DNA of 64,000 nucleotides from contig JACYXH010000826.1 in assembly GCA_026745465.1 (NCBI GenBank), positions 3,551,792 to 3,615,791 on the forward strand, written 5' to 3'. The first letter of the stretch is position 1, and every line of letters starts with the position of its first letter. Source of the DNA: Lota lota. Lineage: Eukaryota > Chordata > Actinopteri > Gadiformes > Lotidae. The position numbers were made by a program, and so were the translations under genes. This document shows positions 1-64,000 of this stretch, piece after piece. The notes under the pieces were generated by a model. It was not told the origin of the DNA. It saw only the letters and a program-made list of their open reading frames with translations, and did not search any database.

Positions 1-271
1 GGAGGGCAACCTTAACACTCTCTCTCCTGTGTCCTCTGAACTTTTCATCTAGGTATCCCAATAATTGACGTTTATGCTACGGTCGCAACACGCAATTATG
101 GAATCGAGCAGCTAGAGGTGAAGAGAAACATGAGAGATTTGAATAAGAGAAACGTGGAAACCATTCCAACACAGACTGGATCTCAAAACACTTAATGAAC
201 CAAAGGGACAGGGCTGAATGTAACTACGGAATAGGCGTCAAATTCTCAATTTGGGTGGCTCTCAACCCTTT

Positions 272-471
272 TCATGCTGGATGTTTACCACACACCCATC
301 TGAGTTGAGGCTGCTGGCTGAGGTCGGCCAGGTCTCGAGCAGAAAACCAGCTACACTGGCAGGCGTAGGCCCGTCTCCCTCTGCTCCTCCTTAACTTTGC
401 TCGAAGCCTCTCTCCATCTGGCATGTTGTTCCTGGGGAGCACGAACAGACACAGACACAGACACAGACACA

Positions 472-529
<58 letters not shown>

Positions 530-1874
530 AATAGTATCTGTTTCCAGGGTGATCTGCAGGAACATTTACTGCCTGTAGATACGCAAATAGGCAACAACCA
601 GGGTATGCTTCTCTGCATGTCTGTATGTGGAGAGTTTTCTTTCCATTTCATTTTTCTTTGTGTTTTTGTTTTTTATCGCAGAATATTTTAATATTCTATC
701 TGAAAACTTTATAAATATTCAAAGCTTGAAATTATGTATTCGGGCAAGCCCTAGCGAACATGTCGTACGACTCTTACATTACTGCTGTCCTCACCTGAGG
801 AAGAGATAGTCACAGGAGGAGTCCCATTCCTGGTCTTCAAACATCAGGACGCGGAAGTCACACGACGTACACCTCAACTGGTCACACGGCCTATTGGCCG
901 GGGTCAGAGTTCAGCTGTTAATAGTCAGTTTGGCATGAAATAACATTAAGCAGGTCAAATTTTCTTCTTTTATTCTTTAATGACCAAATAATGTTTTCCT
1001 TAACGTTTAAAGCCTCTGATATTAATGTTATCAGATGACACAAACATCTCCAGTCCTCTAACACAGTTAACGACAGAGGAGAAGAATACAAAATATAACT
1101 AATGAAAAGCAAATTTAAGCACCTCTGTGATAACAAAGTTCCAACTCCGTACGGGATTGAGGTTCCACCGAGGAAAACAGGACGGCATCTGTATGTCAAA
1201 TAAAAAACATAATTTTATTATTTTTTCTCAAAACTATTGTTGTTAAGATAATTATACCATCATGTTTCGATCCTTACTAATTATAAAAGAATCCCCCATC
1301 CCACCTTCCATTAAGACCTCTGTATATATGCTTTTAGACCTCTGTATATATGCTTTTAATCTCCCGTTAATTCAAGCCTACTTACTTTTTCTCTTCTGAT
1401 TGAGTCAAGGATTTCCCCTCTACCTTAATTCCTTTGGGGATCTGGTCAGTCTGGAAATAAGGCAATTTATCACGCATGTTGTCCAAACCGAGCCTATCTC
1501 ATCTCTTTGAGTAGGCCTACTCCAATGTAAGTACTTATTTTCCAGAAAGGGATGTGATTAATAGTATATTGGCTAAACGTGGTGTTATGGCCACTATACT
1601 ACAGTATGCATGCCCAATAAACCCAATATACAGTCACCTGTACACGTGTGGAACCATCATAGTCTTCAACTAATAACTCTTTCAGGAGGGCATCAATGTC
1701 TTCTGGTTCACTGGTGTGTTGACATGCAAAGTGTTTAGAAAGGATGCGATATGGACATATCCTAGGTTTATCCTGTTGAGGGAGCAAACAAGCCAGCCTT
1801 CTTGGACTTCATACAAATTAAACAAAATATGCGCAAAAAAAAGTCCAGGAAGTGTGTCATTATTATTAAACACT

Positions 1875-1911
<37 letters not shown>

Positions 1912-2144
1912 AAGCTATTTTAAACCGTGACGGAAGGTGTGTATCTACCACGGTAACGGCAGTAAGCTAACACTGTTAGCATGATTGCTATCCAAAGTAG
2001 CATGGCCTACCTGTGTTTATTATCTTTTTCTCTCGGGTATTTTGGAGTGTTGCTTGAATCGGTGTGGGTTTCAGATCGTGTTGAATTGCTGCGGAAAAAC
2101 TTTTTTTCAACTTCATCAAGCAGTTCGTCTAGGTCGTCATCCAT
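272..2144 (-). CDS. cfap418: Cilia- and flagella-associated protein 418 (C8orf37), six coding exons
   Basis: Minus-strand exons in order: 2144-2011, 1710-1638, 1450-1386, 1188-1123, 890-795 and 431-272, total 594 nt, 197 aa; human CFAP418 is about 207 aa. All junctions are GT-AG and phases agree. The protein starts [16 protein letters not shown], close to the human start. Its middle carries [15 protein letters not shown] and a cysteine-rich part ([11 protein letters not shown], then SSCDYLF). It ends RAYACQCSW ... [10 protein letters not shown], the strongly conserved family C-terminus. Known for the family: a photoreceptor and cilium-base protein, mutated in human cone-rod dystrophy and Bardet-Biedl syndrome. 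Exon 3 is the least conserved and was placed by phase and splice sites. A long CA/GT repeat lies in the last intron close to the final acceptor. Family identity is very secure; exact exon 3 limits are slightly less so. Confidence 0.92.
437..528. repeat. ACACAG / (CA)n microsatellite
   Basis: Hexamer-like cagaca units run into a pure CA tract ending near 528. It lies in the last cfap418 intron. On the gene strand it is a TG tract close to the acceptor at 432. Confidence 0.95.
1318..1366. repeat. Two direct copies of a ~24-bp unit
   Basis: The unit agacctctgtatatatgctt occurs twice in a row inside the intron between cfap418 exons 3 and 4. It is a simple tandem duplication with no coding role. 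Confidence 0.8.
1872..1911. repeat. (ACA)n trinucleotide repeat
   Basis: An uninterrupted ACA/CAA tract in the first cfap418 intron. Confidence 0.95.
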
Positions 2145-2380
2145 ATCGAACGGCGACTGTGTTCAGGGCTAGCTTGCTAATAGCCACCTGGACGCTCAAG
2201 ACGCCTGTTGCTAAGAAACAAAGTGGATTGTAAAATATATACAGGGTTTCTGTGGCGTAATCCGAACTATTGGTTACAACACGCTGCTGCATGCTGTATA
2301 TTGCATGCATTGCCTAATAATGAATCAAATTATCAGCCAGATAAAAAATTAAAAAACATCTTAACGCCAAAACATTAATG

Positions 2381-2462
2381 CGTTGTCGGCAGGATTCGAA
2401 CCTGCGCGGGGAGACCCCAATGGATTTCTAGTCCATCGCCTTAACCACTCGGCCACGACAAC
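2381..2462 (-). tRNA. trnaS-AGA: tRNA-Ser, anticodon AGA
   Basis: Read on the minus strand, the 82-nt sequence has the serine tRNA layout: 5' GTTGTCG acceptor strand, GTGGCCGAGTGG D-arm, anticodon stem ATGGA/TCCAT around loop CTAGAAA (AGA, reads UCU), a long variable arm, and a GGTTCGAATCC T-arm. The acceptor pairs GTTGTCG with CGACAAC, leaving a G discriminator. The variable arm and length fit class II tRNA-Ser. It lies 237 bp upstream of the cfap418 start on the same strand. No intron is seen. Confidence 0.95.
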
Positions 2463-2990
2463 TCGACTGGTTAGGTAGGTATTTTGGAATAAATACATTT
2501 ATTTAACTATTTTGACAGTCGTTAAATCTTAAACGTTTCTCTACATCTGAAAGGGATATGAATGTTTGCCTTTTATGAATGTTTGCCAACGCCAACATCG
2601 TCCTCAAACACAGGTAGCCTGACGGCAGAAGAGAAAATTTAAAAAAAAAAAGGAAGAAAAGCTCATTGAAGCACCTCTGTAACACCAGGTTGTATTTCAT
2701 GTAGGCTGCGCCGTCTAGGCATTGCCATGGGCTTGTCCCGTGCGCGCACTCGCGTGCACTGAAAATTTCAACAATGTACCAATCAACGTGGGCCCCGCCC
2801 ACATTCCCCACGGCACCGGCGGCGTAGTACAGCCCGGGTTCGTCCGCCTCCATGCTGCGTCCCCGTGTGCTTCATGATCGGGCTGGGGACTCTCATCCGG
2901 TTACTCTCAGGCCCCGCGCACCTTCTCATAGTGTGTGGAGGTAGCACTGGGGCCGCTCAGGCGGCAAAAAAAAAGAAAAAGCAATGTTAT

Positions 2991-3430
2991 TTTTTTTATC
3001 TCAACGATGTACTTATCCTGAGCCGCTCAGAGTAAGCTGCGAGAAGAGACACCATGACGGTGATAAATCACTTCTCTTCCTTGGGTTTCGCCATCAACTG
3101 GGAAAAGAGCTCCCCAGCCGTCAGCTGGTATACTTGAGGCTTTGCCTAGACTCAGCCACGATGACAGCGAGGCTCTCGGCGAGATGCGGTCCTGTTGGCG
3201 CTCTGCGGTCTATCATGCACTGTCTATCATGCACCTGTTGGGGCTGATGACAGCTGCCCCAACTGCTGTTCCCTGGGTCTGCTCTTTATGCGCAGACTAC
3301 AGCGATGGCTTGATCACCAGATGTTGGATCCCAGGCGACACAAGCTCAGGGTGCTCTCCGTACCCCGCTTGGTGTGTTCCCCCGTTGGGGGAAGATCCTG
3401 TATGCGTTCCCGCCGCTTCTACTGATCCAT
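2991..3430 (+). pseudogene. DIRS-like reverse transcriptase / RNase H remnant
   Basis: The frame reading FYLNDVLILSRSE (near 2997) resembles the Y-L-D-D catalytic box of DIRS RT with the first D replaced by N, followed by HFSSLGFAINWEKSSP. After stops and a frame change, LLFMRRLQRWLDHQMLDPRRH (ending near 3345) resembles the downstream RNase H region. At least two frame changes and several in-frame stops make it non-functional. Confidence 0.6.
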
Positions 3431-3599
3431 CCTCTGTTGGAGAGGATCAGACAGGAGGAACTGTCCCTCATTTTGATGGCCCTGGAGAGTCGTTCAGTTC
3501 TGTGATTCCCAAAGCTAGCGGCGCCATTGCTGGTGCCAGTGCACCACCCACCCTACGTGTCAAACGGCTGTTTGTTTGGCTTCTGAGAGGTTTATCCTG

Positions 3600-4150
3600 C
3601 AGGGCACAGTTTGCCAGCAGCGGTTATCAACACTATCCAGAGTGCCCGCGCGCCTTCCACTTCTTCCCTCTATGCAGTGAAGTTTTTTCTCTTAAGTGGT
3701 GTGACAGCAACCACGCTGTCCCATCTCTCTGTGAGGTGGGAAGCGTGCTTGTTTTCCTACAGTGCTTACACTGGAGAAAGGTTTGGCTTTGTCCACTATC
3801 AAGTCTATGCGGCAGCCGTTTCGGCTGGCCACGCAGGCTGTGACAGTTACCGGTTTTTCAGTCACCCACTGGTCAAGAGTTTCTTGCGTGGGGCTAGACA
3901 CGTTAAGCCTGTTTTCTCACGTCTCACGTGCTCACACCGCGTTGGGATTTTCCCACCGTGTTGTGTGGGTTATCCAGGGACCCTTTCGAGCCTTTGTCTC
4001 AAGGCCCCTTTGGCGCTTTTCTTGGCTTTGGTTTCTGCCAAACGCGCCGGTGAGTTGGCCGCTCTGTCTGTCAGCCCGTGCTGCTTGTCACTTTGAAGGA
4101 CAGCCTCCCCTAGAACACCAACAGTTATTTTCGGTCGAGGGATATTGTGC
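3600..4150 (+). pseudogene. DIRS-like tyrosine recombinase remnant
   Basis: Two overlapping frames together give the family's pattern: a variable core-binding stretch (YQVYAAAVSAGHAG, HPLVKSFLRGARHVKP), then LALVSAKRAGELAALSVSPC. The arginine in AKRAGEL sits where the first catalytic arginine of these recombinases is expected. A frame shift separates the halves, and the H-x-x-R and tyrosine motifs are not seen before the terminal repeat. Confidence 0.65.
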
Positions 4151-4417
4151 TTAAGGTTTTCACCCCCTGCCTCATTCGTGGAGGACGAACGCTGCTGTGC
4201 GCCGCGTTATATACACGGTGCCATGGGAAATGTGGGTGGTGCCCACGTTGACTGGTACATTGTTGAAATTTTCAGTGCACGCGAGTGCGCACACGGGACA
4301 AGTCCATAAGGCGAAGCCTAGACGGCTACGCCTACAATCATAGAACTAGAGTTATAATAACATAACTATCATGGTGGGCATGATGTGGAATCAGAGTAAA
4401 GTCAATGGAAAGACAGG

Positions 4418-4636
4418 GACGGTGTGCAAGGACAGACAAGGAAAACGAATAAAGAATCTAATAAAATTTATTACTTTTCACTGTTTCTCAATTTCATATT
4501 TTTGAGCGTAGCCTTTCATCAATAGTGTCATTAATGACTAAGAAGAGGTTAAGGCTTCTTGCTCAAGGATGCATGTGGACATTGGGGATCTTAAATAACT
4601 TTTGTACTCACTACAACTCTCCAGTCCACTCCACTG
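4418..4636. repeat. Dispersed repeat, copy A (also at 38095-38308)
   Basis: The stretch beginning gtgcaaggacagacaagg and ending near actccactccactgc aligns with 38095-38308 in the same orientation. Shared blocks include cttttcactgtttc, caatttcat and tgtggacattggggatct. It has no recognisable coding content. It is probably a non-autonomous repeat family. Confidence 0.7.
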
Positions 4637-6159
4637 CATAATGAGTAGCTACTGAGGCCAGATTAGACCATGGAGGAAGTGTCATGGGACAAACTATTTC
4701 TATTCTTTCTACATAACTACATAATTGTTATATTATCTATGGGATTGTCTCGTCATACTGTAACTATTAATTCCCTAAGATTGGTGCAAGATCAATCTCC
4801 TGTTCCTCCTAGTTCCCCAATTTCTGATTAGGTGGACATGACGAACCTTTGCCACATGTCCATACCTACAACACACTATACTTTATTTCTGGCACTCAAC
4901 AACACTGCAAGGTGACATCGTTTGTATGGTTGGTGTAGCCTACTATTCATATGTGCCTCCAGTGGTTTCTTTGTTTTGCTTCCAGTTAACGCTGTGAGGT
5001 ATAACCACATTATAACGCTATGGTGAACGCACCACGTTTACAGATCGCTGCCTCTGTTGGTCAATATTATGTTCCTGCAGTAGAGGAGACAGGAGCTTTA
5101 GGACCGTAGTCCTAGGACCGCCTTTCTAGGACCCTCGTTTTTATTATAGATTGAAATACTATTATTTGCAAGTACTTACAGTTTTAAAGGTTTATTCCAC
5201 CCAAATACTACTGAAAGTGCAGTTTCTTATCATACTATTACTGTTGGTTCTGTCTCACAAGATGGTGCCAGTCGTGACATAACTTCACATTTCCTATTGG
5301 GTAATGTATGCATCAATTGAGATAAGGAATTCATGCAGAGTATAGAGTACTGGCCTACATGACACAACATCCTCCGTTTTTGTATTCTTTGAATTTCACT
5401 AGACATACAATTGTATTTATTTAATTTATACATAATTTATTCAGGAAGTCTCATTGAGGTTAGGAACCTCCTTTCCAAGTGAGACATGATAGCAGCACAA
5501 TCATATTGAAACATACAAATATTTATACAAAACATACAAATATATTTCACTTATACAATGAAATAGGCAAGGATTAATAAAAATATACATATAACAATAC
5601 AGGTGACTTACATGGCAAAACAGGCACAACTACCAGCATTGTTGTCTATCAAGGCTTTGATCAAAGATTGAAACTTGCGAAACAAGGGTCTAATAACTGA
5701 AGTTGACCGTCAAGGTCATTCAGGATGCGGGGGGGCTGTGAACTGGAAGGCTTTTTTACCCATCACCATTCTAGCTGTAGGGCAGGTCAGAAGGAGCTGA
5801 TCCTTTGACTGAGCAAAGCATTTGAATGAAGATTAAAAAAAAAATGAACATAAGTACTTCTCAGGAGTCAAAGCCGTCAGAAATTGGCAACTACTAATCC
5901 CGATTAAGATTACCATCTATGATGACTTCATTGAATTACAGCCGTTCAAAGCAATTTGACAGCCTAGCATATCTCTAGGTCAGGAGCTGACAGTGGCCGA
6001 TAGCAACCTACCACAGGTGGGTGGTTACAGCTCTCTGACACTCCAGAGAGATCAGGCAAATCCAATTGTCTGAGAGCAGACAGTGTGTGTGTTGGGTACT
6101 GTGTGTGTCTAGTTGTGTTATTCATAGCTAAATTTGATTTAATATAAATCAGCACGCAC
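4637..6159. other. Intergenic, no gene seen
   Basis: AT-rich sequence without a credible ORF or exon. The part at about 5430-5800 (aggaagtctcattgaggtt onwards) looks like the tail of a common teleost interspersed repeat, but I cannot name the family. Confidence 0.5.
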
Positions 6160-6213
6160 ACACATATTACCTTCTTTGTATACACATTTGTATACAAAGA
6201 AGGTAATATGTGT
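6160..6213. repeat. Perfect 25-bp inverted repeat with 4-nt loop (strong hairpin)
   Basis: The arm 6160-6184 is the exact reverse complement of 6189-6213, with loop catt. It lies 53 nt past the cd83 stop codon (6266), so it would form a long hairpin in the cd83 3' UTR if the transcript extends that far. Confidence 0.9.
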
Positions 6214-6265
6214 TGAGAGAGGAAGTGCAGAACTCGGTCAATATCATTTACGTTTAGTTTGAATC

Positions 6266-8473
6266 CTAAACTATCAAATGTTTCGTTTTAGAACCATTGG
6301 ACCATTTTGGACCCAACGTTTTGATGGACTTCAGTGCGTTCAAGTCAAGTGGATGAAGGTGTGCTTCTAAATTGATGCTTTTTATTGTTGCTTTGCTCCT
6401 TTCCCGTAGTGTATTCTTGAGATGGCCCTGTGGTACAAACACAAGATATAAGAGTTCAGATTCTAGCACCAATAGAGGAAGATGGCTGGTATTGGCCCAC
6501 AACAGTCTCTCTCTTATTCTTAAAAATGTTCAATAACACTGAAAACAGCCAATGATGTATACATCAAGACTACTATTTAGTAAATGTCTCCAAATAAACT
6601 CACTGTGTTTTTTAATTTGCTTTTAGATTCATGTCATTAACAAACAGGGAGGGGTTAGGAATCTTGCTGAAAGATGCGTTCAACTAGAGACATTGGGTTT
6701 GAACCAAGAACCTTTTGGTCTTGGATTTAAACACTCTAAAGCACACTAGTCTCATCTGCTCAAAATTGAATTGTTTTTAATTTAGTTTTTCCCGGCCAAA
6801 CCATACTGAGTCTGGGATCCATCCCCAATGTCTGCCGGGCAGGCTTGAGCAAGATGCCTAGCCCTGCCTCTTTAATTATGCTTGTCTGTATGTCACTTTA
6901 AATAAAAAAAGTATACAAAAATAATTACAGTTAATTGGTTGATCACGTAATGCATTCAGGTATGTTTACATAGTTCTTACACAGTATCAACTTACGTAGC
7001 TGAACATGAAGAGCACCAGTGCTACGAACAGCATTACTGTGGCTAAAACCACAAACACGATCATCTGGAGCTTGGGTGGACCGTCAGGACAGCCTGTGAA
7101 CATGAACATTTACATTTAACAAAGAAAGTAACGCTAGAATATTTTGCCTTGTTAAGCAATGAAGATATTCATGCTGAACTCTTTATTATTTAACAGCCCC
7201 CAACCAATAAACATTTAACTTTCACTCTGTGTTGTATCAGTTAGTGAAAGAAGACATGGGACTTTCCAGGCACGGGATGAATTTGCTTTCCCATTGTACT
7301 TTCCATTGGAAAGTACAATGATGCAATCCTGTTATACTGTCTCTTACTTCCTCTTGCAAATGCCAGTAGAGGCAAAATTGTCTTGCTTGTTTGAACTTGC
7401 AATCTATATCGGTGGAAATTAAAAGTGCCCCCTGGGTATGGCAGACCCCTTTGGGGCTGTAGAAACCCTCAATCCATCTAGAAAATAAATAAATCAAAGA
7501 CAGTAGGCCTACACTAGTAATAAAAACGAGTCACCATTACAACATCTGCCTGTAATATCAATGTCTCGGTGAAGTTAGTTAGTAGTAGTTTAGCAGTAGC
7601 GCACACACGTGGGGTATCGAACCCCGGGTTGGGAAACGCTGAACTAGCGTCATCCAGAGAGACGGAGAATCTGAGTATATACCTGTGACAGTGAGTTGGA
7701 GCCGTCCTTCTCGGATTTGTTCTCCCACTGGGGCGGCCAGACGACACAGGTAAGTGCCACTGTCCCCAAAGCTGACGTTGGGCAGGAGGATGTCCCAGCT
7801 GTCCTCCAACAGTTCCACCTCTCTGATGTACCGTCTGGTGGTGCCGTTGGGCAGTGCTCGCATCAGCAGTTCATTAAGGCGCTCTGGTGTTTCCTGCTGG
7901 GAGGTCAGCAGCACACGGTTTAGCCACACAATTGGATGATTCCTCCTCGACTATGTTAAAGTATTTTTGGTAAAACAACAAATGGTGGGAATGATCTTTA
8001 AAACTTATTTTGGCCAAACTATTCATTCATTAAAAATAAGTCATAAATATATAAATTAGATAACACAGCAGTAGGCGACAAAAAATTGCATCATTTGTAT
8101 GTTATTTATGATGCATTTGTGAAGATATCGCAGATATCCTTTTTTTCTTTTTAAAAGGTGGTTATGAGGATACACCCCACGTAACAACAATAAAACATTT
8201 AATAAAATAGCGTACCTTATACCAACGCACAGCTCTATACTGTACTCTAGGTTTGTTCACAGCGGTGCATGTTAAAACACAATCTCTTCCAGTATCACAC
8301 CTCCTCTCAAAGTCCAGGGAAACAGCCATGCAAGTACCTAGTAAAACCCAAGCCATTCGTTAGGTTGCAGTGCAGAAAAGTGCCCGGTTACCCATGGTGA
8401 TACTTTAAGTAAAATACTTACAAAATGCGATTAGTAAGCCTAGGGTTTGATTTACCACGCGTACGGCCATCAT
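6266..8473 (-). CDS. cd83: CD83-like Ig-domain membrane protein, five exons
   Basis: Minus-strand exons: 8473-8422, 8337-8216, 7896-7683, 7093-6996 and 6427-6266, total 648 nt, 215 aa; human CD83 has 205. Exon 1 gives the signal peptide (MMAVRVVNQTLGLLIAF). Exons 2-3 give one V-type Ig domain with the first cysteines in RRCDTGRDCVLTC, the tryptophan in VRWYK and the second-sheet cysteine in DSGTYLC. LPNGTT and PNVS are N-glycosylation sequons. Exon 4 is a single membrane span (MIVFVVLATVMLFVALVLF) and exon 5 a basic cytoplasmic tail ending KHLIV, like the hydrophobic C-terminus of mammalian CD83. Known role: dendritic and B cell maturation marker that stabilises MHC II and CD86 at the surface. 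Identity rests on domain layout and fish-like motifs (NKPRVQYRAVRWYK, LAAPVGEQ). Confidence 0.85.
7292..7320. repeat. Perfect 13-bp inverted repeat, 3-nt loop
   Basis: cattgtactttcc, att, then its reverse complement. It lies in the intron between cd83 exons 3 and 4. Confidence 0.85.
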
Positions 8474-8586
8474 ATGGTTTGAGATTGCCACTTCACTTAG
8501 TTTGAAATTTACCAGATGACAGTAACCGTTCAACAACGAGTAAGTGGTAAATAAGCCCCCGTTTCAGGGAAGTACGTTGCGGAAAC

Positions 8587-8604
8587 GGGAATTCCCGGGG
8601 CGGG
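8587..8604. promoter_or_regulatory. kappaB-type site plus GC box in the cd83 promoter
   Basis: GGGAATTCCC at 8587-8596 fits the NF-kappaB consensus GGGRNNYYCC exactly and is followed by GGGGCGGG at 8597-8604, an Sp1-type box. They lie 114-131 bp upstream of the cd83 start codon. Mammalian CD83 is NF-kappaB induced, so function is plausible, but this is inferred from sequence only. Confidence 0.6.
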
Positions 8605-9411
8605 CAGCATAGGTTTCGTCATAGGTTAAGTAAATAGATATCTCAGTGACGTGTCATGTCGTGACGCACCTAAGTTTCGATTTCCTGAATCTGTGAAACG
8701 TTCCTGATAGGGTATGTCTAATTTAATATACTTTGCAAGAAATGTGAAAAACTACCCCGGCTACCACACCTGATGAGATCCCCAACCACTTATGTCAGGT
8801 TTCCTCTACGGTCAGTTAAGAATCAAACAACACTTGAAACAAACGACCGATCGAAGAGGTGATGCATGCTACTGGTATGGTTTTTAGAACGCTAGAAATT
8901 AATGCTGTTGGACGTGCGGCCTGAACATATTGTAGCAACCCTGCTTCTACTCGTCCAAGAACCACACAGGTTGTTTTGATTAACTCCCTTTAATTGTTGG
9001 CAAACACACGTTATTGAATGCTTTAACAATGCCGAACATGAACTTCTCCATCTACCAAACAGTCTTCCGCTCTCTCTCTCTCTCCTACCCGTATCTCACC
9101 TCCACAAGGCCCGCCCCCTCCTACTGAGCACACAATCACAACATTAGCACTGAACACAATGCACGTCCAACTACGCAACATAGAACAGTTACAATATATT
9201 TTAATAGCCACAGCCCCATGTGTTCCTCCTGTGCTCCGTCGTTTCATGACCGCTCTGAAGTTAGTTTTAAGTCGGATATTCCACGGATTTTCGACGGGCA
9301 TTTACTGCGGATCGACTGGTTTCTTACTCAGTTTCACCCAGTGTTTACTGAAGAGGACGCTTGGCTCAACCTCGCTCTTAACCACAGGGATTTCACTAAG
9401 GGACCATTGTA

Positions 9412-9480
9412 AATAACAATGGCTTTGTTTCAGTCAAATAGAAATGTATATTGTTTGAATGAAACAAAACCATTGTTATT
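9412..9480. repeat. 21-bp near-perfect inverted repeat (copy 1)
   Basis: Arms 9412-9432 and 9460-9480 pair with one mismatch around a 27-nt loop. The equivalent in copy 2, near 20042-20110, has one more mismatch in the right arm. Confidence 0.75.
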
Positions 9481-9657
9481 GACTTTACCTTCGTGCTGAC
9501 TTGCTCATATTAGAGAAAACAATGTTATTCTTTTCATGTGCACACTTATTTTAATTGCCAATGTTTAATTAATATATCGTTTATTTTACATAAATATTTG
9601 AATTGAAAATAATTGAATTCTTTTCAATAGCTCCCATGTCATGTGGCCCAGTGACTA

Positions 9658-9906
9658 CTAATCAACACCAGATATAATTACTACAATGGAGTGGCCGGCC
9701 TTGAATCCAGACTGGTGAGGGTCCAGAAGGTTGTTCTGGTCGAGGTATGCAGAGAGTTGGGAAAATAATGCAAGCCCAAGTGGTTTGGAAATAAATGTTA
9801 GAAGTGAGGCAGGTTGGTAGTTCTTTACATCAGATGGATTGAGTGTAGGTGTCTGTGAGGAGGCTACCTGATCCACCTCACTGGTTAACCATGCACACCT
9901 GTGCAT
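9658..9906 (-). pseudogene. LINE reverse-transcriptase fragment (copy 1)
   Basis: The minus-strand frame reads NYQPASLLTFISKPLGLALF ... LSAYLDQNNLLDPHQSGFKAGHS. This is the RT region (Y-R-P-V-S-L-L and D-x-x-Q-S-G-F blocks) of non-LTR retrotransposons common in fish (L2/Rex1-like). Only about 80 residues remain, with no YxDD box and no endonuclease, so it is a dead scrap. Confidence 0.8.
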
Positions 9907-10414
9907 GGTTAGACCTCATTGGGCTGTACTAAGTGGGGCTGAATGGAGAGGGGCTCTGCCAGGGATGCAGCTAAAGGAAGACACTTCTGGATGTTTATTG
10001 CTCAATTATGTCAAACCGATGTATAATGTAAACATGATGCATTAGCGTGGTAACGATAGGACCAACAGATATGTTGGGTTACAAAGGAGTACAATTGGAA
10101 TACTTTAAGGCACCCCTTTATTATGAGGAATGGTGCAGGTCAATGTGTATTTAGAGAGTTTAGTTTAGTTGGGGGGGGGAGAGAAATACTGCTGGTGTAT
10201 CTTGCCTTGTGGATGGTTGCCAGTAAAGCCTGCCCTTTGTGGGCTTAGTCATTGAACCCGGGTCTTGTTTTCTGTACACTACACCCGATACAAGCTGCTT
10301 GCTACTATACCACCGCTAGGGCCTAACTGCTTGCCCTACAGTTTCTTTAAAATACGGTTCACTCTTGCTGCTTTGGTGGGGAGATGAGGAGAGTATGTCT
10401 ATCTTTTTACAAAG

Positions 10415-11946
10415 TATACTGCTCAAAAAAATAAAGGGAACACTTAAACAACACAATGTAACTCCAAGTCAATCACACTTCTGTGAAATCAAACTGTCCA
10501 CTTAGGAAGCAACACTGATTGACAATAAATTTCACATGCAGTTGTGCAAATGGAATAGACAACAGGTGGAAATGATAGGCAATTAGCAAGACACCCCCAA
10601 TAAAGGAGTGGTTCTGCAGGTGGTGACCACAGACCACTTCTCAGTTCCTATGCTTCCTGGCTGATATTTTGGTCACTTTTGAATGCTGGCGGTGCTTTCA
10701 CTCTAGTGGTAGCATGAGACGGAGTCTACAACCCACACAAGTGGCTCAGGTAGTGCAGCTCATCCAGGATGGCACATCAATGTGAGCTGTGGCAAGAAGG
10801 TTTGCTGTGTCTGTCAGCGTAGTGTCCAGAGCATGGAGGCGCTACCAGGAGACGTGGAGGAGGCCGTAGGAGGGCAACAACCCAGCAGCAGGACCGCTAC
10901 CTCCGCCTTTGTGCAAGGAGGAGCAGGAGGAGCACTGCCAGAGCCCTGCAAAATGACCTCCAGCAGGCCACAAATGTGCATGTGTCTGCTCAAATGGTCA
11001 GAAATAGACTCCATGAGGGTGGTATGAGGGCCCGACATCCACAGGTGGGGGTTGTGCTTACAGCCCAACACCGTGCAGGACGTTTGGCATTTGCCAGAGA
11101 ACACCAAGATTGGCAAATTCGCCACTGGCGCCCTGTGCTCTTCACAGATGAAAGCAGGTTCACACTGAGCACATGTGACAGACGTGACAGAGTCTGGAGA
11201 CGCCGTGGAGAACGTTCTGCTGCCTGCAACATCCTCCAGCATGACCGGTTTGGCGGTGGGTCAGTCATGGTGTGGGGTGGCATTTCTTTGGGGGGCTGCA
11301 CAGCCCTCCATGTGCTCGCCAGAGGTAGCCTGACTGCCATTAGGTACCGAGCTGGTGCGGTTGGCCCTGGGTTCCTCCTAATGCAAGACAATGCTAGACC
11401 TCATGTGGCTGGAGTGTGTCAGCAGTTCCTGCAAGAGGAAGGCATTGATGCTATGGACTGGCCCGCCCGTTCCCCAGACCTGAATCCAATTGAGCACATC
11501 TGGGACATCATGTCTCGCTCCATCCACCAACGCCACGTTGCACCACAGACTGTCCAGGAGTTGGCGGATGCTTTAGTCCAGGTCTGGGAGGAGATCCCTC
11601 AGGAGACCATCCGCCACCTCATCAGGAGCATGCCCAGGCGTTGTAGGGAGGTCATACAGGCACGTGGAGGCCACACACACTACTGAGCCTCATTTTGACT
11701 TGTTTTAAGGACATTACATCAAAGTTGGATCAGCCTGTAGTGTGGTTTTCCACTTTAATTTTGAGTGTGACTCCAAATCCAGACCTCCATGGGTTGATAA
11801 ATTTGATTTCCATTGATAATTTTTGTGTGATTTTGTTGTCAGCACATTCAACTATGTAAAGAAAAAAGTTTCTAATAAGATTACTTCATTCATTCAGATC
11901 TAGGATGTGTTATTTTAGTGTTCCCTTTATTTTTTTGAGCAGTGTA
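10415..11946 (+). mobile_element. Tc1/mariner-like DNA transposon (copy 1)
   Basis: Terminal inverted repeats read inward as TA(T/C)ACTGCTCAAAAAAATA and AAGGGAACACT at both ends, flanked by TA, the Tc1/mariner target. About 1.53 kb long, it carries one transposase relic. The 5' part of the gene is broken, so it is non-autonomous. Confidence 0.93.
10711..11686 (+). pseudogene. Tc1-like transposase, disabled (copy 1)
   Basis: A start [20 protein letters not shown] at 10711 begins the DNA-binding region, but in-frame TGA and TAG codons and a frame shift interrupt it. The open part from 10976 (236 aa) holds the DDE domain: first Asp in LFTDESRF, second in MQDNARPH, and Glu in [12 protein letters not shown]. 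The junction [10 protein letters not shown] between the two aspartates looks shorter than in usual relatives, where about ten residues (typically ending IVRP/YAGAVG) stand. This suggests a small in-frame deletion, so catalysis is unlikely even for the open part. Confidence 0.88.
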
Positions 11947-13729
11947 GTTAACAAAATCGCTTGGGAGGAGGGAAGTGGGGGTATTTAAGGAGGGTGGAGA
12001 ATATATAAAAAAGCTTTTGGGGATTGGAGAAGGAAGATTGAATCTTAGATTGAAAGAATGAGCTTTTGGCTGCAGAAAAAGGTGAGAAGAGATTGGTAGG
12101 CAAGGAGGTCATCAGGGCACTTGGATTTGCACCACGCCCTTTCAGCCGCCCGCAGGGTGATTCTGTCAGCATGCATTGAGTCAACCACGGTGCCGGAGGG
12201 ATCGGGCGAGGCTGCCGGTAGGTGAGAGGACAGAGACAAGGACAAAGAGAGGAGTCGGGAGGCATGAGTGAGAAGGAGTCAGGGGTGGGGAGAGCTGATA
12301 GGACAGATGAGAAGAGGGAGACAGGGAGCGAAGGTTGCGACGGATAGGGACAGTATGTGTAGAAGACGGATCACCATGGGTTGCATGTTTATACTGACCA
12401 CCACGGGACTTGAAAACAGGATATATATATATATGTGTAGGCAAAACCCTGTGTCTCCATACATCCTTGAAAGCCGTTTTGGAAGCTTTCCTTTTTTTAT
12501 GTCGTATTTGTACAATTGTGCGAGCAGGGGCTGCCAATCCCAACTGGGATTCTAGGTGTTCTGACTGGATGTCAGAGGGGACTGTGTGTGTGTGTGTGTG
12601 TGAGAAGTTAACACTGCATTTCAGACCAAAGACTGCCAGCATGAGAGTTTTTCCGGTAAGTTTCACTTTGGATAGCCCAATCTAGGCATATTTCCCGGAA
12701 CATCCTTGGGCCAGAGGTTTGTCACTTGTTTATCACCTGTATGTAGAAACAGTCCGCCAATTTAGCAATGAATCTCGTAATTATTGCTGAATGTTTAAAA
12801 GAACATTGAAAAAACAATTACAATTTTCTCCCAAGATATACAACAATAATCTGCACTGATGAAGCTTTATTAGACCAAATAGATTTAAGGAAAAGGACCT
12901 GTTAAAGAACAGTAAGCCTAATATACCCTATTGAAAAGTGCTAAATAAAGTTATTAGTCATATTATCACGCTATTCATAGAATACATATTAACTCCAATC
13001 CAGTTTTAATTATAATGGCAATAATATATATAGATAAGATTTCACTCAATGTTTCATCTCATCCATGACACGTTGCCTTGATTGTTTAAGAAGAGTTACC
13101 GTACCCAGCCATGCAGGGGCAGTTAGCTGTCAGTATGTAATGTTTGATGCATTAATCATAGTTCATGCATTTTATCATTCTTTCTTTTGTCCTTGCCACT
13201 GATAGGCAATACTAGCAGTGACTTGTATTGTCTTCAGTTTCTCTTTAGTGTACATGCTGGGTGTGTCAACAAAATATGGATGAATGTCCAGCCATTGCAC
13301 ATTTGGCTATTTAGTAATTAACACCTAAATTTACAGGGCTGTGAGTGTGGGTATGGCAGCCTCATCCCATTGCTAAGCAAGTTAATTTTGTATGTTTCTC
13401 TCCTTCTCTTGTGCCGACAAGATAAAACAAACAGAGGAATGAGAAAGATTCATAATAATGTTTTGTGTTTCACGTTTGCCAGTTTAAGAAGAAATCCCGT
13501 GCTCAGATTTTGTATTCGACTGCCATCCCTAGAGAACAACCTGCCGACAGGGGGCACTTTCTGCTACAGGTTTAGCCCCGCCTACAAATCACGTCACCAT
13601 TGTTTACGTAATCGGAAGGGGTTTATTTTCAACCGAAACCAACCAACCGCGGTATGAGAATGGTGCAACTCGTATTGCTAGTGACACATAACATCGCTGA
13701 ATCACACACGATATTATTCCAAAGCAAAC

Positions 13730-14275
13730 ATGCGTTCCATCACAGTGGTGTGTTTGATCTTCGGTAAGTTTTAGTTAGACAAGGAGCCTACACAAATGAC
13801 AGATTGTAGTGATTTATGAATAATGTTAGCTAGTACTGGTATGCTACTTAGTCACGCTAGAAATATGTAGCATCTGCTTATAACATAGTCATTCTCATAC
13901 AATTTGAATAATCATGGTGTTGGTGCTCCTGCTACTTTAAGATACAAAATGTATAGCTATTGATTCATCTGTAGTCAATTAGCTACTGTTATACATCACG
14001 GAGACTGACAAATGGGAATTCCCCATTCCTAAATATAATACCATACAGTTCCAAATGTAGTATAGCAAGAATAGGGTTAGAAATGTGCTCCCTCATGAAT
14101 ATTCAGTTGCTTTCAAATTATTATAATATGAATATGATGTATTGCAGCAAGTAAATGGATAAATCGATTAATATAATTTCATAATTTCATCACATTGGAT
14201 GCAGCTCAAATTAAACGTCATGAAAATGTATCACAATGATGTAATATTTCCCATTGGATAGATCCATTGGTTAAA

Positions 14276-14359
<84 letters not shown>

Positions 14360-17300
14360 TCTTCAGTCTCCGCTGCAAATGCTAATTTGGTGGAGGAATC
14401 TAAGTCCTATCTGTGTTGTGGAAAACCAGAGCTTACGGTTGATGCCGGTGAAAACTGTGAACAGAGTTGGGAATCAGCAAAAGAGGTATACCATAGAATA
14501 ACATAAAAAATAACATGCATTAATAAATAGCATTTATATTTTATATTAATCTATATTAATTAATATATATGAATTATATAAATTTCAGAACATAGCTGAA
14601 TATCATCCAGTCCATCCTCTGGAGTGTTCTGCTCCATGCAGGAAAGTGTCCTCAGGGAAGCTCGTCATGGACACATGTCTTAATGTCACACTCAAGATGG
14701 TTTGCCCTGTATGTTAACCTTTACATTATTTTACCTATAACCTAGAATAGTATAGTAGCCTACACTTCTCATGTTGTTATTGCAATGCAGCTACATTTCT
14801 ATTACTCTGATTGTGTGCGTATATAAGTGATGTGCCTTACGACTAATTTCCCTTACGGTTAACCAGAAGTTTTGTCCAAATTGAGCACCAGACAATCTAA
14901 GAGGCCAAACATTGTCAGAAAAAAACATTGTGTGTATTAAAAAAACATTTTAAATTCTTAATTTAATATTATAAAAGAAGTCAAAACTTCTACATTTCAA
15001 CATTGTTATTTATTTAGATCATTTTACACACTACACAAATACAACCCTCCTTACCTCCCTCTCCCCTACCAAACCCATCCCCATACCCATGCCCGTAGCC
15101 ATCTATGAGGTCACCGAGGTCCGGACCTCTGTCATCTTTTTAGAGCTATAATAAAATTGGAATCTAAACAGTATAAAAAATCTGTCAGTTGAGAACTCCT
15201 CAGAGATGAGTTTATGCTTAATTCAGTTTAGACTTTGTTATGAGGTCAACCCCTCACCCCCCCAACAAAACAACCCCCGTAACTGAAGCCGCACCTATAC
15301 CCCCCCCCCCCCCCCCCCCTTCACCATAGCGTGAGAAGGCTGGTGTGTGTGTCTCCGAAGCACAAGTGATATCCTTCCCAAAATCTAGTAGTCGTAGCAG
15401 TGAGTGACTCCGGCGGGGTAACAGCGTCTTAATCAGATATATGTTGTGTTTGACCAGGTGTTTTCCTGGTCAGCTTTACATTTTGCAGTACAACTATTTT
15501 CAGCGAGCGTTGTATGCGTCGATGTCTGCGTCCAGTTTGGAGAAGTGTAAACAACCACACTTGTGACCGCTTTTGGCTGTCCATTGGACTGACTGTGTTA
15601 GAATGTACCACTTGAACACGTTGCGACAAGTCCAGCGCTCTCTTTCTATCTCTAATGCTTTTCTCATAGAGAAACTAGTATTTCTGGGGCCGACTAGCAA
15701 TTGCAGCAATGACTAGTTGACTTATCCTGAAACTCCCTAGTGAAAACATCTTTCTGCCTGCTAACCTGTCTGCCTGCTTACCTGTCTGTGTATGTCTGTC
15801 TTCCTGCCAATCTGTATTTTTTGTTTGTTATGAAGAATTATGAAGGGCCTACCATGTTAGCCATGAGTGTAATTCATTAGGAATAGGCGAAGAAAAACTG
15901 TTGAAACTTCTCCCCAAAACATTGAGGTTTAAATCCATTAAAGGGCTACTAGGCATGTTTGAGTTATAGACTAGCGAAGAATTAAGACCTTCATAAGCTT
16001 GGTATTCATAACTTTGTGGTAGAAGGCTTGGCTAGGTCTATAAGCCGAAACGTAATTATTTCAATCAGCATTATATCTGGTAATCTGTTGCCTCAAACGG
16101 GGTGATTTTGACAAGCAATTTAATCGTTAGGAGTGACGTAGCCAGCCAGCTTGCAATAGCATCGTATTGGATGTTTTTTCTCCATATTCTGTATGTTTGC
16201 CGATTAGGTTTGAGACATAATTTAACCTCACTCGTTCGCACTCATCGTACCTTCTTTTTAAGGGTGTGGAGTCAAATATACATATTTCATTAGTTTATAC
16301 CTCACTTTCATCAATATCTATATAGACTAAGCTTTGTGCACATATCAACCCTTCTCGTTCAGTTTGATTGAATTCTGCCAGACAGGGGCCATCGCATTAA
16401 TGTTTTTTAGCTAACTCGCGGTGATAGCGCTAGCTGCTATTTTAGCATCTTCGCTATCATAGGCTCATGCTTAGTGCTCAAGTACATCCCACTGATTGGT
16501 TGACGTCAAATTCTCCTACTTCAGCCGTGGACAGTTAGTATGACCGCAGATAGAAACATTAGAATATGTTTGGAAAAATTTTAACCAGCGTTTATAACTA
16601 GACATTTTTTGAGACTTTAATTATATGGACCCTGTCATAATTGTATAGAACAGTATATCATGGTTGTATATCGCAAAATCGCCCAACCCTATCATATAGA
16701 CTCAACGCTTCATATAGACTGTCCTGTGTATCGCTGTTAATCGCCGTAACGTTTTCAATTCACACTGGCTCCGTGAGACAGCCTTCTCACACCTGCCGTG
16801 ACGCGAGGGGTAGACCTCTGTGTTTTTCTACGGGTCGTCTCTATTTTTCCTGGTTATGCATGCCAACTGGAGTGTATTTCCCTTAGGTTTAAACCAAAAC
16901 ATTTGGGTTCTGCCAAGCCATACTTCATCAACCACATTGCAGAATCATTGCTGGTGTAAATATAGACAGAGCAGGCAGTGCGGTAGCATTGGGGCCCGTG
17001 GGGTGGGGCGGCCGTGGAGAGAGTGTGTGGGAGAACGGCCCCTTACGAGGTGGCACTGTCGCTGTCCTCAGTGATGTGTCAACAACCATGGGGCAGGTTA
17101 GGATAGCAAGCAAGTTATAACGTTAGTCCAAAATAGGTGTAACGTTAGGCTATTGTGTTAGATATACATTTGAATACATTAAGGTAGGCTTACTAGGCTA
17201 CAATTTAGACTAGCACTATCTTATCATTTTTACCTTGTTGGAATTGGCGAAATTCCATGTTTTGACTACTCTCTTACTTCAACAGGACGGAAATAAAAGT

Positions 17301-18658
17301 GTGGAGAAGATTACGAAATACACTCCACATATGGACAAGTGCCCAGTAACTCCAGAAGCGATTGTCAAATCAGCGGCATCACCACGTAACCGTTACTATG
17401 GTAATAATTAGTGTGGTTGCAAACCAAGCCACACTATTGTTATCATGTGTCTTATTATTAGTGTGGTTGCAAAGCAAGCCACACTATTGTTATCATGTGT
17501 CTTTTTATTATAATTATTTGTTTTCTTCCGCCTGATTTTCGGTAATTATCTCCTCCTACAGTTGTTGTCGCTATAAAAACTAAGCCCATTGCAAAGAATT
17601 GCGTCTACTTTTAGAGACCAACCATTGCAGACTTTTGTTTTTATTAATATTTATAGTATTAATATTTAATATTGAAAGTGAATGGGGCAAAAACGCTAAA
17701 ATCAACCACTCCAAACCTGAATACCTGGGAGATGTCAAATTAAATCCACATATGTAGACCAGACCCGATTGTCAAATCAGCGGAATCACCACCTAACTGT
17801 TACAATAGTAACAATTTATATTAATAATACATTTTAGTTGATAGACTTTTGAAGACACTCAAAGACACTTTGCATACGTATAAACATACATACACACATT
17901 CACACACAAACACACATTCATACATACTTGCATACATACAGACATACATACATACATACATATCAATGTTTGAACAGGTGCAAATTGTATAAATAAAGCT
18001 TAACCTACTATTATAACAGGGTGGTTATTAGGTAATAAACTCCAGTAATAATCCAATAATCCAGTAGTAATAAATAAATATTTATTTATTTCCTGGTGAT
18101 CCATCATCCAGAATAGTGTGTGTGTGTTTTTCTTTGCATGAGCTTCAATAGTTCTAGTGCTGTGGTTCAATTTCCTTGAAACTTTGCACAATTGACAAAC
18201 CATCTTTTTGTGTTTTAAATTCATTTGAAGATATGTTCAAAGCCGAGTCTCAATTGAACCTTTAGTGGGTCATGTTTCTGTTTACAATGAAAGCACTCAC
18301 ACCTCACAGCCACGCTATAACTTCCAGCACTGCTGAAACCTTTGGCGCTCATCACAGCGCAATCCATTGTCACCTCATATTTTAAACACAGAACAAGACC
18401 TAAAATCAAATATTACATCGTGTGTTGTCATTTCTACTCCTCGAGGGCGGCCCACTTAGCTATAAATGTATGCTTTTACAGTATTATAAAGGTGCTAAGA
18501 GTGTCCACCAAATGTCATATATAATATATAATGCATATAATATTTAATGTAATGTAATTATATTTTGTTTATCACCCACTGTAGGTTTGGTACCTGCTCC
18601 CCTGGTGTGTTTGTTTGCTTTGATCTGCCTGGGAATTCATTCCTACTGTGCAAGATGA
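13730..18658 (+). CDS. Unrecognised small cysteine-rich membrane-anchored protein, copy 1 (five exons)
   Basis: Exons 13730-13763, 14367-14485, 14589-14708, 17286-17400 and 18585-18658 sum to 462 nt, 153 aa. All junctions are GT-AG with matching phases (1, 0, 0, 1). Residues 1-17 (MRSITVVCLIFVSAANA) look like a signal peptide. The ectodomain has eight cysteines (LCCGK, ENCEQ, LECSAPC, DTCLN, MVCP, DKCP) and sequons NVT and NKS. The last exon codes a hydrophobic stretch (LVPAPLVCLFALICLGI) plus HSYCAR, which fits a membrane span with a six-residue tail or a GPI-attachment signal. An AATAAA lies at 19737, giving a ~1.1-kb 3' UTR. If intron 3 is retained, translation stops after MVCPVC, giving a short secreted form. 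I recognise no family; a Ly6-like or small receptor fold is possible but unproven. An intact equal-length duplicate supports it being a real gene. Confidence 0.6.
14281..14358. repeat. (GT)n microsatellite 8 nt before an acceptor (copy 1)
   Basis: 78 nt of GT directly precede ctcttcag, the exon 2 acceptor of the unknown gene. In copy 2 the tract is 88 nt (24919-25006). Confidence 0.95.
14709..17285. other. Intron 3 of the unknown gene (copy 1), no further exon seen
   Basis: A 2.6-kb intron with a poly-C tract at 15301-15319 and several unsupported short ORFs. The equivalent in copy 2 is 25357-27941. Confidence 0.5.
17402..17513. repeat. Two tandem hairpin-forming units beside the exon 4 donor (copy 1)
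   Basis: The unit attagtgtggttgcaaa/ccaagccacactattg occurs twice. Each half can fold on itself (agtgtgg with ccacact). The array starts within two bases of the splice donor at 17401. The same array is at 28058-28163 in copy 2. Confidence 0.8.
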
Positions 18659-19736
18659 AGCAGTGCTAACCACGGCTACCACATCCAGGCTAACCAATGA
18701 GTGGAGCTCCACCGACCACGGACACCAAGCCGTTTCACCCACAGTATCATCTGGACCAAGCCGAGGAGGTTTTCCTCATTCGCTCTATTTCTTTCTGTCG
18801 CACTTTATATCCTCCTTTCCCCTTGCACGTCGCTGTTTAGAATGTTCTAGAAAGGCTGTGAACTTGAGTTTGGCTGCCAATCTAAAGGCAGCTAAATATT
18901 ATTTAAATATCTCATATTTCAGGAAGGGAAACAGTGAAATGGCCAAGTAGTCCCTCCTTTTGTAGCAAGCTAATATTGTCGCAATGAATGAACAAATTTT
19001 TACTGCTAGATGCCATGTCAATGTTGTCCATATGACATCCAACCCTTTCCCTCCCAGCCTGACAAGACCAAAGCAATTTCAGTTTTTACCTGAACAGCTG
19101 AAGGATTTAAGTACATTAGAGGACTTTAAATGATATATGCACACATTATTCTAAATAAGGAAAGCAACCAAAATAATGTTTGTTGTGTTGGTGGCATAAC
19201 AGTATTGCCAGTAACAAGTTAATTACTAAATACTGTATATGAACTGAATACTTTACCAATATGTACCAAGTGAATGTCAATGTTCATGTAAACGTACAGT
19301 GCCTTCTGTGCTATTTCAGGGATGTACAGTTTTTTTAATCAATGATCAAAAAGGTGCTGCAACACTGGGTTTTTCTACTGTCTACCTACTTTCTATTAGA
19401 GATGGATTTATAAACTATTTTTCTAAAGGTAGATAAATAAGCTAGATGATCCAAGTTTAATAATGTAGTATATGTGCAATGACCAAAATGTTTCAACAAA
19501 GTGAATGGCTCTCATGGTCCAGCAAAACAACTGGAAATATGTAGACGAGTACTACAAGCACTCATACTGTAATGGTGCTGTTATGCTAACTTATATTTTA
19601 ATGTGTGAATTGGTACGTTTATATTTGTTATTGTGTAAGCCATATTTTTTGTATGTTGTATAACGTTTGTTCAAAGGTGTGTACTGTTACCTGCCATTAT
19701 TCTGCTTTCTCTTTTCCTTTCCGCTGACCTTGACTT

Positions 19737-19742
19737 AATAAA
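19737..19742 (+). terminator. Polyadenylation signal of the unknown gene (copy 1)
   Basis: AATAAA, followed by T-rich and GT-rich sequence, about 1.08 kb after the stop codon. It is conserved in copy 2 (near 30398). Confidence 0.5.
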
Positions 19743-20288
19743 ATGCATTTTAATAATGCACTTTAATTGTAGTTTGTGCTTAATTGTAATTGGTGCTTAA
19801 TAAACTAGCAAGGGTTACGCAACATAGAACACTTACAATATATTTTAATAGCCACAGCCCCATGTGTTCCTCCTGCGCTCCGTTGTTTCATGACCGCTCT
19901 GAAGTTAGTTTTAAGTCGGATACTCCACGGATTTTCAAAGGGCATTTACTGCGGATCGACTGGTTTCTTACTCAGTTTCACCCAGTGTTTACTGAAGAGG
20001 ACGCTTGGCTCAACCTCGCTCTTAACCACAGGGACTATTGTAAATAACAATGGCTTTGTTTCAGTCAAATAGAAATGTATACTGTTTGAATGAAACAAAA
20101 CCATTGTTGTTGACTTTACCTTCGCGCTGACTTGCTCATATTAGAGAAAACAATGTTATTCTTTTCATGTGCACACTTATTTTAATTGCCAATGTTTAGT
20201 TAATATATTGTTTATTTTACATAAATATTTGAATTGAAAAGAATTTAATTATTTTCAATAGCTCCCATGTCATGTGGCCCAGTGACTC

Positions 20289-20537
20289 CTAATCAACACC
20301 AGATATTATTACTACAATGGAGTGGCCGGCCTTGAATCCAGACTGGTGAGGGTCCAGAAGGTTGTTCTGGTCGAGGTATGCAGAGAGTTGGGAAAATAAT
20401 GCAAGCCCAAGTGGTTTGGAAATAAATGTTAGAAGTGAGGCAGGTTGGTAGTTCTTTACATCAGATGGATTGAGTGTAGGTGTCTGTGAGGAGGCTACCT
20501 GATCCACCTCACTGGTTAACCATGCACACCTGTGCAT
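20289..20537 (-). pseudogene. LINE reverse-transcriptase fragment (copy 2)
   Basis: Same 82-residue remnant as at 9658-9906, with an identical translation, carried by the duplication and not inserted independently. Confidence 0.8.
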
Positions 20538-21052
20538 GGTTAGACCTCATTGGGCTGTACTAAGTGGGGCTGAATGGAGAGGGGCTCTGCCAGGGATGCT
20601 GCTAAAGGAAGACACTTCTGGATGTTTATTGCTCAATTATGTCAAACCGATGTATAATGTAAACATGATGCATTAGCGTGGTAACGATAGGACCAACAGA
20701 TATGTTGGGTTACAAAGGAGTACAATTGGAATACTTTAAGGCACCCCTTTATTATGAGGAATGGTGCAGGTCAATGTGTATTTAGAGAGTTTAGTTTAGT
20801 TGGGGGGGGGGGGGGGGAGAGAAATACTGCTGGTGTATCTTGCCTTGTGGATGGTTGCCAGTAAAGCCTGCCCTTTGTGGGCTTAGTCATTGAACCCGGG
20901 TCTTGTTTTCTGTACACTACACCCGATACAAGCTGCTTGCTACTATACCACCGCTAGGGCCTAACTGCTTGCCCTACAGTTTCTTTAAAATACGGTTCAC
21001 TCTTGCTGCTTTGGTGGGGAGATGAGGAGAGTATGTCTATCTTTTTACAAAG

Positions 21053-22584
21053 TATACTGCTCAAAAAAATAAAGGGAACACTTAAACAACACAATGTAAC
21101 TCCAAGTCAATCACACTTCTGTGAAATCAAACTGTCCACTTAGGAAGCAACACTGATTGACAATAAATTTCACATGCTGTTGTGCAAATGGAATAGACAA
21201 CAGGTGGAAATGATAGGCAATTAGCAAGACACCCCCAATAAAGGAGTGGTTCTGCAGGTGGTGACCACAGACCACTTCTCAGTTCCTATGCTTCCTGGCT
21301 GATATTTTGGTCACTTTTGAATGCTGGCGGTGCTTTCACTCTAGTGGTAGCATGAGACGGAGTCTACAACCCACACAAGTGGCTCAGGTAGTGCAGCTCA
21401 TCCAGGATGGCACATCAATGTGAGCTGTGGCAAGAAGGTTTGCTGTGTCTGTCAGCGTAGTGTCCAGAGCATGGAGGCGCTACCAGGAGACGTGGAGGAG
21501 GCCGTAGGAGGGCAACAACCCAGCAGCAGGACCGCTACCTCCGCCTTTGTGCAAGGAGGAGCAGGAGGAGCACTGCCAGAGCCCTGCAAAATGACCTCCA
21601 GCAGGCCACAAATGTGCATGTGTCTGCTCAAATGGTCAGAAATAGACTCCATGAGGGTGGTATGAGGGCCCGACATCCACAGGTGGGGGTTGTGCTTACA
21701 GCCCAACACCGTGCAGGACGTTTGGCATTTGCCAGAGAACACCAAGATTGGCAAATTCGCCACTGGCGCCCTGTGCTCTTCACAGATGAAAGCAGGTTCA
21801 CACTGAGCACATGTGACAGACGTGACAGAGTCTGGAGACGCCGTGGAGAACGTTCTGCTGCCTGCAACATCCTCCAGCATGACCGGTTTGGCGGTGGGTC
21901 AGTCATGGTGTGGGGTGGCATTTCTTTGGGGGGCTGCACAGCCCTCCATGTGCTCGCCAGAGGTAGCCTGACTGCCATTAGGTACCGAGCTGGTGCGGTT
22001 GGCCCTGGGTTCCTCCTAATGCAAGACAATGCTAGACCTCATGTGGCTGGAGTGTGTCAGCAGTTCCTGCAAGAGGAAGGCATTGATGCTATGGACTGGC
22101 CCGCCCGTTCCCCAGACCTGAATCCAATTGAGCACATCTGGGACATCATGTCTCGCTCCATCCACCAACGCCACGTTGCACCACAGACTGTCCAGGAGTT
22201 GGCGGATGCTTTAGTCCAGGTCTGGGAGGAGATCCCTCAGGAGACCATCCGCCACCTCATCAGGAGCATGCCCAGGCGTTGTAGGGAGGTCATACAGGCA
22301 CGTGGAGGCCACACACACTACTGAGCCTCATTTTGACTTGTTTTAAGGACATTACATCAAAGTTGGATCAGCCTGTAGTGTGGTTTTCCACTTTAATTTT
22401 GAGTGTGACTCCAAATCCAGACCTCCATGGGTTGATAAATTTGATTTCCATTGATAATTTTTGTGTGATTTTGTTGTCAGCACATTCAACTATGTAAAGA
22501 AAAAAGTTTCTAATAAGATTACTTCATTCATTCAGATCTAGGATGTGTTATTTTAGTGTTCCCTTTATTTTTTTGAGCAGTGTA
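21053..22584 (+). mobile_element. Tc1/mariner-like DNA transposon (copy 2)
   Basis: Exact positional counterpart of 10415-11946, with the same terminal repeats and TA flanks. It was duplicated with the host unit. Confidence 0.93.
21349..22324 (+). pseudogene. Tc1-like transposase, disabled (copy 2)
   Basis: The 236-residue open part (21614-22324) is identical in translation to copy 1, with the same upstream stops, frame shift and shortened RYRAGAVG junction. The damage therefore predates the duplication or was homogenised afterwards. Confidence 0.88.
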
Positions 22585-24367
22585 GTTAACAAAATCGCTT
22601 GGGAGGAGGGAAGTGGGGGTATTTAAGGAGGGTGGAGAATATATAAAAAAGCTTTTGGGGATTGGAGAAGGAAGATTGAATCTTAGATTGAAAGAATGAG
22701 CTTTTGGCTGCAGAAAAAGGTGAGAAGAGATTGGTAGGCAAGGAGGTCATCAGGGCACTTGGATTTGCACCACGCCCTTTCAGCCGCCCGCAGGGTGATT
22801 CTGTCAGCATGCATTGAGTCAACCACGGTGCCGGAGGGATCGGGCGAGGCTGCCGGTAGGTGAGAGGACAGAGACAAGGACAAAGAGAGGAGTCGGGAGG
22901 CATGAGTGAGAAGGAGTCAGGGGTGGGGAGAGCTGATAGGACAGATGAGAAGAGGGAGACAGGGAGCGAAGGTTGCGACGGATAGGGACAGTATGTGTAG
23001 AAGACGGATCACCATGGGTTGCATGTTTATACTGACCACCACGGGACTTGAAAACAGGATATATATATATATGTGTAGGCAAAACCCTGTGTCTCCATAC
23101 ATCCTTGAAAGCCGTTTTGGAAGCTTTCCTTTTTTTATGTCGTATTTGTACAATTGTGCGAGCAGGGGCTGCCAATCCCAACTGGGATTCTAGGTGTTCT
23201 GACTGGATGTCAGAGGGGACTGTGTGTGTGTGTGTGTGTGAGAAGTTAACACTGCATTTCAGACCAAAGACTGCCAGCATGAGAGTTTTTCCGGTAAGTT
23301 TCACTTTGGATAGCCCAATCTAGGCATATTTCCCGGAACATCCTTGGGCCAGAGGTTTGTCACTTGTTTATCACCTGTATGTAGAAACAGTCTGCCAATT
23401 TAGCAATGAATCTCGTAATTATTGCTGAATGTTTAAAAGAACATTGAAAAAACAATTACAATTTTCTCCCAAGATATACAACAATAATCTGCACTGATGA
23501 AGCTTTATTAGACCAAATAGATTTAAGGAAAAGGACCTGTTAAAGAACAGTAAGCCTAATATACCCTATTGAAAAGTGCTAAATAAAGTTATTAGTCATA
23601 TTATCACGCTATTCATAGAATACATATTAACTCCAATCCAGTTTTAATTATAATGGCAATAATATATATAGATAAGATTTCACTCAATGTTTCATCTCAT
23701 CCATGACACGTTGCCTTGATTGTTTAAGAAGAGTTACCGTACCCAGCCATGCAGGGGCAGTTAGCTGTCAGTATGTAATGTTTGATGCATTAATCATAGT
23801 TCATGCATTTTATCATTCTTTCTTTTGTCCTTGCCACTGATAGGCAATACTAGCAGTGACTTGTATTGTCTTCAGTTTCTCTTTAGTGTACATGCTGGGT
23901 GTGTCAACAAAATATGGATGAATGTCCAGCCATTGCACATTTGGCTATTTAGTAATTAACACCTAAATTTACAGGGCTGTGAGTGTGGGTATGGCAGCCT
24001 CATCCCATTGCTAAGCAAGTTAATTTTGTATGTTTCTCTCCTTCTCTTGTGCCGACAAGATAAAACAAACAGAGGAATGAGAAAGATTCATAATAATGTT
24101 TTGTGTTTCACGTTTGCCAGTTTAAGAAGAAATCCCGTGCTCAGATTTTGTATTCGACTGTCATCCCTAGAGAACAACCTGCCGACAGGGGGCACTTTCT
24201 GCTACAGGTTTAGCCCCGCCTACAAATCACGTCACCATTGTTTACGTAATCGGAAGGGGTTTATTTTCAACCGAAACCAACCAACCGCGGTATGAGAATG
24301 GTGCAACTCGTATTGCTAGTGACACATAACATCGCTGAATCACACACGATATTATTCCAAAGCAAAC

Positions 24368-24913
24368 ATGCGTTCCATCACAGTGGTGTGTTTGATCTTC
24401 GGTAAGTTTTAGTTAGACAAGGAGCCTACACAAATGACAGATTGTAGTGATTTATGAATAATGTTAGCTAGTACTGGTATGCTACTTAGTCACGCTAGAA
24501 ATATGTAGCATCTGCTTATAACATAGTCATTCTCATACAATTTGAATAATCATGGTGTTGGTGCTCCTGCTACTTTAAGATACAAAATGTATAGCTATTG
24601 ATTCATCTGTAGTCAATTAGCTACTGTTATACATCACGGAGACTGACAAATGGGAATTCCCCATTCCTAAATATAATACCATACAGTTCCAAATGTAGTA
24701 TAGCAAGAATAGGGTTAGAAATGTGCTCCCTCATGAATATTCAGTTGCTTTCAAATTATTATAATATGAATATGATGTATTGCAGCAAGTAAATGGATAA
24801 ATCGATTAATATAATTTCATAATTTCATCACATTGGATGCAGCTCAAATTAAACGTCATGAAAATGTATCACAATGATGTAATATTTCCCATTGGATAGA
24901 TCCATTGGTTAAA

Positions 24914-25007
<94 letters not shown>

Positions 25008-28000
25008 TCTTCAGTCTCCGCTGCAAATGCTAATTTGGTGGAGGAATCTAAGTCCTATCTGTGTTGTGGAAAACCAGAGCTTACGGTTGATGCCGGTGAA
25101 AACTGTGAACAGAGTTGGGAATCAGCAAAAGAGGTATACCATAGAATAACATAAAAAATAACATGCATTAATAAATAGCATTTATATTTTATATTAATCT
25201 ATATTAATTAATATATATGAATTATATAAATTTCAGAACATAGCTGAATATCATCCAGTCCATCCTCTGGAGTGTTCTGCTCCATGCAGGAAAGTGTCCT
25301 CAGGGAAGCTCGTCATGGACACATGTCTTAATGTCACACTCAAGATGGTTTGCCCTGTATGTTAACCTTTACATTATTTTACCTATAACCTAGAATAGTA
25401 TAGTAGCCTACACTTCTCATGTTGTTATTGCAATGCAGCTACATTTCTATTACTCTGATTGTGTGCGTATATAAGTGATGTGCCTTACGACTAATTTCCC
25501 TTACGGTTAACCAGAAGTTTTGTCCAAATTGAGCACCAGACAATCTAAGAGGCCAAACATTGTCAGAAAAAAACATTGTGTGTATTAAAAAAACATTTTA
25601 AATTCTTAATTTAATATTATAAAAGAAGTCAAAACTTCTACATTTCAACATTGTTATTTATTTAGATCATTTTACACACTACACAAATACAACCCTCCTT
25701 ACCTCCCTCTCCCCTACCAAACCCATCCCCACACCCATGCCCGTAGCCATCTATGAGGTCACCGAGGTCCGGACCTCTGTCATCTTTTTAGAGCTATAAT
25801 AAAATTGGAATCTAAACAGTATAAAAAATCTGTCAGTTGAGAACTCCTCAGAGATGAGTTTATGCTTAATTCAGTTTAGACTTTGTTATGAGGTCAACCC
25901 CTCACCCCCCCAACAAAACAACCCCCGTAACTGAAGCCGCACCTATACCCCCCCCCCCCCCCCCCCTTCACCATAGCGTGAGAAGGCTGGTGTGTGTGTC
26001 TCCGAAGCACAAGTGATATCCTTCCCAAAATCTAGTAGTCGTAGCAGTGAGTGACTCCGGCGGGGTAACAGCGTCTTAATCAGATATATGTTGTGTTTGA
26101 CCAGGTGTTTTCCTGGTCAGCTTTACATTTTGCAGTACAACTATTTTCAGCGAGCGTTGTATGCGTCGATGTCTGCGTCCAGTTTGGAGAAGTGTAAACA
26201 ACCACACTTGTGACCGCTTTTGGCTGTCCATTGGACTGACTGTGTTAGAATGTACCACTTGAACACGTTGCGACAAGTCCAGCGCTCTCTTTCTATCTCT
26301 AATGCTTTTCTCATAGAGAAACTAGTATTTCTGGGGCCGACTAGCAATTGCAGCAATGACTAGTTGACTTATCCTGAAACTCCCTAGTGAAAACATCTTT
26401 CTGCCTGCTAACCTGTCTGCCTGCTTACCTGTCTGTGTATGTCTGTCTTCCTGCCAATCTGTATTTTTTGTTTGTTATGAAGAATTATGAAGGGCCTACC
26501 ATGTTAGCCATGAGTGTAATTCATTAGGAATAGGCGAAGAAAAACTGTTGAAACTTCTCCCCAAAACATTGAGGTTTAAATCCATTAAAGGGCTACTAGG
26601 CATGTTTGAGTTATAGACTAGCGAAGAATTAAGACCTTCATAAGCTTGGTATTCATAACTTTGTGGTAGAAGGCTTGGCTAGGTCTATAAGCCGAAACGT
26701 AATTATTTCAATCAGCATTATATCTGGTAATCTGTTGCCTCAAACGGGGTGATTTTGACAAGCAATTTAATCGTTAGGAGTGACGTAGCCAGCCAGCTTG
26801 CAATAGCATCGTATTGGATGTTTTTTCTCCATATTCTGTATGTTTGCCGATTAGGTTTGAGACATAATTTAACCTCACTCGTTCGCACTCATCGTACCTT
26901 CTTTTTAAGGGTGTGGAGTCAAATATACATATTTCATTAGTTTATACCTCACTTTCATCAATATCTATATAGACTAAGCTTTGTGCACATATCAACCCTT
27001 CTCGTTCAGTTTGATTGAATTCTGCCAGACAGGGGCCATCGCATTAATGTTTTTTAGCTAACTCGCGGTGATAGCGCTAGCTGCTATTTTAGCATCTTCG
27101 CTATCATAGGCTCATGCTTAGTGCTCAAGTACATCCCACTGATTGGTTGACGTCAAATTCTCCTACTTCAGCCGTGGACAGTTAGTATGACCGCAGATAG
27201 AAACATTAGAATATGTTTGGAAAAATTTTAACCAGCGTTTATAACTAGACATTTTTTGAGACTAATTATATGGACCCTGTCATAATTGTATAGAACAGTA
27301 TATCATGGTTGTATATCGCAAAATCGCCCAACCCTATCATATAGACTCAAACGCTTCATATAGACTGTCCTGTGTATCGCTGTTAATCGCCGTAACGTTG
27401 TCAATTCACACTGGCTCCGTGAGACAGCCCTCTCACACCTGCCGTGACGCGAGGGGTAGACCTCTGTGTTTTTCTACGGGTCGTCTCTATTTTTCCTGGT
27501 TATGCATGCCAACTGGAGTGTATTTCCCTTAGGTTTAAACCACAACATTTGGGTTCTGCCAAGCCATACTTCATCAACCACATTGCAGAATCATTGCTGG
27601 TGTAAATATAGACAGAGCAGGCAGTGCGGTAGCATTGGGGCCCGTGGGGTGGGGCGGCCGTGGAGCGAGCGTGTGGGAGAACGGCCCCTTACGAGGTGGC
27701 ACTGTCGCTGTCCTCAGTGATGTGTCAACAACCGTGGGGCAGGTTAGGATAGCAAGCAAGTTATAACGTTAGTCCAAAATAGGTGTAACGTTAGGCTATT
27801 GTGTTAGATATACATTTGAAGTTATATATACATTAAGGTAGGCTTACTAGGCTACAATTTGGACTAGCACTATCTTATCATTTTTACCTTGTTAGAATTG
27901 GTGAAATTCCATGTTTTGACTACTCTGTCTTACTTCAACAGGACGGACATTTAACTCTGGATAAGATTACGAAATACACTCCACATATGGACAAGTGCCC

Positions 28001-29319
28001 AGTAACTCCAGAAGCGTTTGTCAAATCAGCGGCATCGCCACGTAACCGTTACTATGGTAATAATTAGTGTGGTTGCAAACCAAGCCACACTATTGTTATC
28101 ACGTGTCTTATTATTATTAGTGTGGTTGCAAAGCAAGCCACACTATTGTTATCATGTGTCTTTTTATTATAATTATTTGTTTTCTTCCGCCTGATTTTCG
28201 GTAATTATCTCCTCCTACAGTTGTTGCCGCTATAAAAACTAAGCCCATTGCAAAGAATTGCGTCTACATTTAGAGACCAACCATTGCAGACTTTTGTTTT
28301 TATTAATATTTATAGTATTAATATTTCATATTGAAAGTGAATGGGGCAAAAACGCTCAAATCAACCACTCCAAACCTGAATACCTGGGAGATGTCAAATT
28401 AAATCCACATATGTAGACCAGACCCGATTGTCAAATCAGCGGAATCACCACCTAACTGTTACAATAGTAACAATTTATATTAATAATACATTTTAGTTGA
28501 AACACTTTTGAAGACACTCAAAGACACTTTGCATACGTATAAACATACATATACACATTCACACACAAACACATTCATACATACTTGCAAACATACATAC
28601 AGACATACATACATACATATCAATGTTTGAACAGGTGCAAATTATATAAATAAAGCTTAACCTACTATTATAACAGGGTGGTTATTAGGTAATAAACTCC
28701 AGTAATAATCCAATAATCCAGTAGAAATAAATAAATATTTATTTATTTCCTGGTGATCCATCATCCAGAATAGTGTGTGTGTGTTTTTCTTTGCATGGGC
28801 ATCAATAGTTCTAGTGCTGTGGTTCAATTTCCTTGAAACTTTGCACAATTGACAAACCATCTTTTTGTGTTTTAAATTCATTTGAAGATATGTTCAAAGC
28901 CGTGTCTCAATCGAACCTTTAGTGGGTCATGTTTCTGTTTACAATGAAAGCACTCACACCTCACAGCCACGCTATAACTTCCAGCACTGCTGAAAACCTT
29001 TGGCGCTCATCACAGCGCAATCCATTGTCACCTCATATTTTAAACACAGAACAAGACCTAAAATCAAATATTACAGCGTGTGTTGTCGTTTCTGCTCCTC
29101 GAGGACGGCCCACTGAGCTATAAATGTATGCTTTTACAGTATTGTAAAGATGCTAAGAGTGTCCACCAAATGTCATATGATACAATATATAATGCATATA
29201 ATATTTAATGTAATGTAATTATATTTTGTTTATCACCCACTGTAGGTTTGGTACCCTCTTCCTTGCTGTGTTTTTTTGCTTTGATCTGCCTGGGAATTAA
29301 TTCCTACTGTGCAAGATGA
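24368..29319 (+). CDS. Unrecognised small cysteine-rich membrane-anchored protein, copy 2 (five exons)
   Basis: Exons 24368-24401, 25015-25133, 25237-25356, 27942-28056 and 29246-29319 have the same lengths and phases as copy 1, giving 153 aa. Exons 1-3 are identical to copy 1. Exon 4 begins DGHLTLDKI in place of DGNKSVEKI, so the NKS sequon is lost, and later reads EAFVK for EAIVK. Exon 5 reads LVPSSLLCFFALICLGINSYCAR. All eight ectodomain cysteines are kept. The polyadenylation signal context (cttgacttaataaaatgc) is conserved near 30395. Both copies are expected to be expressible. Function is unknown. Confidence 0.6.
24919..25006. repeat. (GT)n microsatellite before the exon 2 acceptor (copy 2)
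   Basis: 88 nt of GT, ten nt longer than copy 1. This explains the offset change between copies. Confidence 0.95.
28058..28163. repeat. Two tandem hairpin-forming units beside the exon 4 donor (copy 2)
   Basis: Counterpart of 17402-17513, with a slightly different spacing between units. Confidence 0.8.
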
Positions 29320-30478
29320 AGCAGTGCTAACCACGGCTACCACATCCAGGCTAACCAATGAGTGGAGCTCCACCGACCACGGACACCAAGCCGTTTCACC
29401 CACAGTATCATCTGGACCAAGCCGAGGAGGTTTTCCTCATTCGCTCTATCTCTTTCTGTCGCACTTTATATCCTCCTTTCCCCTTGCACGTCGCTGTTTA
29501 GAATGTTCTAGGAAGGCTGTGAACTTGAGTTTAGCTGCCAATCTAAAGTTGGCTAAAATATTATTTAAATATCTTATATTTCAGGAAGGGAAACAGTGAA
29601 ATGGCCAAGTAGTCCCTCCTTTTGTAGCAAGCTAATATTGTCGCAATGAATGAACAAATTTTTACTGCTAGATGCCATGTCAATGTTGTCCATATGACAT
29701 CCAACCCTTTCCCTCCCAGCCTGACAAGACCAAAGCAATTTCAGTTTTTACCTGAACAGCTGAAGGATTTAAGTACATTAGAGGACTTTAAATGTTATAT
29801 GCACACATTATTCTAAATAAGGAAAACAACCAAAATAATGTTTGTTGTGTTGGTGGCATAACAGTATTGCCAGTAACAAGTTAATTACTAAATACTGTAT
29901 ATGAACTGAATACTTTACCAATATGTACCAAGTGAATGTCAATGTTCATGTAAACGTACAGTGCCTTCTGTGCTATTTCAGGGATGTACAGTTTTTTTAA
30001 TCAATGATCAAAAAGGTGCTGCAACACTGGGTTTTTCTACTGTCTACCTACTTTCTATTAGAGATGCATTTATAAACTATTTTTCTAAAGGTAGATAAAT
30101 AAGCTAGATGATCCAAGTTTAATAATGTAGTATATGTGCAATGACCAAAATGTTTCAACAAAGTGAATGGCTCTCATGGTCCAGCAAAACAACTGGAAAT
30201 ATGTAGACGAGTACTACAAGCACTCATACTGTAATGGTGCTGTTATGCTAACTTATATTTTAATGTGTGAATTGGTACGTTTATATTTGTTATTGTGTAA
30301 GCCATATTTTTTGTATGTTGTATAACGTTTGTTCAAAGGTGTGTACTGTTACCTGCCATTATTCTGCTTTCTCTTTTCCTTTCTGCTGACCTTGACTTAA
30401 TAAAATGCATTTTAATAATGCACTTTAATTGTGGTTTGTGCTTAATTGTAATTGGTGCTTAATAAACTAGCAAGGGTT

Positions 30479-31450
30479 AGGGTTTGGCCCATTGGCACAG
30501 CTAGCAATCCACAAAGCTACAAGGATATTACTCATTTTAAAAAAAAAGAAGAAGGAGTTTTGTAAGTTTTACCATGCATACCTGAGGGCTTTGGCTTTAG
30601 GGACGTTTTTCAAAAGATTTATTGAATTATTTTAATGTGGGCATTTGAAAACCTTTGAGACTGCAACTGAGAATTAAAGCTGACCTGACTGTTAAAAGGA
30701 GAGACAAGACTGGCCCACTTGGGTGACACATTTATTGTGACTCATGACTTGACCTTGAGTATACTTTTATTTTTGTAATAACAATATAAAAATGGCTTCA
30801 AAGTTATCTTCTTCACACAAAACACCAAATGACGTCCTAAATGTAATATTTGTCTTATTATGCATAATATTGCATAATATTAGCATTTGTCTTACTCTTA
30901 GCAACTAATCAACATAAGACTCATTAAGAAAAATGTAGGAGAGGAAATTTCAGAACACATACATACATATATTTCAAACACTTTGCGATTATATTTACAT
31001 TGCATTTTTTATTTTCAGTTTGGGGAGACCAAAAAATTTCAAAATTAGGAATTCATATTATTAGGACACTTTGACATGGCAATGGGATAGAGTCTTTATG
31101 AATTAAGAAAAAAAGTTAAGAGTTAAATGTCCACAAGAACTCTTGATCTGTTCGGATTTGTCCTTTTTTTGGCTTCCTCTCTGAATTGAGTCCATGTCTG
31201 AGCCCACAAGAGGGCCCCCCCATTGAACTATACTTGGCCCCATTTCAACCAGAGAACTAAATTTAACAAGGCCTTGAAACAGGCTGTTCCCATAGCTGGG
31301 CTTTATGGGTATGTTTCTATTCAAACCTAAGGACAGGGTAAATCAACTGGCCTACCAAAGAAAACGAACCATATAAATAAGGTTATGACAAGATTATCAG
31401 GGTGACAGACCAATGCAGGCCTCGATGTGCTCCACAGGGGGGCTGGGGGA
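30479..31450. other. Intergenic, no gene seen
   Basis: AT-rich unique sequence between the duplication and the end of the collagen gene. It probably includes the collagen 3' UTR on the minus strand. No supported exon. Confidence 0.5.
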
Positions 31451-34400
31451 CTACATCTTACTGCTGTGGGATCCTCTCTTCACCAGCCCCTGCTCTTTGC
31501 GCATCACTGGTGCATGGATGCTGCAGTCACGTGCCTCGCAAAACCCAGGCACTCCCGCCAGTCCCAGGCCTCCAGGTGGGCCCACCGGGCCGGGGAATCC
31601 CCTCGAGCCCCGAGGACCGTCCATGCCGATCTTGGGCTCTCCAGGGTGACCCGGAAATCCTGGAACCGCGGAAAAGGTGGATGATTGAAATTCCAAATTT
31701 CCATTCATAAAACGCAAACAAACAGCCTTGTTTGTTTGCCATGGGAGCTGTATCTTTATTTATAACATGCCTGCTGTTTGTCAGCTGTTATACAACGTAC
31801 ATACGTTCTTCACATAGACGCTTAAGGAGAACCGCTCTCTGTACCACAGCCTTGGGTTTTCCAGTAAGCATGGTAATGATAGTCGGTGGTGTATGGCAGA
31901 TGCTTCATATTCGTTAGAAAACATAAGCGTAACCAAGACAACCACCCCACCTTGCATTCATCTTGTGTGAATACTGAAAACTGAACAAACTACAATATAG
32001 CTGTGCTCAACATAATATTATAGTATACATCTGCTGGTGCTATCCAAGGAGCCCTGACAACCAGTCCTACCTGTAAGGCCCTGGGGTCCATCATGTCCTG
32101 GAAGGCCTTTACCAGCGTCCCCCACAGATCCTTTGGGTCCCTTCGAACCTATTAAGACAAAAAAACGAAATCAAGTTGTAAAAGAGTATTCGAGAATCAA
32201 GATATACTTCTCATCCAAGATCAATTAATCCTAGTGTATTTAGATTTACATTCACATTAAGTCATTTAGCAGACATCTCTATCCAAAAACTAGACTAGTT
32301 ACTTTTTCCATGTATTTGATTTTATTGCTACAATTAGCACCCATTGACATAGTCCATTCACTGCGCTGAGAGTTAGCACGTTGGCTAGGGTAAGCATCCT
32401 GTGCAGCACCCATTGACATAGTCCATTCACTGCGCTGAGAGTTAGCACGTTGGCTAGGGTAAGCATCCTGTGCAGTCGCTACGCGGCCTTAACCAGGAGG
32501 AGAGCATGGAGACGGGGGCGTCATCACGGGGGAGTCTCCTGGTTGGACGTACCTCTTTCACCCTGCTCTCCTTTCTGACCCTCCACTCCCCGGTCTCCCT
32601 GGTGACCCCGGGCCCCCTTGGTTCCAGCCTTCCCTGACTTGCCCTGGCGGACGGTGGAAGCAGAAGGGCATCAAAGGTCAGTTAAAACAAACAGACAAGG
32701 AAATGGGTTTCTCAATTTGAATTCATATACGTGTCTGTGACACATATCTGTAAAGATTCAGTATGCTTATTCAAGTATGAACCAAGAGGCGGCTGCTGTA
32801 TCGTTGACTCAAATCATGCACCTACAGAAGTTTACTTGTGGAAGATAGTGATGAACTAGGCTGTCAAACATAATAACCTAGGTGGAATAAAACATTATTT
32901 TCATAAATCAATTAAGCTTTATTTGTAAACCGTTGTTTGTGCAAAACAGCAGTGCTTTTGCAAACACAAGAGCTTAGCAATTAGTTAAAAACATATAGAA
33001 TCTGAATCAGAGGGCACTTCAGACGAAGAATTAAACAAAAAGGAGTAGGTCACAGAATTTGATAAGAAGAAAGTTCACTGAAAAGTATGTTTTAAGATTT
33101 TGTTGAAAAAATAAATAATCTGCTGGACTTTCTGCTGAAGTCCAACCAAGAATGTTAAATGCTATTTTTCAGTATTCCATCACACAACCCTGGTCCAACC
33201 CTTCAGCTCAGATACCTCAGTCCTAAAATCACAGCTGCTTGACTCACAGTTTTTCCAGGTGATCCAGGCGGGCCCCCGGCACCTGGGGGCCCGATAAGGG
33301 TTCTGTTGTTGATGGGACACCCCTGGGTGCACTTGGCCCTGATGGAGGAGGCGTACTGGGAGATCTGGGCCGTCACCACACCCCTACACAGCTGCAGGAC
33401 CTGCTCATCAGTCAGACCAGGGCCCTGCCAGGGAGGAGGAATCTCTTGTCAGACTCATCTACCCCACAGTGTGTGCGTGTGTGTGTTTAATTGATGTTTT
33501 TACAGCAACCTCTTATTCAGGCTGTTAAACAGACATGGAAATAACAAACAGTAGTTGCTCACAGGTGGACCGGCCACTCCCTTCGGTCCCGCTTGACCTT
33601 TGACCCCCAGGTCGCCTGAGGATCCGAGCTCCCCTCTGGACCCTGGGATCCCGGGGGGTCCGATGGGCCCGGGGACGCCGTCCGGACCCAAGGAACCTTT
33701 CTCTCCACGCTGGGGAGAGGAAAGAAGAAGAGATGCAGCATATTTAGAACGTGAAAGTGAAAATTAACTAATTAACTTACCTGAAGAAAGAACAACAGGC
33801 TACTGCTACAAATGTCTTCCAATCTGCGTAGCATCGTAATAAAGTTCTTAAACCATTGCAGGTGGTATGGTATTAGGAGTATTTGATTCTTGTTTAAAAA
33901 CATCTGGTTCTTCTTTAAAATATCTGCTTTTTATTTAAAGTTAATATTATATTATAATATATCTCATTTTGTAATGAAGAAAACATGTTGTTATCAAGAT
34001 ACAGGTTATTACTTCATTTGTTTTTTTGTTGATTTTTGTTTGTTTGTGTGTTTATTGTATTACCTGTCCCTTATCCCCATGGCCACCTTTGCCCCCCTGC
34101 AACAAAGGAACCAGGAAATGTGCATCAAGTTACAGTGCAGGTCAAGGAGGAAGTGAGGTCAGCACAAAGAACTGGATCTTCTGGTGGAAAATACGTAATT
34201 ACCTTCACTCCTTTCACACCCTTGATTCCCTTCTTGCCAGCAGCGCCCTGTAGGGAAGGAAAGCCCAATATGCAAAACAGATGAGGTCAAACAGAAGTTG
34301 TCCTGAGTTCACATTCCCTTTCCTACAGTAATACTATCTTGACTATAATATCACAGTAATATTATATTTGGTACAACTAGACATACTTTTCACCAAAACC

Positions 34401-37400
34401 CTACCAGCTACCTCAATCTAATCTAAACCTACACCTAGTCACAAAATATGGGGCCTTTCTTAATACCAAGTGCACCAAGTTCGGACTTGCGTACTTGGTA
34501 TTTCGGACTTGGCAAGTACGACTAGGGAGTACAAACTCCCGAGGACGGGAGGACGCAGTGTTGTTGCAAAATGCATTCTGGGATACTTGCCTTTCCAAAG
34601 TCCATACAAGTCACCTCCCGATGCATCCTCGATAAAATGAGAGAGCACATCCGGGCATTTGATACAGACTATGAATGGACCAGTACTTGGGCTGTGACTG
34701 ATGATGCCATAGTACACAAAAGTGTCTCAAAAGTCCACAAGTACAGATAAGAACGCTGATTGAGAAAGGGCCATGGACTCAACGAGGGTATGAACAGAGA
34801 GGCAACAGGTGGAATGAGTAAGCCGTTAAATTGAACTACAAAACAACAACAGACCACCACTGAGGGTGGACATGCTGAGTCCCAGGACGTCCAATCATGC
34901 CCACTTGGTTTAATAGAGGCAGCTTTGTTTGTTCTTCGCTCATGTAATCGTCCTCCCGGTGTCCCTTTAACCAAACATTCATGGCCACCTAAATCCACTG
35001 ACTAAATCCTAAAACCTTACCTTCTCACCATCGGTCCCGATCTCACCTTTGGCCCCCTGTAACACAAAGGAAAATATATCTGAGCATATAAAAACCTGCC
35101 CCAAAACCCATTCGGAACAGAAAGGAAATGTTGAGAAGGAACACAGAAGAGGTATTCCTTCCCACTGTGATCATCTAACTTAAGTCTTCATCATTGAGGT
35201 GGTACTGTGCGTTATTTTTATCAGGTAACAAGAAGGCGAACGTTTACACACAGGCTGTCCTTGGAGTCCCTTGGGTCCATGTTTTCCTGGAACACCTGCG
35301 TCTCCCTGCTCTCCTTGTGACCCCTGGTAAATGTTTACAGAGACACCACAGGTTTATAAAGACACCACAGGATCATAAAGACACAATGTGTTTACAGAGA
35401 CACCACAGGTTTATAAAGACACAATGTGTTTACAGAGACACCACAGGATCATAAAGACACAATGTGTTTGCAGAGACACCACAGGCTTGTAAGGCATAAT
35501 ATGTTTATAAGGACACCACATGTTTACAGAGGCACAAGAGGTTTAAAAGGACACCACATGTTTATAAAGACATAATGTGTTTACAGAGACACCACAGGTT
35601 TATAAAGACCCAAAATACAGTGAGTCAGACAGACTGCTGGTCTGGTCTGGAGGGACAGACAGGAAGACAGACAAACACCCAGTCAGGTAAACAGGTAGTT
35701 AAAATAAGGTAGTTAAGTTATGCAGATATTAAGACATGCAGACAGAAAGTCAGGAAGACTGCTGGTCCACAACTCAGCAGGCCTACAATGTGGATGAAAG
35801 GAATCAGGTTAAAAGTTAATGAAAGAAAATGTAAGACAGAGAGACAGTGAGGGTAGAAGACAAATGAGCAGACTGTGGGGAGACATAGGACGCCCACCAG
35901 ACCCTATGCTGTGTGAGTCAACAGTGTTTCTGTTGATAAATTCCATAATGTCGATTTTCTCCCATTTTTTTGTCGTTGCAAAGCTTTGCTGGATTTATTT
36001 CGAATTGATTTCCCCACAAGTTTGTTTTATTGCGTCGCTATTGTTTTTTTTTCTAGAACTTCCTTTATTTACACGTGTACGTGTATGAGTGCTTTTAAGC
36101 AGTTAAGTTGTGCTCTTCACTGCTACAGGAGCTTTCAGTGGACAGGTTAGCTTTTGGAGCAACTCAGAGATACTCAGACAAACCCTAATATGTCTCATTT
36201 TATTAACCCCATGGCTTCGTCTACAGAGCGATACTGGCTCTATGGTCCCTGACGCGATGGGGGGTCAGGCAGTTGGTGGCATTCGTAAGAGGTCATGGGT
36301 CAGGTGATGTGACAGTATTAGAAGTGGGTTGGGGTACAATTCTTGGTGGTACTAGTAAGGGTTCAGGGTTCATGTGATTGGTGGTACTAGCTTGGGGTTA
36401 GCTGATTGATGTGGGTAATGGTACTTCTGTATGGCAATAGTAGGGGGTTTCTGGTCTACTCACCACAAGTCCCACTCTCCCTCTGGGTCCCCTCATGCCA
36501 ACGTCTCCCTTACTGCCCTGGAGGAGAAGAAGAATATCAATATCCACAAAGCACACCTCATGTTATTTATAACATATTTCTTACACCATTCTGAGTTACT
36601 ATTTATCCAGGAGAAACATCATTTAATTTTTACACAGAGATGTCGAATATATAAAGACGATTAACTTAATCAAAAGTAACAAACGTTGTTATCAAGACTT
36701 TTGCCAAGGAATTGTAAGGATTTAAATGCAAATAAGATAACGTGGACTCAGGATGAGCAATTATAAGGTTTATTCGTATACAGACAATTTGTATACATTC
36801 AGCTAAACAGTCTGCATATTTCTGAGGAAATCAGAGAGGAGGAGAAGAATATGGGATTAAGTAGTCAGTTTATTCCTGTATACATCCATATGAAGTAATA
36901 CTTCCATCCTGTTCTGTTTAGTGTACAACTGAACAAGAAACATAAAAGTACACTATGAATAAAAACAAGACTTCAGTTGACCGCCGAACCATCTGTGGCT
37001 GAACATACTGGACTACATTCAGAATAACACAATTTCCCATAATGCACTACCCACTATGATGGTGTGGTGCACTGTACCTTGGGACCAAATTGACCGGGCT
37101 CTCCTATCACCCCTGGCACTCCAATCGGGCCCTGAAATGATTCAACAAACCGACACAGAGATTATTACAAACTGTTCAAACCGTGTGCAGGGATATTTAT
37201 GATTTGTTTTTACTCAATGGGAGATAACATCTCTCGGGTTCCAGGTGTATTGTGTACCCACATCCTCGCCGGGCTCTCCGTCACTGCCTGGCAACCCATC
37301 CTGACCTTTAGAGCCCTGGGGGTCACATGACACAATAGATCACTCGATTATCACCAGGTCGGATTATCTCATTATTATGGTCTGCTTGGGTTCCTCTCTT

Positions 37401-38377
37401 TGATTTTGGGTATCCCCTTTTGCAGGCGTCAGTTTCGGTCGTTCTTTAAATGTCATATAAATTGCTTGTTTGCGCGCTTTAATGAGATGAAGGACTGATA
37501 TGCAGATAACTGAAATGACGAAGGAGGAGAACCTAACTTTACCTCCATTTGAACTGTGCTTATCCATCCTCCATCTTGTCTCTGTTTGAATGGGCTATAC
37601 TTCTGCTCTGTGAGACATTGCTAGACTCTGTGGTGTCTGCCCTTCCTGCCTCTCCGCTTCCTCACCACAGCCAGCAACTACACTACACTACAGCGTTAGC
37701 GTTACCATTAGCATATACTACTGGTTAATGTGTAAGAATAACAGTGCAATATTGGTTCACTGTGCTGGTTGTATTCCATTGCATGTTTGACATTAAGGAT
37801 CCATTATGTAGCATTTATTTATACTCTAAGGTACTCATTTTGGGGTTTTCCATTGCCAGTCTTATGCAACTTGGCTTTTGACTGTCAACAAAATATTCTG
37901 TGAGTCTGTGTACTGAACTGAAGGCAGAATTGTTGAAGTTTCTTACACAGGCTAGGTCTGAGTGTGTGCGTACCTTCAAACCAAGCTCTCCTATGCCTCC
38001 CGCTTCCCCAGGATAACCCTGCGAACATGAGACAGGAATATCAATGTTAGTAGAGTGAAGAGGATGGTGGTCAAGGTGGGTGGTGGTGGCAATGGTGTGC
38101 AAGGACAGAGACAAGAAAAATGAATAAAGAATACATTCTAATACAATTTAATTACTTTTCACTGTTTCACAATTTCATCAGTTTGAGCATACACTTTCAT
38201 CAATAGTGACTTCCAGTGAATTCTTGCGCAAGGATTCCTACAAGTATACTGTGGACATTGGGGATCTAAAATAACTTTTGGGCTTATTACAACACTCCAC
38301 TCCACTCCACATCTCCACCGCTACACCGACAGAAGGGAGGGATATAAAGGGGATCAAAGAACGGTGTGTGTGTGTGT

Positions 38378-38410
<33 letters not shown>

Positions 38411-38411
38411 A

Positions 38412-38476
<65 letters not shown>

Positions 38477-41453
38477 AGTGTCTGTGTATGTGTGGAGGAT
38501 ATTTAGAGGTGAATAGGCGGTCTTACGATGTAGCCTCTCTCCCCAACGTCCCCAGAGAAGCCTGGTGCTCCCGTCTGACCCTGCAGAAACACAGAAGAAG
38601 ATAAGATGATTTGAATAACCAACGACTCTATTGTGTCTCGGGGTCGGTCTGTGTCAAAGGTTGTGACATCATCCGACTCCAACCTTCAGTCAACCAATAG
38701 AAGATTACAGAATCACATTATAACCACTGAATACGTACAATTTGAGGCGTGGAAACATTTAGCATTTTTAGACAACCTCAAATTTCTGTTTCAGTTTGTT
38801 GATGTTGTTGTTGTTGTTGTTGTTGTTGTTGATGATGACATCATCCCAGTACCTTCTTTCCCTGTTGCCCCTCCGTGCCTTGCTTCCCCTCTTCTCCTTG
38901 TTGTCCCTGCAGACACATACACACCAACAGCAGGATCAAGACTATGTTTGAGTGTGTGTGTTTGCATTTGTAGGTGTGTGCGTTTGCGTTTGTAGGTGTG
39001 TGTGTGTGTGTGTGTGTGTCCGTAGTGTAGCGTAGTGCGGTATAGAGTAGTTGTAGGGTTCTATAATATACCTTGAAACCTTTACCCCCTTTTGAACCAG
39101 GGAGTCCAGCGTCTCCATGGGAACCCTGAAGAAGACATCTTACAATTTACATTGTGCTTACAGGCAGAAAAATACAAACACGTGCACATGTCACATGTAC
39201 TAAAACATTGTACACTTACTAACATGTAACATTACAATAATACTAATTGAAAACACTAAGAAAAAATAAATAATTATATTTTATAATGTTGTCTAAAACT
39301 ATTGTATATTGTCCATCCTATGACCAATAGACGTTAAAGATTTTAATATGAATCTCTTGGAACTTGTAAATGGATCCACCAAAGAGCATTACACCACAGT
39401 GTGGGCAGCGTTGAGGGTTATTGTAAAGGACAGTAGGCCTGCAGAGTATGCAGCTGAATTACTTGTGGGTTAGTCTCACAAATCAGTCTCTAGGTTAGGC
39501 CTAATATTAAAAGTCTGATGGCAGACGAGCTCCAATCTGGGTGAAATGGGGAGTTTTACTTTTTTTCGCTTCATATTTGTTTCAATCAATCATGTATGCA
39601 AACGCATAATTTGCAAACACAAATTTGGCCAGCAGTATGTGTAACCTTACACCTTGCAGTTTCTGGTTTCCTGCACAGGCTCTGTGCTGTCTTCCCCCAA
39701 AGGTTCTGCTATAATAAAAGGACTGATGGATCCGAGATTATTTGTGGGTACCCAATCTCATTATTTGTTTATCGCAGGTGGCCTCCCAGCATTGGCGAAT
39801 CAAGCCTGCTTTCCTTTGAGAGTGGATCAAAATCCCTTAAACAGATCCCATTATTGAGAAACAAATTCTATGACCATAGCTTCTGCTAATCTTGGTCTCC
39901 CCCCTTTGTCACCAGTCCATGATGGGGTCTTCCAGGTAATGAATAGGCCTAACTACACAGAAAGGGGTAACATGAGAAAGAAAGATACGGAGGGAGATTC
40001 CATCCCCTTTCAGTTTATATATATTCACACACACTGGCCTTAGTGATGCCGGAGACATGGTGGAGTATCTAGTTTCCTACCGTCGCCCCGCGTTCACCCA
40101 CTCCGCCACGTGGTCCTTCCATCCCCACGTCACCCTGTTGACAAGATAACAGCACACAGCGTTTGATGCATCCTCTGACGTGTGGATTGACAAACATTCA
40201 AGATTCATGAGTGATATTTATCAAACGCACCATAAAACATAGGGGAGTTCTGAGCGATGAAAATCATAAGATACATATTATCCCATTGTTTTTTTAGTTG
40301 ACAAATGATTGTATATGTATGAAAATATTCCAGTGGTAGGCCTATTTATGTTTATATCATGTTGTTTATCTTATATCTGCTTAAGAGAACGCTATGCAGG
40401 CAGCTTTGTGATGGATGACAAACTATTATGTATACCTAGTAAGTGCAGGAAGAGGATGTCATCACAGTTGTTTTCATAGGGCTGTGCATTCCCTCATTTT
40501 CTACCTGCTCTGAGATATGTGTGTCTGTTTGTCCCCCAAATGTCAGGCTTATGTCTGTGGCATATGCGTGTGAACGTTTGTGCAGGGATTATGTTTTCAA
40601 AGGTTATTCCTTGCTTTTATGATAATAGGTTATTCAGATTGTTTTACCTTTGCACCCAGCACCCCGAGGTCCCCCGGATCTCCTGGTAGACCTGGGTCTC
40701 CCTGTCATCAGAAAGAAAATATTGAATCAATCTATGAATATATAGGCTATATATTTGTTACATATTCAATCATTTAGGCTAAGGATAGACTGAATTCATC
40801 CATTCATGAATTGACTGTCGAAGCAAGTTTGAAGTTAACAATACACACAACAAAATAATAAATCATCCTTTAAGCTGACTGACTAAAACGCACTGACGTC
40901 ATACTTGGCCTTTTAAACTATTGAGAAGGCATAGACTATCATCTACTGCTCATTGAGAAGTATTGGTTTTCTGGCCCGGTGCCATTCACCAGAGCTTTTT
41001 CCCATTATTTGTACACAATTATATTCAGCTGTTCTAAATGGCAAATAAATTATTAATGTTCAGTTTCTTCGGTTTAATATTTTCAAGAAAACATTACTGA
41101 CGAAATATGACCACCATAAAAGAAAGCAACCATGTTTCAGAGATCTTCATGGACTGTTGATAAACTCACCAAGGCTCCAGAGAAACCAGATGCCCCCTCC
41201 TCCCCATCCAGCCCAGGGTCACCCTGCCGTGGGAAAGGTCAAAGTTCAAATCAATTGGTACATCAGAATCAGGTCATTATATACTAATATATAATTGCTA
41301 ATTATATACTAATACTATGCTATAGTATATAATAAATATATATATTATAATAAAATAAATGATATAATAAAAGGTTCCTCACCACTGGCCCAACATCTCC
41401 ACCTCTTCCTAGAACACCTTTAAATCCTCTATATCCCTGAGAACAAGAGTAAT

Positions 41454-41512
<59 letters not shown>

Positions 41513-42220
41513 TGCACAAGTACACACAAATAAATATCCCACATGCACACACAGACACACACATAAATGATGGTGATCACCCTGCAAGCTTTTAGAACCA
41601 AGATGGCTGTCAGGTGAATAAGGCCTATTGTGTGTTTATATTTAAAACCAAGTGATGCATTACCATTCATTCATGATTATATTCCTATTTTGTAGTTAAC
41701 TTATCCAAATACCAGGTGAACACATGATACGATGAAATGACTGGATCGGAGCTCACCTCTCTGCCCTGCGGTCCTGGAGAACCAGTCTTACCCTGCAAGC
41801 CTTTGGAGCCCTGAGTAGGTCAGACAAAAGGTTACTTACCCTTACAAGATTCACAAATACATAGACATGCAGACAGACAGACAGACAGACTGACTGACTG
41901 ACTGACTGACTGACTGACTGACTGACTGACTGACTGACTGACTGACTGACTGACTGACTGACTGACTGACTGATAGATAGATAGATAGATAGATAGTTCT
42001 GGTTTACCTTGGGTCCTGCGAAGCCAGCAAAGCCAGGCTGTCCTGGTTCACAGTCACAGTCTGTGGGCTTCTCGTCCGCCAGGCCCGCCTCCTCAGACAA
42101 GTCCCCCCCGGGCCCATACGGGACCTGCAGCAGCACCATGGTTACCATCCTCCATCCTTAGAATTAGTGTGCAGTGTGTGTGTGTGTAGGTGCAGTGTGC
42201 ATGTGTGTGTGTGTGTTTGC

Positions 42221-42256
<36 letters not shown>

Positions 42257-44449
42257 TGCATGGGTCTGCTTATGTTATAGCTTAAGCAGTATTTGCATGT
42301 GTGTGTGTGTGTTTGTGTGTGTGTGAACATGTGTCACGTGTTGTGTGTTAATGCATGTGTGTGTCCCTTGTGTGTGTATCAGTTGTGTATGTGTGTGTGT
42401 GTGTGTGTCGCCTGTTTGTGTATGTGTGTGTATCGCATATGCATGCCATGTGTTAGTGTGTGTGTCACTGATGCGTGTGTGCGCACCCGTGTGCTGATGG
42501 TGTGGTCCTCCTTGGCGTAGTAGGGCTGGGTGGTGGTGGCGTAGGGGTAGATGTCCTCTGTGATCATGGTGACCTGGGCGGGCCCCGGGCCGTAGGGGTC
42601 TTGGTCCGGGTGCTGCTCCTCCCCGTAGCCGGGGGTGGGCTCGGGGGGGTACTCTGGCGGGGGACAGGGGGACAACAGGGGGTGTTGTGGAGAGGAAGAG
42701 ACACCCTACACCCTATCTCTACACCACTCATACAGGAGCCTCATTTCCTCCACAGTGGTGTGTTCAGCACTGAAAAACCAATCTATTACGCCTTATGTGT
42801 TTATTCACTCAGTCATTCATTCATTCATCCTTCATTCTTTAATCATTTTCTATTAAAATTGTTCATTTGTTTCTGTTATTGTTTTCTGTGTTTTATTTTA
42901 TTTCTTTGTCCATGTACATGTTTCAATTTTTTTTTATTGTATGCAAATGTGTTTGGGGAAATCCAGTCCAATGGCAATTAAAACGTTAATCATAAAGTAA
43001 TATAGCAGATGCTTTAATGCCATTGGGGAGCCGGTAGGGGTTATCACGGTTTCGGCTGGGTGTCAAACACACTAACCAGACACACTAATCCAACAAAGCT
43101 GTAATTATCTCACAGAAATTCACCCCTGGACTGACCCCATACTCTTAGAACACTCAATCAGCTATGCAATTCTGTATTTAAGGTACAATGTGTTACAATA
43201 TACCATATGATATTTAAAATTACATTTAAACACAGAACAATTGACAATACAAGAATGTCCGAAACTAATAAATTCTGTTCAAAGATTAAGATTGTGGAAC
43301 CTAAACGAATAACATTGCTTTTATCTATTATGTTCCTGAAATCCAAAATACATTGATAGGTGCAATGCTAATGTTATCTACAATTCTAGCACTAAACCCA
43401 CACTTTCCCAGATGCCCTCCTGACCTGGTTGTGGATAAGCTGAGTTTTCAAAGTGATCCACCAGCGACCCCTCGTATGTGTGGTCTTCACCTGGACATCA
43501 AGCATCAGCAGTCAGACAATCATTTATCTTGAGCTGAATTCCTGTTATGGGAATAATTGTTTCCCTTTCTTATGTTTAATATCTGTAAAATGTTCACTGC
43601 AGTCACCAGTTTTGTTTAAAATGTGTATTTGAAGTGATGTGCCTGTAGAGAATAAAAACCCAACTGTCCATATCTAATTCAAGCCAGACGTAATGTCTCT
43701 CTAAATGTATTTGGTTTGTGGAGAAAATGGTTGATCAACAGCGGTGGCTGCAGTGAGGAAGTTGCATAGTGCTGCTTTAAAGCTTGCTAAATGGTAAGGT
43801 TGATTTGATGGCCAATATTTGCATATTGTAAATCATGACGTGACTGACCTGAGTGGTAGCCAGAGTATTCCTCCTGGCCCTGACACGAGACGACCCTCAA
43901 CAGGAAACACAACCACACAACCGTCACCTAAAACACACAGAGAACACAGGACATACGTGAAGCACAACCAGTGCCATCTATTTGAGGTAATTTATTTTAT
44001 TCATTAGTCCTGTGGGGTTAGGGTAACCTTACCTGTCATTACTGCCATTTCAGAGTACAACACAAAAAAACGTCTCCTCCCTCTCTGCTCCGTCCCTCCC
44101 TCCCTATTGTTTCTCCACCATTGAGAACTGTTGCATTTCCATCACCAATGACCGACAGGTAAGATGGATTCTCCAAGCAAATCAGGGAAGATATGCCCTG
44201 ATTGGTAAGAAATGATCCGGGAGCAGTCATAAATCCGATTTCACACAGAGCCGTCAAGTGAGGGACAGTAGCTCCTCACACAGTTGGGGGCTGCTGTCAC
44301 TCACGGCAGAGTCTACAGCAAGCCAGTGACAGCTGAGGGGTTTAGGTGAGCTCAGAGGGCTCTTTGTGAGCCTCAGACCTCAGAGCTCCTCCAAAGGCCC
44401 TTCTCAGACTCATCTCACATTCCAGCGCTGCCCGTTGAATATTCCAAAA

Positions 44450-44512
<63 letters not shown>

Positions 44513-45406
44513 CAGAATAGGTAGTAAAGTGAAACGGATGTGGTTTGCTCTTTGAATAAAGTCATTGGGATGATTAGGATGGATTGGATGCCTTCCTTCG
44601 ATGACGTTTGATCTTTATGTTTTAGTTTGGATTTCTGAAGCATGGGAATATGTTTCAGAGAATCTCGGTGATACTGTTAACTGTGATATTTTAAAAGTGA
44701 GTTTCTAAACAACGAAAAAGGTTAGCTGATTTAATTTAAATGAGTTGAGATATTGTCTTGTTTGTTAATAAATTAAACAATGATCATATACAGTATACAT
44801 GAGCATATATAGGCATACAGTTGCCTAATTAAAAAAAAAGTGGTAAAGGTCTAATGTATTTAGATATATTGTGTTTCATTTAATGTCGCTGGACTTATAT
44901 CCTCTTAGTAAGTAAGTCTGTTTTAAGTGTGTCATATAACACACTGTACTCTGCAGTCTGTCGTCATGTGCAAGCACATAAACTCAACTCCGTATATATT
45001 CCCAGGGTGGCGCCCCCTAATGGTGAGATAATAACCCCACCTCAACCCTATGGTCCCCCAGGACAGACAGGTGAAACGCTGTCTTAGATTAAAAGCCCTT
45101 CACATGATTTTAGCGTTACTACAAATCCAAACAACAACGAACAGTACATACGGGTCATAGATTAGAATATGGATATTCTGTTTGTTGATTGTGAGTGAAA
45201 AGAAAATCCACTACTAATGATGTCTTTCTCCAAAGTTGCTCAGAGCATCCTCCACCTCCATTCAAAACCACTCTCAACACCAACACCTCCGACCTGATCC
45301 ACAACTGTACCTGGCCAGTCAGCAATAGGCCTTCTGGGGTAAATAACCCAAACCCAAGCGCTCCCCCCCACCATCTCCCTCCTACCTGGATGTATGAGGC
45401 CACCAT
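31451..45406 (-). CDS. Collagen alpha chain, FACIT-like C-terminal half with acidic Tyr-rich N-terminus, 26 exons
   Basis: Minus-strand exons: 45406-45386, 43927-43849, 43490-43425, 42653-42487, 42124-42008, 41810-41757, 41436-41383, 41223-41170, 40701-40648, 40134-40081, 39125-39072, 38906-38853, 38580-38527, 38018-37974, 37315-37262, 37131-37078, 36517-36464, 35323-35252, 35056-35021, 34247-34203, 34096-34064, 33709-33563, 33424-33248, 32643-32553, 32148-32071 and 31659-31451. They sum to 1977 nt, 658 aa, with every phase consistent. Layout: signal peptide ([14 protein letters not shown]), about 130 acidic residues rich in Tyr and Pro, a CDCEPG cysteine pair, then Gly-X-Y repeats. A non-collagenous insert has [10 protein letters not shown] ... 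AKCTQGCP, followed by more Gly-X-Y and the tail [13 protein letters not shown] ... LVKRG. Many exons are 54, 45 or 36 nt, as in collagens. No laminin-G, VWA or C-propeptide domain is present. The paired cysteines after the last helix resemble FACIT chains (type IX relatives). I cannot assign a type. Confidence 0.85.
32336..32475. repeat. 69-bp tandem duplication (two units)
   Basis: The segment agcacccattgacatagtcc ... catcctgtgc is repeated back to back without visible change, in a collagen intron. It is a recent tandem duplication. Confidence 0.9.
35335..35610. repeat. Minisatellite of acagagacaccacagg / ataaagacacaatgtg units
   Basis: Irregular tandem copies, alternating shorter and longer units, lie directly beside the exon at 35323-35252 of the collagen gene. 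Unit degeneracy increases to the right. Confidence 0.85.
38095..38308. repeat. Dispersed repeat, copy B (also at 4418-4636)
   Basis: Same family as 4418-4636, same orientation, inside a collagen intron. Confidence 0.7.
38363..38490. repeat. (GT)n microsatellite, interrupted
   Basis: A long GT tract with a few TC and GA interruptions, close to the collagen exon at 38527-38580. Confidence 0.95.
41457..41509. repeat. (CA)n microsatellite
   Basis: A CA tract in a collagen intron, about 20 nt upstream (gene sense) of the acceptor at 41437. Confidence 0.95.
41871..41996. repeat. (GACT)n and (GATA)n tetranucleotide repeats
   Basis: GACA, then a long GACT array, then GATA units, in the intron just beside the collagen exon at 42008. 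Confidence 0.95.
42174..42478. repeat. Compound GT-rich microsatellite region
   Basis: Several interrupted GT tracts fill the collagen intron between 42125 and 42486, ending immediately beside the exon 4 donor. Confidence 0.9.
44449..44508. repeat. (CA)n microsatellite
   Basis: A CA tract in collagen intron 1. Confidence 0.95.
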
Positions 45407-45804
45407 GATGCTGCAGTTGAATCCAGTCAGAGCAGCCTGAGTAAGCCCGACTACCTGGGAAACAGGCTGCACAGGCCTAGATTAAACACACAGCTCAAAA
45501 TGAAAGAGTTTCTTCAGTCAGGCTGTTCTTTTACAGCATTCTCCCTCCTTATTCTCTCCCAACGGCCTCCCTGTCTTCGGTGCCTCTCTCTCGCTCTCTC
45601 TCTAACTCACTTTCTTTCTTTCCCTCTCTCTCTGGCTCACACTCGTCTTTCGTTTCTCTCCAGATTCCCAAGTGTTTCTCCAGGTTCCCAGGATCTGACG
45701 GGCTCTCCTTGCGTCTTCTCCTTTCGCTCGCTCTCTTTCTCTCGCTCTCCTCCTCGTCAGGGTGAGAAATACCTGAGGTTGCTCCTCACCCCGCATCATC
45801 AGGA

Positions 45805-45856
45805 GGAGAGAGAGAGAGAGACAGAGAGGGACAGAGAGAGAGAGAGAGAGAGAGAG
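45805..45856. repeat. (GA)n microsatellite
   Basis: Interrupted GA tract upstream of the collagen first exon. Confidence 0.9.
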
Positions 45857-45899
45857 CAATTAAGATATATATTTTTCATGTGAAATGAGTTAAAGAACT

Positions 45900-46990
45900 G
45901 CTACTCATAAAAGGCCAGAAAAGATGCAAATATGTATCCACCATAGATTATTGATTATTCCATTGATTATTATATTTAGATAATGGCATTCAGGTATTTC
46001 ACCTATTTACATTAATAATTGAAGAGCCTGTTCTGATGACCTGTTAAAAAAGCAATTCTGACTTCATTTGGAAATGAATGCCATCTAAAAACCATGAATA
46101 AACTTTAAATCCTGGGGAAAGTTGGAATGCAGTACGATTCAATATTTAATTTGTAAGAGCAAGACATTTTTTAGCTATGTATAATAATTGAGGCCTCAAT
46201 CATAATCCTAATACATTACATGTCTACGTGTTAACGTATGCATCAAAGTAGGGAGCTCTGCATCAAAGTAGGGAGCTCTACCTCCAGTGACCTTTTGACC
46301 CAGTTGTTAAACTATGCCAGCTCTTACACTCCTGTTCTACATTCCGGAGTTCCATACTCCAAGCCGGCCTGCTTGGGGGCTCAGCCAATCATCTGAGACT
46401 GAGTGGTCTGTCCTTATTGAAGTTAATTATTCACCAATAAGTTTGGCCGGGATGTAAACTGTGTATAGAAGATTACAATGGGATATTGAAAATTATTGTT
46501 TTGAAGGTCAGACATTTTTAGTCTAGTAATATTTAGTAATATTAACACTGTTCTGAATGTATTCTGCAGAAGGGAATGTTAAAATATTTTAGTAATGGTG
46601 ATAATATATTTCCAGCTATTTTTAAGACCTGAGGAGAAAAATAAATGGATGTTCATGGAAGTCATGTAATTGCAAGACACAAAAAGCAACAGCATTTTCA
46701 GTTTTGAATACTGGCTCACTGTAAGATTGGCAGGAACTTATTTTAATTATTAAATCAGTAACGGTCTAATAATATGGTTATGCGGCACTCACTAACCAGA
46801 TAGAACAGAATGATGTAGTTGAAATGAAGCTCACACTGAAAGTGTTATTGTATCGTCGTAATTATTGTAAAGCGTGTGAAGTGAAGTCAACCTTACCATA
46901 TTGAAAATATAGAAGTTGTTAAAAAATATGTGGATACAAATTGGAGGTCTGGAATGAAGGACGCTCTAAACCTGGTGACCTTGTGATGAG
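45900..46990. other. Intergenic between collagen and snrnp48, no gene seen
   Basis: AT-rich sequence. Only a 20-bp unit repeated twice (46241-46280, catcaaagtagggagctct) stands out. Confidence 0.5.
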
Positions 46991-46995
46991 ATAAC

Positions 46996-47001
46996 TTTAT
47001 T
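46996..47001 (-). terminator. Likely polyadenylation signal of snrnp48
   Basis: TTTATT on the plus strand reads AATAAA on the minus strand, about 217 nt after the snrnp48 stop codon. Confidence 0.5.
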
Positions 47002-47217
47002 TATCAAGGGGTCGTTTGACGACAGTTGCAACCTTGTGTCAACAACTTCTTTAAGAGCATGATTCAAACCACCATTTTGAAAGATTGTGTCTCAAAAGAA
47101 TACAAAAATAAATGTAAAGGAAGAAACAGAAATTGTAAAGAAAGGAACAGAACATGATGATCGCTTCCGCAGCATGAAGCCGGTCTTGTTTGTGTTTCTT
47201 GAAAGATAAGGACAGCT

Positions 47218-50200
47218 TTACTTTTCCTTCTCATCTTTTTTCTTTTTCTTCTTTTTCTTCTTCCGCTCATGATGCCGCTCGTCTGGAGAATTTGAATCTC
47301 TATCGAATGAAAATAAAAACAACTTCAAATGAGATAAGTCTATAGCATTTCAGAGCACATTCCTGAGGGACACAAAACACACTTTTATCCCAGGCCGTCC
47401 ATCTTCGTCCCCCCAGCGTTCTCTCACCTCTTCTTCCTCTTCCTGTCCTCTCGCTCCGGGCTGTGCTTTCTGCTGCGCTGTCGGCTCCTGCCATGGGACG
47501 CCGGTGGCTCCCGCGAGTCCGAACACTCGTCGTCTGACCGCCGCCTGACACGCAGGCAAACAAACAAACAAACATCTGACTAACGAGTGGCACGATGAGG
47601 ACCAACCTTAAACCAAATACTGGATGGACAAACAGGATGAGTGGAAGGATGGGAGGTGAACTGTTGTGTGTGCGAGTATGTGTGTGGGATAACACAACAA
47701 TGGGAATTGTCAACACTATTTTATTTCCAATTTGAAATGTACTTTTTTATTTGTTTTGCTATTTTTATTACTGTTGCACAACATTATTGTTTGTTGCAGC
47801 ATTTTCCAAGTCAATTTTACTGTTTGTCCATCAATCATGTAGGTAACAAAGATACAATAATGAGATGTGTATTACCTCACAGGGCTTATCAATGTCATCT
47901 CTGAGACATTAAGCGTTTCATGTTGGGATATACTTTATTTGTTGTATTCTGTGTGTGTAAGTCGTGTTTACTGTACCTCTGAGACGAGCGTATTGATCCC
48001 CTCTCCTCCTCCTCATCGCAGCTCTCCTCTTTCCACTGTCGGGCCAGCTCACCAGAGTGCACGTTTATCACCTCCCTGATGACCTGCAGAGTCGAGGACA
48101 AACACATTACACACCCCGTCCTCTACACCACCATTCCTGCCGAGTGCCTTGTTTATATGCCTCACTACAGTCCGTTCTACTCTCAAAATGCCCAGTATAG
48201 CGACAGTCCTCTCTACCAGCCAGATACCCAGTAGGGATGCACCTAGTCACCTGTAGTTTTACCATTGGGAGTGAATGATCCTTCACTAGGCATTCAAACC
48301 CCAACTGTGTTCGCAAACAAAACAATTCAATACGACCCAGACATCTATCTTGCTTCCACTGCCGTAGCCCCATTATGATATGGGTGTGGTTGTGGATTAG
48401 GGGGACCCACCTCGGTGTAGGACTTCTTGGTGATGTGGACGTTCTTGGCGCGGTAGGACTGCCGTCTCCTCTTGTAGTCCCTCTTCTCTGCCATCAGCTC
48501 CAGGTGGGACTTGGGCTCTCCCTGCTCCTCGTCTGCAACACAACCCCCCGATGAGAAGAAAAAAAACGTTACCACGGTTTAGAGACTCGTAGTCAATATG
48601 CCATTTAGATTACGACTCAATTATATTTTCTTCTCATAATTTCTTTAATAATGGGACAAACAATTTCCAACATTAAGAAGTACATTCAAAAATAAAACAC
48701 GATGCAGTGGACATATCGTAATAGTAAGAACAACGGTGTGTAACAAACTATAGTGTTCCCATGATGACCTACCTCTCTTGAGTTTGGCCACCAGATCAAC
48801 ATAGAGGTCCTCGTTGGTGGCGGCCTCTTGCCGCTGTTGGTTGAGCTCACCGGTCACGTGATCGTACAGAGCCAACCGGTCGGCCACGGTGAAGTCACAG
48901 AGCGCCCGCTTGTGGTTCTGGGGCACGTCCACGGGCTGGCTAGTGTACTCGCCTGAAAGACCCCACAACCTCATTCACCTCAACACCCACAGCTCTTCTG
49001 GGCATAACATAGGTATTTAATAATACATCTAGCAAGATATAACTAATTCTAATAATGAAATGTTAATAATGGAACTTTATTATATTTGCTTGTATTTTAA
49101 AGACATGTCCAGAGGTAATATGTGAATTGCATTTACATAAATGCATGTACACATGAATATTTTTATTTTTATGCGCGTGTGTGTGGCCGTCAATTAAAAG
49201 GATATGGTATGAAAGGAGACTGCACATATATAAGGCAAGCCTGAACCAGAGCGGCAGAGCTAGAGCTTCTACTCACTTGTCACAGAAAACAGAACGTACA
49301 TGCAGATCACTGAGGTTAATATAGTTCTAAACAGGTCACACATTAGGCCTGTATTTTACATGTAGGGCATTTAGCAGATGCTTTCATCTAAAGCAACTTA
49401 CTACTATATTTAGTAGATGCAATCATTTTGATATATATCAATTTTGTAACAGATATCTATCGGTATGTGCAAAATGCTGGTGCTGCAGATAAACAGCATT
49501 TGAGCTGAGATAAATATTATTATTTAATCAAATATTGACAGGTTTCAGGTACACAAAGTTGACCCTCAAAAATGTTTACCTCAAATACGTTTTGTACTCT
49601 AACTTCACCGGGTAATCCAGCCAACACAGACAAAAACATGGGCTCCTTCCTGAAGTGTCTGAATGATTAGCTGTTTCAGTTGATCCGGTTGTTTACCTTG
49701 CCAGAACACTCCCTCCATCCTCATTAACGGAGCAGCAGCTCTTGCCTGGAGAATCACCTGTTGCTGGGTAGATACATCTGCATGGAGACCAGGCACCGTT
49801 GAGATGAGGAGGAGAACGATCAATTTGCAATACCATAGCATCCAGTGAGCAGCAACAATGTGTTGGATGATTAAGGGCGATGGATAAGCAGATAAATGGG
49901 TAGCATGACATGGTTTTGGTGATTTAGAAAGAAAAATAAAGATGTTATAAGAAGGAAAATTAAATATAACTAGGACAGGAAAGTATTTGTCTAATTCTAA
50001 AAAGCAAAGATTTGATTTAGATACATTCAGTTAGATCACCCTCACTCACCCATTGTGACACTTCTTATGTTTGACTTCTCATAACATACCGAGGAGTCGT
50101 ACATCACTGCCTGCAAAACAAATAAAACAGTCCAAACAACTAATTAAGTGGTTGGTTGAATCTCCACATCCATGTGATGACCCTGTTCCACTGATATGAG

Positions 50201-51133
50201 ATCACAACCACTTTCAAACTATTTTATTTTGATTTCCTGTTTACTTCCAATTTGTATTACAGTTAATCGTCATGGCAATGTGGTATTTACAATTACTTTT
50301 CAGCAGTTTGTGGTGCTGACACAAGCAACACAACTACACGTGCATGCCTACAGTGTTCTGTTCAGTATTCTAATGTGTGCAGTACCTGCTCCTCAGCAGA
50401 GTAGCCCATTTTACTGAGGCTACAGGAGGCTTTGTGTCTCTCCAGGGATCTGACAGGGATGCGATGGTTTGGGTCGAAGGGACACTGGACCATCGTCTCC
50501 TACGGACATGATCAACAGATTAAGATGCATCAAGATACAGAACTACCTTGGGAAACCACGCAGACTACTATGAGACACATTTCTTAGTTTATTTCAGTCA
50601 CTGTATAATTTAGCCATGACACTTAATCTGATCTATGTGTATTTAATACAGAGCACCATGTGATTACAATTTTACCAGTTTAATGATCACAAATTAACGG
50701 AGGTTCGTAAAATTATTGTTTCAACAAATCCTACAAGGCATTTACAGATATTTACAGATTTTCATTTACAGATATTTCACACAATACGGCGCTCCCCCGC
50801 AAGCGGGATATGAATTAGTCTGTATTGTAAGCTAAATTAAGATTATAGCAGCCGGCCACTGGCTAAAGTTAACAAGTGAGAAAGGGTTACATTTCTAAAT
50901 AATTACACACACATTACATTTTTATCAACAAACTTTGATATTTAAGATACATAAAGTATCCGGCGGGATGCGTAATAGGTCGCTACCTGAACGGAGCCAT
51001 CATATTCAGGAGACCATCCCAGCGTTTCAAATATGTCGTTCAACTGTTTCTCACAGATTTCTGTGAACTTGGTCAACTCTTGTAGACGGCCTAATCGCTC
51101 CTCAACGGTCTGTGTTCCCAAAGCGTCGGTCAT
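47218..51133 (-). CDS. snrnp48: U11/U12 small nuclear ribonucleoprotein 48 kDa protein, nine exons
   Basis: Minus-strand exons: 51133-50987, 50499-50386, 50110-50050, 49777-49697, 48952-48773, 48532-48411, 48083-47977, 47544-47428 and 47299-47218, total 1011 nt, 336 aa; human SNRNP48 has 339. Exon 2 holds the CHHC zinc finger (CPFDPNHRIPVRSLERHKASC), which in the human protein contacts the U12-type 5' splice site. DVPQNHKRALCDFTVADRLALYD and RDYKRRRQSYRAKNVHITKK match conserved family blocks. The C-terminus is Arg/Ser- and Lys-rich, ending KKDEKEK. Known role: component of the U11 snRNP in the minor spliceosome. The start MTDALGTQTVEERLG is the only suitable one. The next gene (sri) is divergent, 867 bp between start codons. 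Confidence 0.96.
50784..50812 (+). repeat. 29-bp perfect copy of sri exon 1 sequence in a snrnp48 intron
   Basis: atacggcgctcccccgcaag and the following nine bases match 52015-52043 (the sri first coding exon) base for base, in the same orientation. The flanks do not match, and a stop follows in the sri frame. Confidence 0.9.
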
Positions 51134-51248
51134 ATTTGTATAAAATCTAGATTACTGGACCATTTGATTGAATGGAATTTCTGTTCAAATTGTGTTCACG
51201 TCCCTGCACTTCTTGGGCCGGTCCTCCCGTGTAGCTGGCGCAGAAAGA

Positions 51249-51256
51249 TGACGTCA
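51249..51256. promoter_or_regulatory. Palindromic CRE (TGACGTCA) in the snrnp48/sri intergenic region
   Basis: A full CREB/ATF consensus palindrome lies 116 bp upstream of the snrnp48 start codon, in the 867-bp divergent intergenic region shared with sri. Function is inferred from sequence only. Confidence 0.5.
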
Positions 51257-52000
51257 CGGTAAAGTGTGGCGTTCTTTAAATTATATTTTTGCATTTGCTC
51301 ATTAAAAACTATATTTTTGGTCTAATTCACGCTACACAAATATAATGACAACATAAAAGATCAGACTCAAAATAAATTGTCATAACACCACTAAAAGAAA
51401 ACCATAATAGTGTACATCTATCGTGTTAGGCTACTGGGGGGTGGTCCCGGGGGCAGGTTCAATGCGTTGCTCAGCATTATTTCACTTTTCTAAATAAATT
51501 ATGCACAGTTGGGTTAGGAATGTGCTTTTATGCAGCAATTCCAAAAAAAAGAAAACGGGGGGCGGGGGATGTATGTGGTTTAGAAATAGTACTAACCCTA
51601 ATACTACCCTATTCTAAACAAAACACCTGGATTTGTTTGTTTTTTTAGAGCATGCGTATGTACGATTACAATACCTTACTATGATCCGCATTCCAACGTT
51701 CTGATCCGAATGGTTCCTGGTCTCCACTGTTTTGCCAAATAAATAAAAACGATAAATACACCTGCAATAAATACAGAGTATGCAGAGTCTTAGTAAAACC
51801 TCCGTTGGTTTGATCTATTGAATCATTGTAAATAATGTTTCAACACTTGACGTTACTTATTTGCATATGCAACGCAGTTTGGGAACAAGTGACACGCCCA
51901 TCCGCAGAGCAGATAGAGCCAGAACACACGGACAACGACGAGCAAAGAACGCTCTTATTTCTATTAAAAACAGCCGAACGATATTTGATAGAATTAAGCG

Positions 52001-55000
52001 ATGGCTTATCCGGGATACGGCGCTCCCCCGCAAGCGGGATATGCAATGGGGGTAAGTTAAAGCAATACTTTTTATTTTTATTTTAGGCGATATTGTCAGT
52101 TATCGTAGCGTCCGAATATGGCTCACACTTTTTGAATGTTGTTCTGAAATTCAAAGAGACCCTGACGCCACTTTAACTTACATATTTAGGACTGTAACCG
52201 TATATGTGTCCTTTCAGAAATCCAGCCATCTTATTAGAGGCCTCATTTATGTTTATGTACATCTTTGGACCCTAACAGATAATTATCAGTGTTATCACAG
52301 AAACCGCAAAACCAAAAGGGTCGAGTTTGACCCCTCTGGTTTTGCGAAAGGCGATTTAATGTAAAAAGATATGTCTTGATTTGCTGAAGAAACGAGACTT
52401 TCGATAAAACTAGCAGACCTATAACGTAATGCCCCTTCAGCAATTCAACGCAGGGCATGTCTGTGAACGGTTTCATTAAGAGATTGTGAAAAGTGCATGG
52501 AAATGCACAAAGGGGGTCGTTTACAAAGAGGGTGTAAAAAGGTAAGGGTGAGTTGTTTCTAATGAGGAAGGGGCGGGGGCGGAAGTTTTTGTTCGCTTTA
52601 GTCCACATGCTTCAATGTACGCCGAACGGAAAATACACGTGACAGTAGGCGAACCAATAACTTCGACTAGTCTCTTCCGGGGTCAACATGCAATCGCTTA
52701 ACCGGGCAACATCCAACGGGTGGAGCGGTTAGCCATCACGTGAACTTTAGAATGGCGATGTCCTGCCATAAAAGTTACGCCCTCAAATGCATTGTTCATC
52801 CAGAACAGAGAGAGCCATTGAATGCAAATTACCACCCTTTGACCAAAACAACAACGATTAGTTGTGCCTAAAATGTTGACATGGGTGTCATAGAGAGAAA
52901 ATGAAGGCTAGACTAATAGCCTCAACACATTAATCGATTTTCGATTAATCGATTAATCTATATATATATAATTGATTAATAACAATACCATTGGAGATTG
53001 TCCAGAGGCTCTTGCCACACCGTAATATCCTCTTAAACTAACCGTTGAGGAGAACTTTCTCCATTCTATCTATAAAATAGAAGTCAAAAGGTAATTAAAG
53101 TATGCCCGTTTTTTTCGTTACATTAAACATAAAAGTGCTATACTAACTCTCACTTTTGTTCTATCTCTCTTTTGCTCTTTTCCAATATTTCCCTCTCTTC
53201 CAATATCTCTCTCAGCAGCAGGATCCTCTGTACGGATTTTTTTCATCTGTAGCCGGACAGGTAATGATACCACACAGCATTCACACCACACAGTTCACCA
53301 CTTCAAAATCCAGTGCTGCTCGAAGATATCCTTACCTCAAAATAAGGTGCATTGACCTTCATAAGACAAACATCAGATCTATGTTGGTGTTCTCGGCGTA
53401 CTGGAGAGTGGGCCTACACAATCCTATCCTTGTTTCATATTTAGTTTTCATATCAGCAACATACCCTTCTGACCGTGTTTCCTGTCCACTGTGTGTTTGC
53501 GACCAACAACAGGATGGCCAGATCTCCGCAGAGGAGCTTCAGAGATGTCTCACACAATGTGGAATGTCTGGCTCCTACAAGCGTAAGTGCATGTTTAGCA
53601 TCATCCTTCCGTCGCATCGTGAAGGAAGACGTGCTCTAGGATGGCTCTGGCCTCTGTTTTTGAACTGTTCAAATGTTTTCTCTCTTACAGCTTTTAACCT
53701 GGAGACCTGCAGACTCATGATCAACATGCTGGATGTATCCTCATCGTGTGTGTGTGTGTGGACATGTGTGTGAGAATGTAGGAATAAGATGGGTGTCTAG
53801 TTAAAGAGTGCAATAAAAAGCCACCTACTTTGTGATTTAAATAAAATCGATGTATGTTCACTCCTTCCAATTACAGATGGTGTCAAATAAACAGTGACAA
53901 ACAATAGCAACAGCATCTCCTTTCCATCTTCTGATGTCAGTTTGAACCATCACAAAGATGTAACTTTGCAAATAAAACTGCTGCTAATGGTGTATGTTGC
54001 TTCCTAAAGAGAAGAAATGGTTTTATTCTTTAACCAAAGGTTGTGTCAGCGGGACATGTCGGGCTCCATGGGTTTTAATGAGTTCAAGGAGCTCTCGTCG
54101 GCCCTGAACGGCTGGAAGCAGAACTTTGTGACCATGGACCGGGACCGCAGTGGGACCATCGATGCCCAGGAGATGCAGCAGGCCCTGAGCAGCATGGGTA
54201 GGAACTAGGACTTTATCCTCATCCAACTGTTGTCGTGCAAATTTACTTGACACTTCAGCAAAAAGTAAACAATCTCTTTCAAGTTCGCCATTCAGTTATG
54301 TTTTCTATTTTGTGAATTTAAATTATATTAAATTAAACTTTTGCATGTTGAAACTCTAATTCTCCATAGGGAAGTAGACTCAAACCCAACAAATGTTTAG
54401 TTTCTCGTGTCATCTCGGATCGTTTGGTTTTATCTTTATCTCAATTAAATCTCCAAACATACAGGATAGATTTTTTTGGACATGGACAGATATAACATGT
54501 CTTTAAACCTGAAATATGTCCCCTTTTTATATGAACCCAGCCATAAATAAATAATTGCCATGGTGCATGTGTATCTTTTTGTTGAATGTGTTTTGTTTGT
54601 TGTGCTTGGCGGTGGCAGGTTATAACTTCAGTCCACAGGCTCTGGGGGTTGTCCTTCGACGCCACAGCACCCTCGGCCGGATAGCCTTTGATGACTATGT
54701 GGCCTGTTGTGTTCGACTACGCAGCCTCACTGGTGAGCTGGCTGGCGCCATCACCCTTGAATATATATCCAAATATATCAAAATAGGCTATATGTATTGA
54801 AGCAGTTTGTGAAAGGATGCAGTGTGTAAAAATGTAGGGGCATCAAGCAGAACGTTATTGCCAGAAATAGAATATAACTTATAATAATATTAGTATGTTG
54901 TAATTAATGTATAATCCTATGAATGTAAGAATCGTTGTGTTTTTGTAACCTTAGAATGAGACCTTTGTGTCTACATAGGGAGCGGCGCCTCTGTCGTTTG

Positions 55001-55755
55001 GACCGCCACGTTGCTACAGTAGCCCAGAATGACAAACAGCTTTAGAGCGATAGCGTTTTTAATTCAATCGAAACAAATTGCCATACACCGTGCCGTTTTG
55101 CTATAAGTTTCCGAGAAGTTCACCCTCTCTCGCCGTGCCTCAAATAGCCAGTGAAGACGAACATGCTCGGTCCTTTTGCCAAACATTCCCATGTATTTAG
55201 AGGATTCAATTAGAATGGAGTTTCACACACTTTTTAAATACTGTAGCAAATGGCATTTTGTGGATGAGGGGGATTGGATAGTTGGGTGTGCATTCTTTAA
55301 TGCAGCTATTTTTAGGAGATAGTCGTTTTTGAGGTGTTTTCCCTGTTCCATAGCTAAAAGTAGGTGGTCAGTCTTTCTGACAAAGTTGGTATCAAAAACG
55401 GAAAGCTTTTGCGATACAACTGCCCACCGTAATGTTATCAAAACCAACCTATATTCACGTACCAAAGTGCAAGTACACGTTGGCTTGTAGTGCCAAAGTG
55501 TAGTGGGACAAAGATACCCCATTGGGATTGGTTGAACTGATTTATTCGCAGGCTAAAGCCATCAATAATCATCCTTGGTGCGATTCAAATGAATTTAGCT
55601 TTTTCACAAAAACAGATCGCGGCGTCTTCAGGCCACCATAGTCGTTGGAAAGGGAGGGGTGGGGTGGATTTCAGTTGGTTGCAAACTGCAACCTCACCAC
55701 TAGTGAACATCTACATTTTACTGGACCTTTAAGAAGACCTTTTAATTTGTGACTA

Positions 55756-55796
<41 letters not shown>

Positions 55797-56175
55797 TTAC
55801 ACACCTAGAACTCCAATTGTGTGCGTGTGTTCCAGATCATTTCCGGAGGAGAGACAGTTCACAACAAGGCACGGCTGCCTTTCAGTATGATGATGTGAGT
55901 GTATGGTTATATATTTACAATGTGTTTTATATATCCCCGGGCATTTTCTCTTACAACGAGAGACTAAGACAACATAATATCAATCATGCATCATTTAAGA
56001 CATTAACAACCTCAGGTTTTACAAGCCTAACCAGGCTGGGCCTACCAACATAATGTGCATAATTGTGTCCCCATCCAGATACTTTCTGTAGATGTGTACT
56101 GTTTGTCATGTAATACTAATCACCCTTTCATAATTGATCTCTCCCCAGTTCATACAGGTTACTATGAGCTCATGA
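52001..56175 (+). CDS. sri: Sorcin, penta-EF-hand calcium-binding protein, eight exons
   Basis: Exons 52001-52051, 53216-53260, 53513-53582, 53691-53734, 54050-54197, 54619-54732, 55836-55894 and 56149-56175 sum to 558 nt, 185 aa; human sorcin has 198. The Gly/Pro/Tyr-rich N-terminus is [17 protein letters not shown], shorter than in mammals. Then [23 protein letters not shown] (EF1), [20 protein letters not shown] (EF2 start), [20 protein letters not shown] (EF3), [16 protein letters not shown] and a C-terminal FIQVTMSS. These blocks are closer to sorcin ([16 protein letters not shown]) than to grancalcin. Known role: calcium-dependent binding to ryanodine receptors and other membrane targets, dimerising through EF5. 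The intron after exon 4 has U12-type signals, see 53735-54049. Confidence 0.93.
53735..54049 (+). other. U12-type (minor spliceosome) intron in sri
   Basis: The donor reads GTATCCTC (53735-53742), and TTCTTTAAC at 54026-54034 resembles the U12 branch consensus TTCCTTAAC. The branch A (54033) is 16 nt from the acceptor AG (54049), within the usual U12 spacing. The intron splits the second EF-hand after MLD. Confidence 0.8.
55758..55794. repeat. (TA)n microsatellite
   Basis: A TA tract close to the acceptor of sri exon 7 (55836). Confidence 0.95.
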
Positions 56176-56761
56176 GGAAGAGGAGAGAGTGATGGTCTGC
56201 CTCACATAAACTCCATTTATAGCATGTCTTGATGCTTTATTTTGTTTTTACTGCAGCCTACTATAATTTTCTTTTAAACAAAGCACATTCCAGTTAAACG
56301 TTAAATAGATAACATGATAAGTGAGGGGTGCTGTCCAATGTCCAAATGGACCAGACTATAACCACTGTCGTTGTTTGTGTTACTTTGTCTTTTAATGGAA
56401 TGGAGTGTTTTTAAATTAATAAGGGCCAACCACTATTCTGCGCAAAACCATGTATACAATTTTACATAAATCTCTCTCTTGCCTATTCATAAAATGCATA
56501 AACTGTTATTTTCTACATGTTGTGAATTAATAAACATGCAAATATACTCAAAAGCTGATTGGTCCTTCTTTAAACAAATGAATAGTGGCTGGGCTATGTC
56601 ACAAATCAAAGTGTTTGTGCATATAAATACCAAAACAAAAGGTATCAGCAATTTGATATATCTGCCTTCAAAGCATCTACAGGTACATGCAGAACGGCGG
56701 TGCGGAGGAGATGAAACGAGTCATCGAGAACGCGCTGTTCGCTGAGTTGATGTGTCGTGGC

Positions 56762-56762
<1 letters not shown>

Positions 56763-56804
<42 letters not shown>

Positions 56805-57403
56805 CAGCTGCTCGGTTTGCAACAAACATCTTGCCAACTCTCAAATGATCCATCCATCCATCCCCTGGCCGCCGCAGATCAAATGCTCAGCTTTACCAAC
56901 TACCAATCACCAGCCCGACAGTGTGCATATAGGTGAACAAACTGTTTAATCTTTGCTTCTCTTCTATTGTGCAACCATAGAGACGAGAATATTTTATGGG
57001 GTGCCGTTTGTGAATTTTTGCTGCTCAAAAAACGTGCTTCACTTGTTCCAGATTTGGCACGAGCTTTGCTTATTTCCCCCCCCCCCCCGATTTAAATCCT
57101 CTAAAATGCAATTCAATTCTCATGTCACTTTTTCACATATATAAAATTACAATTGTATGTTTAAATCTATATAAAGATTTAGATTTATATGTACAATTTA
57201 GAGTCATGTGATGTAAGTGTTTCTATGCTTATAGTACAATATAACATGCTTTGATATGGCAGTAGACCCCTGCACACACCACCTAAGTGGCTTTGCTGAG
57301 CTCCTTCCACAACCAGGACACTGATAGATGTTGTATAAAGCAGTTTATTTGAGAGTTGGCAAGATGTTTGTTACAAGCCGAGCAGCTGGTGAATACTGAC
57401 ATG

Positions 57404-57486
<83 letters not shown>

Positions 57487-57490
57487 TCTC
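56763..57490. repeat. Large inverted repeat with GA/CT microsatellite arms
   Basis: 56799-56845 (attcaccagctgctcggttt...) is repeated in inverse orientation at 57348-57394, with a few mismatches. The outer side of the left arm is a (GA)n tract (56763-56798) and the right arm continues into (CT)n (about 57408-57490). About 500 nt separate the arms. Confidence 0.85.
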
Positions 57491-57584
57491 TGTGTTTGCT
57501 GATAGCTAGTTTGCCCTGATTAGTCAATGCTCCACAGGTGTGCAGCCTCACCCAGCGCCAGGGTCCAATAGCCATAACCAGCCA

Positions 57585-58300
57585 TAAATCAGAATCAGAA
57601 AAGCTTTATTGCCAAGTACGTTTTTTAAACATACAAGGAATTTGTCTTGGTGATGTAGGTGCACGTCACGTTCTCTATTACAGGTTAAACAGAACAAACA
57701 AAATAAGTATAAATATATGTATAAATTTATACACACAATTTAGATTTACAAGAGCAGATTAAGTACAGTGGCATGTAGAGCCAGGGGTGGGATGTGGAGA
57801 GAGTCAGGGTGGTTTCCGGGCCTTGTTAATAAGGCTAGTGGCGGAGGGGAAAAAACTGTCCTTGTGACGAGAGGTTTTGGTCCTGATGGACCTCAGCCTC
57901 CTGCCAGAGGGGAGTGGCTCAAAGAGATTGTTGCCGGGGTGGGAGGGGTCAGCCACAATCTTTCCTGCACGCTTCAGAGTCCTGGTGGCGTAAAGGTCCT
58001 GGAGCGGCGAATGACACGCTGCAGTCTGCCCTTGTCCTTGGCTGTGCTAGCAGCGTACCAGGTGGTGATGGAGGATGTGAGGATGGACTCAATGATGGCT
58101 GTGTAGAAGTGCACCATCATTGTCTTTGGCAGGTTGAATTTCTTCAGCTGCCGCAGGAAGTACATCCTCTGTTGTGCTTTCTTGACGAGGGAGCTGATGC
58201 TCAGCTCCCACTTGAGGTCCTGGGAGATGATAGTTCCCAGGAAGCAGAAAGACTCCACAATGTTGATTGTGGAGCCAGAGAGGGTGATGGGGGCAGGTAA
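57585..58300 (-). mobile_element. 5'-truncated LINE, minus orientation
   Basis: The minus-strand frame (58258 downward) reads LVKKAQQRMYFLRQLKKFNL ... STAKDKGRLQRVIRRS, the C-terminal end of a fish non-LTR retrotransposon RT. It is followed by GRRLRSIRTKTSRHKDSFF and a 3' tail ending in ttggcaataaagcttttctg and attctgatt near 57590. Only the last part of ORF2 and the 3' end remain. It lies in an intron of the sorcin-like locus. Confidence 0.88.
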
Positions 58301-58587
58301 TCACACTCACTCCACAATGTATATAAACACATATGTACATATGTGTGTATTCTATCAAACTTCACCATATGTCTCTGTGTTTTCCCACCAGAGGCTCAAT
58401 GCTGAGGATGTGCTGGCCAAGCTGGAGGAGGAGGGGTCAGCTCTACGTGGCCAGTGTGAGCTCTCTCTTCCCTCATCAGGACTCAGTCCCCCATAATCCT
58501 CCTGGGGCCACTATAACAATCCCTGTACTCTTTTCCCATACAGCTCTGAGTCTCAACACAGCCCACCTCCTGGTGACGTTCAAGGAT

Positions 58588-59297
58588 GTATCCTTGAACA
58601 TTTGTTTATTGTTAAGTTATAGGCAAATAAATATCTTAGTACTTATAGTATCATGCTTTCATTCAAAGCGACCTACAGTAAAAATTGTAGATGCATGAGT
58701 ATTATTATTTTTTGCCGGTAGATGTTTAAAGGTAGGACACAAAAATACAACTATTTAAGGAAGTTATCCTATTGTATACTATTCATAGTTATAAAATATG
58801 ACCTCTTACATTAATTTTCCAGGAACATAAATTATTATTTCAATTTGGGATAAATTATGCTTCTGCACATTTTGCAATATCATCCTATAGATCCATGTAA
58901 ATAAATAGCTTTGCTTAGTGGAAATAAAGCGGGTTCAATTTAAAACAAATTAGGGATTGTTATGAACTGTGTGTGTGGTAGCGTGGGCATAGAGCACATA
59001 TTTTTGTGAAACGTCAAATCCAGATTGCTCTCCTGCATGCCGCAGTGGCACCCATAGCTCTACTCATCTCATCAAAAGATGCGCTCTGGGCACAGAGCTA
59101 GATAACAAGATAACATCAGTGGGTGTCTTAAAAGATATTTTTTTATTAATGTTTTCAATTATTTGTATATTTTAGGGTGAGATACTACAAGACCTTTAAG
59201 TTATATTGTAATAGTTTATTTATGAAACAAATAGAGAACAGTGCTAGCCTAAATGTATGATGATAAAGTCTTACTAAGCCTGTAAAACTGCATGTGC

Positions 59298-59335
<38 letters not shown>

Positions 59336-59491
59336 GTGAGAGATAGTGTGTGTGAATGTGTGTATGCATGCTTGTGCGTGCATGTGTGTGTGTGCGTGCA
59401 TTTGTGTGTGTGCATGTGTGTCTGTGTATATGTATGTGTGTGTGTGTGTGTGTTATCGAGTGGGTGTATACATGTTTTAACCAACCCCCAG
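58588..59491 (+). other. U12-type intron in the sorcin-like paralogue
   Basis: The donor GTATCCTT (58588-58595) is a perfect U12-type match. TGTTTTAAC (59473-59481) is a fair branch site with its A 11 nt from the acceptor AG (59490-59491). The position (after FKD, before NDKSGS) is the same as in sri. Confidence 0.7.
59297..59453. repeat. Compound GT-rich microsatellite
   Basis: GT tracts interrupted by AT and CA, about 40 nt before the 59492 exon. Confidence 0.9.
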
Positions 59492-60395
59492 AACGATAAA
59501 TCTGGCTCCCTTGATATACTGGAGTATTTCAACCTCAGCAAAGATGTACTTGGCACCAAGAAAGAGTTTGCTGAGAGCTCCGAGGACAACGTAGGATTCA
59601 TCACTGCAGACCAATTCAATCATATTCTGGCAGCCAACGGTCATTATGCTATTTGAATAATACTTTAAGAACATAGAGAGATAAACCATGTTATCCTGTC
59701 TTAAAAGGAGTAAGATTTGACATGCACAAATCGCTTTAAATTGCCACTATATGAGCAGGTTGTATGCACAAGCTAGAGCAGGCTGCAGTACACTTACCGG
59801 CCAAAGGGGATCTGCAAGCTCATGTTTTATTTTCTCTGGCATATGCGTCCGGTCCCTCTGCCATTCAGACAGATTTCAAACAGACCTGACCCGAGTCGGA
59901 CCAGTCACAACCGTTTATCTAATATGGGGCAGGTTTATCACGATGATTGAACAGAGGGGTGCCCTATGGGAGGGCCATTTAGGAATATTCATAAACAACC
60001 AAGATGGCTGCCATTGATGCCTTACACGTTTCGTTACTACGATCTATTCAATTTCTTCCCAAAGCATTTTGGTCTTTGCCCATTGATAATGCCCTTTGGA
60101 AACCGAAAATTAACTGAGCCTCAACCGCACTTGTGTTGACCCATTCCTACACACTACAGCATTCCTTCACATTGTCAACATGTGTAATAATAATAACTAC
60201 ACATTAATTCACCTTCTGGTGTAGCTATCTGTTGTGTTGTAATTGTCCTTAACGTAATTGTTAAAAGTGTACCGTAATCAATATAGTATTTGTTATAGTT
60301 GTACTGGTAATAGTACAAACAACAAAACACCCGAATGGCACAGATCATATTGTTTTTTCCTCTTTCCTCAGTTCATCCAGGCAGTTATAATGTGA

Positions 60396-61785
60396 AGCCA
60401 ACCACAACCACATCCCCAAGACATTTCTTTAACCTTGTATTTACTTTAGACGTTTCAACATAATCAATTGTTATTTTGTGTGAAGTTGTTACTTTCTTCA
60501 AGTTTGTCAATATTCCTAATACAATCAGCTGTGTGATTTGTTTTCTGAATATGGCAAAAATATTTAGTCAGGACAATGCCCGTTGTAATGGAAACGTGTT
60601 CACACTTGATTAACAGGTCAGTTGTTCAATATAATAAAGTTGATCAAATAAAATAACATTTTGTGGAACAAAAATTCTGTGACATTGAGCAACTCCTCTT
60701 GCCTGGCTTTTTGTCTCATAACGTAATAAGATTAATTAGACAATATTACATGTTACATCCCTTGTTACATAGTTATTACTATAATTAACAACGACACTAT
60801 ATGTGTTATGTAATTAGTGTAGGCCTACTTTCATCAACTGCATGAACTTCAGCTACAATTGTCCCACATTTGTATTGCTCAAATTGATTGTTTTGGAGAA
60901 AAACAACACGAACAATCCGTCTGACAATGTCGATTCAAATAACATTGCTTACCTAGTTACTTTCAGTTCATGTCATGTATTCATATTTAGTACACACATC
61001 ATATGTGTGTAATGTGTGTGGTTCCTGATTATCAAAGTTAAATAATACATTAATAAATTGTGTATGATTAAGACCTCCTTTTTCCCTATATAACCAATAC
61101 CACACATCGCAGATGCAGTGTGGTTTCTCACCAGCAGGTGGAGCCAGAGACCTAATCTTGGCCATCGGATGGCTCCAAACCAACAAGTATCACATTGCAT
61201 CTGTTTCAGAGTTTCTGAAATCTGGAAACTGTTAACAACAACCTTTAATTAGCATGTTGTGCTGTGTATGTATTTATGACAACCAATTATATGCACATTT
61301 AGGTATTGTTTGCTCGTGCTCTTACAAATGCTCATTCAAATTAAACTTGATCCAACCAAAAGCATATATGTTTACAAAGAATCTGGTAACACTTTATTAT
61401 TGGTCCAAAAAACGGTAGACAAAATGTTCGATATTGAAATAACGATCCCATCAAAAAGCAACAAAAATGCATCTCCAAATCCAAGATATTTTCTGCTATA
61501 TTTTACAATCGCGCTATGTTCCTTGGATTTTAACAAAAGTTAAATGAACTTTGATATACTCCCCTCCAAGGTGCTTTCAGCTCCACAATGACCTGTAAGG
61601 CATTTGTTCAAACCTTCGAAAAGACTAACACCGTTCAGTTATTGCACACAATTCTCAATGCTAGGATTTCCTTGCAACACTGGAGTCACTTCTAACATAA
61701 GTTTAGAGCAAATAGTTTTTATTAACGTGTGATTTGACGAAATAGACTCACAGGCATCAACATAGAGAGTCATGCGCATAACACA
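60396..61785. other. Intergenic, no gene seen
   Basis: AT-rich sequence. AATAAA at about 60633 could end a transcript of the sorcin-like locus. TTTATT at 61718-61723 reads AATAAA on the minus strand, downstream of the candidate exon at 61786-61875. Confidence 0.5.
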
Positions 61786-61875
61786 CTAAAGGTCTTCGTC
61801 ATCGTCATCATCATCGTCTTCTTCATCATCGTGCGTGGCTGAACCGATCTTTATGACCAGGATGTGCAGGATGAG
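61786..61875 (-). CDS. Candidate terminal coding exon with poly-acidic C-terminus
   Basis: Read on the minus strand, a good acceptor (aatcttttcttag) precedes 30 codons including the stop: a hydrophobic LILHILVIKIG, then SATHDDEED, a run of Asp and the end DEDL. The other two frames close sooner. A minus-strand AATAAA lies about 65 nt past the stop. Earlier exons would lie to the right, at least partly beyond the window. I do not recognise the protein. The acidic run partly reflects a GAT/GAC trinucleotide repeat, so a chance ORF is possible. Confidence 0.4.
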   Translation of the reverse strand, partial: LILHILVIKIGSATHDDEEDDDDDDDEDL

Positions 61876-61928
61876 CTAAGAAAAGATTTAATATCCTGAG
61901 TACACATATTTTGGGGCTGATTTATTGT

Positions 61929-61930
<2 letters not shown>

Positions 61931-61990
<60 letters not shown>
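61931..61990. repeat. (GT)n microsatellite
   Basis: Pure GT tract upstream of the candidate acidic exon. Confidence 0.95.
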
Positions 61991-61994
<4 letters not shown>

Positions 61995-62405
61995 CTATAG
62001 ATTGGGCTTATTTAGACGTCAGAGTTGTAATAAAGTGCTCTTTGAGAAGACGCAAATATCACAACACTGGCCCTTGAGGCTTAAGGGTCTCACTAAACAC
62101 AGAGCCCTGCTCTTTGTTCTACACAACCAGCAAACACACACACCCACGCAAATATATATACGTGTGTGTGTGTGTGTCCCTGTTTTTTCTTGGAGCCAAG
62201 TAGTGACTGTGATAACATGGGGACGAGCAGAGGAATAAAGTGAACTTTAACCTCTAATGATGTACAGTTTAGTCACCTTTTATTAAGTATTTAACTGTCC
62301 TGGTGTCTACTCTCTGTTATTTGGTCTGTGTTCTCTACTCTCTGGTCTTTGGTTAGTCAGTTGATTGAGGTATAGACAGTTAAAAAAATAACAAACTTCT
62401 GTTTA

Positions 62406-62585
62406 TATAGGTAAGTTGATACATAGATCAGATTAGATATATAGATACATAGATGAAACCAGATGGATAAATAGATAGATACATAGATATACAGATGAAT
62501 AAATAGATAGATACATAGATACCCAGATGGATAAATAGATAGATACATAGATACATTGATACACAGATGGATATATAGATAACAC
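62406..62585. repeat. GATA-rich tetranucleotide array
   Basis: Imperfect GATA/GATACATA/GGATAAATA units over about 180 nt. Confidence 0.9.
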
Positions 62586-62788
62586 AGAGATATGATGATG
62601 GAGCTTTTATTGTGGCTGTACGTGTAAGTTATTGCCTGAGGTCAGGAAACAGGTTTTACTGGTGAATTATAGCTCTGATAAGTCTTAACGAGCAGAGGGT
62701 CGTTAAAACAACCTAATTGGAAAATTAAACTGCTCTAGTGGTTCGACTCTCACTGGTGACCCTGATCCCTTCTGTATCTGTGTGTTTT

Positions 62789-62791
62789 AGT

Positions 62792-62838
<47 letters not shown>

Positions 62839-63009
62839 TGTCTGCATGTGTGTTGCCTGCTTGAATGTGTTTGCTTGTGGATACGCAAACCTCTGTTTGT
62901 GTGCCCATTTGTGGTCTTATATGCGTGGGTGTATTTTAACCTGCCATTGTGTTTCAAAAGTATGCCTTTCTGAATGAATGAAACTGAGGAGGATGTTTTT
63001 CCTCTAAAG

Positions 63010-63045
<36 letters not shown>
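62789..63045. repeat. Two GT microsatellites flanking unique sequence
   Basis: GT tracts at about 62793-62842 and 63010-63042. No exon seen between them. Confidence 0.9.
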
Positions 63046-63858
63046 ATATGGGTGTTTACATACACATGTTTGCAGGAGTAGGTGTAGAGAGGCGAGATTT
63101 TGTGTCTACATGCGCACCAATCCAGTTAGCCATTAACACAGAGGCCATCTTGTATTACCTACCTCCCTTGTTTGATTTGAAGTAAAAAAAAAAAAAAACT
63201 TCTCTTGTTTTTTTTACAATCCTGCCTCCTGAAAGCACTCTTCCTCCTTGTCCCCCCACACCCTCCCTGTCACCGATACGCCTGCACATGAAAGCCTCGC
63301 ACTGTTCATGCAACAATGGATGGCTTGTGTGCTGTGTTGCTACCTTAAAATGCTACCTTCCCTGTCTTTCCACTATTGGAGAATCATTAGAAAAAGAAGT
63401 CTGAGGAATTATTGGAAGAAGAGTGAATGTTTGACATTTAAAATCACACGGACATGATCGCTAAACCAACCAAAGGGTTTGAAAAAGGGATTTGGATGAA
63501 TTATTGATGAGTCAAAAATATCTTAAGATGCACTTTATTAACCCCAGATGGGACATTTGGATACATAAAGCAAGGTTTTTCATCTTAAAAAAAAAGAAGT
63601 GATCTTGTTTTTCCTCAAGTCAAGTTAAGTTAAGTTATTAAGTTAATGGTCAATGTTTTGTTGCTAGCACAACAGAGGCGATCGATACTGGTTGTCAGGT
63701 GAAGCTTAATGTGCGCTACTCATAACCACTATCAGCAGTGAAAGAGTGTTATCTGGGGATCTCTAGTGTTTATCCAGTTTCTCCATTGAAAGATGGATGT
63801 AGACTCTCAGAGCTGGGACTCGGGTCAATGTTTACCTCTCACCTCTTTTATCGACCAG

Positions 63859-63968
63859 GGGGCCGGTATGGCCTGCACCGAGGGGCCTACACCCATGAGG
63901 CCCCTGGCTTCTCCAGAGCTCTCGCCCTGGCTCTCTCTCTCCCCCTTCCCCAACTCCATTCAGAAAAG
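63859..63968 (+). CDS. Weak candidate exon at the window edge
   Basis: A plausible acceptor (ctcttttatcgaccag) and donor (AAAAG|gtgagg) bound 110 nt. One frame contains ATG at 63868 (MACTEGPTPMRPLASPELSP...). Another is also open throughout (RYGLHRGAYTHEAPGFSRAL...). I cannot choose between them and recognise no family. Confidence 0.25.
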
Positions 63969-64000
63969 GTGAGGTCGTTAGGATACAGGTGTATTTGTAA

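Follow-up and report, generated by a model that had tools for sequence, protein, structure and literature searches.

A very likely tandem duplication with a probable pair of unclassified surface-protein genes in Lota lota

A pair of five-exon genes, each predicted to encode a small cysteine-rich protein that we could not assign to a family, lies in a head-to-tail duplication within the 64,000-nucleotide stretch of Lota lota DNA analysed here (hereafter the window; C826:3551792–3615791, within a 575-Mb assembly of 867 contigs). The duplication is very likely real and the gene pair is probable. The explanation we prefer, with a probability of roughly 0.5, is a genuine small cell-surface glycoprotein gene in tandem duplicate, probably GPI-anchored, whose exons 1–3 were homogenised by conversion. 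That the gene is real, whatever its anchoring and history, appears highly probable.

If the pair is expressed and lies outside annotated families, it would add to the small disulfide-rich surface proteins of fish, among which are fertility factors such as Bouncer. More can be learned from the mosaic divergence of the two copies: half of each gene is near-identical between them and the other half is not. Intact reading frames in two copies are no evidence of constraint where the flanking DNA is equally identical.

Gene models and predicted protein

Rebuilding exon by exon gave two reading frames on the + strand, at 13730–18658 (copy 1) and 24368–29319 (copy 2), with exon lengths of 34/119/120/115/74 nt in both. 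An earlier note on this DNA had described the same pair, and its coordinates, exon lengths and product length of 153 aa were all reproduced. All introns of copies 1 and 2 are GT-AG, each frame is open over 153 codons, an in-frame stop lies 48 nt 5′ of the ATG in both, and an AATAAA follows the stop codon at ∼1.1 kb in each unit. The features are:

Copy 1, exon 1: 13730..13763, + strand, start codon and most of the predicted signal peptide (MRSITVVCLIF); A at −3 of the ATG
Copy 1, exon 2: 14367..14485, + strand, end of the predicted signal peptide; Cys 28, 29 and 42
Copy 1, exon 3: 14589..14708, + strand, Cys 64, 68, 81 and 90; NVT sequon at 83
Copy 1, exon 4: 17286..17400, + strand, membrane-proximal part; Cys 110; NKS sequon at 94
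Copy 1, exon 5: 18585..18658, + strand, hydrophobic C-terminus and stop codon
Copy 1, possible poly(A) signal AATAAA: 19737..19742, + strand, putative; second AATAAA at 19799
Copy 2, exon 1: 24368..24401, + strand, same sequence as copy 1
Copy 2, exon 2: 25015..25133, + strand, same sequence as copy 1
Copy 2, exon 3: 25237..25356, + strand, same sequence as copy 1
Copy 2, exon 4: 27942..28056, + strand, 8 substitutions relative to copy 1; without the sequon at 94
Copy 2, exon 5: 29246..29319, + strand, 7 substitutions relative to copy 1
Copy 2, possible poly(A) signal AATAAA: 30399..30404, + strand, putative; second AATAAA at 30461

Residues 1–17 form a predicted signal peptide ending A-N-A. 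Eight ectodomain cysteines (28, 29, 42, 64, 68, 81, 90 and 110) lie between its end and the C-terminal hydrophobic stretch; one further cysteine is in the signal peptide and three are in the C-terminal segment. The earlier description of these elements (i.e. signal peptide, eight ectodomain cysteines and hydrophobic C-terminus) was borne out by inspection and hydropathy. N-glycosylation sequons are present at 83 and 94 in copy 1 and at 83 only in copy 2.

The C-terminal end (residues 120–153) reads SAASPRNRYYG-LVPAPLVCLFALICLGI-HSYCAR. Judged by hydropathy only, it may have the layout of a GPI signal, with SAAS at 120–123, a spacer to 130 and 17 hydrophobic residues (131–147), but it ends in a polar tail (148–153). 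The two Arg of SPRNRYYG are on the predicted lumenal side, and there is almost no cytoplasmic tail. GPI signals and type I anchors are told apart by general rules on charge side and tail length; on charge placement and tail length, we favour a C-terminus nearer a GPI-attachment signal than a stable type I anchor. The end of a textbook GPI signal is less polar than the HSYCAR tail. Alternatively, the product may cross the membrane once as a type I protein with a tail of three to six residues, paired with a signalling partner and not GPI-anchored, given that a 17-residue stretch with a mean hydropathy of 2.6 followed by HSYCAR could span the membrane. This appears rather unlikely: the hydrophobic segment is short and has no charged residue for adaptor pairing, and the positive charges face outwards.

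Neighbouring genes

On the minus strand at 6266–8356 lies a CD83-like gene for a single-V-set membrane protein, with exons read by eye. The earlier note had named this neighbour cd83. The predicted protein matches CD83 (5mix) at E 0.0016, but CD83 ranks only tenth among the 60 listed of 307 PDB matches, below nectin-1 (E 3e-6), CD226 and antibody light chains. Identity with cd83 is thus plausible, though unproven. An immune or gamete role for the gene pair, also proposed earlier, is speculation that draws only on surface-protein architecture and neighbourhood.

Elsewhere in the window, a sorcin-like EF-hand exon is present at ∼53.5 kb (24 residues, E 1.3e-11). Collagen-like frames were seen by eye on the minus strand at ∼38–42 kb; of the three that were analysed, none matched Pfam at E 0.05.

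Tandem duplication and mosaic divergence

Self-BLAST resolves the pair into head-to-tail units of ∼10.65 kb that are 98.7% identical over 10,682 columns, with ∼2 bp in common at the breakpoints and no gap at the junction:

Tandem unit, copy 1: 9172..19817, unstranded, 2-bp microhomology overlap with the next unit
Tandem unit, copy 2: 19816..30479, unstranded

Each unit contains ∼4.5 kb of upstream DNA, the gene and the AATAAA. The upstream DNA includes a Tc1-type transposase frame that is identical in both units and, in copy 2, matches the Pfam families DDE_3 and HTH_Tnp_Tc3_2.

The 83 substitutions between the copies are unevenly distributed. Two tracts stand out, and the unit's first 500 bp carry 16 further substitutions:

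Near-identical tract: 10200..16740, unstranded, 4 differences in 6.5 kb; spans exons 1–3
Diverged tract: 16750..19140, unstranded, spans exons 4–5; 15/189 exon and 42/2200 noncoding positions differ

In 10,000 random placements of 83 differences, no identical run was as long as the longest one observed (2214 bp). The duplication had been called recent; a tandem pair at 98.7% identity stands, but it is not uniformly recent, as its divergence is a mosaic.

Exons 1–3 are identical between the copies, and so is nearly all DNA around them. They are therefore uninformative on constraint. It had been emphasised that no stop or frameshift has arisen in either copy; both frames are indeed open, but with exons 1–3 identical inside a near-identical tract this intactness is a meaningful test for only 189 of the 462 nt. 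The suggestion of a rapidly evolving ectodomain finds no support in this pattern as it was phrased, since seven of its eight cysteines are encoded by the identical exons 1–3 and the differences lie in exons 4–5, of which exon 5 encodes the anchor.

In the diverged tract, the difference rate in exons is about four times that in noncoding DNA (Fisher p 2e-5). In exons 4–5, 12 changes are replacement and 3 are silent (pN 0.084, pS 0.068), and there are no indels; across 16672–19171, the 500-bp bins contain 21 gapped columns. There is no sign of strong purifying selection in these exons. Relative to the noncoding rate, replacement changes are more frequent (p 6e-5) and silent changes possibly so (p 0.056). 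Because the excess covers replacement and possibly also silent changes, simple protein-level selection fails to account for exons 4–5. For this reason, and because the changes are clustered and exon 5 encodes a hydrophobic anchor, we do not take them for a clear case of positive selection on a binding surface. Possible origins of the mosaic are (i) gene conversion ending in intron 3, (ii) conversion from an unseen donor and (iii) the joining of two diverged haplotypes.

Dispersed 3′ fragments and the origin of the second copy

The 575-Mb assembly has exons 2–3 at two places, each within the window (2/2 candidates). When exon 4 plus the beginning of intron 4 was used as a DNA query (185 bases; 40 of 194 candidates scored), 70 matches were listed, among which only the two window copies match over the full 185 bases. 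A further 64 listed matches span only query positions 114–185 and represent a genome-wide repeat beside the splice donor. The other matches, on the small contigs C735, C490, C344 and C755, start at query position 90 (window 17375), so that all four have a common left end within exon 4 and retain its last 26 nt. C735, C490 and C755, which were also returned with the two window copies by an exon 5 search (5/5 candidates), go on through exon 5 into the flank past copy 2; the C344 match extends only to 18164. Exon 5 is intact in none of the three fragments that have it: C735 and C490 have an altered stop codon, and a one-base shift is present in C755.

No match to exons 1–3 was seen in the 7–13 kb upstream on any of the four contigs (E up to 5), and at the DNA level the similarity of C735, C490 and C755 begins no earlier than the last 26 nt of exon 4. 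We rejected the dispersed copies as full paralogues on these searches of the 7–13 kb and because exons 2–3 occur only in the window; all four are 5′-truncated remnants. At the protein level, a match on C755 (E 0.49) corresponds to its true 3′ fragment. The matches of the protein to C802 (E 2) and C500 (E 6.7) were discarded as chance; with a cut-off of E 1e-8, the only piece that C802 has in common with the window is 70 bp long and outside the gene, and C500 has none. A short match in L018 (PHLNQCPIT, E 1.2) was judged to be chance from the DNA around it.

With the fragments as an outgroup, noncoding changes are split evenly, 11 being assigned to copy 1 and 12 to copy 2, and 14 are unplaceable. 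Eight of the 15 exon changes could be placed, two on copy 1 and six on copy 2; the other seven are without an outgroup.

These fragments also bear on whether copy 2 is an artefact of the assembly, with two haplotypes placed one after the other, or comes from a duplication in which diverged haplotypes were joined; under this reading, the differences in exons 4–5 would be allelic. Both the 98.7% identity and the mosaic divergence could be obtained from two haplotypes. Evidence against an artefact is that the window contains no Ns, that the junction has 2-bp microhomology and no gap, and that C735, C490 and C755 run from the 3′ end of the gene into the flank past copy 2 and not over the junction between copies 1 and 2. 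This continuity is what an ancestral single locus predicts. We consider the haplotype reading unlikely.

Evidence that the exon chain is a gene

The joined coding sequence has the best codon score of the six frames in both copies. For copy 1, the score (0.101) was equalled or exceeded by 7% of 300 chains without stops, drawn from window DNA that was treated as noncoding and is partly Tc1 or collagen-region DNA; copy 2 scored lower (0.075). A 24-residue C-terminus with a 17-residue mean hydropathy of at least 2.5 was found in 3.4% of 5000 stop-free 24-aa pieces from 31.7–52 kb, among which there may be coding DNA; copy 1 reaches this value (2.60) and copy 2 falls short of it (2.41). Tested one by one, the features are each modest evidence, and their weight lies in their coincidence in one chain.

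This coincidence also bears on the possibility that the exon chain is a decayed or chance run of open frames and not a functional gene. Such a chain would agree with the weak codon bias, with exons 4–5 lacking visible constraint, with exon 5 being broken in the dispersed copies, and with the ratio of 12 replacement to 3 silent changes (142 : 44 sites), which is about the expectation for unconstrained sequence. It would also have to combine, in both copies, a signal peptide, eight cysteines, a hydrophobic C-terminus and GT-AG introns with an in-frame stop shortly before the ATG and zero exonic indels, and we regard it as quite unlikely.

Proposed explanation

A functional, duplicated surface-protein gene remains our preferred reading, and we infer from it the following course. 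The precursor, if expressed, would enter the secretory pathway and be cleaved after Ala17 (A-N-A|N), leaving an ectodomain of about 100 residues in which the eight cysteines could form up to four disulfide bonds. N-glycosylation would occur at Asn83 in both copies and at Asn94 in copy 1 only. Near Ser-Ala-Ala-Ser (120–123), the C-terminal hydrophobic peptide would be exchanged for a GPI anchor, and the mature protein may function at the cell exterior as a short ligand, co-receptor or decoy on the surface. Gene conversion (or haplotype exchange) following the duplication would have kept the start region and exons 1–3 identical while exons 4–5 drifted, giving two proteins with one core in common and different membrane-proximal parts.

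A bolder form of this explanation is that the pair represents a surface-protein family which is restricted to its lineage and has a disulfide fold of its own; a core kept by conversion would be combined with membrane-proximal exons that diversify (or preserve old haplotypes) at about four times the noncoding rate. If so, the two proteins could be, for example, receptors with a common binding head and different presentation or glycosylation. We consider this quite unlikely.

Family searches and comparison with known systems

The earlier statement that the proteins match no known family agrees with our searches, which gave no convincing relative. Copy 1 has no Pfam match to Ly6/uPAR, TNFR, Ig, cystine-knot, RAMP or any other family (hmmscan up to E 10, with filters that drop most matches above about 0.1). 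For copy 2, a zf-RING_12 match (E 0.25, 12 bits versus a cut-off of 25) was taken as chance. A phmmer search of the PDB with the whole copy 1 protein and its ectodomain gave 0 matches up to E 10, and seven stretches in IMG/VR fit a pattern with no confirmed relative among them. Six peptide strings were not found in open papers, which says little. Among the papers listed for cd83 synteny and gene organisation, for rapidly evolving GPI or cysteine-rich teleost genes and for GPI signals, nothing on the gene pair was seen.

A missing match is weak evidence of novelty because Pfam, PDB, IMG/VR and the fish's own assembly hold no proteomes of other fish. It is somewhat probable that the gene is real and already annotated, either as a fish orthologue under an uninformative name or within a known family: none of the four collections searched is one of other fish, and a known family beyond the reach of the Pfam, PDB and IMG/VR libraries would go unrecognised. 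Prior annotation is compatible with the explanation preferred above.

Three known systems invite comparison. In having about 150 aa, a signal peptide and a short cytoplasmic tail, the proteins presumably resemble the RAMP type; we take the number and spacing of their cysteines to differ from it, and copy 1 has no Pfam match. The CxxxC motif and TLKMVCPDG-like stretch presumably recall cystine-knot proteins (CTCK/DAN/glycoprotein-hormone), as a lead only; the spacing after CxxxC looks shorter to us. Unlike cystine-knot proteins, the pair has a hydrophobic C-terminus, and neither Pfam nor PDB gave a match.

LU domains of the Ly6/uPAR family have ten conserved cysteines (bonded 1–5, 2–3, 4–6, 7–8 and 9–10), or eight with one bond lost, and an Asn straight after the last cysteine; their genes typically have three exons, with the domain on two (PMC6600238). 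By contrast, the genes described here have five exons, and their last ectodomain cysteine is followed by Pro-Val, not Asn. The number of cysteines alone would fit the eight-cysteine form, but the adjacent CC, which is generally near the end in LU domains, comes first in our pair. Ly6/uPAR membership is thus rejected on cysteine layout, the absent Asn and exon number. The likeness to Ly6/uPAR GPI proteins such as zebrafish Bouncer/SPACA4 is one of architecture, i.e. a small, disulfide-rich single ectodomain that is secreted or anchored, and the family is also prone to lineage-specific expansion (PMC6600238).

Repeats within intron 4 of the first gene copy

Intron 4 of the first copy of the probable surface-protein gene contains two kinds of repeated sequence. 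A pair of 50-nt repeat units, 96% alike (17404-17503), starts 4 bases past the end of exon 4, and these units belong to a genome-wide repeat with at least 64 matches in a DNA search of the assembly. Further into the intron, 58 nt (17759-17816) repeat the end of exon 4 together with its splice donor at 86% identity, which makes this a partial internal duplication.

Dispersed 3′ fragments of the gene

The same truncated 3′ piece of the gene is common to four small contigs (C735, C490, C755 and C344; 110-214 kb) of the assembly. In a comparison of three of them, C735, C490 and C755 have long stretches in common, mostly with 93-99% identity and in some pieces 83-92%, which suggests a segmentally duplicated region.

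Transposase frames and neighbouring genes

Each tandem unit carries a Tc1-type transposase frame, and the two frames are identical in DNA:

10976-11686, frame in the first unit
21614-22324, frame in the second unit (Pfam matches DDE_3 and HTH_Tnp_Tc3_2)

The minus strand carries a tRNA gene (Rfam RF00005, 64.7 bits) at 2381-2462 and a CD83-like gene at 6266-8356, and the plus strand a sorcin/grancalcin-like EF-hand exon at 53156-53773.

The exons of the CD83-like gene, read by eye, comprise a signal exon, a V-set exon, a transmembrane exon and a short tail, and CD83 is among the PDB matches listed.
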